A stretch of DNA of 64,000 bases, taken from the NCBI RefSeq assembly GCF_036014015.1, contig NZ_CP107905.1, forward strand, positions 5,022,001 to 5,086,000, in the 5' to 3' direction. The notes beneath the pieces are model-generated. The model worked only from the letters and a program-made list of their open reading frames with translations, was not told the origin of the DNA and did not search any database. Within the stretch, counting starts at the first letter, position 1. The number at the start of each line of letters is the position of its first letter. The position numbers were made by a program, and so were the translations under genes. Below are positions 1 through 64,000 of the stretch, one piece after another. The stretch is from Streptomyces sp. NBC_00457. GTDB lineage: Bacteria; Actinomycetota; Actinomycetes; Streptomycetales; Streptomycetaceae.

Positions 1-2
1 CA

Positions 3-1184
3 CTGTCCGCCGCATGGTCCCTGCAGCTGTATCGACGAAAGCGGAGCGCTGGACAACGCCGTAGCACCGCCGCGATCCCGGTCGCCGCCATCGCCGCGAT
101 CGGCTGCACCGCCTACAGCGCGGACACCAGCTGGCGCTTCGCCGCCGACTACCTCGACATGGGCAGCGCCATCGAGCGCGCCGCGATGTTCGCCGCCGCC
201 GAGCTGGCTCTGTTCGCCACCGCGCTGATGGCCCGGCAGAACCTCAACGGCCCGAAGCAGGCGCCCGGGGTGCCCGGCACCCTCACCTGGGTGATCACCG
301 GCGTGCAGATCGTGCCCGCCTACGCCGAGTCCGGCCCGGTGGGCGGCACCGTGCGGGCCTTCGTCGGCCCGGTCCTGGCGGCGATGCTGTGGCACCTGGC
401 CATGGGCATCGAACTGCGCAACCGCAGCCCGCACGCCGACTCCCACAGCCTGGCCGCCGTCCTCGCCCGGCAGATGCGGGAACGGCTGCTGGCCCGCCTG
501 GGAATCGCCGACCGGGACGCGGACGCCGCCCGGATCATCCGCGACCGCGCCCTCGACCGGGCCGTCACCCTGATTCTCCGGGCAGAGATCATGCCGCCCG
601 ACAAGCGCACCAAGTGGCGAGGCCGGCGCCTCACCCGCCGCCTGTACCAGGCGCTGGAGCAAGCCGACGTCGACCGCGACGAACGCCAGGACGAGCTGCT
701 CCTGCGCAAGCTCGCCACCCGCCAACAGGCCCTCGCCCTGGCCACCATCACCCTGCCCGCGCGCTGGCCCGCCCCTACCGCCAGCACGTCGGGCGACGCC
801 ACGCCCGCCCGTCCGCAGAGTACGGGAGCGGAACGGGCAGACGAGCCGAGCCGCCAGGCCCGCCAAGAAGGACCGGACAGCGCCACCATCGCACCTTCCG
901 CCAAGGCCGACGTACTTGAGCCCGAGGCAAAAACCGCCATCGCTCCGCCGCCACCGTCCAAGGCGAATCCCAAGCCCAGCGGGCGCAAGACCACCGTTCC
1001 CGACGAGGTGCTGTGGGCAACGGCCCGCGCCATCGGCGCCGAACTCGGCACGGTCCCCCGCACCACCCTGGAGGACAAGGTCAGGGCCCGGGGCTACACG
1101 ATCCAGAAAGACCGCGCCAAGGAAGTCGCCAGGGCCGCCACGGCGGAACTCGAATCCGCCAACAACACCGCCACTGCCCGATAA
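3..1184 (+). CDS. Conjugation-type membrane protein (SpdB/DUF2637-like), 5' end outside window
   Basis: The reading frame is open from the first bases of the window, so the start lies to the left; the first internal ATG is at 159. The N-terminal third carries several hydrophobic stretches (around the AAIPVAAIAAIG segment, then AAELALFATALMA, then FVGPVLAAMLWHLAMGI), suggesting about four membrane helices. The rest is a long charged and proline-rich cytoplasmic tail ending in a basic region. This layout matches membrane proteins encoded beside relaxases in actinobacterial conjugative elements (spread or DUF2637-like proteins). The exact family cannot be fixed from sequence alone. Position just upstream of mobilisation genes supports a transfer role. 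Confidence 0.6.
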   Translation: MSAAWSLQLYRRKRSAGQRRSTAAIPVAAIAAIGCTAYSADTSWRFAADYLDMGSAIERAAMFAAAELALFATALMARQNLNGPKQAPGVPGTLTWVITGVQIVPAYAESGPVGGTVRAFVGPVLAAMLWHLAMGIELRNRSPHADSHSLAAVLARQMRERLLARLGIADRDADAARIIRDRALDRAVTLILRAEIMPPDKRTKWRGRRLTRRLYQALEQADVDRDERQDELLLRKLATRQQALALATITLPARWPAPTASTSGDATPARPQSTGAERADEPSRQARQEGPDSATIAPSAKADVLEPEAKTAIAPPPPSKANPKPSGRKTTVPDEVLWATARAIGAELGTVPRTTLEDKVRARGYTIQKDRAKEVARAATAELESANNTATAR

Positions 1185-1200
1185 ACGCCACGGCGGAACA

Positions 1201-1236
1201 CCCGGCGTTGGCGGAATGCCGCCCGCCAATGCCGGG
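1201..1236. other. 14-bp inverted repeat upstream of mobilisation genes
   Basis: Arms 1201-1214 and 1223-1236 are complementary at 13 of 14 positions around an 8-nt loop. The repeat lies in the 217-bp gap between the membrane protein gene and the MobC-like gene. It may be a terminator for the upstream gene or part of an origin of transfer, which commonly lies beside mobC/relaxase genes. No U-tract follows. The rest of the gap (1237-1401) shows no convincing gene. Confidence 0.45.
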
Positions 1237-1401
1237 CGCTCCGCCAGCTGAAGTTCGCCGCCGCTCTCGCACCACACTGCGGCGCTTCAACTCGGTTACG
1301 CCAACAGCCCAGTCATCCACGCCGAGGCGCCTCTCACCACTCTCTCCGGACGATGAACAGCGCTGCTTCCCGGGCTCTACGACCACACACCGCACAACGC
1401 C

Positions 1402-2034
1402 ATGGAGACACCTTCCTTGCACGACCAGCACAACGAACAACCCGCCGAGCACCAGAGCCACACTGACACCATCAGCCACACAGCGGCAGCAAGTTGTCGG
1501 GTAAGGAGTCCTTACCCGGCCTCCTCCCCTGGGGTGGCGGAGGCACCCGGCGACGAGGGGGCACCGGGATCGGCCGGCCCGGGGGAGCCGACCGAGACGG
1601 GAGCCACCAAACCCTCGCCACACGCCGCGCAGACGCCGACGCCGCACCGCCGTCTGCGTCAGCCGCGCCTGCGCGAGCGCCGCGTCCACCCCCGTTACAG
1701 CGACAGCGAGTTCACCGACCTCGCCCACGCTGCCGCGCTCAGCCGTATGCAGATCGGCGGCTACGTCGCCGAGGCGTCGCTCGCCGCGGCCCGCGCCGAG
1801 GACCCCACGGCGGCGATCGCCGACTACCGCGCCATGGTGCAGGTGCTTATGGCCGCCAACCAGCAGCTCGCCTGGCTCGGCAACAACCTCAACCAGCTCA
1901 CCTGGCACCTCCACAAGGACGGCGCCTGGCCCGAGCCCGACGTCGTCCACCGGCTTCTGGCCCGCGTCGAAGCATCGATCGGTGACGTGGACACAGCCAT
2001 CGCCCAGGTCACCGAGGGAAGGCAGGGCCGGTGA
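1402..2034 (+). CDS. MobC-like relaxosome accessory protein
   Basis: The 210-residue protein has a long low-complexity, proline/glycine-rich N-terminal region (to about residue 90) and then a compact domain. That domain reads like a ribbon-helix-helix mobilisation protein: a basic strand (RERRVHP), a helix pair around FTDLAHAAALSRMQIGGYVAEASL-type sequence, and a C-terminal helix with the LNQLTWHLHKDG stretch that corresponds to the conserved Asn-rich motif of MobC proteins. MobC proteins bind oriT and help the relaxase nick it. The stop overlaps the relaxase start by 4 bp (GTGA), showing translational coupling. No clear ribosome site precedes the ATG at 1402, so the true start could lie further in. 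Confidence 0.75.
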   Translation: METPSLHDQHNEQPAEHQSHTDTISHTAAASCRVRSPYPASSPGVAEAPGDEGAPGSAGPGEPTETGATKPSPHAAQTPTPHRRLRQPRLRERRVHPRYSDSEFTDLAHAAALSRMQIGGYVAEASLAAARAEDPTAAIADYRAMVQVLMAANQQLAWLGNNLNQLTWHLHKDGAWPEPDVVHRLLARVEASIGDVDTAIAQVTEGRQGR

Positions 2035-3698
2035 TACCGAAGATCATCACCGGCAAGGGCAGCACCCGCCGCCTGATCGCCTACCTCTTCGGCAAGGGCA
2101 CCGCCAACGAGCACGTCGACCCCCACCTGGTCGCGTCCTGGAACGACTTCGCCCCCGACCCTGGCCGCAGCCCCCACCGCGACCCGAAGAAGGTGGAGAA
2201 GCAGCTCTACACGCAGCTCGACCAACCGGTGGCCATGCTCGGCCGCCGGGCTCCCCAGACCACGGTCTGGCACTGCCCGGTCCGCGCCGCCCCGGAGGAT
2301 CCGATCCTGTCGGACGCCCAGTGGGCCGAGATCGCCCGCCGGGTCGTGGCCGCCGCCGGCATCGCCCCCACCGGGGACACCGAAGCCTGCCGCTGGGTGG
2401 CCGTACGGCACGCCGAGGACCACATCCACATCGCCGCAACCCTCGTCCGCCAGGACGGACGCCGCCCCAAGCAGGACTACGACATCCGAGCCGTCCAGCG
2501 CGAAGCCCGCCAGATCGAAGTCGACTACGGGCTGCGGCGGTTGAATCCGGGCGACGGCACCGCCGCCAAGCGCCCCACCAGCAAGGAGCACTTCAAGGCC
2601 AAACGCCTGGGCCAGGACGCCACCTCCCGCGAGATCCTGCGTCGGCGCGTGCGCCGCGCGATCGCCGCCGCCTCCACGGAGACCGAGTTCTTCGCACTCC
2701 TGGAGGCATCCGGCGTGGCGGTGCGGCCCAAGACCGAACCGTCCGGAGACGTGACCGGCTACAGCGTCAGCCTGCCCGGCGACGTCAACAAGCAGGGCGA
2801 ACCCGTCTGGTACGCCGGTTCCACCCTCTCGGGCGACCTGTCCCTCCCGCAGGTCCGCAAACGGCTCACGGTGACCGCTCCCGGACCGGTCACCGTCCCG
2901 CCGGGCAGCCCATGGAACCAAGCCACGGCCGCCACCGAACGGATCCTCCACCACCTCACCCACAGCGAGGACGGCGTGGCCCAGGGCCAGCTGGCCGCGC
3001 TCGGCGGAGTGCTCGACCTGCTGCCCGTCACAGCCCAGACAGCAGCACGGGCCGAGCTGGAACAGGCCGCCATGGCGTTCGAACGGGCGACTCGCTCCCG
3101 CGTCGCCGCCGACCACTCCAGCGCCCGCGCCCTGCGGCGCAGTGTCCAGATGATCTGGAACGACCCCGTGCGGCACGGCGACGGTGCCGGACTGGCGATG
3201 CTGGTCGACGTGGCGCTCACCGCGGTCGCCTACGCCGTGCACTGGCACCGCACCCGCCGGCACGCCCAGCAGGAGGCCGCAGCCGAACACGCCCTGGTCC
3301 ACCTGATGACGGCTCACGCGCAGATCACCGAACCGATCCTGGCCCGCCTCACCGCCCGAGCGCCGGGGGCGCAGACCAAGCACCGCTACGCCTACCACCT
3401 GCAACAGGTGGTTCCCGAGCACGCCGAACGCATCCTCAACGACCGAGCCTGGGATGCCCTGACCACCGTGCTCGCCGAGGCGGAGGCCGCGGGTCACAAC
3501 GTGTCCGCGCTCCTCGACCAGGCCGTTGGTCAACGCACGTTGGAGGATGCCCGCAGTCCCGCTCGCGCCTTGTCCTGGCGGATTCGTCGCCTCGGCGAGC
3601 GCCACGTACCGGGCCCTCAGGCCCAGGCAGCCAACGCCCGCGCACAACGCCCGACCTCGCCCCCACTCGCTCCGGAGGTCAAGGGGCACCAGCGCTGA
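2031..3698 (+). CDS. Relaxase / mobilisation nuclease
   Basis: The 555-residue protein starts with GTG at 2031, overlapping the MobC-like stop. The N-terminal 180 residues form a MobA/VirD2-type relaxase domain: IIxGKGS-like start, and the metal-binding HxH motif DHIHIAA with His131 and His133. A possible acceptor Tyr lies near YLFGKG (about residue 19). Relaxases nick oriT, stay covalently bound to the 5' end and pilot the strand into the recipient. The C-terminal 350 residues are alpha-helical and rich in Ala/Arg, without a recognisable helicase. It ends 1 bp before the stop codon of the decayed flavoprotein gene on the other strand. Confidence 0.85.
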   Translation: MIPKIITGKGSTRRLIAYLFGKGTANEHVDPHLVASWNDFAPDPGRSPHRDPKKVEKQLYTQLDQPVAMLGRRAPQTTVWHCPVRAAPEDPILSDAQWAEIARRVVAAAGIAPTGDTEACRWVAVRHAEDHIHIAATLVRQDGRRPKQDYDIRAVQREARQIEVDYGLRRLNPGDGTAAKRPTSKEHFKAKRLGQDATSREILRRRVRRAIAAASTETEFFALLEASGVAVRPKTEPSGDVTGYSVSLPGDVNKQGEPVWYAGSTLSGDLSLPQVRKRLTVTAPGPVTVPPGSPWNQATAATERILHHLTHSEDGVAQGQLAALGGVLDLLPVTAQTAARAELEQAAMAFERATRSRVAADHSSARALRRSVQMIWNDPVRHGDGAGLAMLVDVALTAVAYAVHWHRTRRHAQQEAAAEHALVHLMTAHAQITEPILARLTARAPGAQTKHRYAYHLQQVVPEHAERILNDRAWDALTTVLAEAEAAGHNVSALLDQAVGQRTLEDARSPARALSWRIRRLGERHVPGPQAQAANARAQRPTSPPLAPEVKGHQR

Positions 3699-4173
3699 TC
3701 ACGTCGCCACGGACACCACAGGGGCGAGGAGCTCCAATGCCTCCTCCCAGCGGTATCGGTCCGCGCCACCGCCGGCCTTGGGCCGGTGAGGCTCGTACGA
3801 GCCGATCAGCACGCCCATCTCGCGCAGCTCGCCCAGGCTCCGGCGGTACGCGGGGTGCGCGGCCTGGGCCGAGTTCAGGTACTGCAGGGACGGTGGTGGG
3901 AATGCCCATGCCGTACGCCTCGCACAGGATGCCCAGGGCGAGGGTGTCGGAGATGCCGACGGCCCACTTGCTGACCGTGTTGAAGGTGGCAGGCGCGACA
4001 GCGATCGCGTCCGCAGGGGGCGGGCGTCGCCCGGCGTACGCCAGGCCGAGCGGATCGGGTAGCAGGTCTGGGCTTCGATCGCCTCGGTGTCGAGGAAGCC
4101 CAGCCCCCGCGGGGTGGCGGCGCCCCCGACGTCCCAGTTCCATTGTCCTGTCGCTTGTGGTCGGTTCGGTCAC
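3699..4173 (-). pseudogene. Decayed flavoprotein (PPC decarboxylase-like), multiple frameshifts
   Basis: Pieces of one flavoprotein occur in different frames on the minus strand. The start is a GTG overlapping the WbqC-like stop. A GFLDTEAIEAQT segment sits in one frame, the hallmark ADAIAVAPATFNTVSKWA core and GISDTLALGILCEAYGMG follow in a second, and LNSAQAAHPAYRRSLGELRE with PHRPKAGGGADRYRW to the stop lie in a third. The breaks fall near 4040 and 3895. A segment after the start codon, normally carrying the first Rossmann strand, is also missing. Intact relatives (phosphopantothenoylcysteine decarboxylase superfamily) bind FMN; this copy cannot make a complete protein. It is the last gene of the leftward operon. 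Confidence 0.75.
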
Positions 4174-4970
4174 GCGTGGGCTCCAGGATGGTGAGCCGCT
4201 CGTTGGGCGCCGAGCTGCTCTGCCAGCGCATCGGGCCCGATCTTGCTCAAGGCCCACAGGCTGCTGGATCGACGGGCCCACCGCCAGAGCAGGTCATCCA
4301 CAGGGGTGTGGAAAGGCAGCACAGGAATGCCGTGGGCGCTGAAGGGAACGGCGTCGAGGTAGCGCAGACCACCGGTGCCGCACAAATAGTGGGTACTGCC
4401 GGTGGCTGCCGCAAGGTCGGCGAGGCGCTCAGAGCGGCCTTGCCGGGTCGGGATCTCACTGCTGTCCCGCACCTTCCCCGACCAGCCGACAACCCTGAGC
4501 AGGGCTATCGTCGATGCTCTCGCAAGGTCGGCTACACGGTCCGAGTCGTCGAGCGCGTCCAGGACCTCGGACACAGCACCCCAGTAGGGGCTACGGCCGT
4601 AGTACTGGCGGACGAGCAGTTGGACCGTCCGGCGCGAGCGACGAGGATCAACGAGCCGGGCCTGGCTGATCAGCGTCGGGCGCCCGTGGGGAAGGTGCGT
4701 CGGGAGCGTGAGCCACTGCTGTCGGGATGGATCGTCCAAGGCAGCGAGACGGGCACGGTGCTGGTAGTCACGACGAGCGAACTGCACGTCGTCCAGGACG
4801 ATCCACTGGTCGGCGGAGAACAGCTTCGCCAGCGTGGACAGCCGTGGGAACAGGTTCGGTTGGTGGATCGCGCACAGCCCGCCCGACGCATCGGCGCGGG
4901 GTGGCTCAGGTGCTGATGAGGCGGCTGTCGAAGCCGGCGGCCAGAAGGCGCTCGTAAGCGTCATACACAT
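4170..4970 (-). CDS. WbqC-like family protein
   Basis: The protein carries the family's N-terminal signature AIHQPNLFPRLS followed by LDDVQFARRDYQHRA, a TLPTHLPHGRPTLI segment and a GTGGLRYL motif near residue 205. WbqC-like proteins (PF08889) occur in polysaccharide and modified-metabolite loci; their reaction is not settled. The only in-frame starts are at 4970 or 4964, inside the YdcF gene, so the two genes overlap by about 60 bp. The C-terminal stop overlaps the flavoprotein start by 4 bp, so regulator, YdcF, WbqC and flavoprotein form one operon read leftwards. Confidence 0.8.
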   Translation of the reverse strand: MCMTLTSAFWPPASTAASSAPEPPRADASGGLCAIHQPNLFPRLSTLAKLFSADQWIVLDDVQFARRDYQHRARLAALDDPSRQQWLTLPTHLPHGRPTLISQARLVDPRRSRRTVQLLVRQYYGRSPYWGAVSEVLDALDDSDRVADLARASTIALLRVVGWSGKVRDSSEIPTRQGRSERLADLAAATGSTHYLCGTGGLRYLDAVPFSAHGIPVLPFHTPVDDLLWRWARRSSSLWALSKIGPDALAEQLGAQRAAHHPGAHA

Positions 4971-5595
4971 CCCCTGGTACGTCCTGCTCGACGGCGAAGC
5001 CGAGCTTCGGGTACTCGATCACCCGTTGCAGGTCGCCGACGAGCATGTCGACGACGAGCTTCTCGTCGCCGATCGACTTGATGTAGTCGTCCAACTCCAG
5101 CGGCTCGGAGGCGCACACAACCTCGACCTCGGGCCACAGCTTGCGGCAGGTCGCATACGAGCGGCGCTCCATGTACGGCTTGGAGATGAGCAGCAGCGAC
5201 TCGACCGCAATGCCGGACTCGGCCAGCAGCTCGCGGGAGAAGGTGATGTTCTGGCCGGTGTTGGCGGCCTTCGGCTCAACCAGGATCGCCTCGTCCGGCA
5301 CCCCCAGGCTCAGCGCGTGCTCGCGGTAGTGCACGGCCTCGCCGCGCGGGAAGCGAGCGCGGGTGGTGGGACTGTTGCCGCCGCTGAACACCACGACCGG
5401 GAAGAGGCCATCGCGGTAGAGATCGGCGGCCGTGGTGGCCACGCCGAGGTCGTGGCTGCCCAGGCCGATCGCCGCCGAGCAGGGCCGCTGCTCGTGGGCC
5501 ATCTGGTGGTAGTCCCAGATCAGCGTCGCGTCGTGGAACTGCTCGTCGGTGATCTGGCGCTGCTCGTGCTCCGGCACTGGCACTCCCTGGCTCAT
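4906..5595 (-). CDS. YdcF/ElyC/SanA-like DUF218 protein
   Basis: The 229-residue protein contains the DUF218 core: GLGSHDLGVATTAADLY (Rossmann-like first motif), VVVFSGGNSPTTRARFPRGEA, the helix-strand HALSLGVPDEAILVEP, and TGQNI. No transmembrane helix precedes it, unlike the membrane-anchored E. coli SanA/ElyC, so it is probably cytoplasmic. The function of the actinobacterial branch is unknown. The ATG overlaps the stop of the HTH/TPR regulator by 4 bp. A decayed second member of the same family lies at about 30242-30365. Confidence 0.85.
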   Translation of the reverse strand: MSQGVPVPEHEQRQITDEQFHDATLIWDYHQMAHEQRPCSAAIGLGSHDLGVATTAADLYRDGLFPVVVFSGGNSPTTRARFPRGEAVHYREHALSLGVPDEAILVEPKAANTGQNITFSRELLAESGIAVESLLLISKPYMERRSYATCRKLWPEVEVVCASEPLELDDYIKSIGDEKLVVDMLVGDLQRVIEYPKLGFAVEQDVPGDVYDAYERLLAAGFDSRLIST

Positions 5596-6635
5596 CCCTG
5601 CTGGCCCATTCGGATGCCCTCGATACTGCGCAGCTGGTGGCTCAGCCTGTACTGGCGGGCCACCTGTGCCGCCTGATCGAGGACGGACAGCCCATCATTC
5701 CGGGTCGCCGCATCCGACAGAAGGATGTGCCCGTACGCGGTGTCCAGCCTCACCCGCTGCATCGGGGAGTCGACCGTGCCGGTGGTGCGTGCGATGTCGA
5801 TGTAGTGCAGGGCCTGTTTCAGGTCGCCGGCACCTCGGTGGGCCAGGGCCAGCTTCTGGTGGGCGACCGACCAGTCCTCTGGCTCGCCCAGATCCTCGAA
5901 GGCACGAGTGGCGGCCGTCATCGCGTTGGTGGCGTACTCGTTGTCGCCCTCCTTGCTCAGGGCCGTTCCTACCCAGAGTCGAGCCCTGGCGCGGTCGCGC
6001 GGGCTCAAGCGCTCGTCGGCGGCGAGGAGTTCGTACTGGCGGGCCGAGACCTCCAGCTGGCCGGACATCTCCTGGACCACGGCGAGTGAGAGGTCGATTT
6101 GGGCCACGCGGCGCGGGATGTCGAGCTCGGAGAACATGCCGCGGGCGGTCAGGTACGAGTGCCGGGCGGAGAGTGGGCCGAGAATCGCGCCCTGGTCACG
6201 CTGAAGGTCGCCGAGAAGGACGAGGGAACGGCCGTAGAGGTAGAGGCCCTTGTCGTCCAGGCGATGCGGGTCGTGGCTTCCCAGCCAGCGGTTCAACAGC
6301 GTGGCGGCGAAGGGGAAGTTCTGGCGGCTGACGCAGACGACAGCGCGCTCAATGTCTTCGGTCCAGGTCTCGTAGTCCGCCGGTCGCGTGCTCTTCCGCT
6401 CGGGGAACAGCAGCGCCTCGAACCTGGAATGGGCGGCGGAGTCCGCACGGGCGAGGGCGGTGTCGAGAATGGCCTGCGTGTCCGGCCGGGGCTGGGTTTC
6501 GGCGCCGAGGCTCTCCCACTTGGCCACCGTGCGCAGCGCGACACCGAGGTGCTCGGCGAAAGCGCGCGTGCTCATGCGCAGCGCGGCGCGCAGGGCGCTC
6601 GCCTCCCGACCGGTCCATTGCTGCACGCTGACCAC
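5592..6635 (-). CDS. HTH transcriptional regulator with TPR-like domain
   Basis: The chosen start is the GTG at 6635, because a strong GGAGGGAGG site lies 5 nt upstream; the open frame continues to 6698 but without such a site. The 347-residue protein has an Xre-type helix-turn-helix at residues 10-50 (MSTRAFAEHLGVALRTVAKWE) and then about 280 residues of helical pairs characteristic of tetratricopeptide repeats (for example ELSVSARQYELL-type and HQKLALAHRGAGDLKQALHYI segments). Such regulators often respond to a peptide or small signal. It heads the leftward operon, is divergent from the rightward peptide cassette, and may control both. Confidence 0.8.
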   Translation of the reverse strand: MVSVQQWTGREASALRAALRMSTRAFAEHLGVALRTVAKWESLGAETQPRPDTQAILDTALARADSAAHSRFEALLFPERKSTRPADYETWTEDIERAVVCVSRQNFPFAATLLNRWLGSHDPHRLDDKGLYLYGRSLVLLGDLQRDQGAILGPLSARHSYLTARGMFSELDIPRRVAQIDLSLAVVQEMSGQLEVSARQYELLAADERLSPRDRARARLWVGTALSKEGDNEYATNAMTAATRAFEDLGEPEDWSVAHQKLALAHRGAGDLKQALHYIDIARTTGTVDSPMQRVRLDTAYGHILLSDAATRNDGLSVLDQAAQVARQYRLSHQLRSIEGIRMGQQG

Positions 6636-6754
6636 GGATGACCTCCCTCCGTCTCGTATGGAAGCACTCTCGGTGACGACATGGGGCGGGAAGTGCAACG
6701 GAAGTACAACAGCAGGTCATTTCAAGGCCGTTCGCAGCGGTCGACGCTGTGGGC

Positions 6755-7174
6755 ATGGACGACGAACTCATCACCGAACGCCGCTCCGTCGCCTTCCCTC
6801 AGGTCTTCGGCTACTTGCGCCACGTGACCGGCGGTCTGGCCCGCCACGCGGCGCTCGTCGGCTGCCTCACCGAGTACTGCCGACAGCATGAGCTGGCCCT
6901 GTGCGGCGTATTCACCGACCGCGACGCGGCGGTGCCCGTCCGTTCCCCCGCATTCGTTGGCCTCCTGGACGCGCTGGAACTACCCGAGACCTATGGCGCC
7001 GTCGTTCCCGCCCCCGGCCACCTCGGCCCGAAGCGCGTTGCCGGCGAGCGGAAGCGGCAGATAGCAGCGTCGAGCACCCGTCTGATCGTGGTCCGCTCCA
7101 CTACCAGGCCGACGACGGCCTCCGCGCTCTCCCTCGGAGCGACTGCCGACCTCCAGCGCCTGGGAGATACCTGA
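6755..7174 (+). CDS. Small protein with resolvase-N-like region
   Basis: The 139-residue protein begins with ATG at 6755 (a GTG at 6749 is the alternative). The stretch VFGYLRHVTGGLARHAALVGCLTEYCRQ, then VFTDRDAA, then a loop and VVPAPGHLG, follows the order of a serine-recombinase N-terminal domain (YxR motif, helix, D, LL helix, VP strand). The nucleophilic serine expected just after the YxR arginine is not evident, and no DNA-binding half follows, so recombinase activity is unlikely. The last 30 residues are unlike the rest. Its stop and the next start share one base (TGATG). Confidence 0.55.
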   Translation: MDDELITERRSVAFPQVFGYLRHVTGGLARHAALVGCLTEYCRQHELALCGVFTDRDAAVPVRSPAFVGLLDALELPETYGAVVPAPGHLGPKRVAGERKRQIAASSTRLIVVRSTTRPTTASALSLGATADLQRLGDT

Positions 7175-7590
7175 TGTCCGTTCGCGACGCGCTGCGCAGC
7201 GCCCCCATGGTCAACGACGTGCCCGGACTGCGCCTGCTCCGAGTCGGCGACAGCTGGGACCTCGTACGAACCCCCGCAGAGATGGGTTTCCTGGCCCTGG
7301 CCCACCTGCGGGCCACTGGAGCGGCAATCGGCCCGGTGCTGTACGACGGGCCCAACGAACGCCTCTACTACGCCATCCGGACCGGCACCTCCGGCAGCTG
7401 GAGCGACCTACCGGTACGGCACCTATCCATCAACTCATGGCTCGTCGCGCCCGGCCTGGAGTTGATCGACGACTGGTTCGGCGGCTGGTGCGAACTCCCC
7501 GACGACGACACCCTCACCGACGCCGCCACCCTCCACGCCGCCCTCCAGCACCCGTATATCGGAGCGTCTCTGGAAGAGGTGAGCCGGTGA
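7174..7590 (+). CDS. Hypothetical 138-residue protein
   Basis: It starts at the ATG overlapping the preceding stop and ends at 7590. Visible features are a central AAIGPVLYDGPNERLYYAI segment, a Trp-rich C-terminal part (WSDLP, DDWFGGWCELPDDD) and an acidic tail. The GPVLxD pattern with a following basic/aromatic strand recalls small Streptomyces proteins annotated as truncated primase-polymerase-like, but the similarity is weak and no catalytic motif is seen. Coupling to the upstream gene suggests a joint role. Function unknown. Confidence 0.65.
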   Translation: MSVRDALRSAPMVNDVPGLRLLRVGDSWDLVRTPAEMGFLALAHLRATGAAIGPVLYDGPNERLYYAIRTGTSGSWSDLPVRHLSINSWLVAPGLELIDDWFGGWCELPDDDTLTDAATLHAALQHPYIGASLEEVSR

Positions 7591-7626
7591 ACATCCACGC
7601 AGTCGTGTCGGAGGCATCACCCGGAC

Positions 7627-7770
7627 GTGGCAGACGTCGTGGAAGCCGTGACGGGCCGGGCAGTGAACCGGCCGGCGCGTTACACAGGCCCGCTGCTGAT
7701 CGTGCTGATCTCCGCCTCGTGCGGCTTCGTGATCGGCGTCGCGGTCTCCACCCCCCAGGCCAGCCCCTGA
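7627..7770 (+). CDS. Small single-span membrane protein
   Basis: A 47-residue frame begins at GTG 7627 with a GGAGG at 7610-7614, 12 nt upstream. The first 20 residues are mixed and basic (VNRPARY) and are followed by one hydrophobic helix (LLIVLISASCGFVIGVAV) and a short polar tail. It looks like the small membrane proteins common in Streptomyces mobile elements. It is in the same frame as the preceding gene, separated by that gene's stop and 12 codons, so readthrough or separate initiation are both possible. No family recognised. Confidence 0.45.
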   Translation: MADVVEAVTGRAVNRPARYTGPLLIVLISASCGFVIGVAVSTPQASP

Positions 7771-7773
7771 GTC

Positions 7774-7838
7774 CCCGTCCCTGCCGAACGTAGCTAATCG
7801 GAAAGGTCCCCGCCCCGAGAAGCCCCGGCAGGGACGGG
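7774..7838. other. 12-bp perfect inverted repeat before the peptide gene
   Basis: CCCGTCCCTGCC at 7774-7785 is exactly complementary to 7827-7838, with a 41-nt loop. It sits directly after the small membrane protein stop and about 110 bp before the peptide gene. It could terminate the upstream unit or fold as a leader that separates expression of the peptide cassette from it. No U-tract is present. The DNA from 7839 to 7930 shows no other gene and is a likely place for the peptide promoter. Confidence 0.4.
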
Positions 7839-7945
7839 CCAAAAGCCCCACCCCGGGCTGACCAACCGCCCACGACCTTGGACAGGTCGAGCGCCGTCCG
7901 GGGCGGGTCCGCAAGGCCACTTCATCCCCGACCACTGGAGGAGCA

Positions 7946-8092
7946 ATGCAGAACAACACCGCCACCGCCCCGACGACCGGGCCGCCCCAGGCCGGACTGG
8001 TCAAGGCACGCCGCCGGATCCAGGCCGCACGCGAGCGCGGCGTCACTCCGTCCGACGGCGGCAGCACCGGCCGCACCGACGGCAACGACTGA
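7946..8092 (+). CDS. 48-residue candidate precursor peptide
   Basis: A short frame begins at ATG 7946, preceded by GGAGGAG with 3 nt spacing to the start, one of the best ribosome sites in the region, and ends at 8092, 16 bp before the oxygenase start. The product has an uncharged N-terminal part rich in Thr/Pro/Ala (TATAPTTGPPQAG), a basic helix-like middle (KARRRIQAARERG) and a Gly/Ser/Asp-rich C-terminus (DGGSTGRTDGND). It has no signal peptide, no Cys and no aromatic residues. Position as first gene before an oxygenase, reductase and kinase suggests a substrate peptide, perhaps modified on Arg, Asp, Asn or Thr. That role is inference. Confidence 0.6.
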   Translation: MQNNTATAPTTGPPQAGLVKARRRIQAARERGVTPSDGGSTGRTDGND

Positions 8093-8108
8093 TCCGGGAG
8101 GAAACGCG

Positions 8109-9296
8109 TTGTCGCCGCTGAATCTGGCGGCCCGCCTGGGCCAGGACGAGTTCCTGGCCCAGGTGCTCCACCGCCGCTACCGCCACGTCCCCGCAGCCAT
8201 CCAGGCCCCGGACAAGCTGATCACTTGGGACGACGTCAACACCATCCTGGCCACCCACCGCCTGGAGCCACCTCGTTTCCGCCTGTCCGCGGACGGCGAG
8301 ATGCTGCCGGCCCACCGCTACACCGCGCCGGTCACCACCCGCCGGCACACCGTCTGGCAGCGCCTGCACCCCGCGGAGTTGCACGCACGGCTCGCCGAGG
8401 GCGCCTCCCTGGTCATCGATGCCGTCGACGAACTGCACCCACCCGTCGCCCGCGCGGCCATGGAGCTGGAACGGTGGCTGCGCACGGGGGTGCAGGCCAA
8501 CCTGTACGCCTCCTGGACCGCACGCGAGGGCTTCGGCGTGCACTGGGACGACCACGACGTCGTCGTCACCCAGATCGACGGCGCCAAACGCTGGAAGCTG
8601 TACGGCCCTACGCGTACCGCCCCTATGTACAAGGACACGGACGAGCCCGAACCTCCGCCGGAGAAGCCAGTCCTGGAACTCGTGCTTCGTCCTGGGGACA
8701 TGCTGTATCTGCCGCGCGGCTGGTGGCACTCGGTGGCCGCCTCCGAAGGCGAGTACTCGCTCCACCTCACCTTCGGCGTCCAGACCACCACCGGCGCCCA
8801 ACTCCTGTCCTGGCTCGCTGACGACCTGCGCCGCCACGACGTCCTCCGCGAAGACCTGCCCGTACACGCGACCGCCGCCGCGCAGGTGATCTATCTGGAG
8901 CGGCTGCGCAACGAGGTCACCTCCGCCCTGGAAGACCCAGAGCTCATCGGCCGGTATGCGGCAATGCGCGACGGAACCGACCTCACCCGCCTGCGGCCAA
9001 GTCTCCCCCACCTCACCAGCGTCCCCGCAGTCCCGAACCTCCGCGTCAGGCTCACGACCGCCCGGGCGCTTTTGGAGCCCAACGAGGACGGGGTGGTCTT
9101 CCGGGCCTGCGACAACGAGTGGGAGATGGCGAAGCAGACCATGCCGCTGCTCCAACGGCTGATGTCGGCCGCGCCTACCGCCGTCTCCCTCGACGAGCTG
9201 GCTGAGGCAGCCGGAATGTCCGTCGCGGATGTGGCGGCCGTCGTCTCCGAACTGATGGTCGGCCAAGCGATCACCGTGGAGAGGAAAGAGCGATGA
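8109..9296 (+). CDS. JmjC/cupin-like Fe(II) oxygenase
   Basis: The start is TTG at 8109 with GGGAGG 7-8 nt upstream; no ATG/GTG fits better. The 395-residue protein has a JmjC-type cupin core: FGVHWDDHDV gives His145 and Asp147, and YLPRGWWHSV gives His207, the expected 2-His-1-carboxylate iron triad. RWKLYGP lies between them. The C-terminal 100 residues form a winged-helix-like domain (LDELAEAAGMSVADVAAVVSEL), as in bacterial ROX-type peptide/ribosomal protein hydroxylases (YcfD class). Such enzymes hydroxylate Arg or His side chains with 2-oxoglutarate and O2. It overlaps the reductase start by 4 bp. The adjacent peptide is the obvious candidate substrate. Confidence 0.85.
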   Translation: MSPLNLAARLGQDEFLAQVLHRRYRHVPAAIQAPDKLITWDDVNTILATHRLEPPRFRLSADGEMLPAHRYTAPVTTRRHTVWQRLHPAELHARLAEGASLVIDAVDELHPPVARAAMELERWLRTGVQANLYASWTAREGFGVHWDDHDVVVTQIDGAKRWKLYGPTRTAPMYKDTDEPEPPPEKPVLELVLRPGDMLYLPRGWWHSVAASEGEYSLHLTFGVQTTTGAQLLSWLADDLRRHDVLREDLPVHATAAAQVIYLERLRNEVTSALEDPELIGRYAAMRDGTDLTRLRPSLPHLTSVPAVPNLRVRLTTARALLEPNEDGVVFRACDNEWEMAKQTMPLLQRLMSAAPTAVSLDELAEAAGMSVADVAAVVSELMVGQAITVERKER

Positions 9297-10201
9297 CGAA
9301 GACAGTCCTGGGCCTGGGCACCTACCGCATTCGGCCCTCCGCGCTGAGCGACGCCGTGGCCCGCGTAGCCACAGATCCTGCGACAGCGTGGATCGACACC
9401 GCGCCCACCTACCTCGACGGGCAGGCCCAGCCGCTGCTGGCGCCGGCCCTCGCTCGGCACCCGGTCCCGGTGTCCACGAAGGTCGGATTCCTCACCACTC
9501 AGACCGCTGAGGACGCCGTTGACGACGGGGCCATCACGTCCGGTGACGCGGAGCGCGGACATTGCCTAAGCCTCCCGTACGTCCACTGGCAGTGCGCCCG
9601 CAACCGAGCCGAACTCGGCCGCGACCGCCTCGACCTCGTCTTCGCGCACAACCCCGAACGCACCGACGGTGACCCGCGCGATGGCCTGCGCCACGCCTTC
9701 ACCGCCCTCGAAGCAGAAGCGGCAGCCGGCGCCCTGACCGCGTACGGCGTCGCCACCTGGGATGGTTTCGACACCGGTGCTCTGAGCGTCCCGGCCCTGC
9801 ACCAGCTGGCCACCGAGGTGGCCGGCACAGAGCAACACCACCTGCGAGCCGTCCAGCTACCCGTATCCCTCGTCACCGCCACCGCCTTCGCACAAGCCCT
9901 GGACGGGGAAGGCCCCGTTGCGCAGGCCGCCGAACTCGGATGGCAGGTGTACGCCTCGGCGCCCCTATTCGGCGGGGAACTGCCGAACCTGGCCACGCGC
10001 GAACTCGCCGCACTGCTGAACCCCGAACTCACCACCGCCCAGGCATGCCTCCTCGCAACAGCCTCCTGCCCGGGGGTGACACGAATTCTGCTCTCCGCCT
10101 CCACCCCGGCACACTGGGCCGAGGCACAAGAAGCCCTGCGGACACCTGCCATCCCAGCCCCCACGCTGCGAAAGGTGCTGGATGTACTCGCCCCCGACTG
10201 A
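9293..10201 (+). CDS. Aldo/keto reductase family protein
   Basis: The 302-residue TIM-barrel protein starts at an ATG overlapping the oxygenase stop (ATGA). The AKR catalytic tetrad is visible: Asp35 and Tyr40 in AWIDTAPTYLDG, Lys63 in STKVGF, and His119 in LVFAHNP. GLGTYRI at the N-terminus is the first barrel strand. Family members reduce carbonyls with NADPH, so it could act on an aldehyde or ketone made by the preceding oxygenase. The C-terminal coding end overlaps the next gene by 20 bp, indicating co-translation. Confidence 0.85.
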   Translation: MTKTVLGLGTYRIRPSALSDAVARVATDPATAWIDTAPTYLDGQAQPLLAPALARHPVPVSTKVGFLTTQTAEDAVDDGAITSGDAERGHCLSLPYVHWQCARNRAELGRDRLDLVFAHNPERTDGDPRDGLRHAFTALEAEAAAGALTAYGVATWDGFDTGALSVPALHQLATEVAGTEQHHLRAVQLPVSLVTATAFAQALDGEGPVAQAAELGWQVYASAPLFGGELPNLATRELAALLNPELTTAQACLLATASCPGVTRILLSASTPAHWAEAQEALRTPAIPAPTLRKVLDVLAPD

Positions 10202-11006
10202 CCCCTCGGACCAGCAGCGCATGCGCCGGGCCTTCGCGCGATCAGCGGAAACGCTGGGCGCTACGGTCACGGGCCCCGAAGTCTGGGGCTGGCACGGCCG
10301 AACCCTCAGCGCCCGCGCCCAGTACCCGGATGACAGAGCCTGCTGGCTCCGGCTGCTCTCGGCCCCGGAAGACAAGGCCACTGGAAAGATCTGGGAGGGC
10401 AACCGCGATGCCGCCGCGCTCTTCGACGGGCGCGTCTGCAAACCGCTGCTGTACGACAGCACGCAGTCGAGGAGCAACGGCTACGCGTACCGGGCTGAGG
10501 TGCACCAGTACGTTGCCGAACCTGTTGTCTCCACCGACCCAGTGCCGCGCACAGATCCGAACCCCCTGGCCAGGTGGTGGGAGTCGCTGCGCGCAGACCT
10601 GGAGTACGTCAGCAGCACCCCCACCGACCGCGTGGCCGTACGGCAGGAGTGGGTTGATCGCACCGTCCCCCGCTTCCTCCACATCCCCGGCCCTCGGATC
10701 ACGGACTGGACGACGGCCCACGGCGACCTGCACACCGCCAACCTCACCGCCGCCACGCCCTATCTCCTCGACTGGGAAGGCTTCGGCCTGGCACCAGTCG
10801 GCTACGACGCCGCCACGTTGTTGGCGTACTCGCTCCTTGTCCCCGCATTCGCCCACCGCATCCGTGACACCTTTCCCGTGCTCAAGACAGAGCCCGGACG
10901 CGTCGCACAGATCATCGTCATCACCGAGGTGCTGCAGTCGGCTTCGCGCGGGGACCATCCCGAGCTTGTCCCCGCATTGCGCGCCCTGGCGGCAGAACTC
11001 GGTTGA
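10182..11006 (+). CDS. Aminoglycoside-phosphotransferase-like kinase
   Basis: The 274-residue protein starts at ATG 10182 behind AAAGGTG, inside the reductase gene. The catalytic loop HGDLHTANL (Asp182, Asn187) and the metal-binding LDWEGF (Asp197) define the APH/choline-kinase fold. The N-lobe is short and poor in glycine, so its nucleotide-binding Lys is not obvious. In this context it may phosphorylate the modified peptide or a small precursor; a resistance role is also possible. It is the last gene of the cassette, followed by a hairpin at 11166-11192. Confidence 0.8.
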   Translation: MYSPPTDPSDQQRMRRAFARSAETLGATVTGPEVWGWHGRTLSARAQYPDDRACWLRLLSAPEDKATGKIWEGNRDAAALFDGRVCKPLLYDSTQSRSNGYAYRAEVHQYVAEPVVSTDPVPRTDPNPLARWWESLRADLEYVSSTPTDRVAVRQEWVDRTVPRFLHIPGPRITDWTTAHGDLHTANLTAATPYLLDWEGFGLAPVGYDAATLLAYSLLVPAFAHRIRDTFPVLKTEPGRVAQIIVITEVLQSASRGDHPELVPALRALAAELG

Positions 11007-11317
11007 CCAAGCAGCACTCAAGAGCATTCCCGCTCCGTCAGGAAGCAGAGGGGCGCTCAGGGACCGTGGCGTTGTGCCGTTCCGCGGGGTCAGGCGCGGC
11101 AGTTCGCCGCACTCCACAATTGCTTCGGTGTGTAGCGGACGGGCGTGAGCGCAGAAAGCGGCCCCCAGCGCCCGGAGTCAACCCGGGCGCTGGCGACCGC
11201 TCCGAGGGTGCAGTACCTACTGCGCAGTCGGGTAGTGCGAGCCGCTCTATCAACCCAAACCCCCACCACCGCCGCGCTTACGCCAGAGGCGGATATCTGC
11301 CCTCGTCCGCCCTTTCG
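11007..11317. other. Convergent intergenic region with terminator hairpin
   Basis: About 310 bp between the kinase gene and the Imm1-like gene, which face each other. No open frame here looks coding on either strand. The only structure seen is the perfect hairpin at 11166-11192. Confidence 0.6.
11166..11192. terminator. Perfect 10-bp stem hairpin between convergent genes
   Basis: CAGCGCCCGG (11166-11175) pairs with 11183-11192 around a 7-nt loop. It lies between the 3' ends of two converging genes and probably stops transcription from both. There is no U-run, which is common for Streptomyces terminators. Confidence 0.65.
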
Positions 11318-11719
11318 CTACAACTCGCACCACTCCCCAAGCTCCTCAAACACCCCTGTCCGAACAAAATTCTGCACAATATCCCACGCGCGATCGACAC
11401 TCAGGACGAATTCACCCGTGAAAACTGATAGTTCATCCATGATTGGGACGTCCGCTGTCGCATCCGGTGGGACGGTGCCATCCCCGGCGAGAAGAGACAC
11501 AGTTTCTTCAGAGGTGAAGAGATGAATGATGGCGTGATCATCTCGGAAACTCAGAGTCAATTGAGGAAATTCGCTGTCCGTCAACCGGAATTCCAGATGA
11601 CCCTGTCCCCGGGAGCGCAGTTCGTTGAAGTCGCCCGTCAGATCGCGCAGTTCCGAGCCTCTCTCGCCTGGTTGGCACCGCCCAGACTCCAGTGACTTGG
11701 ACGACCACACCACACGCAC
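11318..11719 (-). CDS. Imm1-like immunity protein
   Basis: The GTG start at 11719 has GGAGG 7 nt upstream. The 133-residue acidic protein has beta-rich N-terminal strands (LEFRLTD, LTLSFRDDHAIIHLF) and a C-terminal helix with DRAWDIVQNFVRTG followed by ELGEWCEL. This matches the Imm1 pattern, in which a helix ending in an F..tG segment precedes a conserved Trp. Imm1 proteins neutralise toxins delivered by polymorphic Rhs or WXG proteins. It lies downstream of the giant Rhs gene on the same strand, but two other small genes are closer, so it may be a banked immunity gene for another toxin. Confidence 0.55.
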   Translation of the reverse strand: MRVVWSSKSLESGRCQPGERGSELRDLTGDFNELRSRGQGHLEFRLTDSEFPQLTLSFRDDHAIIHLFTSEETVSLLAGDGTVPPDATADVPIMDELSVFTGEFVLSVDRAWDIVQNFVRTGVFEELGEWCEL

Positions 11720-11979
11720 CTTTAACCTCCGAAATTTCCGTGGTTCGGTCTGGACGGGCGGTCCACAGGATTCAGGCGCGACAGATCGGCTGCCAAATCA
11801 CCTGGAATTCGATCCCATTTCCTGCTGGCCCGCCACTCGACGGGCCAGCAGAAAAGATGGCTACTAAGATCCCTTCCAGAAGGCCCGCTCCTCCAATTCG
11901 CCGAAGCGGGCTCGCCCTGAGGAGAGATCGACCAAAATTGGCCAGCAGTCCAGCAATTGATGCTCGACTTTTCTACTGG

Positions 11980-12180
11980 TCAAGAATTGAGATGAATTGT
12001 ACGGAGCAATGAGAACCCCTCCTTCACCCGCACCCTATTCCAGTCAATCGCCAGTTCAGGTTCGCCGGCCTTTCGGCTTGCCTGGAGAAATCCCTCTGCA
12101 ACCAAGCGGCCCTCTACTTCCGAAAGCATCGATTTGCCATAATCCACGAATAGGCCATCCCATGTGGGTGCGTGGCCCAC
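11980..12180 (-). CDS. Small protein in toxin-immunity region
   Basis: A 66-residue frame opens with GTG at 12180 immediately after an in-frame stop. It has a helical middle (KSMLSEVEGRLVAEGFLQASR) and a C-terminal part with DWNRVRVKEGFSLL. No family recognised. It follows the putative immunity gene by 37 bp on the same strand. It could be a short orphan immunity gene, or the C-terminal remnant of a longer one. The interval 11720-11979 after it is lower in GC and shows no gene. Confidence 0.4.
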   Translation of the reverse strand: MGHAPTWDGLFVDYGKSMLSEVEGRLVAEGFLQASRKAGEPELAIDWNRVRVKEGFSLLRTIHLNS

Positions 12181-12217
12181 TCAGCGAAGCCCTGCCAGCC
12201 CCAGGCGCCGGGAAAGG

Positions 12218-12628
12218 TCACAGCACCCCGATTTCCTTCAAATGGCAGAGGTGCCGGTCAACGGACACCACCTCTTCCCGGGAAAGGACGGGAGGGACCC
12301 ACTGCCGAGAATTACCGTGAGAAATGAACTCTTCCGGCAGCTCGATCCCGTAGTGCTCCACATAGTCAGCCGCATCGAGCCTCCAGAAGAACCGGCCGTC
12401 ACTCATGATGGCGGTGCCGCCGGACCGGGAGAACTTCTTACCCAGGATATCCTCCGAGAATCCCATCAGAGCAATGATGGGCGTGCCGGAGCGAAGGTAT
12501 TCGGCGATCCTTCCCCGTTCCCCCTCGGGAATCACACCCGCCAGCCGCCGGAGCTCATCGGCATTTCCCGAAAAGGCGGACTGGCTTGCGATCCTGCCGA
12601 ATATCCCCAGGGGTGTGATGTTCGTCAT
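12218..12628 (-). CDS. Putative cognate immunity protein of the Rhs toxin
   Basis: The 136-residue protein is encoded 108 bp after the Rhs stop on the same strand. It starts with ATG at 12628. Features are a glycine-rich turn FSRSGGTAIMSDGRFFWRLDAADYVEHYG and a Trp-Pro-Pro near the C-terminus. The closing SREEVVSVDRHLCHL helix is typical of small immunity folds. No named Imm family is recognised. Immediate position after the toxin's variable C-terminus makes it the most likely neutralising partner. Lower GC and more A/T-ending codons than neighbours fit recent transfer of the toxin tip plus immunity module. Confidence 0.6.
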   Translation of the reverse strand: MTNITPLGIFGRIASQSAFSGNADELRRLAGVIPEGERGRIAEYLRSGTPIIALMGFSEDILGKKFSRSGGTAIMSDGRFFWRLDAADYVEHYGIELPEEFISHGNSRQWVPPVLSREEVVSVDRHLCHLKEIGVL

Positions 12629-12655
12629 GCGAGATTTCCCGACAGTAGGCGTGAC

Positions 12656-12697
12656 CCCTTCGGCGGGGAGACAGTGGCCCGTCTCACCGCCGAAGGG
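12656..12697. terminator. Hairpin between Rhs toxin and immunity gene
   Basis: Arms 12656-12672 and 12681-12697 pair at 16 of 17 positions with an 8-nt loop. It lies in the 108-bp gap after the Rhs stop. It may reduce readthrough from the giant toxin gene so that the immunity gene is driven by its own promoter, or stabilise the toxin mRNA. Confidence 0.6.
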
Positions 12698-12736
12698 TGG
12701 AGCGACATCACAATATTGCTCATCACATCCTACTGC

Positions 12737-15700
12737 CTACCGCATACCCCAGGGGACCGGATTGCCCTGGGAACCGTCCGGCCACTCCCTCACAGTGCCT
12801 GCGAGGGGGTCGAGGTCCACCTGGTGCTTGCTCGCGCCTGTGACTTTTACTCCCATGGCTTCCGCGAGCTCTCGGGCGGAACCGCAGCCAGCATGGCAGG
12901 AGACGATCTGAATTGGGCCGCCGTTGTAATGCGGATTCTCTCTGACGAGCTGGGCTATCTGTTGGGGGTGGGTAATCAGGCCGTCCACCCGGAAATTGCC
13001 CGCCTCGTCTCCGTGGACAATCACGTCGTGCCCCTTGGCGCCGGTCGACCTCAGGAAATTCTGGATCGTGTTGGCGTCGTCACCGATGGCCGTGGCAGTC
13101 TCGCTGTACCGGACCTTGCTGCCGGCCCAGGTGAAGGAGACTCCGGTACCCACCGCCAGGCTTCCGCCGGAGGCGCCGCCGGTGGCCATTTCCGCGATCG
13201 TGGCGGCACACACGGGCGCTGTGGCCAGGCATCCCGGGGCTAGGGCGGCGACCACAGGAGCAACGGCTACTCCTAGTCCTACGACCGTGACAGCACCGAG
13301 AAGGATCTTCTGAAAGGTGGAGAGCTTGCCCCGGTCGATGTCGTCGCTCACGGTCGGGTCGTAATTCGGGTTGGTGCCCATCGCCCAGCCGTGGAAGACC
13401 CCTTCCTTCTTCTCGGGCTTCGGGTCAGGCCCCTTCTTAAAGACAATCTCCGCCGACTTGTGGCCCCCGTCTGTGCGGACAGTGACGGTCATGGTGCCGC
13501 TTCCGGTACCGCCGCCTGCCTTCTGGTACGTGAACGTCTGGGAGTAGGTCTTCGTATACGACCAATTCCAGCCGCTGCTGCTCTTGGTCCAGGTTTCGGT
13601 GCCGCCGTTGCAGGAGCTTGAGGCACCGCCGCACATTCCGTCAGGACGGAGGCCTGTGGGGTCGGCGAGCGTGACGGGGGTGTTGTTGGCGTAGGCGTAG
13701 CCGTTGAGGGACTCGTGGTCGTCGGGGGCGAGGACCGGATCGACGGAGAGGAATCGTCCCGTGGCTGGGTCGTACTCGCGGGCGCCGATGTGGGTGAGTC
13801 CGGTGTCGGCGTCGGCGGGTTTGCCGAGGTAGCCCTTGTCGTCGGGCCAGGCCGGCGGTGTCGTGCCGCGTGCCTCACCGAAGGGCTTGGTGTAGCGGCG
13901 GGTGACGGCCTGGGATGTGGCGTCCACCGTCATCGAGGCGGTGCCGTGGTGGTCGTCGACCATCCAGGACAGGCCGGTCTCGGTGCGGACGGCGGTGGCG
14001 TCGCCTGCCGGGTAGTAGCGCTGGGCGGTGAACTTCTTGGCGGCAGTGTCGTAGTGGAGTTCCTGACCGGCCAGGTAGAGGACGGTCTTGACGGGGCCGC
14101 GGCGGATCAGGAGTTCACCGTTGGCGTCGTAGAGGTAGTCGGTGGTCTTGGTGCCTTCGGTGAGGCGGGTGAGTTCTCCTTCGATGTCCCAGGTGAGGCT
14201 CTGCGCGGTGCCGGTGGAGCTGTAGCGCTTGGTGGTGTTGCCCTGCTCGTCGTGGGTGTACGACTTGGCGGTGCCGCCGTTGACCGTGACCGAGGTCATG
14301 GTGTGGGGCTGGCCGGTGCCGTTGGCGTTGACGGCGGGGTAGCCGTAGGCGGTCGTGGTGTCAGTGGCCTTGTGCTCGATCTGGGTGTCGCGCAGGCCGC
14401 CGGGCTTGTAGGTCCAGCTGGTCCAATACGGGGCCGGGCCGCCGAGGGCGGTCGCCGAGCGGGCGGTGGCGCAGTCGTTGGAGGACGGGGTCCAGGCTTC
14501 GGTCAGGCGGCGGTAGCCGTCGTAGGCGAAGCACTGGGTGTCCTTGCCGTTGGCCTTGTCGGTGATCGACTTGACGTTGCCAGTGGCGTCGTAGAAGTAG
14601 TCGACGTCGCTGGTGTTGCCGGTGTTGGTCTGGTCGACGGTGTGGGTGTTGGACAGGCGGCGAGTGCCGTCCTCGTAGCGGTTGAGGATCTGGAGCTGCT
14701 TGGCGCCCGTGGAGGTGCCGAGGCGGGTCTCCTCGATCTCGCCGTACGGGGAGTAGCCGATGTTCTGGATGTAGTCCGTCATGCCGTCGGTGCCGGTGAG
14801 CAGGCCGAGGCCGTTGTAGCTGTTGGTCACGGCCTCGGCGGGCAGACCGGCCACCGCTGGCATCGAGGTGGACTGGACGGTGCCGTCGATGTTGTAGGTG
14901 GTGGAGGTGGTGAACGTCTGCGGCGCACCGCCGTCGGCAACCAGGGCGTCGGTGGCGGCGATGACGGTCTTGGTGCCCTTGGGGCGACCGAGCGCGTCGT
15001 AGCCGGTGACGACCTGGGAGTAGATCTTGCCGGTGGTGCCGCCCACATATCGGATCGAGGCGGTCGGCTGTCCCTTGGCCAGGGAGTCGTAGGTGAACTT
15101 GGTCAGCTGGTGGGCGTTGTCCTTCACCCCGTCCCAGGTGCCGGTCTTGCGGCCGAGTTCGTCGTAGTCGGTGATCAGGTTGCGGGAGACGCCGTCGAGG
15201 GTCGTGGTGACCGTCAGCGGCTGGTCGACGTCGTTGTAGGTGGTGTCGGTTTTGCCCTTGTCGGGATCGGTGGAGGTGATCTTGCGGCCGCGCAGGTCGT
15301 AGCCGTACGTCCACACCGCCCCGTCCGGACCGGTCATCTTCTTGAGCTGACCGCCCGGCGTGTACTCGTACTGGGTGCGGGTGAAGTCGGTGCCGGTCGG
15401 GACGGGGCCGCTGTACTCGCGGCGCTCGGTGACTCGGCCGCGGGCGTCGACGATCGTCAGTGTGCCGGTGCCGCCCGCGGCGGCGGTGACGGCGGTGCGG
15501 TCGCTCTGCTCGTCGGTCTTGGTGCGCCATTTCTCCTGGTCGTAGACCCGGAAGATCGATTCGGTGGCGCGGCCGGCGGCGTCGAAAACCGTCTCGGTGG
15601 AGGCGGGGACGGAGCCGGGGTAGGTGTTGGCCAGGGTGCCTGAGGGGGCGAGGTTGTCGTGGACCTGAGTGTTGGAGATGTACGCCAGGCCGCGGTCGTC

Positions 15701-18700
15701 GTAGAGGGTTTCGGAGATCACCCGGCCGCCGTTCGGCGCGGGGACCTGCTTCTGGCGGGACCGCAGCAGGCCGTCGAAGATCTCGTAGGAGCTGTTGTAG
15801 GTCTGCCCGTCCGCCTTGAGGGCGTCGGTGCGGACCCAGGTCTCCTTGTCGTTGTTGATGCTGTAGGCGTAGACGATGCTGGCGGCGTCGCCGAGCGTGC
15901 GCGAGCGGTCCGGCTTCCAGACCGACCGCAGGCGGCCCAGCGCGTCGAAGGACCACTCGGTGATGTTGCCGTTGGCGTCGGCGGTCTTGGTGGCCGTGCC
16001 CCAGGCCGGGTCCACGTCGGTGGTGGAGGTGTAGAGCTTGGGGTCGGTGGTGGTCTTGGACGTCAGCGGGCCGTAGCCGGTGTCGTCGGGGACATAGGTG
16101 GTCTTGATCGTGCGGTTGAGGGCATTGGTCGCCGTGAGCGGGCGGCCCAACTTGTCGTAGGTGGAGCTGGAGACCTGCTGGTAGACGGGGGCCTTGTCCA
16201 CCACGTCGTAGCTGGCGACCCGGTAGGAGGCGGTCATCTCGCCCTTGGTGGGCGCCACCCCGACCGCTTGGCCGTCGTAGGCGGTGGTGATGTCGGAGAC
16301 GACGTCGTCCGGGACCGCCGGGATGGTCGCGCAGGGTACCGAGTAGGTCTCGGTACGCGAGACCGCGTTCACCAGCCAGGCTGATGTGTTGCGGGCGTAG
16401 CTGGTCCGCACGCACGACTCATCGCCGGTCTTGGCGGCGTCGCCGCTGTCCTCGACGGTGATCGGCATACCGTACTTGGTGTCGTACGTCGTCTTCTGCT
16501 TGACCGTGCGAGTACCGGTGGACGTCTTTTGGCGGGTGACGGTCTCACCGGCCTGGACGATCCAGGAGTCGGTGGTGCCCCAGCTGTAGGTGTGACTGCC
16601 GGTCTTGTGAGACCAGGGGGTGTTGATGGTGCCGCTGATTTCCTCGGTGCCGTTGTAGGCGATGGTCTCGCGGACGAAGCCGGCGTACTGGCGGGAGTCG
16701 TCGATGGCGGTGCCGGTGGAGTCGGTGACCTTCTCGACGCGGGCGGTGCCGTCGAGTTCCTTCTCACCGTTGAGACCACGCATGTAGAGGGTGGACTTCT
16801 TGGAGCGCGGGCCCTCGGAGTTACCGGAGGTCTCCACGACCTTGGCGTAGCCGCGCCACTGCGACCAGGTGCGGTTGGACGGCTTGGTCAGACCCTCGTC
16901 GTCGGCGTAACCCCAACCGGCGTTCTCGTAGGCGTAGTACTTCTCGTTGGTGTCGCCGTGGCCGTAGGGGTCGTCCTGGAAGGTCGAGGTGACCACGTAC
17001 TTGTGGAACCAGTCGGTGACCGGGGTCGCCCCGGACTGGGACCACTTCACCGGGTAGCAGCGGCGGGTGTTCTTGTCGATGTTCGCCGGCATGCTGGTGC
17101 CCCAGATGCAGTCCGGGTCGGAGTAGTTGACCGTGATGGTCGAGCCGGTCTCGGACTTGATGGTGCGCACGCGCCACTTGATGTAGCGCAGGGTGTCCGG
17201 GCCGCTGCCCTCGACGTGGTTGGACCTCTGGATGCCGCCGAAGACGATCGGCGGCATGGCGGCCGTGGTGCTGTTAGCCTTGCCGGTGTTCTGGATGGAC
17301 TTCAGCCACAGGCTCGGCGAGGAGGCGTCACCGGTGTCGGGGAAGCTCTGCTCCAGGTGCCAGGTGTCCACGTCCCGCCGGGTGGTGCCAGTGCCGGTCC
17401 ATACCGAGGTGGTGATGTCGGTGAGGCGCTTGCGGGTGAAGAAGGCCGGGCCGATCTGGGTGGTGCACTTGGTGTTGGCCGCGCAGATCATGTCGAAGGG
17501 CACGTCGGGCCAGTTGGCCTTGGTGTCCGCCGTCAGGCTGGAGCAGCCGCCCGAGACGACGCAGCGCTCGGCATAGGTGAAGCGGACCTGCTGAGCGGCG
17601 GGCTTGGTGTAGATCAGGTCGCTGCGCAGGCCGTAGTCAATGCGGTTGAGGTAGCCGCCCCGGGCGTAAGCGGTGCCATTGACCGTGGTGTCAGCGTTCT
17701 TGGAGTAGTAGTTGATCTCCTTGCTGTACCAGTAGGCGGACGCGTTGCCGTGCGTGTCCACGACGTAGTCCAGGTTCCAACGCCATGCCTGGTTGCAGGA
17801 GGAGTCGGCGAAGCCAGTGGACTTGTAACAGGGTTCACCGGAGTCGTCGCCGTAGACCGCGACATTCCAGGTGGAGTTGGTGGCCGGGTCGTCGTCGGCG
17901 GTGTCGGTGGTCCCCTTGTCGCTCCAGCCGGGCAGGCGGTGCTTGCCGAAGAAGTACTGGTTGCCGGACGCGTCCGTGACCTTCCAGTACTCGGTGTTGT
18001 CGTCGCCGTTGCCGGTGGCGCCGGTCAGGTGCTCGACGCGGGTGCCGTCCTCGTTCTTCAGCTTCCACGTCCCGCCGGACGCCTGAGACAGGGCGGCGCT
18101 GTCGCAGGCAGTCTTGTCGGCACAGGCGTTGACCAGCTCGACGGCCTTGCCGTTGAGGACCAGGGTGGCGTTGGCGTACTTCCAGCACAGGTCGCCTTTG
18201 CCGGACTGGCCGTCGTCCTTGCAGGAGCCGTACTTGCGCTCGATGTAGGACTCGGTGATCGAGAATCCTTCGCCGATCACGGAGGTCTGGTTGTTCTCAC
18301 CAGCCGTGCGGCCGTCCACCGAGCCGGAGTTGTAGGAGATGGACAGGCTCGGGGACGGGCCGGCCGTCGCCGGGGGAACCCGCAGCGGGTAGTTCCAGTT
18401 GAAGTCACCCGTGCTGCCGCCGGCCTCCCAGGTCGCGGTCGGCGACAGCGAGGTGGCGCTGTAGTCGCTTCCGCCTCCCGAGCTGTCGGCTGCCGCTGCC
18501 AGCAGCATCGGGGTGCCGGCCTTCACGGTGCGGGCGGAGACGGTGCCCGTCAGGGTCTGGGACTCCGTGTCGTTGTCCGCGCTCGTCACCGGGGTCTGGG
18601 TGCGGCAGGACTTCTTCGCCGGGGTGGTCAGGGCACACGCCGGGAGCTTCACCAGGCGCAGACGGGGGCCGAAGTTGCCACCGTAGACATCGTTGAAGGA

Positions 18701-19285
18701 GGAGTAGTCCAAGGAGACCCGGAGCTTGTCCGAATCACCGCCGTAGCGCCCGGATGCGGCACTCGCCGGGTCGACGGTGAGCAGGACGCCGTTGACACCC
18801 GCCTTCTTCGCGGCCGACGGGGAGTGGAGGTTGAGAGCCACCTTCTCGGCCGGGCCGGTGGCCTTTGCCTTGTTCTTCGATGACTTGGCCGCCGGTGCTC
18901 CGGGCTTCTGGGCCAAGCTCACGCCGAGCCCCCCGACGGTGACAGACGCCCCGCCGATGGCCGGGACGTCGGCGGTGGCCTTCCCGGCCTTCGGCCACGC
19001 GGCCTTCTTCAGCCGCTCACGGGTCTTGTGGGAGGCCGGTGCGGCCTTGTCCTTCGGGGCCTTGGATGTGCCCGGTCTGAGCACGCCCACCTTGTCGATC
19101 TTCGCCTCGGGCCGGTCCTCCAACTTCTTGCGAGCAGCCGGGGATTGGGCCTGCGCGGCGAAGTCGTAACCCGAAGGAACCACGACTTGTGGCAGGAGGG
19201 AAAGGGAGGCGACGACCGCGCCACGGCCGAGCCAGCGGCGAACGACCGCCCCTGGCAACCGCTTGCGGAAGGGTCTTGAAGACAC
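12737..19285 (-). CDS. Rhs/YD-repeat polymorphic toxin, 2182 residues
   Basis: The frame stays open up to 20230, but the GTG at 19285 (or ATG at 19342) is the likely start because it yields a twin-arginine-like export signal (RRWLGRGAVVASLSLLPQ). An SpvB-like entry region (SLSISYNSGSVDG, YGSC) comes first, then many YD repeats (YDALGRP, YDEQGN types), then the Rhs core end (REYDPATGRFLSVDPV, LADPTG near residue 1878). The 304-residue variable tip has an Ala/Val-rich hydrophobic helix and a final domain with VHGDEAGNF (His2091) and QIVSCHAG (Cys2130). A His/Cys pair in that order recalls caspase-fold (clan CD, C80-like) peptidases; this assignment is inference. Rhs shells deliver the tip into competitors. 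Confidence 0.85.
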   Translation of the reverse strand: MSSRPFRKRLPGAVVRRWLGRGAVVASLSLLPQVVVPSGYDFAAQAQSPAARKKLEDRPEAKIDKVGVLRPGTSKAPKDKAAPASHKTRERLKKAAWPKAGKATADVPAIGGASVTVGGLGVSLAQKPGAPAAKSSKNKAKATGPAEKVALNLHSPSAAKKAGVNGVLLTVDPASAASGRYGGDSDKLRVSLDYSSFNDVYGGNFGPRLRLVKLPACALTTPAKKSCRTQTPVTSADNDTESQTLTGTVSARTVKAGTPMLLAAAADSSGGGSDYSATSLSPTATWEAGGSTGDFNWNYPLRVPPATAGPSPSLSISYNSGSVDGRTAGENNQTSVIGEGFSITESYIERKYGSCKDDGQSGKGDLCWKYANATLVLNGKAVELVNACADKTACDSAALSQASGGTWKLKNEDGTRVEHLTGATGNGDDNTEYWKVTDASGNQYFFGKHRLPGWSDKGTTDTADDDPATNSTWNVAVYGDDSGEPCYKSTGFADSSCNQAWRWNLDYVVDTHGNASAYWYSKEINYYSKNADTTVNGTAYARGGYLNRIDYGLRSDLIYTKPAAQQVRFTYAERCVVSGGCSSLTADTKANWPDVPFDMICAANTKCTTQIGPAFFTRKRLTDITTSVWTGTGTTRRDVDTWHLEQSFPDTGDASSPSLWLKSIQNTGKANSTTAAMPPIVFGGIQRSNHVEGSGPDTLRYIKWRVRTIKSETGSTITVNYSDPDCIWGTSMPANIDKNTRRCYPVKWSQSGATPVTDWFHKYVVTSTFQDDPYGHGDTNEKYYAYENAGWGYADDEGLTKPSNRTWSQWRGYAKVVETSGNSEGPRSKKSTLYMRGLNGEKELDGTARVEKVTDSTGTAIDDSRQYAGFVRETIAYNGTEEISGTINTPWSHKTGSHTYSWGTTDSWIVQAGETVTRQKTSTGTRTVKQKTTYDTKYGMPITVEDSGDAAKTGDESCVRTSYARNTSAWLVNAVSRTETYSVPCATIPAVPDDVVSDITTAYDGQAVGVAPTKGEMTASYRVASYDVVDKAPVYQQVSSSTYDKLGRPLTATNALNRTIKTTYVPDDTGYGPLTSKTTTDPKLYTSTTDVDPAWGTATKTADANGNITEWSFDALGRLRSVWKPDRSRTLGDAASIVYAYSINNDKETWVRTDALKADGQTYNSSYEIFDGLLRSRQKQVPAPNGGRVISETLYDDRGLAYISNTQVHDNLAPSGTLANTYPGSVPASTETVFDAAGRATESIFRVYDQEKWRTKTDEQSDRTAVTAAAGGTGTLTIVDARGRVTERREYSGPVPTGTDFTRTQYEYTPGGQLKKMTGPDGAVWTYGYDLRGRKITSTDPDKGKTDTTYNDVDQPLTVTTTLDGVSRNLITDYDELGRKTGTWDGVKDNAHQLTKFTYDSLAKGQPTASIRYVGGTTGKIYSQVVTGYDALGRPKGTKTVIAATDALVADGGAPQTFTTSTTYNIDGTVQSTSMPAVAGLPAEAVTNSYNGLGLLTGTDGMTDYIQNIGYSPYGEIEETRLGTSTGAKQLQILNRYEDGTRRLSNTHTVDQTNTGNTSDVDYFYDATGNVKSITDKANGKDTQCFAYDGYRRLTEAWTPSSNDCATARSATALGGPAPYWTSWTYKPGGLRDTQIEHKATDTTTAYGYPAVNANGTGQPHTMTSVTVNGGTAKSYTHDEQGNTTKRYSSTGTAQSLTWDIEGELTRLTEGTKTTDYLYDANGELLIRRGPVKTVLYLAGQELHYDTAAKKFTAQRYYPAGDATAVRTETGLSWMVDDHHGTASMTVDATSQAVTRRYTKPFGEARGTTPPAWPDDKGYLGKPADADTGLTHIGAREYDPATGRFLSVDPVLAPDDHESLNGYAYANNTPVTLADPTGLRPDGMCGGASSSCNGGTETWTKSSSGWNWSYTKTYSQTFTYQKAGGGTGSGTMTVTVRTDGGHKSAEIVFKKGPDPKPEKKEGVFHGWAMGTNPNYDPTVSDDIDRGKLSTFQKILLGAVTVVGLGVAVAPVVAALAPGCLATAPVCAATIAEMATGGASGGSLAVGTGVSFTWAGSKVRYSETATAIGDDANTIQNFLRSTGAKGHDVIVHGDEAGNFRVDGLITHPQQIAQLVRENPHYNGGPIQIVSCHAGCGSARELAEAMGVKVTGASKHQVDLDPLAGTVREWPDGSQGNPVPWGMR

Positions 19286-19440
19286 GGTGTTTTCCCGGTT
19301 CTCGGAAATGGAAATGGGCAGGAAGCGCCCGGGCAGCGGCATCGGTGCCCGAAACGCCGGATCTCGATGGCGCGTCCGCGCAGACACACGGCGCGTTCGA
19401 GCAGAACGGACCAGAGCGGAAGAAGGCAGGGTGGGGTAGG

Positions 19441-19478
19441 GCGGGGTAGGGCGGGCCAGAAGGCCCGCCCTACCCCGC
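19441..19478. terminator. Perfect 17-bp hairpin between LamG and Rhs genes
   Basis: The 17-nt arms 19441-19457 and 19462-19478 are exactly complementary with a 4-nt AGAA loop. It starts 7 bp after the LamG-gene stop (19486, minus strand). The extreme stability suggests termination or strong attenuation between the two exoprotein genes. The left arm is continued by a second copy of a GGGTAGGGCG unit, giving a short tandem repeat. Confidence 0.8.
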
Positions 19479-19485
19479 CTCGCTC

Positions 19486-22400
19486 CTACTGCTGCTCGGT
19501 GTTGCGCCGGTTGGCGATCGTGTCGGTGGAGGTGGCTCCGGCCCAGACGCGAACGCTGTCGATCTTTCCGGGGAAGTAGCGCGCGGCGGCGCCGTTGATC
19601 TTCGCCCGGCCGATCTCGAACGCTCCGCCGCCCTGCCAGGGGGCGAAGTACGGCACGCCGTCCTCGTCGCCCATCAGAGCGCTGTCGACGTAGAGCCTGA
19701 GCGCGCCGAGCTTGGAGGTGTCGTCCGGGTCGGCTGCCGCCTGGGCGTCGTAGACGACCGAGAGCATGACCGGTACGTCCAGTTGGGCCGTGGTGAATGC
19801 GGTGGACTCGCTCTCGGTCCAGACCGCCCCGGTGCCGTCCTTGTTGGGACGACCGAACGTCCACCGCCCCTGGGTGCTGCCGGTCGGCTGCTCGTACCAG
19901 ACGCCCCAGGAGGACTGGCTCGTCCCCGACTGACCGAATACCTGCACCGCGTACGACTTGCTGGTGTCGGCGAGTTTGGCGGGGTCCAGCGTGACCCAGG
20001 CGGTCGCGGTGAACGAACCGGAGTCGTCGACGACCGGGCCTGTGGCGGTGGCGTACGCGCTGGTGCCGTTCAGGGTCATTGTCTGCGTGGTCGTGACCTC
20101 TTCGCCGATCTCCGGGTCGCCGGTGCTGAACTGGGTGAGCGCGGCCCCGTTGAGGGTGAGGTTCCGGCCGAAGCCGCTGGTGTCCTTCACCGTGGTGCCA
20201 GTCGCGTTGGCCATGTCCGTGGCGTCCCACTTGGCCACGAGCGTCGGGACCGGGTCGCCGGCGGTGCCGTCGCTGATGTCCTCGTCCTCCAGCCAGGCGT
20301 CGTGGGCGACTTCGGTGTCCGCGAGAGCGCGGGACCAGACCTTAACCTCGTCGATGGTGCCGGCGAAGTTCTCCTTGCCGGTCGCCGAGGCCCACAACCG
20401 GCCGACCTGCAGGCCGCCGGACGCCTTCCACGGGGTCACCGTGAACGGCACCGGCTCGCCCTGCGGGACGCCGTTTACGTAGAGCTGGATTGTCTGTGCG
20501 GCCGCGTCGTAGACGCCCGCGAGGTGGGTCCAGGCGTTCAGTACCGGCGGCTTGGTGCCGATCGAGCGGGTGATCGCGGGACTGGTGACGTCCGTCTGGT
20601 GCCGGTTGAAGACCCAGGCGTTGTAGGCCGTCGAGTAGTACAGCTGGAACCCGGAAGCGTTCGTGCCCGCCTGGGACAGGAGGGTGTAGTTGACGTCCTT
20701 CTTCTGCAGACGCGCCCAGGCCGAGACGGTGAAGGACTTTGTGGTGTCCAGGACCGCGCCGGAACTTGATAGGTACGCGCTCGTGCCGTTGAGCTTCGCC
20801 GCGCCGGAGCCGTTGCGGGTCAGGGTGTCCCAGGTGGCACCCGAGGAGGTCAGCGGGTGCTGGGTCGCGGTGGTGGCGTCAGTGAGGGCGTTGTCGAGGT
20901 GCCAGATCCCCGAGGGCATCTCGGCGCCCTTCACCAGGAAGCTGTAGTAGCCGGTGAGCGAGCTGTGGCCGGCCGCGTCGTAGCCCCAGACCTGGATGGT
21001 GTTCTCGCCGGCCTGGTTCGGCGTGATCGTCTGAGTGGTGGCAGCCCCCTTGGCGACGGGGATCGGAGGGGACACCGCGCCGCTGTTCAGCTTGAACTTG
21101 TAGCTGACGACGTCCGACTGGATGCCAGCCGTTGTGGCGTTGGTGTCCGCCGGGGTGAACGTGAACTTGCCCGCCGTACCCACTCCACCCGCAGCCGGGT
21201 CGGTCTCGGCCGGCTTGTAGACGCCGTCCGCGCTGGACACCACCGGAGGCGGCGGCGAGTCGGTGTCGACCCGGAAGTAGCACCAGGACGACCAGGACGA
21301 GTCCAGGACACCGCTGACGCCCCGGTCCGTCTTGTAGTAGGCCTGCGTCTTGACGCGCATCCTGTAGTCCGTCTGCGCCGGCAGGACGTTGGTCGACGCG
21401 GTGCGGGAGGCGTTGTCGGCCACCCAGGCGCCGTCCGGCGAGGCTTCGTACCAGACACGGCTGGAGCCGTCGGCCTTCCAAACCTCGAACATGGCGCGCA
21501 GTTGGGAGCTGGAGCCGTCGGCCGACTGCACCGTGGCCAGCATCTTCGGCGAGGTGTAACTGGTCGCGAAGGGCTGTGTGGAGGCGTTGCAGGCCCGCCC
21601 GGTGGTGCCCTGCTGGACACCGTACGAGGTCGGCTTGGACGGGTAGGACACGTAGGTCACTGACAGCTTGGCGTCGTTGCGGAACCGCGCCCACGCGGCG
21701 GCGTTGGACTCATCGTGCGCACTCAGCGAGAAGGTGATCTGCGATTCCTTGTTGGCGGCGTGCGACGCGACGGTGGTCGTCAGGTTCTCATTGGTCTCCT
21801 CGCCCACGTTGTCGCTGAAGCGCACCCAGTTCGCCGGCTGCGGCGGGGTGCACAGTCCGCCCCGCCCGTAGGCCACGTTCCGGTCGCCCATCAGATCCAC
21901 CCCGTTGGGGCGGGACGACCACGTGGTGCTGGAGGAGATGCTCTTGTCCACGCGGCTCAAGTCGTACCAGCGCGGATCGCAGGTGAACGTCCATTCCTGA
22001 TACACCTCCATGGTCGCGTCCAGGACCTTCTTGCCGTGGATCGACGACAGCGGGTACTCGAAGTACATGCGCTGGGTGTACGGGCTGTTGGAGCAGAGGT
22101 AGCCGGCGTAGTTGGAGCAGCGCCCGACTCCCTTGTCCCCGTCGAACTCCCAGTACTTGGTGCCGTTGGAGGCCAGCGCCGTCCAGTCGCCGAGCGCGAT
22201 GCCCTTGGTCGGCGGGTCGATGTAGAGCGGGAAGACGGTGTCCTCGCCGTGGAGCAGGGCCGGATCGGGCGTGATCTCCAGGGTGGTGCCGGTGACCTTG
22301 AGCGGGATCTCGGCCGCCGCGTCCCCGCTGCCGGGGCCTTCCGACGGGGCCGGCTCACCTTCGGCGGCAGGCAGCGGGACCCCCTCCGTGGCCTCTGGCT

Positions 22401-23235
22401 CAGCGTCGGCATCCGCCTCTGCTGAAGAAGCAGTGCGGACGAGTTGCGTGGTGACGTTGGCCGGGGTGTCACCGGCCGAGTCCCACATGCGCCCCGCCGG
22501 GCTCTCGAAGACCGGGGTGCCGTCGCCGTCGCGCGCGACGAAACCACCGTCGGCCGTCGGGGCGATGTTCATGCCGCCGCCGGAGACGGTCATCCTGATC
22601 GTCGCGAGCGCCGGGTTCTTTGCCGCCTCAGCGGTCTTGACCACGAGGACCGAGGTATAGCCGGAACTCAGCGCGGTCAGTTCCAGGTCAACGTCCGGGA
22701 GGACGCCGGGGTAGGTGGCGGTGCCGCCGTCGAGCCGGGGCTCAGGAAGCGCGGTGGGCCAGCCGAGTTGCAGCTTGTGCCCCTCATCCTCCAGCGTGAC
22801 CAGTCCGTTCCCGCTGCCACCGCCCGAGAACGTGAGATCGGCCGTCGTGTTCTTCGCCCGCACAGCGCCGTCGGCCTCGCGCACGAGGGTGGTGTCGACG
22901 GGGGCCCAACTGCCGTCGTCTTTCCTGGCACGGACTGGAGCCGCGTTCATCTCCTGTGTGAAGGTGCCGTCCGGGTTGGCGAAGACCTGGGACGACTCGG
23001 TAATCGCCGCGTCCACCGCCACGCGTTCACCGGTCTCGGCCGCGAGCGCACTCGCCTCCGACTCCGCAGTCCTGTCAGCCGCTACCGAGGCCGCCCCGTC
23101 ACCGGCGAAGGACGGAGTCGCCCCGACCCCGGTCACCGGAACCGCACCCCCCAGGAGCGTGACGGCTACCGCCCCACTCCGCACCACCTGACGCCAGCCG
23201 CGCTGCCGTCTTCGCGTAAACACGCCCCCACCCAC
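19486..23235 (-). CDS. Secreted LamG-domain protein, 1249 residues
   Basis: The N-terminus is a basic signal peptide (RRRQRGWRQVV then GAVAVTLLGGAVPVTGV). Beta-rich sequence follows to about residue 350, then a segment with a Cys/Trp-rich stretch, and two LamG/concanavalin-like domains near residues 770-920 and 1000-1230. Each carries the SFTVSAW or SFTATAWV strand and a GTIDEVKVW or GKIDSVRVW closing strand. In Streptomyces a LamG protein commonly precedes a large Rhs protein on the same strand, as here. Likely role: cell-surface adhesin or carbohydrate-binding partner of the Rhs toxin. The start at 23235 (GTG) could also be the GTG at 23223. Confidence 0.85.
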   Translation of the reverse strand: MGGGVFTRRRQRGWRQVVRSGAVAVTLLGGAVPVTGVGATPSFAGDGAASVAADRTAESEASALAAETGERVAVDAAITESSQVFANPDGTFTQEMNAAPVRARKDDGSWAPVDTTLVREADGAVRAKNTTADLTFSGGGSGNGLVTLEDEGHKLQLGWPTALPEPRLDGGTATYPGVLPDVDLELTALSSGYTSVLVVKTAEAAKNPALATIRMTVSGGGMNIAPTADGGFVARDGDGTPVFESPAGRMWDSAGDTPANVTTQLVRTASSAEADADAEPEATEGVPLPAAEGEPAPSEGPGSGDAAAEIPLKVTGTTLEITPDPALLHGEDTVFPLYIDPPTKGIALGDWTALASNGTKYWEFDGDKGVGRCSNYAGYLCSNSPYTQRMYFEYPLSSIHGKKVLDATMEVYQEWTFTCDPRWYDLSRVDKSISSSTTWSSRPNGVDLMGDRNVAYGRGGLCTPPQPANWVRFSDNVGEETNENLTTTVASHAANKESQITFSLSAHDESNAAAWARFRNDAKLSVTYVSYPSKPTSYGVQQGTTGRACNASTQPFATSYTSPKMLATVQSADGSSSQLRAMFEVWKADGSSRVWYEASPDGAWVADNASRTASTNVLPAQTDYRMRVKTQAYYKTDRGVSGVLDSSWSSWCYFRVDTDSPPPPVVSSADGVYKPAETDPAAGGVGTAGKFTFTPADTNATTAGIQSDVVSYKFKLNSGAVSPPIPVAKGAATTQTITPNQAGENTIQVWGYDAAGHSSLTGYYSFLVKGAEMPSGIWHLDNALTDATTATQHPLTSSGATWDTLTRNGSGAAKLNGTSAYLSSSGAVLDTTKSFTVSAWARLQKKDVNYTLLSQAGTNASGFQLYYSTAYNAWVFNRHQTDVTSPAITRSIGTKPPVLNAWTHLAGVYDAAAQTIQLYVNGVPQGEPVPFTVTPWKASGGLQVGRLWASATGKENFAGTIDEVKVWSRALADTEVAHDAWLEDEDISDGTAGDPVPTLVAKWDATDMANATGTTVKDTSGFGRNLTLNGAALTQFSTGDPEIGEEVTTTQTMTLNGTSAYATATGPVVDDSGSFTATAWVTLDPAKLADTSKSYAVQVFGQSGTSQSSWGVWYEQPTGSTQGRWTFGRPNKDGTGAVWTESESTAFTTAQLDVPVMLSVVYDAQAAADPDDTSKLGALRLYVDSALMGDEDGVPYFAPWQGGGAFEIGRAKINGAAARYFPGKIDSVRVWAGATSTDTIANRRNTEQQ

Positions 23236-23721
23236 CCCTTAATTCTTCATTACAAAGAAGCTGTGAGGATCATGTGTTGACCGAACGGGCTGGTCAATGG
23301 TGTCGCACATCACATGGCGCTGGGTTCCGTCTTGCTGGCAGCACGTGCCAGCGAGGCTGGAGATTTTCTGACACCCCTTAGGGTTTCACCGCATCCAGCA
23401 AGGTGCCCGCCCTAGTAGCCGTCAACTTCCAGGCCATGAGTGCAAGTTGCGGTTGAGACGCCACACGACGGCCACCCCAAAGCCTCAGGACCAGCTACGT
23501 CGCCACACTGCTCTGATCACCAGTCGCCAGCAACCGCAGCCTAGGTGTGCATGCGGCCGGGGCTTTGGATCGGGTGTCCGCAGTGCTCAGGACGCGGTCA
23601 ACGGCGATGCCTCCGGCGGGGATCGGCCGACAGATGCCGCTCTTCGGCCGGCGTTCCTGCCCCTGCCCCCGGCCCCAGCATCGGTCCGATGCCGTAAACA
23701 GAATGGCCCATATCCGTCAAC
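23236..23721. promoter_or_regulatory. Divergent regulatory region with two palindromes
   Basis: This 486-bp gap separates the LamG gene (leftward) from the nuclease-like gene (rightward). TTGACC at 23277-23282 and GGTCAA at 23292-23297 form a palindrome with 9-nt spacing, about 42 bp upstream of the LamG start, a plausible operator. A second palindrome, GCTGGCA/TGCCAGC, spans 23334-23352. No coding frame in the rest looks real. Confidence 0.45.
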
Positions 23722-25866
23722 ATGATTCCTAGCAACCGGCACACTGACGCCACGTCAGGTGTACTGTCGGCGGCTATGGGACACCTGATACGCCCTCGGG
23801 CGTGGGCGGAACGAACCATAGGCATGCCCGTGTTGCCGGGCAAGCGGTCACAGTGGATCGGCACGCTCCGAGACGTGATCGGGGAGTTGACTGCCAACCA
23901 AGCCGTGTCTCCGAACGGACACACCTCCTTGCCCCAGGCCGGTGGCCTGAACCGGTCCCAGTTACAACGACTCGTTCGATCAGGACTGCTCTCCCGCGAG
24001 GGTCCGGTCCTCCTGCCCAGTGCCGCGGCCCGAGCCTGGCACCGAAGCGGCGATCCGTCCCTGCTGATCGAGACGCTCCACATCAACGTCAGATTCGTCG
24101 GCGAGGCCATGCACGCCCTCGCTTCCGCGCCCCTCACGCACGACCAACTGCTCCGCCTGGCGCGCGAAGAGTACGACCTGCCGTGGGCCACGACTGGCCC
24201 CGTGCACAACCGCACGGCGTGGCTCTCGGTCACCGGTATGGTCGACCTCTTCGACCGCCACCTCCACCTGACCGACTCGGGCCGTGACGTCCTGGCCCGC
24301 CTCGCGCTCGGGACGCCCGCATCCGATGACACCGGCGTGACCACACGACTCACGCTCGCCACGGGAGCCGTGGCCGATCTGATCGACTCGTTGGACGAGA
24401 CCGAACTCCGGGCGCGGGCGGATGGCGCCAATCTCTACATCCCGGGCACTTCCGCGAACGGTGGCAGCCTGGACGCACTCCACATGCTCACAGAGGCAGC
24501 GATACCGTCGATCACGGACACGGATTTCGTCCGCTTCGTGCGGGCCAACTTCCCCAAGGCCCGGACCGCGGCCACGGCACGCACGGCGAAGGAAGCTCTG
24601 AAAGCTCTCGGACTCATTCAGCGGACGTCGTCCGAGACCTGGAGCGCCACGCCCGGCGCTATCGCATGGATCGAGTCCGGGGAAGCGCTTGACCTCGCGC
24701 GCACCGTCCATGCCTCGCTCGCCTTCTTCGGCGAAATTCTGGGCGAGCTGAACGCGACAGGTCGGCTCACCACCGGAGCGCTCGCCGAGCGGAGTGTGCG
24801 TTACCTCCCCAACCGGCAGAGACCCCTCTCCCGGGCCGCGGTCAACACGCGTCTCAACCTCCTGGAGGCATGCGGACTCGTCTCCCGTCTCTCGCAGACC
24901 GTCTACCGCACGACCCCTCTCGGGCTGGCGTTCAAAGACTCGCTGCCCTGCTTGAGCCAGGAAGACGCCCTGTCCGACAGGCCGGCCGACACCCGTGCCG
25001 ATTGCAACCCGTCCGGCCGTCCCGATGCCGATCGGCAGAGCGCTTCCCCTGGGGAGGACATCGCGGCAGAACTGGAGAGAGCCGCACGCGACAGCCCGAA
25101 CCACAAGCGTTTGGAGAAGGCCGCCGTCGCGGCCCTGGGATATCTGGGGTTGCCCGGTGAACACGTCGGCGGTAATGGACATGTGGACGGGCGCGTACGC
25201 TTCGGCATCGGAGCCGGTTCCGCCATTCTGGGCGTGGAGGCGAAGTCCGCGGCTAATGGGCGCGTTGTGGAGCAGCCGTTGTTCGGGCTGGCCGACCACC
25301 GGGCGGAGATCGGCGCTGAAATCACCCTCCTCATCGGCCCGGGGTTCGAGCGCCGCATGCTCAGGGAAGCCGATGACGACCCGGCCATCGCCGTCATCGA
25401 GACCGAGTTGCTGGCCGAGGTCGTCCGCCGTCAGGACCACACACCGCTGACGCTCGACCAGTTGGCGCCCCTCGTTGATCCCGCGCTGCGTGCGGCCCAG
25501 CGCCGAGAAGCCCTCAGCGGGTACTGGCAGGCGCAGGAGGTTCGCAGCCAGGTCGAGTACGCGATCGTCGGTCTCTTGAACGCGGAAGCCGAAGACCCCC
25601 TTGAAGAGGGAGGCTGGCTCGATCTCACCTCCATTCGTCGCGGGCTCCGAAGCCGCGGCTACCGCGTCGGGGAGGACGAAGTGGAGGAGGCCCTCGCGTT
25701 CTTGGCTTGGAACCGGATCGGCGTGGTGCAGCGGTCCGAGCGCGGCTATCGCTGTACGGCCGGTGTGCACGCCGCCGGCATGCGCATCCGGGCGCTCGGA
25801 CACCAATGGTCGGCGGCGGCGCATCACCGGGAGGTGCGACCAAGCGATAAGGAGAGCCAGCCGTAA
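23722..25866 (+). CDS. Winged-helix plus PD-(D/E)XK nuclease-like protein
   Basis: The protein has 714 residues from ATG 23722, or 696 from ATG 23776; neither has a clear ribosome site. The N-terminal 400 residues are helical with several winged-helix-like units (LNRSQLQRLVRSGLLSREG, LTHDQLLRLA, AVNTRLNLLEACGLVSR). After an Asp/Pro-rich linker, helix LEKAAVAALGYLGL leads into a domain with GHVDGRVRFG (Asp489) and ILGVEAKSA (Glu506, Lys508), the D...ExK pattern of restriction-like nucleases. The C-terminal 150 residues again look winged-helical. No helicase or methylase is nearby. Location in an accessory region suggests a stand-alone restriction or defence nuclease; that is inference. Confidence 0.7.
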   Translation: MIPSNRHTDATSGVLSAAMGHLIRPRAWAERTIGMPVLPGKRSQWIGTLRDVIGELTANQAVSPNGHTSLPQAGGLNRSQLQRLVRSGLLSREGPVLLPSAAARAWHRSGDPSLLIETLHINVRFVGEAMHALASAPLTHDQLLRLAREEYDLPWATTGPVHNRTAWLSVTGMVDLFDRHLHLTDSGRDVLARLALGTPASDDTGVTTRLTLATGAVADLIDSLDETELRARADGANLYIPGTSANGGSLDALHMLTEAAIPSITDTDFVRFVRANFPKARTAATARTAKEALKALGLIQRTSSETWSATPGAIAWIESGEALDLARTVHASLAFFGEILGELNATGRLTTGALAERSVRYLPNRQRPLSRAAVNTRLNLLEACGLVSRLSQTVYRTTPLGLAFKDSLPCLSQEDALSDRPADTRADCNPSGRPDADRQSASPGEDIAAELERAARDSPNHKRLEKAAVAALGYLGLPGEHVGGNGHVDGRVRFGIGAGSAILGVEAKSAANGRVVEQPLFGLADHRAEIGAEITLLIGPGFERRMLREADDDPAIAVIETELLAEVVRRQDHTPLTLDQLAPLVDPALRAAQRREALSGYWQAQEVRSQVEYAIVGLLNAEAEDPLEEGGWLDLTSIRRGLRSRGYRVGEDEVEEALAFLAWNRIGVVQRSERGYRCTAGVHAAGMRIRALGHQWSAAAHHREVRPSDKESQP

Positions 25867-25907
25867 GCCCTAACTGTGCTTCTGGAGGCCATCCGCCATC
25901 CCTAGTG

Positions 25908-25997
25908 TCACCATGGACGCAGATCCTCGGGCACCGCCATCGAGGGCAGCACGTGCGCACCGCCCGCAGCCGCCGCCATGGCCGCGAGAATCGCCAT
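25908..25997 (-). CDS. Possible 29-residue peptide
   Basis: A short frame starts with ATG at 25997 behind GGAGGGCTGAGG (about 8 nt to the start). It encodes an Ala/Met-rich peptide beginning MAILAAMAAAAGG and ending DLRPW. It follows the 57-residue small gene on the same strand by 45 bp. Only the ribosome site and position support it. Confidence 0.25.
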   Translation of the reverse strand: MAILAAMAAAAGGAHVLPSMAVPEDLRPW

Positions 25998-26042
25998 GGC
26001 GATACCTCAGCCCTCCAGCACTGTCAGGCCGACACGGCTCCC

Positions 26043-26216
26043 TCAATCTGACACCACCTCCGGTGGGAGGTCTCGAATCCCTCCCACTGATGAAGCTCCC
26101 GCCACGCTCGGATAAACGGCGCCCACGTCCGGCAGGAGTTCTCGCACCTGGCGCAGTAGCACGCGCATCACGAACAGCCCTGCGACAGTGACCCATCCCA
26201 TGGCGGTCCACCCCAT
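26043..26216 (-). CDS. 57-residue small membrane-type protein
   Basis: ATG at 26216 is preceded by GCGAGGAGG with 8 nt spacing, a strong ribosome site. The N-terminus is hydrophobic (MGWTAMGWVTVAGLFVMRVLL) and may be one membrane helix. It is followed by a soluble tail ending DLPPEVVSD. No family recognised. Codon use is high-GC at third positions in the first half. It lies between the nuclease-like gene and the IS elements. Confidence 0.5.
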   Translation of the reverse strand: MGWTAMGWVTVAGLFVMRVLLRQVRELLPDVGAVYPSVAGASSVGGIRDLPPEVVSD

Positions 26217-26321
26217 GGAGTTGCCTCCTCGCCTCAGGCACCAGGCTCCTCGCCACCAGGGCCGAGATCTTTGCTACCCGGAAAGGTAAATCTCTCTCGG
26301 TGTGCAACTGATGATCACCGA

Positions 26322-27279
26322 TTACGCCTGGGGCGTGGTCTTCTGCTTGAGGCGTTCGTAAGGTGTCTGGCCGCCGAGGCCGCTGTGCGGGCGATGGTAG
26401 TTGTAGTAGCCCTCCCACTCGCGCAGCTTGTCGTTGAAGACCTCGGCGTCGTCGATGATGACGCCGTCGAGGAGCCGGTAGAACTCCTCGGCGTCGATGC
26501 GGTGAGAGCGCTCGACCTTGCCGTTCAGACGCGGCGTTCGCGGCTTGATGTAGGTGTGGGCAATGCCCTTGTCCAACACGTGCCAGTGGAAGGCAGACTG
26601 GAACTCGGCGCCGTTGTCCGTCTGGATGACCTCGACCTGGAACGGCAGGCGCTGGATGACGTAGTCGAGGAACTGGATCGCGGTCGCCTGGTTCAGCGTC
26701 GGGTAGATCCGCAGGACACGCAGCCGGGTGCAGTCATCGATGGCAGTGAACTGGAAGTACTTGCTGCGCCCGCCGCGGCGACCCTGGGGCATCGAGGCGA
26801 GCGGCTCGATGAACTTCACGTCGATCTGCACCCGGTGGCCGGGCAGCTGCTTCTCGTACCGCTTCCATCGGCGGTCGTGGCGTTTGTAGCGCTGCGAGGC
26901 CGGCAGGCGGCCCATGTCCAGGCGGTTGAGGATCCGCCACACACCCGACTTGCTGATGGTGACGTCGTGGTACCGCTTGAGGTACATCGCGATCTTCTCC
27001 GGCCCGAAGTGGTAGTTCTGCCGCAGGTAGATGATCTTCCCGACCACCTCGACGTGCGTCGCGTTGGGGCTGTGCTTGGGTGCCTTGGAACGGGTGCGCA
27101 GGCCCTCGATTCCCTCAGCCCGGTACCGGCCGGTACCAGGTGTAGTACGCCTGCCGGCTGATCCCGAAGTACCGGCAGGACATCGCGACGTTCCCGCTGA
27201 CCTCTTCGACATGGCGTATCACCGCCAGGCGCCGCCTGGCCTCACGGTCAAGCGGCGGGGTGGGGTTGGACTTGAGCAT
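26322..27279 (-). pseudogene. IS481-type transposase broken by a single-base insertion
   Basis: The N-terminus (MLKSNPTPPLD, with an HTH in SCRYFGISRQAYYTWY) is in one frame and stops near 27115. The rest (EGIEGLRTRS to the end, with IDVKF, TDNGAEF and the E in RLNGKVERSH as the DDE residues) is in the next frame. At 27117-27135 the sequence reads TACCGGCCGGTACC, where one C fewer would restore WYRRYRAEGIEG. The element sits within the 3' end of a second transposase gene. Most residues outside the insertion look intact, so inactivation is recent. Confidence 0.8.
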
Positions 27280-28579
27280 GTGGATCTCCGTAGTGATCAG
27301 AGACCCAGGTGTCAACGATGATCGGCAGTTTTAGACCCGAGCGGGCCGGGCCCAGCCAGAACTGCTTGCCCGCGACCTGCAGATTCCCACTCGCAGGCAC
27401 CACCCGCTCGAACTCCACCGGTCCGCCGTCCTCCACCTGCGCCGATGGCGCGATCTCCTCAAGCGGACTGACGGAAACAGGCATCGCCTCAGCCGGTCCC
27501 TGCTCGGCGGGGGAAGGCCTCTGCTGCGGCACCAGCCCGAGCACTCCGGGCACCCGCAGGCCCAGCACATCCCGTTCCTGCTCGGGAACCGGGGTGAACC
27601 GGTCGCCCGGAGACTGCATGTCCAGGGCCTGATGCGGCCGGACGGAGTGGTATTCCTCCACCCACGCATCCAGCGCCGCCTGAGCCGCCCCGATACTCTC
27701 GAACGCGCCGCAGTCGTCGAGGAGTTCACGCCGCAGCGTCTGATGGAACCGCTCGACCTTGCCCGTCGTGGTCGGGGACGCCGGCTGGGTGAGGCGGTGA
27801 GCGATCCCGTTCTCCCGGCAGATCCGGTCGAACAACACCTCACCCCCGTGCCCGAACCGGTCGGTGAACTGCTTGCCGTTGTCGGTCAGCACCTCTTCCG
27901 GCACCCCGAACGTCCGCAAGGCCCGGACGAACGCCGCACACACCGCCCGCCCGGTCGCCCGCTCGACCACCGAGGCGATCACGCAATACCGGGAATGGTC
28001 ATCCACACCCGTCACGACCTTGGCCTCGGTCAACTCCCCGGTCCCCGGGTCGACCAGCATCACGCCGCCGACGATGTCCATCTGCCACAACTGCATCGCA
28101 CGGTCGCGCTGCCAGCGCTTGTAATCGGACCGCTTCCGGCGCCGCACCCCCGGCTCCACCAGCCCATGCCGGACCAGGATCCGATACACCGTCATCCGCG
28201 ACGGCACCAGCGCCACCGCCCCGGACCGCTCCAGCACATGAGCGATCCGCCGCGGACCCCACCGAGGATGCTTACGCCGCAGCTCACACACGGCTGCCTC
28301 CACCTCGGCAGAGGCCTGATGCGGACACGACGCCGGCCTGCGCGAACGATCCACCAGACCCGCCAGACCTGAGGCCTCATACCGGGACTTCCACCCGCTC
28401 ACCGTCTGCCGCGACACCCCCAGCGACGCGGCGACCTCCGTCACCGTCGCACCCGCCAGCACCGCAAGCACAGCCCGGTATCTCTGCTCGACAACCGACA
28501 ACTCCACCAGCGCCAATCCCAGCCTCCCCACACACGCCGCAACGACGCGCACAGAAAAGCCGAACACGGCCACTGTCAA
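27248..28579 (-). pseudogene. Second IS481-type transposase, C-terminus cut by IS insertion
   Basis: A 443-codon frame holds an HTH (VTEVAASLGVSRQTVSGWK), a DDE core (QMDIVGG, DDHSRYC, LTDNGKQF, TGKVERFHQ) and the start of the usual C-terminal beta domain (GKQFWLGPARSGLK). From about 27335 leftward the sequence becomes DNA of the neighbouring element, so the normal C-terminal end is lost and the frame runs into foreign sequence until 27248. The start is uncertain: the TTG at 28579 lies in the terminal repeat, and GTG 28507 is more likely. The missing C-terminal piece was not found on the far side of the insertion. Confidence 0.75.
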
Positions 28580-28620
28580 CCATCAGCTGGGACCGAAGTG
28601 TCAAGCATCTACCGGGACCG
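28574..28620. repeat. Two 22-bp direct repeats at IS481-type element end
   Basis: 28574-28595 and 28599-28620 match at 18 of 22 positions, both beginning TGTCAA and ending GGGACCG, with a 25-bp period. They lie just upstream of the second transposase and probably form the terminal binding region of that element. Confidence 0.65.
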
Positions 28621-28689
28621 GACAATACGATGCTGCTGACTGAGTTACAACTTTCTCTACGAGTTCAAGGCCCGCGCACGGCGAGGGCG

Positions 28690-28842
28690 CGCGGATACCC
28701 CCCACCGCTGACCTTTACCTGTGGGAGCGGGCGGTTGCCATCGGCCAGCGAGTCCTGTGGCTGCACACCTACGGCGAGCGGTACGCCGACGAGGTGGCTG
28801 GGAGGCCGTACGGCAGGGTGTTGCTGCCACGCGACCGCCCTC
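28690..28842 (+). pseudogene. Remnant of a type ISP restriction-modification enzyme
   Basis: One frame reads ARIPPTADLYLWERAVAIGQ then RVLWLHTYGERYADEVAGRP. This resembles the region of Streptomyces type ISP restriction/helicase proteins where a PRIP motif is followed by a helix and WLHTYGERxADxxxGRP. No start, no upstream enzyme and no clean end remain. The IS481-type element borders it on the left, so insertion or deletion probably removed the rest. Downstream (28843-28920) nothing is visible. Confidence 0.5.
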
Positions 28843-28920
28843 AAGGCGACCAAGGCGCTGAAGGCGGCATCGGACGCAGGCGACGCACTATTCGACCTGT
28901 AAGCGGAGCAGCGGGACAAC

Positions 28921-30063
28921 TCACTGTGCTGCCCCCTCCGGTTCATCAGCCGCAGACGGGTGGACGTACCTGCCCTCGTTGAACGGAGTGAACCACGCCT
29001 TGAACGCCATCGGTGCGATGCCGAGAGCCGCTCCGACGGCGCTCTCGTCGATACCGTCCATGGAGTCGTCGTAGAGCCACTCGTGGTCCATGTCCTCGTA
29101 GACGTTGTCGGCGAACGAGTCGAGCGCGGCCGAGACGCCGTCGTCGAGCAGCCCGAAAGTCTCCAGGGTCACCTTCGTCTCATTCAGCAGCAGCTTCAGC
29201 GCGAGTTCTTCAGCGACGCAGCTCAGCTGCTGGAAGCTGCCATCCGTGAAGCGGGTAGTCATCGCTATCACCGTCACCAGGAAGCGGCGGGCGAAACGGG
29301 CGTCGTACTGGAGGGCGTATCGCTCGGGAAGGTCCTCGAAGTGCCACAGGGGCCCGTCGCATTCGGCAGCGGTGGTGTCCTCCTCCGTCAGGGTCTGCAC
29401 GTCTTGGAACAGCTCGTCCACCAGGATGTCCGTCGCGTACACCATGGCACCGGCAGCGAGTTTGGCGTCCTCCGGCGAGACGGCGAACTCGTTGTCACGG
29501 TCTTCTTCCTCGCCGTCTTCGTCGTCGATGACGCCGAACATCACGGGCGGGAAGGAGCGCAGCTCGTCTGCAAGTACCAGCATCTGACCGCGTACAACCT
29601 CGGCTTTCACCTCGGCGTCGTAGCTCTCTTTGTCGTCGTCGGCCGTGGGACGCTCGGTATGCCGGGCCTTACGGTCAGCCGGATCATCGGGCGGGGCATC
29701 GGGACCGTCGGCGGCGTCGAGACCCTCCTGAGCGAGCTCCGGGTGGAGTTCGACCTCGCATCGCTCGATCTGCCAGTCAGCCAACAGCTCGGACCGTTCC
29801 AGCAGTTCACCCACGACCGATCGCACCGCCTCCTCGGCGAATTCCAGGGCTGGCGCATCCACGAACACTTTCAGCAGCGCTCCGCCTGGATAGACGGCCA
29901 CGATGCTGTCGAGGAGATCGACTTCCATGCCGTCGGGTCCCTCGATGGCCTCGACGGAATCGAAGCCGTCCTCGATGAGCGCCACGGCACCGGCGCGCTG
30001 AAGTGGGTCCATCTCCGGAGTGCCGTCCGGGATGTGGACGTCCACGGTCACTACGTATGTCAC
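28921..30063 (-). CDS. Acidic hypothetical protein, 380 residues
   Basis: The likely start is GTG 30063 (AGGA about 8 nt upstream), giving TYVVTVDVHIPDG at the N-terminus; the frame is open to 30114. The first 120 residues look like a ferredoxin-like fold with alternating strands and helices. An acidic linker (DDEDGEEEDRDNEF) follows. The C-terminal half is helical (LSCVAEELALKLLLNE, DSFADNVYEDMD). Strongly acidic composition is notable. No family recognised, and no catalytic motif is seen. It stands alone between broken IS elements, so it may be cargo of the mobile region. Confidence 0.65.
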   Translation of the reverse strand: MTYVVTVDVHIPDGTPEMDPLQRAGAVALIEDGFDSVEAIEGPDGMEVDLLDSIVAVYPGGALLKVFVDAPALEFAEEAVRSVVGELLERSELLADWQIERCEVELHPELAQEGLDAADGPDAPPDDPADRKARHTERPTADDDKESYDAEVKAEVVRGQMLVLADELRSFPPVMFGVIDDEDGEEEDRDNEFAVSPEDAKLAAGAMVYATDILVDELFQDVQTLTEEDTTAAECDGPLWHFEDLPERYALQYDARFARRFLVTVIAMTTRFTDGSFQQLSCVAEELALKLLLNETKVTLETFGLLDDGVSAALDSFADNVYEDMDHEWLYDDSMDGIDESAVGAALGIAPMAFKAWFTPFNEGRYVHPSAADEPEGAAQ

Positions 30064-30241
30064 GCGTCCGATCCTGGCAGGGGTAAGCCGCATGACGGGG
30101 AGGAATCCGCTCAATCACCAGTACTACGCAGCGAGTCAGGCAGTCGGCCCGACTGATATAGGCAACGTGCACTCGGCTCTCGCTTCGCGCGGGAGTACGA
30201 CTTCAAGGTTCCCGACTCAGCACAGGACAAGAAGGGGCAGG

Positions 30242-30365
30242 AATGATCTCGGCGCAGGCATGGGCGGATGCCTGACTTCTGTGGGACTACCACCGCATGC
30301 ACCACGACCTCCGCCCCTGCTCCGTGGCGTCGGTCTGGGCAGCCACGATCCAAGCGTGTGTCCAG
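30242..30365 (+). pseudogene. N-terminal remnant of a second YdcF-family gene
   Basis: After AGGGGCAGGA and ATG 30242 the frame encodes MISAQAWADA, then shifts and continues as LLWDYHRMHHDLRPCS, then shifts again to VGLGSHDPSV. The order and spacing match the start of the intact YdcF-like protein at 4906-5595 (IWDYHQMAHEQRPCS, GLGSHDLGV). It ends where IS630-related DNA begins. Region 30064-30241 upstream shows no other gene. Confidence 0.6.
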
Positions 30366-30477
30366 AAGTTCTGCCCCGTAACGGGAGTTGAGGTCATGTG
30401 GTGCGAGAGGCGTTGACACGGCCCTCGCCGGGCCTTCGATCGAGGTGTCACCCATCGTCCGCCCGCTCGGCGAGGTT

Positions 30478-31519
30478 GTGGTCAGTGTGCGCCCGCCCAC
30501 CGTGTTCGCCAATGCGTCCGCCGCCGAGTGCGAGATGTTACGCGGCCTGCGCGTGGCCCATGGCGATCAGCGTTACGGGCGGTGATGGTGCTGCTGCCGT
30601 TGCAGGGCCTGCCGACGGCGCAGATCTCCGCCCTACTGGAGTGCGACCCGGCCACGGTGCGCCGCTGGATCACCCGTTTCAACACCAACGGAGTGGCCGG
30701 CCTGCACGACCGGCCCTCCAGCGGACGGCCGAAGCTGGGCGGCACCCGGCTGACCGCGCGGATCGTCGCGCTGCTTGGGCGGCCCGGGCCGTGGACCGTG
30801 GTCAGGCTGCACCACTACTTGGGCCGGCCGCGGATCAGTCGCCGCACGCTGTATCGCCGGGTGCGGCAGGTAGCCCTCTGGCGCAGGCCCAAGCTGATCG
30901 CCCGCGGCGATCCGGCACGGACCGCGGTGGTGGCCGCGATCCCGAAACGGCTGCGGCTGCCGCCCGCAGGGGCAGCGGTATGGGTGGCCGACGAGACCCG
31001 TCTGCATCTGCTGCCCCACGTCCGCTCCAGCTGGACACTGCCCGGCCGTGGGCCACACATCCCCACCCCGGGCAAGAACCGTCAGGTCACCGTGCAGGGC
31101 GCGCTGGAGGTCACCACCGGCACTTTCCGCTACCGGCTCGGCCGACTCCGCGCCGTCGGCTTTCTCGACCTGCTCAAGCAGCTGGGGACGGCCTTCCCTC
31201 ACGCCCCGGCGACCGTGGTGATCTGCGAAAACGACCAGATCCATCGCGCCCGCACCGTCCGCGAGTTCATCGCCGCGCACCCCGGGATGCACCTGTGGTA
31301 CGGCGCCCGCTGCAGCCCGCACGACAACCCCATCGAACGCGTTGGGCCGCACTCAAGCACTACCTCGCCAACACCGCTGTCTCCTGGCCGGCCCGCAGGC
31401 GACAGGTCCACGCCTTCTTCCGCAGCCGCTCACCCGGCCAGCTCCTGACCACCGCCGCGCCCTGGCCCAGCCCCTGGTTCCCGACCAGTTGCCGACAGAA
31501 CTTCTGGAAAGTCGCTTAG
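30478..31519 (+). pseudogene. IS630-type transposase with two frameshifts
   Basis: The N-terminal piece (VRPPTVFANASAAECEMLRG) is in one frame until about 30570, then the main body (VMVLLPLQGLPTAQISALL with HTH, WVADETRLHLLP, PHDNPIER) runs in a second frame. At about 31340 a one-base loss changes the expected ERVWAALKHYL to a shifted frame, and the C-terminus (AALKHYLANTAVSWPARRRQ) continues in the third. The DDE motif can be followed across the frames, but the second Asp block reads VVICENDQIHRA. The gene is inactive. Its end overlaps the Nudix gene end by 4 bp. Confidence 0.75.
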
Positions 31520-31932
31520 GTGCGGGCGTACCAGTCGGCGATCGAACGCTTGTAGCCGTCTGGCATGCGCAGGCCCGCCACCTCCTCAGCCGCGAAGAGG
31601 CCGATCTGCTTGTGCTCGTGACTGACGACGGGTGCCACCTCGGGGGTAAGCACGTCGCAGCCATAGGTGACGATGACCACCCGGCGCTCAGGAAGCGCCT
31701 GCGGCAACGGCTGGTAGATCCACACATCCAGCAGCGGCCCTGCCTTGACCGTCCAGCCGGTCTCTTCCTCCAACTCGCGTTCCAGGGCGGCTTCTGGCGT
31801 TGCGTCGGACGGCTCCAGCCGACCGCCGGGCAGTTCCCATTCCCCCCGCTCGTTCTGCAGCAGCAGCACGCGCCGACGGGCGTCCAGGGCCACGGCCTTG
31901 ACCGAGACCGGCCAGTTCAGCGACGCAGCCAT
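31516..31932 (-). CDS. Nudix hydrolase domain protein
   Basis: ATG 31932 is chosen because AAGGA lies 6 nt upstream; the frame extends to 32064 across the att site, which cannot be coding. The 138-residue protein contains a Nudix box (GGRLEP...RELEEETGW). Its spacing is one residue longer than in MutT and the first Glu position is replaced by Asp/Ala, so activity should be checked. Nudix enzymes hydrolyse nucleoside diphosphate derivatives. It is the last gene before the att site. The Streptomyces element pSAM2, also inserted in a tRNA-Pro gene, encodes the Nudix-type immunity protein Pif, a possible functional parallel. Confidence 0.8.
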   Translation of the reverse strand: MAASLNWPVSVKAVALDARRRVLLLQNERGEWELPGGRLEPSDATPEAALERELEEETGWTVKAGPLLDVWIYQPLPQALPERRVVIVTYGCDVLTPEVAPVVSHEHKQIGLFAAEEVAGLRMPDGYKRSIADWYART

Positions 31933-32010
31933 CGCGATCCTTGGGTCGGCGGCGGGGCAGTGTTCTCTACGCATCTTCCACCGACGGACAACCAACTGAG
32001 ACGACTTCTC

Positions 32011-32053
32011 ATTCGGGACAAGAGGTCGTGGGTTCAAATCCCACCACCCCGAC
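32011..32053 (+). other. att site: 3' half of tRNA-Pro gene
   Basis: The segment carries the 3' side of the anticodon arm (TTCGGGAC), the variable loop, a complete T arm (GTGGG TTCAAAT CCCAC, 32028-32044) and the acceptor strand CACCCCG plus discriminator A (32045-32052). These fit Streptomyces tRNA-Pro, whose 5' end is CGGGGTG. No matching 5' half lies in the preceding 80 bp. A partly paired GC-rich hairpin (about 32070-32103) follows, as after tRNA genes. This is the expected chromosomal junction (attR-like) of an element integrated at the tRNA 3' end. Confidence 0.75.
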
Positions 32054-32124
32054 AGCTGAAACACCAGGTCAGGGGCCTGATCCGCAGTGCGGGTCGGGGC
32101 CTTGAGTGGTTTTGGGGTCGTACG

Positions 32125-32637
32125 TCACCCGGTGGGTTCGATGCGGAGGACCGCGGCGGAGTCGAGGACCTTGACGACCTTCAGGCTCATGACGTCGTTG
32201 AGGGTCGCGGCGGGGCCCTCGGCGCAGGTGAGGCCGACGCCGCCGGTGCCGTTCGATGACACGCTGCCGCCGCCGGAGCAGCCTGAAACGCTGTAGCCCG
32301 ATCCGGTCAGCGGGGCGACCAGCTCGACCTCGTTGCCGTTGATCGCCTTCACCTCGAGGGGCCCGAGGCCGTACGTTTCGGGCACGGTGATGACGTCCCC
32401 GACGGCGACCTTGATCTCGCACGTCCCGTCGGCGCAGGGCCCGGTCGGGGAGGGTGACGGCGTGGGCGTCTTCGTGGGGTCGGACGGCGGTGCCTCGGAG
32501 CGGGATTCGCTGGGCCGGCTTTCGGCGGGGGACCCGTCCGAGGAATCCGAGGAACACGACGTGAGAGCGGCGAACACGGCAGCGGCAACGACGGCGGCTA
32601 CGGCGGTGGATGACGTTCTGCGCATCATGGTTGCCAT
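32125..32637 (-). CDS. Putative lipoprotein, 170 residues
   Basis: The N-terminus has a basic start, a hydrophobic core (AVAAVVAAAVFAA) and a lipobox LTSC (Cys28), so it should be lipid-anchored outside the membrane. A Ser/Pro/Thr-rich linker of about 40 residues follows (KTPTPSPSPTG). The mature C-terminal domain is beta-rich with three or more further Cys (CADGTCEI, SGCSGG, LTCAEG). No enzyme motif is seen. It is the first gene on the chromosomal side of the att site. The start could be ATG 32637 or 32625-32628. Confidence 0.75.
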   Translation of the reverse strand: MATMMRRTSSTAVAAVVAAAVFAALTSCSSDSSDGSPAESRPSESRSEAPPSDPTKTPTPSPSPTGPCADGTCEIKVAVGDVITVPETYGLGPLEVKAINGNEVELVAPLTGSGYSVSGCSGGGSVSSNGTGGVGLTCAEGPAATLNDVMSLKVVKVLDSAAVLRIEPTG

Positions 32638-32667
32638 GGAACCCCGCCGCGAACGGGACCCCTCCCA

Positions 32668-33069
32668 TCACGCGACCGCCGTCCCCTCCAGCTCGACCAT
32701 CTGGCCGGGGATCGCCAGCCGCGTCACCCCGAGCATCGTGGTGGTCGGTGCCACACCGGCGGCGCCCAACCTCGTCGCCAGCACGCCGTAGTGCTGGAAG
32801 AGGAGATCGACGTCGGTGGTGTAGACGTTGAGCCGGATGAGGTGGGCCAGGGACATGCCGGCCTCGGCGAGAACGGCCTCCAGGTTGTCGAGGGTCAGCG
32901 CCAACTGGGCTGCCATGTCGCCGTCATGCTGGGGCTTGCCCTCGGCGTTCATCGCGGTCTGCCCCGAGATGTAGAGGGTCCGGGTGTGTCCGGAGACGAC
33001 CTCGCCCTGGTTGAAGCCCAACTCCGTCGACCATGTCACCGGGTTGACCGCCGTTCGTTCCATTGCCAC
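32668..33069 (-). CDS. RidA (YjgF/YER057c/UK114) family protein
   Basis: The 133-residue protein has the Rid fold landmarks: YISGQTAMNAEGKPQH, the central LDNLEAVLAEAGMSL helix with LIRLNVYTTD, and a C-terminal TTTMLGVTRLAIPGQMVELEGTAVA. The Arg that binds substrate carboxylate in true RidA (usually in the R-aa-Val/Arg-P position) is replaced by the TRLAIPG context, so it belongs to a Rid subgroup that may not deaminate imines efficiently. It is divergent from the WYL regulator, with a shared palindrome between them. Confidence 0.8.
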   Translation of the reverse strand: MAMERTAVNPVTWSTELGFNQGEVVSGHTRTLYISGQTAMNAEGKPQHDGDMAAQLALTLDNLEAVLAEAGMSLAHLIRLNVYTTDVDLLFQHYGVLATRLGAAGVAPTTTMLGVTRLAIPGQMVELEGTAVA

Positions 33070-33188
33070 GTCAGCTCCATTCGATTCGGTCCGGTTCAGT
33101 CCGGTCCACTCCGGTCATGGGGAGCCGTACGGCCATCGGCTCACTCGGTAACCGCCGGCTTCGACCTCCTGCGACGAGCCTCGCAGCA

Positions 33189-33213
33189 ATACATGACACC
33201 CTCAGTCATGTAT
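33189..33213. promoter_or_regulatory. Perfect 9-bp palindrome between RidA and WYL genes
   Basis: ATACATGAC (33189-33197) and GTCATGTAT (33205-33213) are exactly complementary with a 7-nt spacer, centred 30 bp before the WYL start. It is the only A/T-rich palindrome in the intergenic region, so it is a likely operator for the adjacent WYL-domain regulator, controlling itself and RidA. Confidence 0.7.
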
Positions 33214-33230
33214 CTGCGTAGAGTTCTCGT

Positions 33231-34205
33231 ATGCGCGCCGATCGCTTGGTCTCGCTCGTGCTGCTGCTGCGTCAGCGCGGTCGGCTGACCGCGGACACGC
33301 TGGCCCGGGAGCTGGAGGTGTCCACTCGCACCGTGCTGCGTGACATCGAGGCGCTGTCCGCGGCCGGGGTCCCGGTTTACGCCGAACGCGGGCGGCACGG
33401 TGGTTTCGTGTTGTCGCCCGGTTTCCGGACCGAGCTCACGGGTCTGAACCACGACGAGGCCCTTGCTCTGCTGGCCGCCGGATCGGGGCGCGGCGAGCAG
33501 GTGTTCGGGCTCGGCTCGGCGCTGGCTTCGGCGATGCGGAAGGTGGTCGACGCGCTGCCCGAAGGGCACCGGGCCACGGCGAGCGACGCGGCGCAGCGCA
33601 TTCTCGTCGAGCCGGAGACCGACTTGCTCTCGCGTCGGCCGGTCACTGAGGAGGTGGCCGGCGCCGTCATGGTCGAGGTCCGGCGCGCGGTGCTCGCCGG
33701 ACACAAGCTGCGTATCCACTACGCGGCCACGGGCCAGGCACCGCGGTGGCGCACGGTGGACCCGATCGGCCTGGTCACCGTGCGCGACCGGGGCTACTTG
33801 CTGGCCAGGCGATCCGGCGCGGACCGCACGTACCGGCTGTCGCGGGTGCTGGCCGCCGAGGAGCTGCCCGAAGCGGCGGAGCGACCGAACCGGGTCGATC
33901 TGGACCGGATCTGGCGGGAACGCTCCGCGCGCTTTCTCTCGGACGGCGACCACATCGCCGTGCTGCTACGGGTGAATCCGGCGCGGCGAGAGGAACTGCT
34001 GGACACCGTACTGGCCGTCCGTGCGGAAGAACCCGACGCGGACGGCCGGTTGCGGCTGGAAGTGACGTTCCAGGATTCACGCCATGCCGAATGGGCGCTG
34101 TGGCAGCTCGGCACGGACGCGGAAGCCCTCTCCCCGCAGGCGTTGCGCACCTCCCTGCACGACCGCGCCACCGCGCTGGCCGCCCGCTACGGAGACTCCC
34201 GCTGA
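33231..34205 (+). CDS. WYL-domain (YafY-type) transcriptional regulator
   Basis: The 324-residue protein begins with a winged helix (residues 1-60: ADRLVSLVLLLRQRGRLTADTLARELEVSTRTVLRDIEALSAAGVPV). A linker helix region and a WYL domain follow (RIHYAATG.APRWRTVDPIGLVTVRDRGYLLA.R). A C-terminal WCX extension ends at RYGDSR. WYL domains bind nucleotides or other small ligands. ATG 33231 is 18 bp after the palindrome at 33189-33213, consistent with autoregulation. Confidence 0.85.
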   Translation: MRADRLVSLVLLLRQRGRLTADTLARELEVSTRTVLRDIEALSAAGVPVYAERGRHGGFVLSPGFRTELTGLNHDEALALLAAGSGRGEQVFGLGSALASAMRKVVDALPEGHRATASDAAQRILVEPETDLLSRRPVTEEVAGAVMVEVRRAVLAGHKLRIHYAATGQAPRWRTVDPIGLVTVRDRGYLLARRSGADRTYRLSRVLAAEELPEAAERPNRVDLDRIWRERSARFLSDGDHIAVLLRVNPARREELLDTVLAVRAEEPDADGRLRLEVTFQDSRHAEWALWQLGTDAEALSPQALRTSLHDRATALAARYGDSR

Positions 34206-34736
34206 GCGCGCCGCCCTGGAACAGGAACACGCCGCCCTGGAACGCGCCGCCCTGGAAGCGGAGGCTGGTGCGCGTCCGAACGATCGACTTCGCGCGCTCT
34301 CACCTTCGCAGCGTCGTGCGGAACCGGTCCCTCCCCACGTGGGGACCGGTTCCGTACGACGCGCGTGGCCTCGGTTCGCGCTGATACGGCGCGGACCGGG
34401 GCGGGGCGGGATCCGTGGTCGGCGTCGAGCGGTCCGGATGGGACCGGTCTCCACGGATCTCTCAGGCCCTCTGGACGGGTGCGTCACCACCGTCCGGCAA
34501 CTGAGGTGACTGAGGCGGAAGCTGGCCGAGAACGAACGGCGTCATAGGCTGCGTCTCCGAGCACTGGGCTGGTGGCCTGTCATAACGGCGTGCAGTCGGT
34601 TCGCTACTGCGTCGTGATCCTGCCACCTGTGGCCTGGAACGAGGAGGTTCCGGTGTCCGGTCCAGCCCTTCCTCGCAGGTCAGCCGTATAAGGTGAGTTT
34701 TCCGGTCCGGATGCCAGCTGCGAGGGAAGTAAAGGG
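34206..34736. other. Intergenic region with terminator, no gene seen
   Basis: 531 bp between the WYL gene and the WD40/STAND gene. It starts with three near-copies of a GCCGCCCTGGAA unit (34208-34258), contains the hairpin at 34319-34354 and has no convincing open frame. The promoter of the downstream gene probably lies between 34600 and 34735. Confidence 0.5.
34319..34354. terminator. 13-bp perfect hairpin after WYL gene
   Basis: CGGAACCGGTCCC (34319-34331) pairs with 34342-34354; the inner sequence CCCCACGTGGGG is itself a palindrome, so two folds compete. It lies 114 bp after the WYL stop and probably ends that transcript. Confidence 0.65.
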
Positions 34737-37700
34737 GTGGAGGCCTTGAGTTCCGACTCAGGGGCGCGCACAGCCTTCGCGGAACGCCTCGCGCTGCTGT
34801 ACCGGGAGGCCGGCAACCCTCCCCTCAAGCGCGTGGCCGAGGCGGTCGTACAGCTGCAGCGGGTCGATGAGCGGGGGCGGCCCGTACGAGTGTCCGCGCA
34901 GCGGATCAGCGACTGGCGGCGGGCGAAGAACGTACCGGCCCAGTTCGCCGCCCTCGCGGCGGTGCTGCACATCCTGATCCCGCAGGCGCGGCGCGCACGG
35001 CCCACTCCGGTGTCGCCCGGCCTGTACGACCTGGCTCAATGGCAGCGCATCTGGGAACAGGCGGTGGCCGATCCCATCGGCGAGCGTGCCGCCGTGTCCG
35101 GGGAAGGGGAAGGGGAAGGGCAAGGGGGGGAGCGGTCCGCCGGCGACGCCCCTGCCGTACCCGGTGGTGTGTGTCCCTACCGGGGGCTCGCTTCCTATCG
35201 GCAGCAGGACGCGCGGTGGTTCTTCGGCCGGGAGCGGAGCACCGAAGCCCTCATGGCGCAGCTCCGTGCGGCGGAGAAGACTGGCGGCCTGGTCATGCTC
35301 GTGGGCGCCTCGGGCGCGGGCAAGTCCTCCCTGCTCAACGCCGGTCTGGTGCCCGCGCTTGAGCAGGACGCGCGGGAGGTGGTGCAGCTCGTGCCGGGCG
35401 CCCGTCCGCTCGCCGAGCTGACCGAACGGATCCCCGAGCTCGCGCCCCTGGTCGACACCTCGGATGTGGACACGGGCGCGGTGCGGGAAGCCGTCGCCGC
35501 CTGGGCGCGGCCCTCCTCCCCCGCCCGCCCCGTCCTCATCGTCGACCAGTTCGAAGAGGCCTTCACCCTCTGCACCGACGAGGCGGACCGGCGTACGTTC
35601 ATCCAGCTTCTGCACGCCGCGTGCGCTCCCGCCTCCGACGGCCCCGCCCCCGTCCTCGTGGTCCTCGGCATACGCGCCGACTTCTACGAGCAGTGCCTCG
35701 CCCATCCCGAGCTGGCCGACGCGCTGCAGCACCGGCACATGGTGCTCGGGCCGCTGACCACGGCCGAGTTGCGCGAGGCGGTGACCGGTCCCGCCAAGGC
35801 CGTGGGCCTGGAACTGGAGCCCGGCCTCGCGGAACTGATCGTCCGTGAGGTGAGCGCCGACGGCCCGCGCGGGGCGCACGACGCCGGTGTGCTGCCGCTC
35901 CTCTCCCACGCCCTGCTCGCCACCTGGCAGCGCCGGAAGGCGGGCCGGCTGACGCTGGCCGGCTTCCGGGCGGCGGGCGGCATCCAGGGCGCGGTGGCGG
36001 CGACCGCGGAGCGGGCCTGGTCCGGCCTCGATCCGGCGGCGCGTACGGCCGCGCGGCTGCTGCTGCTCAGGCTGGTCCGGCTGGGCGAGGACACCCAGGC
36101 CACGCGGCGGCGCGGGACCCGGCGGCAGCTCGCGGAGGAGTCCACCGACCCCGGCAAGACGGAGGAGTCGCTGGAGGCGCTGGTCAGGGCCCGGTTGGTG
36201 ACGCTCGACGCGGAGAGCGTGGAGATCACCCATGAGGCGCTGCTGCACGCCTGGCCGCGGCTGCGCGACTGGATCGACGAGGGCCGCAGCGACCATCTGC
36301 TGCGCCAGCGACTGGAGGAGGACAGCAGGTCCTGGGAGGGCTCGAACCGCGATACGGCGCTGCTGTACCGGGGTTCCCGGCTGGAGCAGGCCCACAACTG
36401 GGCCAAGTCCGCCGGGGACACCTTCCTGACCCGCAGCGCGGTGGAGTTCCTGGCCGCGTCGGTGCGCTTGCGCCGGCGCGTGGTCTGGATCAGCCGGGGC
36501 GCGGTCGCGACGCTGGTGGTCCTGGCGGTCGTGGCCGTCGGTGCGGCGGTGGTCGCGATACAGCAGCGGGACGACGCGGTGTTCGCGCAGGTGCTCGCCG
36601 AGTCCGATCGCGTGCAGTCCACGGATCCGTCGCTGTCCGCGCAGCTCGGCCTGGTGGCGCACCGGCTGCGGCCGGACGACGCGGACGCCAACAACCGGCT
36701 GATCTCGATCGTCAACGCACCATTGGCCACACCGCTGCTCGGCCACACCGGCGCCGTCTACCTCACCACGTTCAGCCCGGACGGCCGGCTGCTGGCCACC
36801 GCCAGCTACGACCGGACCGTACGCCTGTGGGACGTATCGGACCCGACCCGGCCCAAGGCCGTCGGCAAACCCCTGACCGGGCACACCAGTTGGGTGAGCA
36901 GCGCGGTCTTCAGCCCCGACGGGAAGACCCTGGCCAGCGCGGGGGACGACGGCACGCTCCGGCTGTGGGACGTGCGCGATCCGAGCCGTCCGCGGTCGCT
37001 CGGCGCACCGCTGACCGGGCACGACGGCACGATCTACCTGGTCGCCTTCAGCCCGGACGGGCACACGCTGGCCACCGCCGACGAGAAGCGGAACGTACGT
37101 CTATGGGATGTGCGCGACGTGCGGCGGCCGAGGACGCTCGGCACGCTGACCGGCCACACCGCACCCGTGCGCTCGGTGGCGTTCAGCCCCGACGGGCGGA
37201 CGCTGGCGGCGGGCGGCGACGACAACACGGTCACGCTGTGGGACATGGACGATCCGCGCCGTCCGGATCGGATCGGTACGCCGCTGACCGGCCACACCGA
37301 CACCGTGCACTCGGTGGCCTTCAGCCCCGACGGCCGCACGCTCGCCAGCGGCAGCTCGGACAACACCATCCGGCTGTGGGACGTCACCGACCGCGGCCGC
37401 GCGACCGCGCTCGGCTCGCCGCTGACCGGGCACACCGGCCCCATCTGGTCCGTGGCCTTCAGCCCGGACGGAAGCATGCTCGCCGCGGGCAGCGCGGACA
37501 GTACGGCGAGTCTGTGGAACGTCCGCAATCCGGCCTATCCCTCGCAGGTCGGCATGCCGCTCTCGGGCAGCAGCGGGGAGATGTACGCCATCGGCTTCAG
37601 CCCCGACGGCCGCACCCTCGCCACCGGCACGGGTGACGGCAAGGCCCGGCTCTGGTCGATCCCGAGGTCGGACATGATCGGCCGGATCGGGGCGTTCCGC

Positions 37701-38711
37701 CGGGACGGGAAGATCCTCGCCACGGGCAGCGGCGACAGCAAGATCCGGCTGTGGAACGTGGCCAGTCCCGGCCGGCCCGTGGCGCTGGGCAAGCCGTTCA
37801 CGACCGGGGAGCGCGACATCCGGCTGCTGGCGTTCTCGCCCGACGGCCGCACCCTCGCCATCCTCACCGGCGTCCGCAACACGGTGCAGCTGTGGAACAT
37901 CTCCGACCCCGCCCACCCCGTCGCGTACGGCAAGCCGGTCCTGCTGGACACGCGGTATTCGGGCCCCGACTCGCTCGCCTTCAGCCCCGACGGCCGCACC
38001 CTCGCCAGCGCCTACGACGACCGCACCATCCAGCTGTGGAACGCCGCCGACCCGGCCCACCTCGTCCCGCTCGGCAAGCCGCTCACCGGTCACAAGGGGT
38101 ACGTCAACGCCCTCGCCTTCAGCCCTGACGGCCGCACCCTCGCCAGCGGCAGCGCCGACCTCACGATCCGCCTGTGGAACGTCGCCGACCTGCGCCACGC
38201 GACGCCACTCGGCAAGCCGCTCACCGGGCACGTCGGCCCCATCAACGCCCTCGCCTACACCCCGGACGGCCGCACCCTGGCCAGCGGCAGCGACGACAAC
38301 ACGGTCCGCCTGTGGAACGTCACCGACCCCGCCGGGGCGACCCTGCTGGGCCGTCCCCTCACCGGCCACACCGAGGCGCTGGTGTCGCTCACCTTCAGCC
38401 ACGACGGCCGCACCCTGGCCAGCGGCGGCAACGACAACACGGTCCGCCTGTGGAACGTCACCGACCCCGCCGACGCCGGCCCCATCGGCCAGTCGATGAG
38501 CCCCAACGCCAAGACGGGCAACTTCCTGTCGTTCAGCCCCACCGGCCACATGCTCGGGGTGTCCAGCGGCTCCGACACCGTACGGCTGTGGAACCTGGAC
38601 GTCGACCAGGCGATCAGCCGGATCTGCGCGGCCACGCACGGCGTACTGACGCGGGAGCAATGGCAGGAGTACCTGCCCCGTTTGTCGTACGAGCCGCCGT
38701 GCCGTCAGTGA
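34737..38711 (+). CDS. HTH-like/STAND ATPase with 14 WD40 repeats
   Basis: The 1324-residue protein has four parts. Residues 1-95 resemble a Streptomyces helix-turn-helix-like N-terminal module (VSAQRISDWRRAKNVPAQFAAL). A STAND/nSTAND P-loop domain follows with Walker A GASGAGKSS (190-198) and Walker B VLIVDQFEE (about 260). One membrane helix lies at about 582-605 (VATLVVLAVVAVGAAVVAI). From residue 663 on come 14 WD40 repeats (LTGHT..V.SVAFSPDGRTLASG...TIRLWDV), enough for two seven-bladed propellers. Repeat 8 lacks the GH start. STAND proteins are signal-triggered oligomeric switches; defence roles are known for relatives. GTG 34737 is the chosen start. Confidence 0.85.
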   Translation: MEALSSDSGARTAFAERLALLYREAGNPPLKRVAEAVVQLQRVDERGRPVRVSAQRISDWRRAKNVPAQFAALAAVLHILIPQARRARPTPVSPGLYDLAQWQRIWEQAVADPIGERAAVSGEGEGEGQGGERSAGDAPAVPGGVCPYRGLASYRQQDARWFFGRERSTEALMAQLRAAEKTGGLVMLVGASGAGKSSLLNAGLVPALEQDAREVVQLVPGARPLAELTERIPELAPLVDTSDVDTGAVREAVAAWARPSSPARPVLIVDQFEEAFTLCTDEADRRTFIQLLHAACAPASDGPAPVLVVLGIRADFYEQCLAHPELADALQHRHMVLGPLTTAELREAVTGPAKAVGLELEPGLAELIVREVSADGPRGAHDAGVLPLLSHALLATWQRRKAGRLTLAGFRAAGGIQGAVAATAERAWSGLDPAARTAARLLLLRLVRLGEDTQATRRRGTRRQLAEESTDPGKTEESLEALVRARLVTLDAESVEITHEALLHAWPRLRDWIDEGRSDHLLRQRLEEDSRSWEGSNRDTALLYRGSRLEQAHNWAKSAGDTFLTRSAVEFLAASVRLRRRVVWISRGAVATLVVLAVVAVGAAVVAIQQRDDAVFAQVLAESDRVQSTDPSLSAQLGLVAHRLRPDDADANNRLISIVNAPLATPLLGHTGAVYLTTFSPDGRLLATASYDRTVRLWDVSDPTRPKAVGKPLTGHTSWVSSAVFSPDGKTLASAGDDGTLRLWDVRDPSRPRSLGAPLTGHDGTIYLVAFSPDGHTLATADEKRNVRLWDVRDVRRPRTLGTLTGHTAPVRSVAFSPDGRTLAAGGDDNTVTLWDMDDPRRPDRIGTPLTGHTDTVHSVAFSPDGRTLASGSSDNTIRLWDVTDRGRATALGSPLTGHTGPIWSVAFSPDGSMLAAGSADSTASLWNVRNPAYPSQVGMPLSGSSGEMYAIGFSPDGRTLATGTGDGKARLWSIPRSDMIGRIGAFRRDGKILATGSGDSKIRLWNVASPGRPVALGKPFTTGERDIRLLAFSPDGRTLAILTGVRNTVQLWNISDPAHPVAYGKPVLLDTRYSGPDSLAFSPDGRTLASAYDDRTIQLWNAADPAHLVPLGKPLTGHKGYVNALAFSPDGRTLASGSADLTIRLWNVADLRHATPLGKPLTGHVGPINALAYTPDGRTLASGSDDNTVRLWNVTDPAGATLLGRPLTGHTEALVSLTFSHDGRTLASGGNDNTVRLWNVTDPADAGPIGQSMSPNAKTGNFLSFSPTGHMLGVSSGSDTVRLWNLDVDQAISRICAATHGVLTREQWQEYLPRLSYEPPCRQ

Positions 38712-38787
38712 TCCCGATCACAACGCGATGATGTGGCTGAGCAGTCGCCTCCCACAGCACTCGCGGCCTTGTTAGCCTTGGCCATAG

Positions 38788-38831
38788 CCCGATCGCTGGT
38801 GCATCCCCCGTCGCCAGCGATCGGGTCTTTT
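38788..38831 (+). terminator. Classical intrinsic terminator
   Basis: CCCGATCGCTGG (38788-38799) pairs perfectly with 38814-38825 and is followed by TCTTTT. It ends the WD40/STAND transcript and separates it from the GntR-type gene. One of the few U-tract terminators in the window. Confidence 0.85.
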
Positions 38832-38884
38832 CGTGCGGACGTCTTCTGTGAGGCTGTTTTCGCCGGGAGTCTTAGGCTGAGGCT

Positions 38885-39508
38885 GTGCCGAAAGCGTACG
38901 AAGAGATCGAGGACGACCTCCGCCACCCGCGCCCCCGCGCCGTCCGCGACAACGCGCGGCACCAGTGGGAGAAGGACCGCGCCCGCCGTCCGCTGCGCAC
39001 GCGGGCCGGGACCGGCGCCACGGAACACGAGACCGGACTGCACCGCGACGACCTCGTCTTCTACGCCAAGTACCGCACGATCGAGGCACCGGAGGCCCTC
39101 GCGGACGCGTTCGGCGTCCCGGCGGGGACCCTGCTCCTGGAGCGGACGTACCGCACCCGCTGCGCCACCGGGACGGCCCCCTTCAGCCTGGTCACCTCCT
39201 ACCTGGTCCACGACATGATCGCGGCCAACCCCGACGTCCTGGACGACAGCAAGGAACCCTGGCCCGGCGGCACCCAGCACCAGCTCTCCACGGTCGGCAT
39301 CGAGGTGGACCGCATCGAGGAACGCTTCACCGCCCGTCCACCGACGCCTCAGGAGGCGCGAGAGCTGGAGCTGCCGCCCGGTACTGCGGTGATCCTGCTG
39401 CGCAAGACGTCGTACGACATCCATGACCGCGTCGTCGACATCTCCCACGTCACGCTGCCCGGCGACCGCACGGAACTCGTCTTCACCACGCCCCTGGAAA
39501 GGTGGTGA
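38885..39508 (+). CDS. UTRA-domain GntR-family protein lacking the winged helix
   Basis: The 207-residue protein starts at GTG 38885 with the usual first residues of HutC-type GntR regulators (PKAYEEIEDDLR) and then jumps to the post-helix linker (RAVRDNARHQWEKDRARRP). The roughly 65-residue winged helix expected between is absent, in frame. The effector-binding UTRA domain is complete (GDLVFYAKY-like strand, LVTSYLVHDMI, GGTQHQLSTVGIEVDRIEE, VILLRKTSYD). It should bind ligand but not DNA as a normal GntR protein. The stop overlaps the glycosyltransferase start by 7 bp. Confidence 0.75.
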   Translation: MPKAYEEIEDDLRHPRPRAVRDNARHQWEKDRARRPLRTRAGTGATEHETGLHRDDLVFYAKYRTIEAPEALADAFGVPAGTLLLERTYRTRCATGTAPFSLVTSYLVHDMIAANPDVLDDSKEPWPGGTQHQLSTVGIEVDRIEERFTARPPTPQEARELELPPGTAVILLRKTSYDIHDRVVDISHVTLPGDRTELVFTTPLERW

Positions 39509-40275
39509 GCGCTGCCGTGAGCCGGCGCGTCGTCGTCGTCACCGCCGTGCACGCGCCCTCGGCCGCGTTCCTGGCGGACGCCCACAAGTCGCTCTGCGCA
39601 CAGGAGTTGCCCGCCGGCTGGGAGTGGCACTGGGTGATCCAGGAGGACGGCACGACCGATGCCGTCGCCCCGTACGTCCCCGACGACGACCGCGTGACCT
39701 TCCGTCAGGGGCGCCCGGGTGGCCCCGGTGTCGCCCGCACGATCGCCCTCGCGCAGGCCGACGGCGACTACGTGAAGATCCTCGACGCCGACGACCAGCT
39801 CACCCCCGGCGCGCTCGCCCGCGACCTGGCGGCCCTTGAGGCCGACCCCACGATCGGCTGGGCGACGTCGCGGGCGCTGGACCTCCTGCCGGACGGCTCG
39901 ACGGTCGGCTTCCCCGGCGATCCTGGCCACGGCCCCGTGGAGCGCGGGACCGTACTGAACTTCTGGAAGGCCAACGACTTCCGCGCCCAGGTCCACCCGG
40001 CCACGCTGTGCGTACGCCGGGACCTGCTGCTGGCGCTCGGCGGCTGGATGGCCCTCCCCGCGTCCGAGGACACCGGCCTGCTGCTCGCCCTCAACTCCGT
40101 GAGCCGTGGCTGGTTCTCGGCGGAGGTGGGGCTGCTGTACCGCAAGTGGGAGGGGCAGGTCACCGGGCAGGCGTCCCATGTCGATCCCGGCGAACGGGAG
40201 GCACGGATGGCGGTGGTGGAGGCGCGGGCACGGGCGTTGGGGGAGCTGCGGTGGAGCTATCCGGCCGCCGACTGA
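39502..40275 (+). CDS. Family 2 glycosyltransferase
   Basis: The 257-residue protein has a GT-A fold: RRVVVVTAVHAPSAAFLADAHKSL at the start, the WVIQEDGTTD strand, GGPGVARTIALAQADGDYVKILDADDQL with the metal-binding DADD, and a late acceptor region GGWMALPASEDTGLLLAL. GT2 enzymes move sugars from nucleotide donors to saccharide or lipid acceptors. GTG 39502 overlaps the UTRA gene; GTG 39517 is the alternative start. Pairing of a GntR-type gene with this transferase recurs in Streptomyces. Confidence 0.8.
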   Translation: MVSAAVSRRVVVVTAVHAPSAAFLADAHKSLCAQELPAGWEWHWVIQEDGTTDAVAPYVPDDDRVTFRQGRPGGPGVARTIALAQADGDYVKILDADDQLTPGALARDLAALEADPTIGWATSRALDLLPDGSTVGFPGDPGHGPVERGTVLNFWKANDFRAQVHPATLCVRRDLLLALGGWMALPASEDTGLLLALNSVSRGWFSAEVGLLYRKWEGQVTGQASHVDPGEREARMAVVEARARALGELRWSYPAAD

Positions 40276-40322
40276 ACCAGCCGTTCACCGCGGGTGCGGG
40301 CGTTGGCGGAACTGGGGTAGAG

Positions 40323-41699
40323 CTATCCGGGCGCTGACTGAACCAGCCGTTCCACCTTCGCGGCGGCGGTCTCGGCCCGGCGTCTGGCCTCGCGGATGCG
40401 GCGCTCGGTGCGTCGTAGATCCTCGTGCGCCTTGCGCTCGGCGGCCCGTGCCTCCTCGTACTCGCCCTCGGTGCGTTTCAGCTCGGCGGAGAGTTCGTCC
40501 ATGTGCCGCCGGAGCTGCTCCGCCAGTTTCCGCGCCTGGTCGACGTCGCGGGTGGCGGTTGCGGCTTCCTTCTCGCGGGCACGCAGTTCGGCGTCGGCGT
40601 CCTGGGCGTCCTTGCGAGCCCGGTCCAGGCGCTCGCGACGCTGCTTGCCGGCTCTGCTGGGCGGCGGCTCGGCGGGTGCGGTGCGTGGCTTGGCGGCACG
40701 CGGCTGGGCGGCGGGGGTGGGACGCGGCTGGGTGGCGGAGGCGGGGCGCGGCCTGGCACTGGGGGCGCGACGCGGCTCGGCGGCAGGGGCGGCGCGCGGC
40801 TTGGCGGCAGGGGCGGCGCGCGGCTCGGCGGCAGGAACGGGTCGCGGCCTGCCGACAGGGGCGGCGCGCGGCTCGGCGGCAGGAACGGGTCGCGGCCTGC
40901 CGACAGGGGCGGCGCGCGGCTCGGCGGCAGGAACGGGTCGCGGCCTGCCGACAGGGGCGGCGCGCGGCTCGGCGGCAGGAACGGGTCGCGGCCTGCCGAC
41001 AGGGGCGGCGCGCGGCTCGGCGGCAGGAACGGGTCGCGGCCTGCCGACAGGGGCGGCGCGCGGCTCGGCGGCAGGAACGGGTCGCGGCCTGCCGACAGGG
41101 GCGGCGCGCGGCTCGGCGGCAGGAACGGGTCGCGGCCTGCCGACAGGGGCGGCGCGCGGCTCGGCGGCAGGAACGGGTCGCGGCCTGCCGACAGGGGCGG
41201 CGCGCGGCTCGGCCGACAGGGCGGCTGCGGGGAAACCGACCGTGGCGGTGAGGGGTTTGGCGAGTCGGCCGGTGGCCCATTCGCGGGCGGCCTCCGGATC
41301 GGCGAGGACCGTGTGCAGGGTGCTTTCGATCTCGCGCTGCGCGCCCTCGCTGAGGGGGTGACCGGCGTTCGCGGCCAACTGGCCCGCCTGCCGCGACAAC
41401 GCGCTGATCAGGCTCCGCTGCTGCCGGCTGAGGGCCCTCAACTGCGCCCCGTCCAGATCCTGGTGCGCCTGCCGCAGGGCCTCCCCCAGCTTGAGCAGCG
41501 GCTCGATCTGCTCGGGCTGTTCGCGTACGAGGAGGTTGCTGGCCCACGCCGACAGGCTCGGGCGGCGCAGCTTGCCGATCCGCTCGGCGAGGGCGCGGTC
41601 CCCGGCGGTGCGGGCAGCCGCGACACGGGCGGCGCGGGCGGCGGTGAAGTCCTCCGGCCGCAGTCCGTACAGCTCGTCGGCGACAGCGTCCAGATCCAT
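40323..41699 (-). CDS. Coiled-coil protein with Pro/Arg tandem repeats
   Basis: The 458-residue protein has three parts. Residues 1-160 are helical (MDLDAVADELYGLRPEDFTAARAARV, LRRPSLSAWASNLLVR). The middle contains eight perfect 16-residue units (AEPRAAPVGRPRPVPA) plus degenerate ones. The C-terminal 130 residues are a long charged coiled coil (LDRARKDAQDADAELRARE to RRAETAAAKVERL). A very basic flexible linker between helical ends suggests nucleic acid or polymer binding. No enzyme motif is seen. Repeat number is likely to vary between strains. It converges on the glycosyltransferase gene. Confidence 0.75.
   Translation of the reverse strand: MDLDAVADELYGLRPEDFTAARAARVAAARTAGDRALAERIGKLRRPSLSAWASNLLVREQPEQIEPLLKLGEALRQAHQDLDGAQLRALSRQQRSLISALSRQAGQLAANAGHPLSEGAQREIESTLHTVLADPEAAREWATGRLAKPLTATVGFPAAALSAEPRAAPVGRPRPVPAAEPRAAPVGRPRPVPAAEPRAAPVGRPRPVPAAEPRAAPVGRPRPVPAAEPRAAPVGRPRPVPAAEPRAAPVGRPRPVPAAEPRAAPVGRPRPVPAAEPRAAPVGRPRPVPAAEPRAAPAAKPRAAPAAEPRRAPSARPRPASATQPRPTPAAQPRAAKPRTAPAEPPPSRAGKQRRERLDRARKDAQDADAELRAREKEAATATRDVDQARKLAEQLRRHMDELSAELKRTEGEYEEARAAERKAHEDLRRTERRIREARRRAETAAAKVERLVQSAPG
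40811..41212. repeat. 48-bp tandem repeat, 8.4 near-perfect copies
   Basis: The 48-bp unit recurs eight times from 40811 to 41194 with a partial ninth to 41212. No differences between copies were noticed, so it is homogenised or recently expanded. The period is a multiple of three, so copy-number change keeps the reading frame of the coiled-coil protein. Confidence 0.9.
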
Positions 41700-42084
41700 C
41701 GGGGGCCTCTCGACACCACAGGTCCGTCAGGGAGCCCTTCAGCACCACGGGGCTCCGGACAATGTTCTCACTTCGCCGCGATTCAGGCCCCGCGAGAGAC
41801 CCCGCCCGCCGCCCGGGGCCCGGAGCCTGTCGGCGGATCATGCCGCAGACGCACGGCCTGCGCCCCCGCCCGCCGCGTTGCCACCGTCTCCCGCGCGCTC
41901 GGCCACACCCGCGCGGGCCCCCTTCCGCCCCTGGTCACCCGCGCCGACCAGTCACCGCTGCTTCACCGTGATCCAGGCCTCGCGAGAGACCTCGTCCACC
42001 GCCACGACCCCCCGCCCGCCGCGTCGCCACCGTCTGCCACGCGCTCGGACACCCCCGCTCGGAGGGCACCCCATTTCGCCCCAC
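41700..42084. repeat. Intergenic region with diverged direct duplication
   Basis: 385 bp without a gene. Two blocks repeat in order: ATTCAGGCCCCGCGAGAGAC at 41781 against ATCCAGGCCTCGCGAGAGAC at 41971, and CCCGCCCGCCGCGTTGCCACC near 41865 against CCCGCCCGCCGCGTCGCCACC near 42010. The pattern suggests an old duplication of roughly 150-190 bp. Confidence 0.5.
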
Positions 42085-42747
42085 TCACCCCCGCCGATCA
42101 CCCACCGCCGCTCCCCTCCGGCCCGTTCCGCCGGAGGCGGAGGTGTCCCTCGTCGGCGCCCCTAGTGCCCGCAGCGCGAAGTCGATGACCTGCTCGCTCG
42201 CCTCCTCGGCGCTCTGGGCGCTGGGCCGGAGGATCTGCTCGTCGAAGGCGCGCTGCAGCACCGCCGCGATCGCTCGCGCGTCCGCCCGGACGTCGTTGAC
42301 CAGGGGAAAGTCCCCGCTGTCGCGCCCCTGCTCCACGATGAGGGCGAGGATGGCCTCCGCGCCCTCCGCGGCACGGTTCAGTTCGGCGTCGTAGCCGCGT
42401 GCCCGGCGCACCTCCTCCGAGGTCAGCACGAGCACGCGCTGCCGGCGGCGCTTCTCCGAGACCAGACGCATCCGGCTCTGCACATAGCGCCGTAGCGCGT
42501 CCTCGGGGCCCTGTGCCGACGCGATGGCCGTCTGCAGCTCCGCGGTGACCCGGTCGTGGTCGCGGCGGAACATCGCGAGCAGCAGGTCGTCCTTGGAGTC
42601 GAAGTGCCGATAGAAGGCACGGGTGCCCAGCCCGGTCTCCGCGAGGATGTCGCTCACCGAGACGGATGCCCCGCCCGTCGAGGCCAGGCAGCGATGCGCC
42701 GCCTCGATGATGCGCGCCCGCTCCGCGCGCTGATCCTGCTCCGCCAT
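42085..42747 (-). CDS. TetR-family regulator
   Basis: The 220-residue protein has an N-terminal HTH (ARIIEAAHRCLASTGGASVSVSDILAETGLGTRAFYRHFDSKDDLLLAMF) and a helical ligand domain. It is divergent from the amidohydrolase cluster, with a promoter and palindrome between them (42850-42895), and therefore probably controls that cluster. The last 25 residues are Gly/Arg-rich and may be disordered. Confidence 0.85.
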   Translation of the reverse strand: MAEQDQRAERARIIEAAHRCLASTGGASVSVSDILAETGLGTRAFYRHFDSKDDLLLAMFRRDHDRVTAELQTAIASAQGPEDALRRYVQSRMRLVSEKRRRQRVLVLTSEEVRRARGYDAELNRAAEGAEAILALIVEQGRDSGDFPLVNDVRADARAIAAVLQRAFDEQILRPSAQSAEEASEQVIDFALRALGAPTRDTSASGGTGRRGAAVGDRRG

Positions 42748-42849
42748 CGCCCCACTCTCTGCCGAAGAACGAAAATCCCGATCCCGTGCGCCACCAGTCT
42801 AGCGATGGATGCGCTTCCCGGTTCTACCCCGTTCTCACCCGCACACCTA

Positions 42850-42895
42850 TTGACAGGCGTTCCCAGCCGAGCCAACTATGAAAACGCCATTTTCA
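42850..42895 (+). promoter_or_regulatory. Promoter with overlapping palindrome
   Basis: TTGACA (42850-42855) is followed 18 bp later by AACTAT (42874-42879), a plausible sigma-70-type promoter. The palindrome TGAAAA-CGCCA-TTTTCA (42879-42895) overlaps the expected transcription start. This layout fits repression by the divergent TetR protein. Confidence 0.55.
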
Positions 42896-42953
42896 CCTCG
42901 CACCACCTCACCACCTCACCACCTCCAGGCGTGTCGATCGAAGGAGAACGACG

Positions 42954-44087
42954 ATGGAGAAGATCTGGGCCAACTCGGCCGACTCACACTTCCTGGAGCC
43001 GGACGACCTATGGGTCAGCAACCTGCCCAAGCACTTGGCCGAGCTGATGCCGCGCTCGGAGAAGGACCCCGACGGCGCGTGGGAGACCGTCCACATCGAC
43101 GGGATGTCCTTCCGCCGTGCGACGCCCCCGGTCAAGGTTCAGGAGTTCATGGAGGCCACGCATCGCGCGCCGGGCGCCCGGGACATCGGCCTGCGGATGA
43201 AGGACCTCGACAACGAGGGCGTCTGGGGTGAGCTGGTCTTCCCGTCACTGGGCATGTGGTCCTCGTCCTTCCGCACGCCCGAGGCCCTGCGCGAGGCGCT
43301 GCGTGTCAGCAACGACTGGGCCTGGGAGACCATCGCGCAGGCCACTCCCCGTCTCGTACCGGCCGCGCAGGTGTCCACCCTGGACGTCGACGACGCCGTG
43401 CACGAGCTGGAGCGGGTCGCCGCCATGGGCTACCGCGCGGTCTTCCTGCCGACCGCCCCGCACCCCAAGCAGAAGGACTACAACCACGACGTGTGGGAGC
43501 CCTTCTGGGCGCTCGCCGAGGAGGCGAACGTCGTGCTCGCCTTCCACATCGGCACCGACCCGGTCGACCTGACCACCGGCGGCCAGATCGGCGTCGTCTT
43601 CCGCGGCCCCGGCGGCGCGGTGCTCAACTACACCGAGACGACGTACGGCGGCCAGCGCGCGGTGACCAAGATGGTCGCCTCCGGCGCGCTGGACCGGCAC
43701 CCGGACCTGAAGGTCCTGGTCGCCGAGGGCGGCGCGACCTGGGTGCCGTTCATCGCCGACCGGATCGAGGAGGGCTACCGGCAGCACCACCAGATGGTCC
43801 GCCCCAAGCTCAAGCGCTCACCCCGCGAGATCATCTACTCGCAGGTGTACGCGTCCTTCCAGCACGACGCCACCGCGGTGGCCGCCGCCTCCTCGATGGG
43901 CTACCGCAACGTCATGTGGGGCAGCGACTACCCCCACATGGAGGGCACCTTCGGCCACACCCAAGAGACCCTGCACGGTCTCTTCGACGGAGTGGACCCG
44001 GCCCTGCGCGAGCGCATCACGGTGGGCGCCTTCGCCGAACTCTTCCCCGAGGTGCCGCCGCTGCCGGCCGGCGCGAACGCCGCCTGA
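42954..44087 (+). CDS. Amidohydrolase-2 family metal-dependent hydrolase (first of three)
   Basis: ATG 42954 follows AAGGAG. The 377-residue TIM-barrel protein has NSADSHFLEPDDLW at the N-terminus, where the usual metal-binding pair is ADSH rather than HxH. AFHIGTDP supplies the central His. The C-terminal GSDYPHMEGTFGH carries the catalytic Asp. This matches the PF04909 group that includes decarboxylases and lactone hydrolases acting on aromatic or polyketide-like carboxylates. Three members in 5 kb suggest a degradation or tailoring pathway. Confidence 0.85.
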   Translation: MEKIWANSADSHFLEPDDLWVSNLPKHLAELMPRSEKDPDGAWETVHIDGMSFRRATPPVKVQEFMEATHRAPGARDIGLRMKDLDNEGVWGELVFPSLGMWSSSFRTPEALREALRVSNDWAWETIAQATPRLVPAAQVSTLDVDDAVHELERVAAMGYRAVFLPTAPHPKQKDYNHDVWEPFWALAEEANVVLAFHIGTDPVDLTTGGQIGVVFRGPGGAVLNYTETTYGGQRAVTKMVASGALDRHPDLKVLVAEGGATWVPFIADRIEEGYRQHHQMVRPKLKRSPREIIYSQVYASFQHDATAVAAASSMGYRNVMWGSDYPHMEGTFGHTQETLHGLFDGVDPALRERITVGAFAELFPEVPPLPAGANAA

Positions 44088-44094
44088 GGCCGCC

Positions 44095-44295
44095 ATGTCC
44101 GACAACGTCATGTACGACTCGCCGACCGAGTTCCTGCACGAGGTCGCCGGCTCCGGCAACCGCTGTATGGCCCAGTCGGTGATCCCGCGGGACGACGGCA
44201 GTTACATCTGCGCCTGTTCCTGCGAGCGCTGGGAGGTCGTCGCCCCCAGCCGCGAAGAAGGGCTGCGGCTCGCCCGCCGGCACACCAACTCCTGA
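44095..44295 (+). CDS. Small conserved-type protein with Cys pair
   Basis: A 66-residue protein starts 7 bp after the amidohydrolase stop. It contains CxC-x-C (YICACSCERWEV) after a single Cys (GNRCMAQ) and ends in EEGLRLARRHTNS. The Cys cluster could bind metal. No family recognised. Tight spacing places it in the amidohydrolase operon. Confidence 0.7.
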   Translation: MSDNVMYDSPTEFLHEVAGSGNRCMAQSVIPRDDGSYICACSCERWEVVAPSREEGLRLARRHTNS

Positions 44296-44334
44296 TGTCC
44301 ACCCCGTAACCCAACGCGCCGGGAGGCGATGGCG

Positions 44335-45516
44335 ATGACCGATCAGCGCAAGCGGATCTTCGACTGCGACCAGCACATGTACGAGGAGCGGGACTCCTTC
44401 ACCCGCTACCTCCCCAAGGAGTTCCTCGGCACGGCGGTCGCCCCGATCACCCTGCCGGACGGCCGCGAGGTGATCCTCGCCGGCGACCGGATCGTCGTAT
44501 GCCTGGAGCCGGAGTTCGGCCAGGTCTACCGGCCCGGCTCGCTCAAGGAGATGCTCAAGGCGATGGCCTCGGGCAACCCCGAGGAGACCTACCAGTTCGA
44601 GCCGATGCACGAGGCGTACCAGAACCGCGACGCCCGGCTGACACTCATGGACGAGCAGGGCGTCGACCAGACGATCATGTATCCGGGCGGCTGGGCGCTG
44701 GTCGCCGAGGAGTACGTGAAATCGTCCGAGGCGCTGTACGCCAACGTCCACTCGTTCAACCGGTACATGAACGAGGTCTGGGGCTTCGACCACAAGGGCC
44801 GCATCTACGCCCCCGCCCTGCTGTCACTGCGTGACCTCGACAGCGCGGTCAAGGAGCTGGAGTACGTCCTGGAGCAGGGCGCCCGCTTCATCCTGCTGCC
44901 GACCGGACCGGTGTACGGCCGCTCGCCGGGTGACCCGTACTTCGACCCGTTCTGGAAACTGGTGAACGAGGCCAAGGCGAGCGTCTGTTACCACATCAGC
45001 GAGTTCTACTACAACTCGCAGGTGGCGCCCGCCTGGGGCTTCGAGCCGAACCCGATCCACTTCCGGATGTCGGCGTGGCAGTGGATGAACACCTACGGCC
45101 AGCGCCCGATCGAGGAGACGCTCTCCGCGCTCATCTTCGACAACCTCTTCGGCCGCTTCCCCGACATCAACATCCTGGTGTCGGAGTTCGGCGCGGAGTG
45201 GGTGCCGCACTTCGTCGGGCACATGGACAAGAGCCGGGGCATGGGCCGCAACGGTCCCTGGATCGGCGGAAAGCTCGAGGAGCGCCCCAGCAAGGTCTTC
45301 CGCAAGCACGTCCGCGTGGTGCCGTATCCGGAGGACGACATCCCGAGCCTGGTCGCGCGGCTCGGCTACCACGAGTCGCTGGTCATGGGCTCGGACTACC
45401 CGCACGCGGAGGGCGTCGCGGCGCCGGCGGAATACTGGAAGCTGATGGAGGGGCTGGATGCGTCCGTCCAGGAAGACATCATGTACAACAATGCCCAGCA
45501 GTTGATCACCCGTTGA
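44335..45516 (+). CDS. Amidohydrolase-2 family hydrolase (second of three)
   Basis: ATG 44335 is preferred over ATG 44329 because GGGAGG then lies 9 rather than 3 nt away. The protein has FDCDQHMYE (DxH metal pair), the middle VCYHISEFYYN, VSEFGAEWVPHF, and GSDYPHAEG with the catalytic Asp. It shares the fold of its neighbour but is diverged, so the pair are ancient paralogues rather than a recent duplication. Second gene in the amidohydrolase operon. Confidence 0.85.
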   Translation: MTDQRKRIFDCDQHMYEERDSFTRYLPKEFLGTAVAPITLPDGREVILAGDRIVVCLEPEFGQVYRPGSLKEMLKAMASGNPEETYQFEPMHEAYQNRDARLTLMDEQGVDQTIMYPGGWALVAEEYVKSSEALYANVHSFNRYMNEVWGFDHKGRIYAPALLSLRDLDSAVKELEYVLEQGARFILLPTGPVYGRSPGDPYFDPFWKLVNEAKASVCYHISEFYYNSQVAPAWGFEPNPIHFRMSAWQWMNTYGQRPIEETLSALIFDNLFGRFPDINILVSEFGAEWVPHFVGHMDKSRGMGRNGPWIGGKLEERPSKVFRKHVRVVPYPEDDIPSLVARLGYHESLVMGSDYPHAEGVAAPAEYWKLMEGLDASVQEDIMYNNAQQLITR

Positions 45517-45599
45517 TCCCCGTTGATGATCGCTTGATCATCGCTTGATCACTCGCTGACGCTTGTCGATCATGTCGAGAGCCGCACCGGAGGCGCGCG

Positions 45600-46523
45600 A
45601 TGAGTACCGGCATCACCGAGGCCCTGATCACCCTGGGCCGCCGGTACGTGCGCGACGCCCCGGTGCCGCTCGGCAAGGCACCGCTGGCCGCGCGGTACCT
45701 CAACTCCCATCTGCGGGAGCATCCCAGGCGCCGGGTCGTGGAGACCCGGTTCGGCGCCCGGTTCGCGGTCGACACACAGGACCTCATCCAGCGCTACGTC
45801 TATCTGTTCGGCGTCTGGGAGCCCCACATGACGGCCTGGCTCCGCGGCCGGCTGCGCCCCGGCGACACCTTCGTCGACGTCGGCGCCAACGTGGGCTACT
45901 TCGCGGTCCTCGGCTCCCGGCTCGTCGGCGACACGGGCCGCGTCGTGGCCGTGGAGGCGTCCCCCGCCTTCCACGACCGGATGCGCCGGCAGCTCACCCT
46001 CAACAACTGCACCAACGTCCGCACCGTGAACGCCGCGGTCTCCGACGGCCACAAGACGCTCACCTTCGTCCTGGCCAGCTCCCGCAACATGGGCGCGAAC
46101 TCCATCGTCCCGTACGACGGCCCGGCCGAGTCCACCTTCGAGGCCGAGGCCCAGCCGCTCGCCGAACTCCTCGACCCGGCCGACCTCGCCCACGCCCGCG
46201 TGATCAAGATCGACGTGGAGGGAGCGGAGGGCAGCGTCGTACGAGGCCTGGCCCCCGTCCTCGACCGCCTCAGGGACGACGCGGAGATCGCCGTAGAGGT
46301 CACGCCGGACCGAATGGCCCAACTAGGCGATTCGGTGGAGGAGTTGCTGGAGACCATGCGCGCCCACGGCTTCCACACCTACCGCCTCCCCAACAGCTAC
46401 AAGCCGGAGAGCTACCCCCACGCCCTGCGCAGCCCGTCGCCACCGGTGCGCTGGCGGGGACCGATCGTCGGTGAGACAGAGCTGGTCTTCTCCCGCATGG
46501 ATGCCGAGGAACTGACCGGTTAG
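45600..46523 (+). CDS. FkbM-type SAM methyltransferase
   Basis: ATG 45600 has GGAGG 8 nt upstream. The Rossmann core shows DTFVDVGANVGYFAV (Asp93 region), VVAVEASP for the adenosine ribose, and the FkbM-typical VIKIDVEGAEGSVVRGL. The family O-methylates sugars, polyketides or phenols. It ends overlapping the ferredoxin gene tail by 4 bp on the opposite strand. Location next to amidohydrolases suggests the pathway modifies a hydroxylated substrate. Confidence 0.85.
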   Translation: MSTGITEALITLGRRYVRDAPVPLGKAPLAARYLNSHLREHPRRRVVETRFGARFAVDTQDLIQRYVYLFGVWEPHMTAWLRGRLRPGDTFVDVGANVGYFAVLGSRLVGDTGRVVAVEASPAFHDRMRRQLTLNNCTNVRTVNAAVSDGHKTLTFVLASSRNMGANSIVPYDGPAESTFEAEAQPLAELLDPADLAHARVIKIDVEGAEGSVVRGLAPVLDRLRDDAEIAVEVTPDRMAQLGDSVEELLETMRAHGFHTYRLPNSYKPESYPHALRSPSPPVRWRGPIVGETELVFSRMDAEELTG

Positions 46524-46708
46524 TCCGCGATCGTGATGGCCTGCGAAGGACACCTCTCTGCCGCTTCCCGCACCCGCGGATCGTCACCGGTGTCCTCACG
46601 CCCCGGTATCACCGCACCGAAACCGTCCTCCGCGGTGAAGACGGACGGCACCCGGTAGACGCAATCGCCGGAGCCATAACAGCGGTCGGGGTCGACGGAG
46701 ACCTTCAT
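46520..46708 (-). CDS. Single-cluster ferredoxin
   Basis: A 62-residue ferredoxin with CYGSGDC (Cys10, Cys16) and a third Cys at 53 (ERCPSQAI). Gly in place of the second Cys of a CxxCxxC motif indicates a [3Fe-4S] cluster, the type that feeds cytochrome P450s. No P450 gene is in the window. It follows the third amidohydrolase by 46 bp on the same strand, so it is probably co-transcribed. Confidence 0.85.
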   Translation of the reverse strand: MKVSVDPDRCYGSGDCVYRVPSVFTAEDGFGAVIPGREDTGDDPRVREAAERCPSQAITIAD

Positions 46709-46754
46709 GCCCCTTCCCGTTCCCGCCCGACGACCCCGTGAATCGAGCCCGCCG

Positions 46755-47957
46755 CTACCGGTCGAAGGGCAGCTCCAGCATCCGGATGGCGTTGCCCCGC
46801 AGCAGCTTGTACGTCACCTCGTCGGAGAGACCGGCCACATGCTCGGCCGCCACCTTCTTCGTCTCCGGCCAGGTCGAGTCGACGTGCGGATAGTCCGTCT
46901 CGAAGGTCGCGTTGTCCACGCCGACGGTCTCGATGGCCTCGATGCCGTGCCGGTCACGGAAGAAGCAGCAGAAGATCTGCCGGTAGTAGTACGTCGACGG
47001 CGGCTCCGGAATCAGGTCCTTGACGCCGCCCCACGCCCGGTGCTCCTCCCACACGTCGTCCGCGCGCTCGAGGGCGTACGGGATCCAGCCCATCTGCCCT
47101 TCGCTGTACGCGAGTTTGAGCCGGGGGAACTTCACCAGCACGCCGCTGAACAGGAAGTCCATCATCGACGCCATGGCGTTGTTGAAGCTGAGGGAGGCCT
47201 GGACGGCGGGGGGAGCGTCGGGTGAGGCGGCCGGCATCTGCGAGGACGACCCGATGTGCATGTTGACCACCGTCCCGGTCTCCTCGCAGGCCGCGAAGAA
47301 GGGGTCCCAGTAGCCGGAGTGGATGGAGGGCAGCCCGAGATAGGTCGGGATCTCGCTGAAGGTGACGGCACGGACGCCCCGGGCGGCGTTGCGGTGGATC
47401 TCCGCGACGGCCAGCTCGATGTCCCACAGGGGGATCAGGCACAGCGGGATCAGCCGGCCGCCGCTGTCCCCGCACCACTCCTCGACCATCCAGTCGTTGT
47501 AGGCGCGCACGCACGCGAGGCCGACCTCCTTGTCCTTGGCCTCGGCGAAGGTCTGCCCGCAGAACCGGGGGAAGGTCGGGAAGCAGAGCGAGGCCTCGAC
47601 ATGGTTGATGTCCATGTCCTCCAGCCGGGCCTTCGGATCCCAGCAGCCCCGCCGCATCTGCTCCCGTGTGATCCCGTCGAGCGTCATCTCGTCCCGTGAG
47701 AAGCCGACGGCCGCGATGATGCGCTTGTACGGGAAGAACTCGCCTTCGTACTCCCACCAGTCGGTGATCTGGCCGTCCGGATCGGTCGTGAACCGGTACT
47801 TCCCGCCGACGTACGCGAGGTCGCCAATGCCGGCGGTGAAGGGTTTCGGCCCCTTGTCCCGGTACTTGGCCGGGAGCCACGTCTCGAAGAGGTGCGCCGG
47901 CTCGATCACGTGATCGTCCACGCTGATGACCTTGGGCAGATCCCTGGTATCGCTCAC
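46755..47957 (-). CDS. Amidohydrolase-2 family hydrolase (third of three)
   Basis: The 400-residue protein has ISVDDHVIEP (DxH pair), VEASLCFPTFPRFCGQ, VNMHIGSSSQMP, LAYSEGQMGWIPYALERAD and ETDYPHVDSTWP with the catalytic Asp. It is closest to the actinobacterial amidohydrolases found in aromatic or steroid-like acid catabolism clusters. A nested palindrome lies just upstream (47965-48001). With the ferredoxin it forms a leftward unit convergent with the FkbM gene. Confidence 0.85.
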   Translation of the reverse strand: MSDTRDLPKVISVDDHVIEPAHLFETWLPAKYRDKGPKPFTAGIGDLAYVGGKYRFTTDPDGQITDWWEYEGEFFPYKRIIAAVGFSRDEMTLDGITREQMRRGCWDPKARLEDMDINHVEASLCFPTFPRFCGQTFAEAKDKEVGLACVRAYNDWMVEEWCGDSGGRLIPLCLIPLWDIELAVAEIHRNAARGVRAVTFSEIPTYLGLPSIHSGYWDPFFAACEETGTVVNMHIGSSSQMPAASPDAPPAVQASLSFNNAMASMMDFLFSGVLVKFPRLKLAYSEGQMGWIPYALERADDVWEEHRAWGGVKDLIPEPPSTYYYRQIFCCFFRDRHGIEAIETVGVDNATFETDYPHVDSTWPETKKVAAEHVAGLSDEVTYKLLRGNAIRMLELPFDR

Positions 47958-47964
47958 GCTGTAC

Positions 47965-48001
47965 CCCTAATCTGACGATCCATCAGATTCAGAGGTTAGG
48001 G
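47965..48001. promoter_or_regulatory. Nested palindrome upstream of third amidohydrolase
   Basis: AATCTGA (47969-47975) and TCAGATT (47983-47989) pair perfectly over a 7-nt spacer, and CCCTAA/TTAGGG (47965-47970, 47996-48001) pair outside it. It lies 8 bp from the amidohydrolase start and 67 bp from the DoxX start, so one regulator could control both divergent genes. The nearby TetR protein is a candidate, though its own palindrome differs. Confidence 0.65.
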
Positions 48002-48067
48002 CAGCCTTCTCACGGCAGCAAGGGAATGGCGGCACGGGAACCGGCGCCCGACCCCGGGGAGGTCCAC

Positions 48068-48517
48068 ATGCAGAGCATCTGGCTGAGCGGCGCCGAGTGG
48101 CTCGCCGTCCTCCGAGTCGGCCTCGGCCTGTGGTGGCTGGAGAGCTGGCGGCACAAGGACAAGCGGGACTGGTTCGCCGGCGGCGGCATCAGGTGGGCGG
48201 CCGGCATCGCGGCGGAACACCGCTGGGGCTTCGTCCGGCAGGGCTTCGACCGCATCGTCAAACCCCGCCCGCGCCTCATGGCGTACGTCGTCGCGTACGC
48301 GGAACTCGCGCTCGGCCTCGGGCTCATCGTCGGCTTCCTCACACCGATCGCCCTGGTCGCCGGCCTCCTGCTCAACCTGATCTATCTCGTCCTGATGATC
48401 CACGACTGGGCCGAGCAGGGGCAGAACCTCATGATGGCGCTGATCTCGCTGGTCACGCTGTTCGCGATGGGGTGGCAGTCGTGGTCGGTGGACGCGGCGC
48501 TGGGGCTCTTCGGGTAG
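48068..48517 (+). CDS. DoxX-like membrane protein
   Basis: ATG 48068 sits behind GGGGAGG; the frame is open earlier but lacks a site. The 149-residue protein has about four membrane helices (WLAVLRVGLGLWWLES, AYVVAYAELALGLGLIVGFL, IALVAGLLLNLIYLVLMI, LMMALISLVTLFAMG). This pattern fits the DoxX/DoxD superfamily. Some members are tied to redox or thiosulfate metabolism; here the partner is unknown. It is divergent from the third amidohydrolase and may share its operator. Confidence 0.75.
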   Translation: MQSIWLSGAEWLAVLRVGLGLWWLESWRHKDKRDWFAGGGIRWAAGIAAEHRWGFVRQGFDRIVKPRPRLMAYVVAYAELALGLGLIVGFLTPIALVAGLLLNLIYLVLMIHDWAEQGQNLMMALISLVTLFAMGWQSWSVDAALGLFG

Positions 48518-48558
48518 GTCGTAGCCGTAAGGACATCGAAGGACCTCGCCCACGCGAC

Positions 48559-48987
48559 CTAGGAACGCCTGCGCCCCACCATCGCGACGGCCGTCCCGAT
48601 CCCCGCGCACACCAGCCCGATCCCACCGAAGATCAGCGGCAGCAGCCACAGCGAGGCGAACCCGTTGATCCGCGCGTCCTCGGGGGAATCGGCGCGGTAC
48701 AGCACCTCGACCCGCTCACCCTCCTCGTACGAGGGCGGGTTGGAACCCGTGGAGTCCCGGAACGTCCTCGGCGTGCCGTCCGCCGACGTGAACTCGACCA
48801 CGGGGTAGGCCGTGGGCTTGTCGTTCTGCCGCTGCTTGCGGGTCGCGCCGCTCTGGTCGTTCCGCCACTCCAGCGCGACCACCGTGCCCCGGGCACGCTC
48901 GGCATCCGCCAGGAACGAGACCGACACCCCCGCGAGGATCAACCCGACGACCAAGAACAGCGACCCGAACGCGATCACCCCGAACAC
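48559..48987 (-). CDS. DUF3592 membrane protein
   Basis: The 142-residue protein has a first membrane helix (VIAFGSLFLVVGLILAG), an extracytoplasmic beta domain (ARGTVVALEW, YPVVEFTSADGTPRTF, GERVEVLYRADSPEDARING) and a second helix (LWLLPLIFGGIGLVCAGIG). This is the standard DUF3592 layout. Function unknown. It converges on the DoxX-like gene. Confidence 0.8.
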   Translation of the reverse strand: MFGVIAFGSLFLVVGLILAGVSVSFLADAERARGTVVALEWRNDQSGATRKQRQNDKPTAYPVVEFTSADGTPRTFRDSTGSNPPSYEEGERVEVLYRADSPEDARINGFASLWLLPLIFGGIGLVCAGIGTAVAMVGRRRS

Positions 48988-49064
48988 GATCCACCGGCGA
49001 GCACCCCGCCATTCCTCTCACCTGTCCGGAGAGGGACGTTATCCCAGGCCGTACGGTCGCAGCA

Positions 49065-49208
49065 CTACAGCAGGCGGACGCCGATGAGAGGGACGTTCCA
49101 TTCGTTTCTCTCGACGTTGCCATAGCCGTCTTTCGCCGCGGCCGGAACCACGAGCAGCATCAGCCCGGCGAGGGCAACGGCCAAGACGGCGCAAACACGA
49201 CGCTTCAC
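49065..49208 (-). CDS. Small secreted peptide, 47 residues
   Basis: GTG 49208 is preceded by GAGGAGG with 3-4 nt spacing. The N-terminus is a clear signal peptide (KRRVCAVLAVALAGLMLLVVPAAAK). The mature part would be only about 22 residues (DGYGNVERNEWNVPLIGVRLL). No family recognised. The mature sequence lacks Cys and looks like a small secreted factor. It is monocistronic between the DUF3592 and reductase genes. Confidence 0.65.
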   Translation of the reverse strand: MKRRVCAVLAVALAGLMLLVVPAAAKDGYGNVERNEWNVPLIGVRLL

Positions 49209-49281
49209 GATTCCTCCTCGGCGATGACAGTGCCGACCACCCTGCTCCGAGCCGCCGACCCCGCCCGCCCGGACACGCCGC

Positions 49282-49911
49282 TCAGCTCGTGGGTTCAGCC
49301 GCCCGGTCGGCTCCGTACGTCCCGTACGCCGGAAGTCCCGTCGATTCGAAGACGTGCACCGACAGGCCGCCCGGTGTCGTCCGGTGGCTGACGAGACGCA
49401 GCCCGGCCGGGGCGCCACCGTCCGGGAACAGACGTCGGCCCTGGCCCACCACGACCGGGGCGATCGCGAGCCGCAACGTGTCGACGAGACCGGCGGCCAG
49501 CAGGGACTGGGCCAGCCGCGCGCTGCCGTGGATCTGCAGTTCCCGGCCGGGCTGCCGTTTCAGCTCGGCGACCTCGGCGGGGATGTCGCCGGACAGGATC
49601 GTGGTCGGGTTCCAGTCGGCCCTGGTCAAGCTGTGGGAGGCGACGTACTTCGGCAGGCCGTTCAGGGTGGCGGCGCCCGGATGGTCGGTCATCTTCGGCC
49701 AGTCCCGCGCGAAGTTCTCGTATGTACGGCGCCCGAACAGGAACGCGTCCGCCTCGCCGAGCCAGGCGGTGGCCAGCCGCTCGAACTCCTCGTCCAGATG
49801 CGGCACGAACCAGCCGCCCCGCGTGAACCCGTCACTCGGGTCCTCGTCCGGGGAGCCCGGCCCCTGCGAGACACCGTCGAGCGTCAGAAACTCCTGGACC
49901 ACCAGCTTCAT
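49282..49911 (-). CDS. Dihydrofolate-reductase-like (RibD C-terminal) protein
   Basis: ATG 49911 starts KLVVQEFLTLDGVSQGPGSP, the canonical N-terminus of this family; the frame is open to 50019 without better support. Visible motifs are LFGRRTYENFARDWP, the NADPH-binding GRELQIHGSARLAQSLLAAGLVDTLRL and the closing VVVGQGRRLFPDGG. These proteins are NADPH-dependent reductases of unknown physiological substrate. It is divergent from the TetR regulator at 50057. Confidence 0.85.
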   Translation of the reverse strand: MKLVVQEFLTLDGVSQGPGSPDEDPSDGFTRGGWFVPHLDEEFERLATAWLGEADAFLFGRRTYENFARDWPKMTDHPGAATLNGLPKYVASHSLTRADWNPTTILSGDIPAEVAELKRQPGRELQIHGSARLAQSLLAAGLVDTLRLAIAPVVVGQGRRLFPDGGAPAGLRLVSHRTTPGGLSVHVFESTGLPAYGTYGADRAAEPTS

Positions 49912-50030
49912 CGCACACCACTCTCTTCCCGACAGGGAGACAGGATCGTCCCCACTCCTTGGACACCGTGGCACACGGAAACTCATCGGCCCGCGAGCAC
50001 CGCCGCCGGCCTCACGCATTCTTGAGCGAG

Positions 50031-50046
50031 CGATCCAGATAAGTTA
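50031..50046. promoter_or_regulatory. Operator-like repeat upstream of TetR gene
   Basis: CGATCCAGATAAGTTA lies 10 bp before the TetR start. The same sequence recurs twice before the hydrolase gene (50686-50698 and 50700-50715), which suggests TetR binding and autoregulation. Confidence 0.6.
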
Positions 50047-50056
50047 CCGTGGGCGC

Positions 50057-50635
50057 ATGGCAAGGACCCGGGAGTTCGACACCGAGGCGGCGGTGAGCCG
50101 TGCGATGGAGCTGTTCTGGGCGCACGGGTTCGAGGCGACGTCGGTGCGCGATCTGACTCAGCACCTCGGGATCGGGCAGGGGTCCTTGTACGCCGCGTTC
50201 GGCGGCAAGGACGGCCTGTACCGGGCCGCACTGGAGCACTACCGCACCACGTTCGCGGCGGCGGCACTGCGCAGTCTCGACGAGGGGACGGATGCCCGGT
50301 CGGCGATCCGTGCGCTGCTGGTCGAGCGGATCCGCATCGCTGTCGAACACGGCGGCAGGGGCTGCCTGTTGGTCAATGCCGCCACCGAGCGCCTGCCGGA
50401 GGACCAGCCGACCCGGCGCACCGTGCGGGACGTGCTGGGCGCCAACCAGGACGCGCTCACCGACCTGCTGCGCGCGGCGTCCGAGCGCGGCGAGATCTCG
50501 ACGCGGCACGACCCGCACACCCTCGCCGCCTTCCTCGTCACCTTCCTCAACGGCCTCCTGGTGGCTTCGAAGATCACGCCGGACGCCCGCGCCCTCGAAC
50601 CCCTCGTAGAGGTCGCGCTGACCACGCTCGACTGA
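50057..50635 (+). CDS. TetR-family regulator
   Basis: The 192-residue protein has the HTH AVSRAMELFWAHGFEATSVRDLTQHLGIGQGSLYAAFGGKDGLYRAAL and a C-terminal TetR_C-type domain with CLLVNAATERLP. This Cys-containing motif is typical of the group that includes AcnR/ComR-like regulators of oxidoreductases. It is followed by the alpha/beta hydrolase gene, and three operator-like repeats flank it. The gene's end carries a 19-bp direct duplication that includes the stop codon (50627-50645 and 50650-50668). Confidence 0.85.
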   Translation: MARTREFDTEAAVSRAMELFWAHGFEATSVRDLTQHLGIGQGSLYAAFGGKDGLYRAALEHYRTTFAAAALRSLDEGTDARSAIRALLVERIRIAVEHGGRGCLLVNAATERLPEDQPTRRTVRDVLGANQDALTDLLRAASERGEISTRHDPHTLAAFLVTFLNGLLVASKITPDARALEPLVEVALTTLD

Positions 50636-50685
50636 CTCTTCATGCCCTACTCGACTGACTCTTCATGCTCTGAATCTGTATCGGA

Positions 50686-50715
50686 CGATCCAGATAAGGC
50701 GATCCAGACAAGTTA
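50686..50715. promoter_or_regulatory. Two tandem operator-like repeats before hydrolase
   Basis: CGATCCAGATAAG (50686-50698) and CGATCCAGACAAGTTA (50700-50715) lie end to end just before the hydrolase start at 50725. They match the copy ahead of the TetR gene, so the hydrolase is probably its target. Confidence 0.6.
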
Positions 50716-50724
50716 GGTGACCGA

Positions 50725-51597
50725 ATGATCCTCGACCATCACGACGACCCCGTCCGCACAGGCCGTGCCACCGTCAACGGCACGAGCCTCCACTACCGCA
50801 CAGCCGGGTCCGGCCCGGCAGTGGTGCTCCTGCACGGCGTGCCGAAGACCAGCTACCACTGGCGGCACCTCGTCCCGAAGCTGACGCCGCACCACACCGT
50901 CGTAGCGCCCGACCTCCGTGGCCTCGGCGATTCCGCACGTCCCGCGGACGGCTACGACTCCGCCACGATGAGCGACGACATCGCCGAGCTGATGCACCAC
51001 CTCGGGCACGACACCTACAGCGTGATCGGCGAGGACTGGGGAGCGGTGATCGGCTACCAGCTCGCCGCCCGGCACCGCGATCACGTGGCCGCCCTGGTCT
51101 TCGCCGAGGCCCTGTTCCCCGGGTTCGGCTTCGAGGACCACACCGCCCTCACGCCCGACAACGTCGCGAGCGGCATGCACCTGTGGCACCTGGGCTTCTA
51201 CTTCCAGCCGGACGTGCCCGAGATGCTCATCGCCGGACACGAACGCGAGCTGATCACCTACATGATCAAAAACGAGCGCAGCCACCCGGACACCGCCACC
51301 CCCGACGCGATCGACGAGTACGTCCGCTGCTACTCCATGCCCGGCGGCATCCGCGCGATGCTGTCGATCTACCGGGCCATGCTCGTCGACGCCGAGCAGA
51401 ACCGGCAAGCAGCCCGGAAGAAGCTGGACATCCCCGTACTCGCCCTCGGCGGCTCCGCCTTCATCGGCGACCGCAACGAGTCCCAGCTGCGGCAGTTCGC
51501 CCACGACGTCACCGGCCACGTCTTCAACGCCGGACACGACCTCGCCGAAGAGGTACCCGACGAGATGGCCGACGTCGTACTGCCCTTCCTGCGATGA
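50725..51597 (+). CDS. Alpha/beta hydrolase, epoxide-hydrolase-like
   Basis: The 290-residue protein has the oxyanion loop VVLLHGVPKTSYHW and the nucleophile elbow GEDWG, where Asp104 replaces Ser. That marks the epoxide hydrolase/haloalkane dehalogenase branch. DLRGLGDSARP precedes it, and the C-terminal His sits in FNAGHDLAEEVP. Expected reaction: opening of an epoxide or removal of a halide through an aspartyl ester. Likely repressed by the adjacent TetR protein. It converges with the YciI-like gene, 4 bp apart. Confidence 0.85.
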   Translation: MILDHHDDPVRTGRATVNGTSLHYRTAGSGPAVVLLHGVPKTSYHWRHLVPKLTPHHTVVAPDLRGLGDSARPADGYDSATMSDDIAELMHHLGHDTYSVIGEDWGAVIGYQLAARHRDHVAALVFAEALFPGFGFEDHTALTPDNVASGMHLWHLGFYFQPDVPEMLIAGHERELITYMIKNERSHPDTATPDAIDEYVRCYSMPGGIRAMLSIYRAMLVDAEQNRQAARKKLDIPVLALGGSAFIGDRNESQLRQFAHDVTGHVFNAGHDLAEEVPDEMADVVLPFLR

Positions 51598-51601
51598 GCG
51601 T

Positions 51602-52150
51602 TCATCGCCGCCCACCGAACTCCCAGTCGTGCACCTCGACCGCGGCGTACCGTTCCGCCGTCAGGACGGCCCGTGCCGTGGCCGGGTCCGATGCCCTGAG
51701 CAGCACGGCCGTACCCAGCCAGGTGGCGCCGTCGTCGGAGAGCAGTGGCCCGTACGCGATCAGCTCGTCCCGGTCGGGCGGTAGGGCGACATCGGCGGCC
51801 GGCCCTGAGCCCAAGCCGAGCACCAGGTACCGATTGCCGTCGCTCGGGCCACCGGGGAAGTCCCACATGGTGCGCCCCAGCAGGTTGCGCCACCGGCGCA
51901 GCAGCACGTCCCGGTAAGCGCCGGCCTGATAGTTGGGCTCGTCGAAGGCGAACGCGCGGGCGGCGGCGGCATCCGGCAGGTCGACGATGTGCACGCTGCC
52001 TGTGGGCGTTTCGCCGTCGTCGGCGAAGGTCGGGCCGCGCGCGATCAGCTCCTTCGCGTACCGGTCCATGTACGACCAGTGCTCTTCCAGCAACGCGTGG
52101 CGCAGCGTGGCAGATCCGGGCCGGTCGCGGTGGTAGCAGAAGTACTCCAT
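51602..52150 (-). CDS. YciI-like protein with two copies of the fold
   Basis: Start ATG 52150 gives MEYFCYHRDRPGS, matching YciI openings; the frame extends to 52186. Residues 1-90 are a full YciI-like ferredoxin fold (EEHWSYMDRYAKELIARGPTFADDG, SVHIVDLPDAAAARAFAFDEPNYQAGAY). Residues 105-182 repeat its plan (RDELIAYGPLLSDDGATWLGTAVLL, ATARAVLTAERYAAVEVHDWEFGG). The conserved active His is seen in the first half (EEHW) only. Function unknown. Confidence 0.75.
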   Translation of the reverse strand: MEYFCYHRDRPGSATLRHALLEEHWSYMDRYAKELIARGPTFADDGETPTGSVHIVDLPDAAAARAFAFDEPNYQAGAYRDVLLRRWRNLLGRTMWDFPGGPSDGNRYLVLGLGSGPAADVALPPDRDELIAYGPLLSDDGATWLGTAVLLRASDPATARAVLTAERYAAVEVHDWEFGGRR

Positions 52151-52211
52151 GCCCCAGACCCTCCCCAACGTACGGCAGCAACTCAACAGACTTTCGCAGC
52201 GATCCGACAGC

Positions 52212-53129
52212 TCAGAAGCCCTCGTCGATCACCTTTTCCCGCATCAGCCCCTCCAACTCCTTGTCCGACAGCGGGTGGAGGGTGTCCAGGAGACGGCGCA
52301 GGCCGGGTGCGTCGAGGGACTTGCTGGAGACCTGGACCTCCGCGTCGCGGTGGCGGCGGGTGAGGGTGATGTCGCGGGTGCCGCCGGGGATGCCGTCGAT
52401 CACGCGCATATCGCCGTCCGTGTCCACCGTGCAGGTCGCGTCCTTCCCCAAGAACTCGGGGCACCGCGGTGTCGGCGTGAGTGGCCGGCGCACCGTGAGG
52501 GCCACATACCCGTCCTGCTGAACGGAGTGGTACTCAATGCTGAAGGAGGCAGGGCCGACCACGGCACGGGCTCCTCGCATGCCGGACGGCGTAGCGATCA
52601 CGTACAGCAGCTCCGGATGCTCCCGGTACCGCGCCACCTCCGCCGCGTGCCGACGCTGCTGCGCCTGCGCCGGGCCGACGAAGCCCCCATAGACCACGCC
52701 GGCCGCCAGCGCGGCCACCGCCCCCAGCCGCACCCACCGGCCGGGCACGAAGAAAGCCGCCACCACGGCGTACGGCACCCCCGTCAGCGCGACTCGCGTA
52801 CCGGCGCTCCCCAGGTCGACGTCCCCACCGTAGGCACCCACGCCCGCCAGGACGCCGAGCGTCCCGAGGGCGAAGACCAGGACCGCCCAGCCGAGCCGCC
52901 CGGGCGCGGAGTCGCACAGCGGCACCACAGTCCGGGCCGGTATGCCCGCCGTGGCCAGCAAGCCCACCGTCAGCGGTACAGCCAACAAGAAGAGCAGCAC
53001 AGTCGCACCGGACCCACCGCTCCAGCCCGTCACCACCACCCCGAAGCCGAGCACCGGCACCGCGGCCGCCATCGTCGCCCAGACCAGAAGGAGATGCAGA
53101 GCCGTCAGCGTCCCTCTGCCACGCGTCAT
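52212..53129 (-). CDS. Membrane protein with C-terminal extracytoplasmic domain
   Basis: The real start is ATG 53129 (MTRGRGTLTALH); the longer open frame upstream overlaps the divergent gene. The 305-residue protein has about five membrane helices in residues 10-160 (LLLVWATMAAAVPVLGFGV, VLLFLLAVPLTVGLLATAG, LGWAVLVFALGTLGVLAGV, GVPYAVVAAFFVPG, LGAVAALAAGVVYGGF). A soluble beta-rich domain follows, with a Cys pair (RCPEFLGKDATC). No known family recognised. Confidence 0.65.
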   Translation of the reverse strand: MTRGRGTLTALHLLLVWATMAAAVPVLGFGVVVTGWSGGSGATVLLFLLAVPLTVGLLATAGIPARTVVPLCDSAPGRLGWAVLVFALGTLGVLAGVGAYGGDVDLGSAGTRVALTGVPYAVVAAFFVPGRWVRLGAVAALAAGVVYGGFVGPAQAQQRRHAAEVARYREHPELLYVIATPSGMRGARAVVGPASFSIEYHSVQQDGYVALTVRRPLTPTPRCPEFLGKDATCTVDTDGDMRVIDGIPGGTRDITLTRRHRDAEVQVSSKSLDAPGLRRLLDTLHPLSDKELEGLMREKVIDEGF

Positions 53130-53264
53130 GCCCGAAGCGTGCCAGCCCGTGTCCCGGCGCACATGAGTACTCCTACTCAGCACGTCCGCCCCCCGCGGGG
53201 AGGAAGCGCTCCACCGACGCCACCCCCCAACCACCCCCGCCAACTCCCCTGAGATCCTTGCCCC

Positions 53265-54050
53265 GTGCCGAATCCCACCCCCGTCACCCCCGACGCTCCC
53301 GTCCCGATACCCGACCCCCTGCTCACCCAGCACTGGCTCGACCTCTGCTTCATCCACTGGGCCGTCGAACCGGACGTGGTGGCACCGCTGTTGCCGACAG
53401 GCACCGTGCCCGACACTTACGACGGGATGACGTACGTCGGGCTGGTCGCGTTCCGGATGGACAAGGTGGGGTGGCTGCGGCTGCCGGGGGTGCCGTACTT
53501 CGGGTCGTTCCCGGAGACGAACGTGCGGCTGTACTCGGTCGGCGCGGACGGCCGTCGTGGTGTGGTGTTCCGGTCGATGGACGCCTCGCGGCTGCTGCCG
53601 GTGGTGATGGGGCGCCTCGGCTTCCGGCTGCCGTATCTCTGGTCCCGGATGAGCGTGCGCACAGACACCAACACCGTCTCGTACGAGAGTGCCCGCCGCT
53701 GGCCCGGGCCGCGCGGCGCGTACAGCCGTATCGCCGTGCGGGCCGGTGAACGCATAGCAGAACCAACCGAGTTGGAGCACTTCCTCACCGCCCGCTGGGG
53801 CATGCACAACCAGTTCTCCGCGGGCGCCGCCTATCTGCCCAACGACCATCCGCGCTGGCCGCTCCACCGCGCCGAGCTGATCCACTGCCAGGAGGACCTG
53901 GTCGCCGCGGCCGGTCTGCCCGCCCCGGTCGGCGACCCGGTCAGCGTCCTCTACTCACCCGGCGTGCCCGTCCGGTTGGGACGGCCTCTCAGGAGTTCCA
54001 TGTCTCGTCGTACGGATCCCGCGGCTGAGCCACCGGTCGGGCCTCGCTGA
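53265..54050 (+). CDS. DUF2071 / YqjF-like protein
   Basis: The 261-residue protein begins with GTG 53265. It has the YqjF pattern: THHWLDL-like opening (LTQHWLDLCFIHWAVEPDVVAPLLP), DTYDGMTYVGLVAFRM, FPETNVRLYSVGADGRRGVVFRSMDASR and WGMHNQFS. The family has an acetoacetate-decarboxylase-like fold, and its function is unknown. The last 60 bp overlap the 3' end of the convergent TIGR03943 gene. Confidence 0.8.
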   Translation: MPNPTPVTPDAPVPIPDPLLTQHWLDLCFIHWAVEPDVVAPLLPTGTVPDTYDGMTYVGLVAFRMDKVGWLRLPGVPYFGSFPETNVRLYSVGADGRRGVVFRSMDASRLLPVVMGRLGFRLPYLWSRMSVRTDTNTVSYESARRWPGPRGAYSRIAVRAGERIAEPTELEHFLTARWGMHNQFSAGAAYLPNDHPRWPLHRAELIHCQEDLVAAAGLPAPVGDPVSVLYSPGVPVRLGRPLRSSMSRRTDPAAEPPVGPR

Positions 54051-54693
54051 CCTCGATGAACGGGATGGGGCCGTCGTTGACCGGGTCGTGGGTCCGGTGG
54101 TCGGTGTAGGTGCCGGTGACCTCCAGCCAGGTGTCCGGTTGCAGCACCGGCGGCATGTGTCCGGTCAGGCCGACCTTGACCGGCTGGGCGTCCGCGGCAC
54201 AGCAGTTGAGGGTCATGCGGACGAGGTAGGGCGTGCCGTCGCGGTCCAGTGCGAGGAAGCCGGTGATCTTCAGCTGGCGGTCGCGGAGGGAGCGGCCGTC
54301 GTCGTAGACCGCGCGGCCCGCGTAGTCGGCGAGGGCCAGGCGCAGGGGCCCGCTCTCCGGCAGCTTGGAGAATCCGTACGGCTCTTGCAGGGCCGTCCCC
54401 GTGCGTACGGCGCTGTACGAGCCGAGGGCCGGCGGCGCGACCAGGATCAGGGCGAGGACGGGGAGGGCGAGCAGCCAGGAGACGCGGGGTTCGGGATGCC
54501 CGGCGTGTCCGTCGGACCTGCGCCGCTCGTACCAGACCGTCGCCAGCGCCGCCGCGATCAGCACCGCGCCGGACAGCAGCACCAGCGGGCGCAGGCCTGC
54601 TTTGACGTACCGCAGATACAGATCGGTCAGGCCCGCGTGCAGCAGGCTCGCGCCGAGCAGGAAGAGTACGGCCGCCTGAGCTTGCCGGTTCAC
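53989..54693 (-). CDS. TIGR03943-type permease partner protein
   Basis: GTG 54693 overlaps the permease stop by 4 bp (GTGA), so the two are translated together; the longer frame is a shadow of the permease. The 234-residue protein has two N-terminal membrane segments (AAVLFLLGASLLHAGL, RPLVLLSGAVLIAAALATV), a third (SWLLALPVLALILVAPPAL) and a soluble domain with the CC pair MTLNCCAADAQPVKVG. TIGR03943 proteins accompany ArsP-like permeases and have a conserved Cys-rich region that may bind metal. Confidence 0.85.
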   Translation of the reverse strand: MNRQAQAAVLFLLGASLLHAGLTDLYLRYVKAGLRPLVLLSGAVLIAAALATVWYERRRSDGHAGHPEPRVSWLLALPVLALILVAPPALGSYSAVRTGTALQEPYGFSKLPESGPLRLALADYAGRAVYDDGRSLRDRQLKITGFLALDRDGTPYLVRMTLNCCAADAQPVKVGLTGHMPPVLQPDTWLEVTGTYTDHRTHDPVNDGPIPFIEVSEARPVAQPRDPYDETWNS

Positions 54694-55697
54694 AGGAGCA
54701 CCGCCCCGGTCAGCACCGACACCAGTACCGCCAGCACGAAGGTCGCGGGCGCGAAGCGCAGGGCGAAGTCGCGGCCGAAGGTGCCCGCCTGCATCGCGAA
54801 CAGCTTCAGGTCGACCATCGGCCCGACCACCAGGAACGCCAGCCGGGCCGTGAGCGAGAACTGCGTCAGCGAGGCCGCCACGAACGCGTCCGCCTCCGAG
54901 CAGATCGACAGCAGGACGGCGAGTGCGGCGAGGGCCAGCACGGCGATCACCGGGTTGTCGGCCGCCGCGCGCAGCCAGGTCTCCGGCACCACCGCCTTCA
55001 GCGTTGCGGCGGCCATCGCGCCGAGGACCAGGAAACCCCCGGCGTGCATGACGTCGTGCCGAACTGACCCCCAGAACGCCGCGCCCTTGCTCTGACCGTC
55101 GTACGACGAACGGGCCGGCGGGCGCAGCCAGTCGGCGCGGCCGAGCCGCAGCCACAACCAGCCCATCGCGCACGCCACCAGCAGGCTCGCGACGAAACGG
55201 GCGAGGACCATCTCGGGGTTGCCGGGGAAGGCCACGGCCGTCGCGGTCAGGACGATCGGGTTGATCGCCGGGGCGGAGAGCAGGAACGCCAGCGCCGCGG
55301 CCGGAGTCACCCCCCGGCGCACGAGTGCGCCCGCGACCGGCACCGACGCGCACTCGCACCCCGGCAGCACCGCCCCCGCCGCTCCGGCCACCGGCACGGC
55401 CAGCGCGGGGCGCTTCGGCAGGGCGCGGGCGAAGAACGACGGCGGCACGAACACCGCGATCGCCGCGGACAGCAGTACGCCGAGCACGAGAAACGGCAGG
55501 GCCTGTACGACGACGGCGACGAACACCGTCATCCAGCTCTGCATCACCGGTACGGCCAGCATCCGCCGGATGGGGCCCTGTGCGAGTACGGCGAGGACCA
55601 GCACCATGGTCAGGACGAGGGGGGAGTTGAGGTGCCTGCCCTGTGGTTCCTCCGGGGTTTCCACGGGCGTGGCCGGGGGTGGCTTGGTGATGGCCAC
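54690..55697 (-). CDS. ArsP-type (DUF318) permease
   Basis: GTG 55697 is chosen because GGAGG lies 10 nt upstream. The 335-residue protein has about eight membrane helices. The family signature is VLPGCECASVPVAGALVRRG, with two Cys, followed by AAALAFLLSAPAINPIVL and later SICSEADAFVAASL. PF03773 permeases include ArsP exporters of organoarsenicals; the Cys motif is likely the metalloid-binding site. With the TIGR03943 partner it forms a metal or metalloid transport pair. Divergent from the TrkA-type gene. Confidence 0.85.
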   Translation of the reverse strand: MAITKPPPATPVETPEEPQGRHLNSPLVLTMVLVLAVLAQGPIRRMLAVPVMQSWMTVFVAVVVQALPFLVLGVLLSAAIAVFVPPSFFARALPKRPALAVPVAGAAGAVLPGCECASVPVAGALVRRGVTPAAALAFLLSAPAINPIVLTATAVAFPGNPEMVLARFVASLLVACAMGWLWLRLGRADWLRPPARSSYDGQSKGAAFWGSVRHDVMHAGGFLVLGAMAAATLKAVVPETWLRAAADNPVIAVLALAALAVLLSICSEADAFVAASLTQFSLTARLAFLVVGPMVDLKLFAMQAGTFGRDFALRFAPATFVLAVLVSVLTGAVLL

Positions 55698-55740
55698 GGG
55701 TGGGGTACCTCCGCGGTTCGTTGGGTGCGGGGCTGTGGGG

Positions 55741-55780
55741 GCTGGTCGCGCAGTTCCCCGCGCCCCTGACGGGGCGCTGA
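55741..55780. repeat. Streptomyces intergenic hairpin repeat, copy A
   Basis: GGTCGCGCAGTTCCCCGCGCCCC followed by GACGGGGCGC, a hairpin of GCGCCCC/GGGGCGC. Related copies are at 57851-57888 and 60112-60176. It lies in the 170-bp divergent gap between the permease and TrkA-type genes, near the permease ribosome site. Confidence 0.75.
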
Positions 55781-55867
55781 TCTCCTCCCCTCTCATACGG
55801 CCTAACCGTGCCATGCGTTCAACCCGTTGTTGGAACCACGCGTCTCGGTGAGGCAGTCTGTCCCCTC

Positions 55868-57793
55868 GTGGGCAGCAGCGTTCCGAATCAGGGTCAGCCG
55901 GGCGGTACGTCGTCGGCGCACATGGTGGTGTGCGGTGACGACGGTCTCGCGCACCGGCTCGCCGCCGAGCTGCGGGGGGTGTACGGCGAGCAGGTCACCC
56001 TTGTCGTGCCGCCCTCGGTGACCACGGCGCGGCCACCGGTGGTCGGGCGGGCGCGGGCGGTCTCGGTGGCGCTGCTGGACCGGTGGGTCAGCCGGGCCAA
56101 TGGGGAGCCCGCGGGGAACGGGCGGGTCGTGGAGGCGCCCGAGATCACCGAGGCCGTGCTGGCCGACGCCGGTGTGGACCGGGCGGCCGCGCTGGCGCTC
56201 GTGTACGACGACGACGAGACCAACATCCGCGCCGCCCTCACCGCCCGCCGGATCAACCCCCGGCTGCGGCTCGTCCTGCGGCTCTACAACCGGCGGCTGG
56301 GGCAGCACATCGAGGAACTCCTCGACCAGGCGGCCGCGTTGGCGACCGGGATCGACGACATCGGCGCCGACGCGTCCACAACTGTGCTGTCCGACGCCGA
56401 CACGGCCGCACCGGCGCTGGCCGCCACCGCGCTCGCCGGGACCAGCAAGGTCGTACAGACGGACGGGCTGCTGCTGCGGGCGGTCGAGCGGCAGCCGTGG
56501 CGGGGCCGGATCCCCGATCCGGGGCTGGCCACGCTGGCCCTGCTGTCGCCCACGAACAGCGACTCGGCGGACACCGACGAGCAAGGACCGCAGCTCCTGC
56601 CCGACGACGCCGCGGTACGGGCAGCCACCGGGCGCGGGGCGGTCGTCCTGGAACAGGTGTCGTACTCGGGTCCTTCGCTGCCGGCCGGGCGCGCGGTCGG
56701 CGTCGCACCAGCCTTCGCGTCGCTGTTCTCGCGGCGGTTGCGGTGGTCCCTGGCGGGCCTGGTCGGGTGTGTGCTGGCGCTCGCGGTCGCGCTGACGGTG
56801 GTCACCGGGGACCATCCGCTGTACGCGACGTACGAGACCCTGCTCGATCTCTTCGCCATCAACGAGCCCGCCCTCCACCAGTCCGTCGGCCGCCAGATCC
56901 TCCAACTCCTCTCCGGGCTGCTCGGGTTGCTGCTCCTGCCGGTGCTGCTGGCCGCCGTGCTGGAGGCGCTCGGCACCTTCCGCAGCGCCTCCGCCCTGCG
57001 CAAGCCGTCGCGCGGGCTCGGCGGGCACGTCGTCCTGCTCGGCCTCGGCAAGATCGGCACCCGCGTGCTGACCCGGCTGCACGAGCTGAACATCCCGGTG
57101 GTGTGCGTCGAGGCCGACCCGGAAGCGCGCGGCGTCGCGACCGCGCGACGGCTGCGGGTGCCGGTGATCCTCGGGGACGTCACCCAGGAAGGCGTCCTGG
57201 AGGCCGCCAAGATCCACCGCGCGAACGCGCTCCTCGCGGTGACCAGCGCGGACACGACCAATCTGGAGGCCGCGCTGTACGCCCGTTCCGTACGGCCCGA
57301 CCTGCGCGTCGTCCTGCGCCTGTACGACGACGACTTCGCGACCGCCGTCTACCGCACCCTGCGCGCCGCCCACCCGGGCGCCTCCACCCGCAGCCGCAGC
57401 GTGACGCATCTGGCCGCGCCCTCCTTCGCCGGCGCGATGATGGGCCGCCAGATCCTCGGCGCCATCCCGGTCGAGCGGCGCGTGCTGCTGTTCGCCGCCG
57501 TCGACGTGGCCGGGCATCCGCGGCTGGAGGGCAAGACGGTCGCCGAGGCGTTCCGGCCGGGGGCGTGGCGGGTGCTGGCCCTGGACACGGCCACCCCCGA
57601 CGAACGCCAGCCCGATCTCGCCCTCCCGCCGTCGCCGGACAACGACGACGGGGACGTACGGCCGTCAGGGCTCGTGTGGGACCTGCACGAGGGGTATGTG
57701 CTCCAGGCCGGGGACCGAGTGGTGCTGGCGGCGACTCGCAGGGGGCTGGCGGAGCTGTTGGGACGGAGGCGGCGGGAGGCGGCGGGGACGTAG
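55868..57793 (+). CDS. Dual RCK (TrkA-N) potassium-channel-type protein
   Basis: GTG 55868 is the likely start; the frame opens at 55808. The N-terminal TrkA-N-like domain (AHMVVCGDDGLAHRLAAELR) has a degenerate dinucleotide motif. Two membrane helices occupy about residues 300-370 (WSLAGLVGCVLALAVALTVV, ILQLLSGLLGLLLLPVLLAAV) with no obvious selectivity filter TVGYG between them. A second, canonical RCK domain follows (VVLLGLGKIGTRVLTRL, VVCVEADPEA). TrkA-C-like sequence closes the protein. It probably regulates or forms a cation pathway sensing NAD(H). Confidence 0.8.
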   Translation: MGSSVPNQGQPGGTSSAHMVVCGDDGLAHRLAAELRGVYGEQVTLVVPPSVTTARPPVVGRARAVSVALLDRWVSRANGEPAGNGRVVEAPEITEAVLADAGVDRAAALALVYDDDETNIRAALTARRINPRLRLVLRLYNRRLGQHIEELLDQAAALATGIDDIGADASTTVLSDADTAAPALAATALAGTSKVVQTDGLLLRAVERQPWRGRIPDPGLATLALLSPTNSDSADTDEQGPQLLPDDAAVRAATGRGAVVLEQVSYSGPSLPAGRAVGVAPAFASLFSRRLRWSLAGLVGCVLALAVALTVVTGDHPLYATYETLLDLFAINEPALHQSVGRQILQLLSGLLGLLLLPVLLAAVLEALGTFRSASALRKPSRGLGGHVVLLGLGKIGTRVLTRLHELNIPVVCVEADPEARGVATARRLRVPVILGDVTQEGVLEAAKIHRANALLAVTSADTTNLEAALYARSVRPDLRVVLRLYDDDFATAVYRTLRAAHPGASTRSRSVTHLAAPSFAGAMMGRQILGAIPVERRVLLFAAVDVAGHPRLEGKTVAEAFRPGAWRVLALDTATPDERQPDLALPPSPDNDDGDVRPSGLVWDLHEGYVLQAGDRVVLAATRRGLAELLGRRRREAAGT

Positions 57794-57824
57794 CGCTCCG
57801 CGGGAGCGCTCCGCGGGAGGTGCC

Positions 57825-58148
57825 TTACTTACTCTGCGGGCCGGTGGGGGCTTGTCGCGCAGTTCCCCGCGCCCCTTCGGGGCGCTGAGCCAGCAGCCGG
57901 TCCAACTGCTTCCCCGCCTCCTCGTATCCGGCGTCGGAGATCCGTTGCAGCTCGCGCAGGTCGCCGGTTTCGGCCGCGCGTCGAGTCAGCAGGAAACCGG
58001 CGCGCATGGATCCCTCGTCCAGCAGCTCGCTCAGTTCGCTGAGGGCGCCCGCTTCGTCGGCGAGGTCGGCCAGCAGGTCCAGAGCTGTCTCGTTGCCCTC
58101 GTCGGCCAGTGCGCGCAGGGTCTCCCGATCGATGTTCGTTTTCGCCAT
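57825..58148 (-). CDS. Small helical protein ending in the intergenic repeat
   Basis: ATG 58148 starts a 107-residue helical protein (MAKTNIDRETLRALADEGNE, LLADLADEAGALSELSELLDEG). It looks like an ankyrin/SEL1-type helical repeat protein. The last 17 residues (PEGARGTARQAPTG) are encoded by copy B of the Streptomyces intergenic repeat, so the stop has been moved into the repeat. Divergent from the MerR gene. Function unknown. Confidence 0.7.
   Translation of the reverse strand: MAKTNIDRETLRALADEGNETALDLLADLADEAGALSELSELLDEGSMRAGFLLTRRAAETGDLRELQRISDAGYEEAGKQLDRLLAQRPEGARGTARQAPTGPQSK
57851..57888. repeat. Streptomyces intergenic hairpin repeat, copy B
   Basis: CTTGTCGCGCAGTTCCCCGCGCCCCTTCGGGGCGCTGA. 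It is nearly identical to copy A and forms the same GCGCCCC/GGGGCGC stem. It overlaps the 3' end of the small helical protein gene, so it serves both as coding sequence and as a probable terminator between convergent genes. Direct repeats of CGCTCCGCGGGAG flank it at 57794-57819. Confidence 0.75.
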
Positions 58149-58202
58149 GGCGCCATGGTGCGACCCTGCCCCAGGGGAAACGTCAAGTGGGACGATGGCC
58201 GA

Positions 58203-58934
58203 GTGATCACCATCGGGCAGCTGGCCACGTACATCGGAGTGTCGACCAAGACCATTCGCGTGTACCACGACAAGGGCCTGCTCCCGGAGCCCGACCGCGA
58301 TGCGTCGGGCTACCGGCGGTACAGCGCGAACGACGCCATCGAGCTGATCAAAATCCGCACCCTCGCCGAAGCCGGTGTTCCTCTGGCCCGTATCCGGGAC
58401 CTGAGATCCGCGGCCGACGAGGAGTTCCGGCAGGAGCTGCGCGAGATCGACGACCAGCTCACCGTCCGCATCCGTGGTCTGCGGGCGACGCAGCGGCGCC
58501 TGCGCCGGCTCGCCGACGGGGATCTGGCACCGCTGCCCACCGAGGTCGGTGACCATCTGGAGCACCTGGCCGGCTGGGGGTTCACCCCTCGCTGGGTGGA
58601 CCTCCAACGCGACCTGTGGATCCTCGTGTTCGCCACCCACCCGGACCACGCGCTCACCCTGTTCCGCGACCAGGCCGACATCCTGGCCGACCCGGCGCTA
58701 CGGCAGCTCTTCCTCGACTACGACCACGCCCACGACCTCGCTCCCGACGATCCCCGCATCGGCACCCTCGCCCACCGCATCGTCGAGGCGACCCGGCACC
58801 GCTACGGACCTGACGAACGCCCCGAGCTGGACGCGCCCTCTGACATCCCCGCCCTCATCCAGGCCACCGTCAACGCCTCGTCCCCGGCATGGCAGCGACT
58901 CGACACGCTGATTCGCGCGCGACTGGACGCTTGA
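58203..58934 (+). CDS. MerR-family regulator
   Basis: GTG 58203 starts the 243-residue protein with a typical MerR head: ITIGQLATYIGVSTKTIRVYHDKGLLPEPDRDASGYRRY. The DNA-binding domain is followed by a dimerising helix (LREIDDQLTVRIRGLRATQRRLRRL). A longer C-terminal domain of about 130 residues (LEHLAGWGFTPRWVDLQRDLWILVFA) with no metal-binding Cys suggests an organic effector. Its target may be the divergent small gene or itself. Confidence 0.85.
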   Translation: MITIGQLATYIGVSTKTIRVYHDKGLLPEPDRDASGYRRYSANDAIELIKIRTLAEAGVPLARIRDLRSAADEEFRQELREIDDQLTVRIRGLRATQRRLRRLADGDLAPLPTEVGDHLEHLAGWGFTPRWVDLQRDLWILVFATHPDHALTLFRDQADILADPALRQLFLDYDHAHDLAPDDPRIGTLAHRIVEATRHRYGPDERPELDAPSDIPALIQATVNASSPAWQRLDTLIRARLDA

Positions 58935-58958
58935 GCCTGCTCGAAAAGCATCAAGAGC

Positions 58959-59606
58959 TCAGCGACCGCCCCGCCTGCGCAGCAGCCACTGCGTGAACGT
59001 CCGGCGCGGGGGCCGCACCACGACGCGGCCGTGCGCCTTCTGGCCGACCAGCTCAACTCGCAGGGTGACCGGCGTATCGGGATCGGTCGGAGTCCGGCGG
59101 TGCTTGAGTTTGCAGTGCACCAGTTGCAGAGCGTCGGTGTCGATCTCGATGCCCGGCCGCGTGATCAGCCTCAGGGTCTTGCCCGCCATCGCCACGTCGA
59201 CCTGCAGGGTGTCGTGCGTGATCACCGCGTCGGTGAAGTCGAGCGTCACGTCGCAGTACGTCACGGCGAGTTCCAGCCTGCGCGGTACCACCCAGCGGCC
59301 CACGCGCTCGATCGTGCCGCTGAAGACCTGTTCGATCCGGACTACGTCCTTGACGTCTGCGACGGTCGAGCCTGTCGTGGCCGATACGGGCGGCAGGTCA
59401 GCGGTGAGGGCGGCCAGTTCGCTCAAAGTCCGTGCCGAGAGGGCGGCTTCCAGGCGCTCGTCCAACTCGTCCGCGCTCAGCAGGCCTTCCCCCGCCGCGA
59501 TACGCAGCACATCCACGACTCGATCCCGGTCCGCATGCGAGGCGCGCAGCTCGGGCGACGAGCCGGGGCCGGAGTGCTTCCCGGTGGGCGATATCTCTCC
59601 CGACAT
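58959..59606 (-). CDS. DUF1707 domain protein
   Basis: ATG 59606 starts a 215-residue protein. The DUF1707 module lies at residues 20-75: RASHADRDRVVDVLRIAAGEGLLSADELDERLEAALSARTLSELAALTADLP. A cell-wall-active-type beta domain follows (LELAVTYCDVTLDFTDAVI, LRLITRPGIEIDTD). It is expected to be cytoplasmic or membrane-associated. Convergent with the MerR gene, 24 bp apart. Confidence 0.85.
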   Translation of the reverse strand: MSGEISPTGKHSGPGSSPELRASHADRDRVVDVLRIAAGEGLLSADELDERLEAALSARTLSELAALTADLPPVSATTGSTVADVKDVVRIEQVFSGTIERVGRWVVPRRLELAVTYCDVTLDFTDAVITHDTLQVDVAMAGKTLRLITRPGIEIDTDALQLVHCKLKHRRTPTDPDTPVTLRVELVGQKAHGRVVVRPPRRTFTQWLLRRRGGR

Positions 59607-59757
59607 GCTTCCGTCCTGGTCCTGTCGAACGTCTCCGCGCGACGCGGGCAGCGGCAGCGGCGCGATTGGAAGGCCAACGCTATATCGCGACATGGCGGAG
59701 GGACGAGACGTGGAACGGGGGTATCGGTTCCGGTGGGTGTCGGGTGACACTGGCCGC

Positions 59758-60072
59758 ATGGAGTTCGCCGTCTTCGTGACCCTTCCCGGCCTGGTGATAC
59801 TGCTCACCGTCATCGCCTTCGTCGACCAGCTGCTGCTGCGTATGGGGCGAGCCGGGCTGCTGCCCTGGCGGAACAGCGCGCGGGTCGGGCAGGTGTCCGC
59901 GACCGGCTTCGAGCAGTTGCACGGGGCGCTCTCCCCGGGCAAGCAGCACGAGTTGAAGGAACGGCAGTCGTCGCTGGTGATGCGGGACGACGAGGAGGAC
60001 GGGGCGCCGCCGAATCGGACGCGGGTGGACCTGGACGGCGGGGTCGCGGTCGTACGACTGCCGTCGCCGTAG
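59758..60072 (+). CDS. Small membrane protein (DUF6191-like)
   Basis: ATG 59758 starts a 104-residue protein. One N-terminal membrane helix (EFAVFVTLPGLVILLTVIAFV) is followed by a soluble tail with SATGFEQLHGALSPGKQHELKERQ and a polar acidic segment. The pattern matches small Streptomyces proteins of unknown function. Divergent from the DUF1707 gene. Confidence 0.7.
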   Translation: MEFAVFVTLPGLVILLTVIAFVDQLLLRMGRAGLLPWRNSARVGQVSATGFEQLHGALSPGKQHELKERQSSLVMRDDEEDGAPPNRTRVDLDGGVAVVRLPSP

Positions 60073-60111
60073 CGCTCCGCTGGGCCCGTCGAATCGCTGC
60101 GGCGCCGTCGT

Positions 60112-60176
60112 GGCTGGTCGCGCCCACGCGGCGGAGCCGCATATCGATACAGCCCCGCGCCCCTATCGGGGCGCTG
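60112..60176. repeat. Streptomyces intergenic hairpin repeat, copy C (long form)
   Basis: GGCTGGTCGCGCC, then a CGCGGCGGAGCCGC stem, a CATATCGATACAG spacer and the CCCCGCGCCCC/GGGGCGC stem. It is a longer relative of copies A and B with an inserted second hairpin. It fills the gap between the convergent DUF6191-like and S9 peptidase genes and likely works as a bidirectional terminator. Confidence 0.75.
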
Positions 60177-60216
60177 CCTGCACCGACCTGCTTACACCCC
60201 GCCCTCCCCTTCCCCC

Positions 60217-62034
60217 TCAGCCCCCCAAATGCCGTCGAGCGAAGTCCAGTTCCAGGCGGACCTGTTTGATCCGTTCGTCCACGACCAGGGAGCCGTGGCC
60301 CGCGTCGTAGCGGTAGACCTCGTGGACGGAGCCTCGGGTTTCGAGGCGTTTGACGTAGTTGTCGATCTGGCGGATGGGGCAGCGTGGGTCGTTGACGCCT
60401 GCCGAGATGTAGACGGGGGCCTTGACCTGGTCGACGTAGGTGATCGGGGAGGATGCCTCGAAGCGCTCGGGGACCTCTTCGGGGGTGCCGCCGAGGAGGG
60501 TGCGGTCCATGGCCTTCAGGGCTTCCATCTCGTCGTGGTACGCCGTGACGTAGTCGGCCACCGGGACCGCGGCGAGGCCCATCGTCCAGGCCTCGGGCTG
60601 GGTGCCGAGGCCGAGGAGGGTGAGGTAGCCGCCCCAGGAGCCGCCGGTGAGGATCAGCCGGTCGGGGTCGGCGAGCCCGGAGGCGACCGCCCATTCACGG
60701 ACCGCCGCGATGTCCTCCAGCTCGATCAGACCGATCCGGTGCTTGAGGGCGTCGGTCCATGCGCGCCCGTACCCGGTGGAGCCGCGGTAGTTGACGCGGA
60801 CGACCGCGTATCCGTGGTCGACCCAGGCGGCCGGGCCGGCGGCGAAGGAGTCGCTGTCGTGCCAGGTCGGGCCGCCGTGGATGTCGAAGACGGTGGGGAG
60901 GGGACCGGAGACATCCGCCGGCTTCTGGATCAGGGCGTGGATACGGCCGCCCGGACCGTCCACCCACACGTCCTCCACTGGCACTGATCCCGGGGACCGC
61001 ATGCCGGGCGGGTCCAGGACGACGCCGCCCGTCGTGGAGCGGACGGTGGACGGCTCGGCGGCCGACGACCACAGGAACTCCACGGTGCCGTCGGGGCGGG
61101 CGGTCGCGCCGGAGACGGAGCCCGCCGGGGTGGGGAGCTGCTGCAGCGCGCGGGAGGCGAGGTCGTAGCGGAACAGTTCGCTGCGGGCCTCGAAGCTGTG
61201 CACGATGAGCAGTGCGGAGCCGTCCGGATACCACTCGGCGCTCACGTCGCCGGGCAGATCGAGCGCGAGATCGGACTCGATGCCGCTCGCCACGTCCCAC
61301 ACCAGCGGCTCCCAGCGACCGCGCCGCTGATGCCCGATGAGCAGCCGCGTGTCCCCGTCGACCGGCGCGAAGCCCAGCACCTCGAGGCCCAGTTCGACGG
61401 TGCCGCCCTTGGTGTCGTCGAGCTCGGCGACCGCCGTGCCGTCCGGGCGCACCACACGCAGCGCCGAGTGCATCGCGTCGCCGTGCTCGGTGTGCTCGAC
61501 GGCGATCAGCGAGCCGTCGTGCGAGAGGTCGCCGACGCCCGCCGACTCGCGGTGCCGGTAGATCTCCACCGGGTCCTCGCCCTCGCGCGCGAGATGGATC
61601 GTCGTACCGTCCTCGTCGGTGGAGCGGCCCACGACCGCCGTACGTCCGTCCCGGCCGAGGGCGAGGCCCGCCGGATACGACGGTTCCAGGCCGGGGACGG
61701 CGGTCTCGTCCGCTCCGCCGCCGAACGGCTGGCGGCGCCAGACGCCGAACTCGTCGCCGTCCTTGTCGTCGAACCACCAGATCCACGCGCCGTCCGGGGA
61801 GAGCACACCGTCCGTCGTGCCGTTCGGCCGGTCGGTGACCTGGCGCTGCTCGCCCGTCGCACGGTCCCAGGCGTACAACTCGTACGTCCCCGTCGCGTTC
61901 GACACGAACAGGGAACGGTCCGGTGCGTCCTCCGCCCAGTCGGGCAGCGACACCCGGGGCGCCCGGAAGCGCTTCTCCCAGTCCGGCATCTCTTCTTTCC
62001 GCTCCGGAGAGTCGGACCCGTTGCTCTCAGTCAT
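60217..62034 (-). CDS. Prolyl oligopeptidase family (S9) serine peptidase
   Basis: ATG 62034 starts the 605-residue protein (MTESNGSDSPERKEEMPDWEKRF); the longer open frame runs into the divergent SURF1 start. Residues 40-340 form a beta-propeller (FVSNATGTYELYAWDR, DGAWIWWFDDKDGDEFGVWR). The catalytic domain shows the elbow GGSWGGYLTLLG (Ser466), GVNDPRCP (Asp549) and DAGHGSLV (His580). The family hydrolyses short peptides or acyl-peptides. No signal peptide, so cytoplasmic. Confidence 0.9.
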   Translation of the reverse strand: MTESNGSDSPERKEEMPDWEKRFRAPRVSLPDWAEDAPDRSLFVSNATGTYELYAWDRATGEQRQVTDRPNGTTDGVLSPDGAWIWWFDDKDGDEFGVWRRQPFGGGADETAVPGLEPSYPAGLALGRDGRTAVVGRSTDEDGTTIHLAREGEDPVEIYRHRESAGVGDLSHDGSLIAVEHTEHGDAMHSALRVVRPDGTAVAELDDTKGGTVELGLEVLGFAPVDGDTRLLIGHQRRGRWEPLVWDVASGIESDLALDLPGDVSAEWYPDGSALLIVHSFEARSELFRYDLASRALQQLPTPAGSVSGATARPDGTVEFLWSSAAEPSTVRSTTGGVVLDPPGMRSPGSVPVEDVWVDGPGGRIHALIQKPADVSGPLPTVFDIHGGPTWHDSDSFAAGPAAWVDHGYAVVRVNYRGSTGYGRAWTDALKHRIGLIELEDIAAVREWAVASGLADPDRLILTGGSWGGYLTLLGLGTQPEAWTMGLAAVPVADYVTAYHDEMEALKAMDRTLLGGTPEEVPERFEASSPITYVDQVKAPVYISAGVNDPRCPIRQIDNYVKRLETRGSVHEVYRYDAGHGSLVVDERIKQVRLELDFARRHLGG

Positions 62035-62167
62035 GGCTCCATACTGCCCGCTCCCTGTGACAATCCGCTGGCCAGCTCCCCAGCCTGTGGATAACTCCAC
62101 CATCGCTCCACCGGAGGTACTGACCCCGCGCCCCCGCCCGCCGCACCCGCCCCGTACCGTTGAGGGC

Positions 62168-62953
62168 GTGTACCGGTTCCTGCTGACCCCCCGCTGGTGG
62201 GGAATCAACGTCTTCGTGCTGCTCGCCATCCCCTTCTGCCTTTACATGGGGTCCTGGCAGCTGAGCCGGTTCGAGGAGCGGGTGGACAGCCACAAGGTCG
62301 CGGAGAACAAGGCGGCCTCGGACAAGCAGCAGGCGGCCCGGCCGCTGGCCGAGTTGCTGCCCGTCGACAAGGAGACCTCCGGCGAGCAGGCCACCGCGAC
62401 CGGGCGGTACGGCAAGCAACTGCTCGTGCCGGACCGGGAGCTGGACGGCAAGCGTGGCTTCTATGTGCTGACGCTGCTGCGCACCGACGACGGCAAGGCC
62501 CTGCCCGTCGTGCGGGGCTGGCTGCCGGGCGACGCCGACGCCGCGAAGGCGCCCGCCGCGCCCTCCGGCGAGGTCACCGTCACCGGTGCGCTCCAGGCGT
62601 CCGAGACGCCCGGGGACAACGGGGTCAGTGCGCGGGGCGGGCTGCCGGCCGGGCAGACCGCGGCGATCAGTGCGGCCTCGCTGATCAACCTCGTGTCGTA
62701 CGACGTGTACGACGCCTGGGTCACTCTCAACTCCGGTGACGCCGGGATGAAGACGGTGCCGGCGACCGCCGCGCAGGACACCGGGCTGGACCTGAAGGCC
62801 TTCCAGAACCTCGGCTACACCGGCGAGTGGTTCGTCTTCGCCGGGTTCGTGGTCTTCATGTGGTTCCGGCTGCTGCGCCGCGAGGTGGAGTCCATACGGG
62901 ACGCGCAGCTGGGGCTGGTGGACGAAGAAGACCGCGACCCCGTATCCGTGTAG
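62168..62953 (+). CDS. SURF1-family protein
   Basis: GTG 62168 starts a 261-residue protein with a membrane helix at the N-terminus (WWGINVFVLLAIPFCLYMGSW) and one near the C-terminus (WFVFAGFVVFMWFRLL). The SURF1 core between them has GRYGKQLLVPDRELDGKRGFYVLTLL and LPVVRGWLPGD. SURF1 proteins assist cytochrome c oxidase assembly (haem a insertion). Divergent from the S9 peptidase gene by 133 bp. Confidence 0.9.
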   Translation: MYRFLLTPRWWGINVFVLLAIPFCLYMGSWQLSRFEERVDSHKVAENKAASDKQQAARPLAELLPVDKETSGEQATATGRYGKQLLVPDRELDGKRGFYVLTLLRTDDGKALPVVRGWLPGDADAAKAPAAPSGEVTVTGALQASETPGDNGVSARGGLPAGQTAAISAASLINLVSYDVYDAWVTLNSGDAGMKTVPATAAQDTGLDLKAFQNLGYTGEWFVFAGFVVFMWFRLLRREVESIRDAQLGLVDEEDRDPVSV

Positions 62954-62993
62954 CCCCGGGCCCTCTGAAGCCTGGCCCTGAAGAGTTCAGCGG

Positions 62994-63998
62994 CTACGAC
63001 GCCGCCAGCAACCCCGTCCAGTACACCTTCCCCGCGCACGCGCCCGACACGGTCGCAGACGCCGTGGGTGCCGCGGGTTCTGCCGTGTAGGACACGACCA
63101 CGCTGCCGTCCGCCGTGCCGTCCTCCGTCATCAGCTGGGTCGACGTGCCGGAGTCGGTGCCGGTGGTCCCCGTGGTCGAACCGCTGGTGTCGGCGGAGTT
63201 CGTCGGGTCGGGCGTCGGTTCGCCCGTGTTGCCGCCGCTGCTGTCGCCGGCGGGCGGGCAGGTTTCCGAGGGCACCCAGGCGAACTTGACCTCGTAGGCC
63301 GCGCCCGGCTTCAGCAGCAGCTCGGGGGCCTCGAGGGACGGGTCGGGCAGGGAGGCCGCCTCGTCCCCGGCGACGTGCCGCAGGGTGGAGATCTTGGTGG
63401 CGTCGGCGGCGCCCTGCGGGGTCGTGCCGACCGTGCCGGGGCTGGTGACCGTGCAGTCGGTGGTGGAGACGTTGGTGACGCGGAAGCTTCCGTAGACCGC
63501 GCCGACGGTGTCGGCGGCGGCGGTGATCGGGATGTCGGCGCCGAGCTGCGCGGCGGTGCACAGGGGGGAGCCCACCGAGGTCGTGGCCGTGGGGTCGGCG
63601 CCCGTGGTGGCGCCGGTGGAGCCGGGCCCGGTGCTGTTGCCCTTCTCGCCCTCCTTCTTGCCGCCGCCCTCGCCCTGTTCCGCGGACTGGCCGCCGGTGC
63701 CGCCGGAGGTGCCCGACCCGGCGTCCGGGCCCTTGTCCTGTCCCGCGCCGCCCTGAGCCTGGGACGCGTGACCGGCGTTGGAGGTGTTGGTGGCGGAGCC
63801 GGTGGCGTTGGAGACGTGCAGGGCGGCGGGGACCGCGGTGCCGATGAACAGGGCGGCCGCGGCCATCCCGACGAGGGCCTGGCGCTTGCGGGCCCGCCGT
63901 GCGGGCACCGCCCGCCGCAGGTGGTCCAGCGTGCCGTCGCGCGGCTCCATCTCCTGGACCGCGTCGTGCAGCATCCTGCGCAGTGCCAGCTCGTCCGA
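62994..63998 (-). CDS. Membrane-anchored secreted-type protein, 5' end outside window
   Basis: The frame runs off the right edge (the codons before ATG 63974 read SDELALRR), so the start is outside. The cytoplasmic head has MLHDAVQEMEPRDGTLDHLRRAVPARRARKRQ. A membrane helix (LVGMAAAALFIGTAVPAAL) and a long Gly/Ser/Thr-rich linker follow. The exported domain contains several Cys (SPLCTAAQLG, TDCTVTSPG, SETCPPAG, SGACAGKVYW). It resembles Streptomyces proteins with an anti-sigma-like head and an extracytoplasmic domain. Function unknown. Confidence 0.75.
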   Translation of the reverse strand, partial: SDELALRRMLHDAVQEMEPRDGTLDHLRRAVPARRARKRQALVGMAAAALFIGTAVPAALHVSNATGSATNTSNAGHASQAQGGAGQDKGPDAGSGTSGGTGGQSAEQGEGGGKKEGEKGNSTGPGSTGATTGADPTATTSVGSPLCTAAQLGADIPITAAADTVGAVYGSFRVTNVSTTDCTVTSPGTVGTTPQGAADATKISTLRHVAGDEAASLPDPSLEAPELLLKPGAAYEVKFAWVPSETCPPAGDSSGGNTGEPTPDPTNSADTSGSTTGTTGTDSGTSTQLMTEDGTADGSVVVSYTAEPAAPTASATVSGACAGKVYWTGLLAAS

Positions 63999-64000
63999 GT

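Follow-up and report, generated by a model that had tools for sequence, protein, structure and literature searches.

A candidate RiPP-like cassette pairing a small peptide with a JmjC oxygenase, an aldo-keto reductase and an APH-fold kinase in Streptomyces

Organization of the four-gene locus

The window, a 64,000-nucleotide stretch of Streptomyces sp. NBC_00457 DNA, contains four genes lying on one strand in the order peptide, JmjC, aldo-keto reductase (AKR) and kinase. The precursor-like peptide gene, designated type S1, encodes 48 residues (7946..8092, + strand, with an ATG start and the stop codon extending to 8092) and is preceded by GGAGGAG at 7937-7943, a strong ribosome site, though near the ATG. 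It is followed by genes for a JmjC/ROX-type Fe(II)/2-oxoglutarate oxygenase of 395 residues (8109..9296, +), an AKR (9293..10201, +) and an APH-fold kinase with the motifs HGDLHTAN and DWE (10182..11006, +). The JmjC and AKR genes overlap by 4 bp (9293-9296), and the AKR and kinase genes by 20 bp (10182-10201). The original prediction had read this locus as a candidate peptide-modification operon; the features it claimed, namely the peptide, triad, winged helix, tetrad, HGD/DWE motifs and overlaps, are all present in the sequence, and its interpretation is partly supported.

The JmjC protein matched JmjC_2 (PF08007, E 1.1e-28). Its reading frame is open 5' of TTG 8109, and this TTG, located after GGGAGG (8096-8101), is the fitting start, with which the predicted numbering of the triad (His145, Asp147 and His207) holds. 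In an alignment of 38 rows, a hand-picked spread rather than all loci, H145, D147 and H207 were invariant (38/38), as was K160, which probably occupies the 2OG-lysine position, as in MINA53. The AF2 model (pLDDT 92) had NO66, MINA53 and YcfD as its nearest folds, and the C-terminal winged-helix domain foreseen in the original prediction (8994..9293, +), ROX-type and RRE-like, was modelled with a pLDDT of 90. The protein has the HxD...H triad, JmjC fold and winged helix expected of ROX/PF08007 enzymes. Its model has the fold of a ribosomal oxygenase, and the winged helix is similar to RiPP recognition elements as well. NO66, MINA53 and YcfD share this fold, triad and winged helix; the window's JmjC differs from them in its operon-linked small peptide, its patchy distribution and its 17-21% identity to solved ribosomal-oxygenase structures.

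The AKR protein matched Aldo_ket_red (PF00248, E 9.6e-10), and its profile found IolS and other AKRs in PDB (best E 7.8e-11). The kinase matched APH (PF01636, E 2.1e-6) and is the genome's only match at E 0.001. Alignments of both enzymes were hand-picked spreads of 23 rows each, not all loci. Across them the AKR tetrad D35/Y40/K63/H119 was intact and invariant (23/23), and so were kinase residues H180, D182, N187, D197 and E199, which comprise the expected HGD and DWE motifs and give the HxD...N plus DxE/D signature of the APH fold. Kinase R57 was likewise invariant (23/23), an Arg at what we infer to be the place of the expected beta-3 Lys. A defence system was considered and rejected, as the four cassette proteins had no PADLOC match at E 0.01.

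Upstream lie an HTH/TPR-type regulator gene (5592..6698, - strand; weak HTH_31 match below the cut-off), divergent from the genes at 6749-7590, and three small genes on the + strand encoding uncharacterised proteins of 141 aa (6749..7174) and 138 aa (7174..7590), neither with a Pfam family, and a 47-aa small ORF with a hydrophobic stretch (7627..7770). By tblastn among loci L001-L110, all three were matched in close relatives only; the 141-aa protein occupied 7 loci in the gene-family table, and the 47-aa ORF showed 49-87% identity where matched. An HTH/TPR-type gene family was found upstream in 13/22 dereplicated groups and 40/81 loci (single-linkage clusters), while the window regulator's own family occurred at 7/81 loci (the window and 6/80 wide loci). 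The regulator's proposed role as peptide-sensing partner is weakly supported: no upstream gene family is shared more widely than the HTH/TPR type, but that family is not universal. The window's regulator is a possible partner of the cassette. The promoter scan found nothing, a result of little information for Streptomyces, and terminator-like sites numbered 3 against 1.8 expected.

Conservation and distribution of the peptide and its enzymes

The 48-aa peptide had no Pfam or NCBIfam match at E 1. Leader-like and core-like parts could be distinguished, both of them conserved. The putative leader or recognition segment, residues 17-34 (GLVKARRRIQAARERGVT; 7994..8047, +), carries the pattern L-x6-[IV]-x-[AV]-x-[RQ]-x-[RSQ], which was found in all 86 distinct close-family peptides. 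In the putative core, residues 36-48 (SDGGSTGRTDGND; 8051..8089, +), S36, D37, G42, [ST]44, D45, N47 and D48 were kept in 86/86, and the C-terminal pattern SDx(2-4)Gx[ST]DxND was present in every one of these peptides, the window's included. The absence of Cys noted in the original prediction extended to all 86 cores. Ser at position 44 was encoded by both AGC and TCN codons. Against 7 distinct close relatives, codon differences in residues 18-48 were synonymous in 28 cases and changed the amino acid in 2; in residues 1-17 the corresponding numbers were 8 and 33. The peptide frame is under protein-level purifying selection in its C-terminal two thirds, and because 86/86 peptides also keep the C-terminal pattern, conservation of the close-family peptide is far beyond chance. 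Neither of the two refuting conditions named in the original prediction, a frame without conservation at the protein level and homologous operons consistently lacking the small ORF, was borne out. An RNA element in place of the peptide was rejected, since no Rfam family reached its gathering score in 4000-15000 and the codon changes indicate selection at the protein level.

The loci surveyed comprised the best 30 places of the genome search (L001-L030, L001 being the window) and the best 80 of 216 relatives (L031-L110), with 14 pairs across the two sets representing one place each. Each of the 109 JmjC loci taken as closest (at least 48% identity; 95 distinct places) carried the small ORF, and together with the window's these yielded the 86 distinct peptides; operons lacking it, which would have spoken against the original prediction, were not among them. 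At every close-family locus examined, save one truncated case, the conserved peptide preceded a ROX-type JmjC. All four genes were matched at 79/81 loci. Presence was scored by tblastn at E 0.001, with some AKR matches partial, because the GC3 gene caller missed most AKR genes; shared-neighbour counts were made from stop-to-stop ORFs. Searching 295 genomes from the genus with the peptide profile gave 41 places, and 41/41 stood immediately 5' of a JmjC gene of this kind when the two sets of places were compared by eye. The JmjC distribution was patchy (about 38/295 genomes); these searches scored 6 (JmjC) or 24 (peptide) candidates per genome, and further copies may be missed. Seven places in another family also carry S1 cassettes, there with extended C termini. 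Modifying-type enzymes thus stand beside the precursor across taxa, as expected of a RiPP pathway.

Beyond the close family, the enzyme set varied. No AKR match was found at L132, L133 and L134, which retain JmjC and kinase, and both AKR and kinase were unmatched at eight S3 loci with wide flanks; the common element is therefore JmjC rather than the enzyme trio. A link between the missing AKR and the presence of Gly rather than Ser/Thr ahead of the final Asp pair (GKGDGND at L132 and L134) was dropped, as the L141 and L144 peptides, whose loci have an AKR, also carry GD. Distant JmjC genes were accompanied by related precursors with other cores, by other small ORFs or by none found. Type S2 has a similar leader motif and a different tail, and was found in five clusters that also matched AKR and APH. 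Since the leader motif stays similar among related precursors while their tails differ, leader and core appear separable, and the peptide has the properties of a RiPP precursor: it is short and selected, with a conserved recognition part and a separable core. The S3 precursor type was present at 13/15 loci and was adjoined by a prolyl oligopeptidase (S9 peptidase) at 8/8 loci fetched with wide flanks. For S1, no exporter or protease was seen conserved nearby in neighbour clusters judged by eye. The tree, built by a quick method, drew on 55 rows chosen by hand and is weak in its deep forks; alignment A10 was also hand-picked (38 rows).

Relation to known peptide-modifying systems

The original prediction knew of no described RiPP class with this enzyme set. 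No scanned library names such a peptide-modifying set as a system, and among the open-licence PMC papers listed we recognised none on a JmjC-AKR-APH peptide cluster. Phosphorylated lasso peptides such as paeninodin are made with a kinase as RiPP tailoring enzyme, a step they would have in common with the window's cassette; general family scans of the window's neighbours named no lasso cyclase or protease. The JmjC proteins BipG (PMC12707348) and PbsQ (PMC12257519) are reported to hydroxylate RiPP precursors. As described, biphenomycin-type systems (BipG/BpmG, PbsQ) resemble the cassette proposed here in placing a JmjC or cupin-like 2OG oxygenase on a ribosomal precursor within a RiPP cluster. 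Those clusters carry genes for MNIO, B12 radical SAM and arginase enzymes, and the step there concerns Orn/Arg, whereas the window has AKR and APH kinase genes and an Asp/Ser/Thr/Gly core. Fusions of JmjC (PF08007) with RRE-like folds, the arrangement seen in the window, have been described together with bacterial homologues of about 30% identity in RiPP-like contexts (PMC12710340, RRE-Finder 2025); unlike the present analysis, section 6 of that paper is silent on a precursor family, a cluster type and an AKR/APH set. The words cupin, aldo, JmjC and hydroxylase have 0 occurrences in the main text of decRiPPter (PMC7794033), whose 42 unnamed candidates may include the family described here.

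Proposed pathway and rival explanations

The best reading of the locus is an undescribed RiPP-like class in which JmjC is the common enzyme, with AKR and kinase as add-ons. That a RiPP-like pathway is encoded here is very likely, and JmjC quite probably acts on the peptide core; the fuller account, a RiPP-like biosynthetic cassette of all four genes with leader binding, core hydroxylation and add-on kinase and AKR steps, is probable. In this scheme, the middle of the peptide (GLVKARRRIQAAR) would be a leader held by the RRE-like C-terminal winged helix of the modelled oxygenase, and the acidic Ser/Thr/Gly tail would enter the Fe(II)/2-oxoglutarate site and be hydroxylated there. The preferred site would be the beta-carbon of an invariant Asp (or Asn), Asp being favoured because SD is the clearest core feature common to S1 and S2 and Asp recurs in S3; we give Asp beta-hydroxylation even chances. 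The kinase might then phosphorylate Ser/Thr or the new hydroxyl, and whether it acts on the peptide at all is evenly balanced. Action of the AKR on the peptide, where it could reduce or reset a carbonyl from over-oxidation, is somewhat less likely. Both steps look like add-ons because related clusters lack the AKR or both enzymes. The order put forward in the original prediction, hydroxylation followed by reduction and then phosphorylation, is likewise hypothetical. Leader removal and export would fall to genes outside the S1 cassette; S3 has its prolyl oligopeptidase next door.

The most serious competitor, which we regard as unlikely, retains JmjC as the sole modifier of the peptide and assigns the kinase to self-protection or storage of the finished product and the AKR to detoxification or supply of a small molecule. 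APH enzymes are classic inactivating kinases, and the loci without AKR (L132-L134) or without both enzymes (eight wide S3 loci) fit this division of labour. However, JmjC, AKR and kinase occur together at 79/81 loci and the kinase recurs in S1 and five S2 loci, which suggests one pathway, with self-protection still compatible. An improbable alternative is that the peptide is a stable protein partner or regulator (subunit, inhibitor or sensor) and the enzymes have a small molecule or a different protein as their substrate. The almost invariant core (7 positions at 86/86), the lack of a conserved protease or exporter and the small-molecule substrates usual for APH and AKR folds would agree with it, but related systems retain the leader-like motif and vary the tail, and a prolyl oligopeptidase lies beside S3 at 8/8 wide loci, both of which are precursor patterns; the JmjC model, moreover, resembles the ROX enzymes, which modify proteins, and includes an RRE-like domain.

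Two further alternatives have very little probability. NO66, MINA53 and YcfD hydroxylate ribosomal proteins, and the cassette could be a ribosomal-oxygenase operon with an incidental small ORF; a patchy distribution (about 38/295 genomes) and so strict a coupling to the peptide are ill-suited to housekeeping ribosome modification, and we consider this the least probable explanation. Scarcely more probable is activation of Ser/Thr by the kinase for elimination to dehydroamino acids, as in class V lanthipeptides and thioamitides. Those actinobacterial peptide clusters also contain a PF01636-fold kinase, and in the class V cluster as listed in PMC7794033, sprPT and the HopA1 gene sprH3 are given for dehydration/cyclisation; the window's core is rich in Ser and Thr. 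Against this, the whole genome had no HopA1 (PF17914) match at E 0.001, the 86 cores contain 0 Cys, and the window has JmjC and AKR instead, so class V lanthipeptide-like dehydration was dropped.

Returning to the RiPP-like pathway, we tentatively put forward a broader proposal, itself rather unlikely as a whole. A superclass of actinobacterial RiPPs would be founded by the RRE-tailed ROX-type JmjC and would span three or more precursor types: S1, accompanied by AKR and kinase; S2, which has a different core; and S3, accompanied by prolyl oligopeptidase. The S1 product would be a hydroxylated, stably phosphorylated Asp/Ser/Thr/Gly peptide serving as a signal or effector inside the cell and not as an antibiotic, as suggested by the near-invariant core, the missing exporter and the HTH/TPR regulator upstream. 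Should the RiPP-like reading itself be right, eukaryote-like ribosomal oxygenases would be linked to bacterial peptide natural products, and the four-gene system would offer a small test bed for the roles of peptide-directed JmjC, AKR and APH kinase. The class would also be a large one that so far carries no label. Profile A1 for the precursor, built from S1 and three S2 rows, matched 597 protein clusters (E 0.01 or better), and the profile for S2 matched 246 (E 0.001); where sources name any of the 120 matches listed per profile, the names are variants of hypothetical or uncharacterized protein and, once, of secreted protein.

Cassette architecture and peptide conservation

Within a 10.8-Mb genome, the window spans 5.02-5.09 Mb, and its plus-strand cassette begins with a 48-aa peptide ORF (7946-8092, GGAGGAG in front), for which no family was found in Pfam or NCBIfam. 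After a 16-nt gap follows the gene of a 395-aa JmjC oxygenase (Pfam JmjC_2), read from a TTG at 8109 behind GGGAGG; the frame is open further upstream, and the TTG start reproduces the originally predicted numbering of the 2-His-1-Asp triad, confirming H145, D147 and H207. The predicted overlaps were also found, with the aldo-keto reductase (AKR) gene (Pfam Aldo_ket_red, plus strand) overlapping the JmjC gene by 4 bp and the kinase gene (Pfam APH, plus strand) overlapping the AKR gene by 20 bp. Catalytic residues were invariant in hand-picked aligned rows of JmjC (38/38), AKR (23/23) and kinase (23/23). Kinase Arg57, invariant in the hand-picked rows aligned, appears to occupy the position where the beta-3 lysine would be expected.

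The close family was sampled as the best 30 places of the genus JmjC search and the best 80 of 216 relatives, giving 109 loci besides the window (95 distinct places; JmjC identity at least 48%). All 109 carried a small in-frame ORF matching SDx(2-4)Gx[ST]DxND, whose stop codon begins 15-27 nt upstream of the JmjC start as mapped. S36, D37, G42, [ST]44, D45, N47 and D48 were kept in each of the 86 distinct peptides, the window's included. Codon comparison of the window peptide with seven distinct close 48-aa relatives revealed 28 synonymous and 2 amino-acid differences in residues 18-48, and 8 synonymous and 33 amino-acid differences in residues 1-17. The original prediction of a candidate peptide-modification operon was open to challenge from homologous operons lacking the small ORF, or from a peptide frame not conserved at the protein level; because the ORF was present at all 109 loci and residues 18-48 are conserved as protein, it was refuted on neither count.

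Linkage to JmjC and neighbouring genes

A peptide profile search of 295 genomes of the genus, with 24 candidates scored per genome, identified 41 places in 37 genomes, all 41 directly upstream of a JmjC place (tables compared by eye). By table reading, a JmjC gene of this kind (at least 45% identity; one split gene counted) was present in 38 of the 295, and genome G173 was the single one of these without a peptide match. At its locus L133 (~4944-4970), natural loss or rearrangement has reduced the peptide to the tail RGKGDGND before JmjC, adjoining an opposite-strand gene that by eye is HTH-type. At L129 (G241, ~5430-7950), an insert breaks the JmjC gene of an S1 cassette (the window's precursor type) immediately after the HWDDHD motif. 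The insert carries a reverse transcriptase/maturase-like ORF and by eye resembles a group II intron; the peptide, AKR and kinase matches are kept.

Among 81 loci (the window and L031-L110), AKR was matched at 80, and AKR together with kinase at 79; L044 has a shortened JmjC match without AKR and kinase, and the contig of L055 ends behind AKR. No neighbour beyond the cassette genes was universal, and no conserved exporter or protease was seen around these S1 cassettes. Shared neighbours were analysed as stop-to-stop ORFs under single linkage in 22 dereplicated groups. Upstream, an HTH/TPR-type regulator family was shared most widely (13/22 groups, 40/81 loci, mostly divergent); four further clusters reached 5-7 groups each, one relaxase-like by eye and three resembling antisense or off-frame readings. 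Methyltransferase-like, resolvase-like, relaxase-like (no Pfam match) and integrase-like genes were matched at 18, 15, 10 and 9 of the 81 loci, which would fit with a mobile accessory cassette.

In the window, the product of 2235-3617 (plus strand) shares 76% identity with a protein that by eye is relaxase-like, has no Pfam match and is also encoded close to the cassette at L031 and other loci; the window gene is possibly part of a mobile element. A 2497-aa ORF (12737-20230, minus strand) has YD-repeat/RHS-like sequence by eye; no Pfam family matched its end (12740-14200) or two small minus-strand ORFs (12218-12628 and 11318-11719).

Precursor types and proposed modification

One other family had S1 cassettes too, in seven genomes (L139-L145; JmjC identity 42-47%), with peptides such as ...LLVAVEEIAVARSRGEQPSDGGGTGRSDLNDN..., and database names for this type include Nocardiopsis, Actinomadura, Allonocardiopsis and others. 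JmjC and kinase were matched, and AKR unmatched, at three Streptomyces loci (L132, L133, L134). Nineteen remote JmjC stretches (L111-L128, L130; identity 31-44%) yielded five S2 peptides and five other small ORFs (L122, L123, L126, L127, L128), with no convincing small ORF at nine. At the S2 loci (L117, L118, L120, L121, L125; JmjC identity 31-34%) both AKR and kinase were matched, and at some of them the kinase gene is encoded on the opposite strand. Their peptide has a leader similar to S1 and a different tail (...GLLIAVExLxxVQDRFDTQESDPTGTSAGDDG...); the S1 and S2 profiles matched at E 1.8e-5 (probability 78%), and further searches found additional S2 members.

The third type, S3 (JmjC identity 34-42%, no AKR or kinase match), carried MDPIEVEVEDLAEVTSRDITAGGDSDGTDSSSDFI or close variants at 13 of 15 loci (L147-L161). 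A prolyl oligopeptidase (Peptidase_S9_N and S9 by family scan in L163) lay upstream at each of the eight S3 loci covered with wide flanks (L162-L169), and AKR and kinase were unmatched there. The S3 profile matched S1 weakly when compared directly (E 0.008) and at E 6.5e-4 via S2. In a quick JmjC tree of 55 rows, S1 (24 rows) grouped at SH-aLRT 89 and S3 at 98; the S2 group, which took in three unassigned rows, had 100, and deep forks were weak. JmjC relatives L174, L176 and L178 grouped with S2 and had AKR matches, L178 also a kinase match. JmjC is thus the common element across S1, S2 and S3, and together with a shared leader-like segment and a varying tail this sequence pattern is that of a precursor family.

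Known RiPPs with JmjC hydroxylases (BipG, PMC12707348; PbsQ, PMC12257519) and with APH-fold kinases (class V lanthipeptides, PMC7794033) each have the respective enzyme in common with the window cassette. No description of the precursor family or the JmjC-AKR-APH gene set was found in open-licence literature, supplements aside. The cassette and its relatives, judged by sequence, appear RiPP-like, with an apparently undescribed precursor family and gene set and a putative modification. Conservation, linkage, intact active sites and predicted folds were observed; every chemical step is inferred, as are the function and the border between leader and core. The leader would be held by the winged helix of the JmjC protein and the core (residues 36-48) oxidised by JmjC, probably through Asp beta-hydroxylation, after which kinase and AKR would act. 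We speculate that the product is an internal signal or effector, which would suit the near-invariant core, the missing exporter and the upstream HTH/TPR gene.

Other small ORFs near remote JmjC genes

In L122 (G209) and L123 (G052), JmjC lies behind a small ORF ending ...ARATFAKTHNRAGVPDF[ST]QMFGDSAK, a candidate separate precursor type. A 46-aa ORF, MTKVSVAPKSETHAARRPKRIGFSVETVKTAQVKSVPNLEVDQKDV, precedes JmjC in L126 (G137) and is possibly a further precursor. At L127 (G010) and L128 (G126) the small ORF close to JmjC is repetitive, its repeats resembling GPADGGAAGTPGVHDGGADGGAE, and the JmjC homologue of L111 (G018; 39%) has a 5' ORF resembling, by eye, an asparagine-synthetase type protein.
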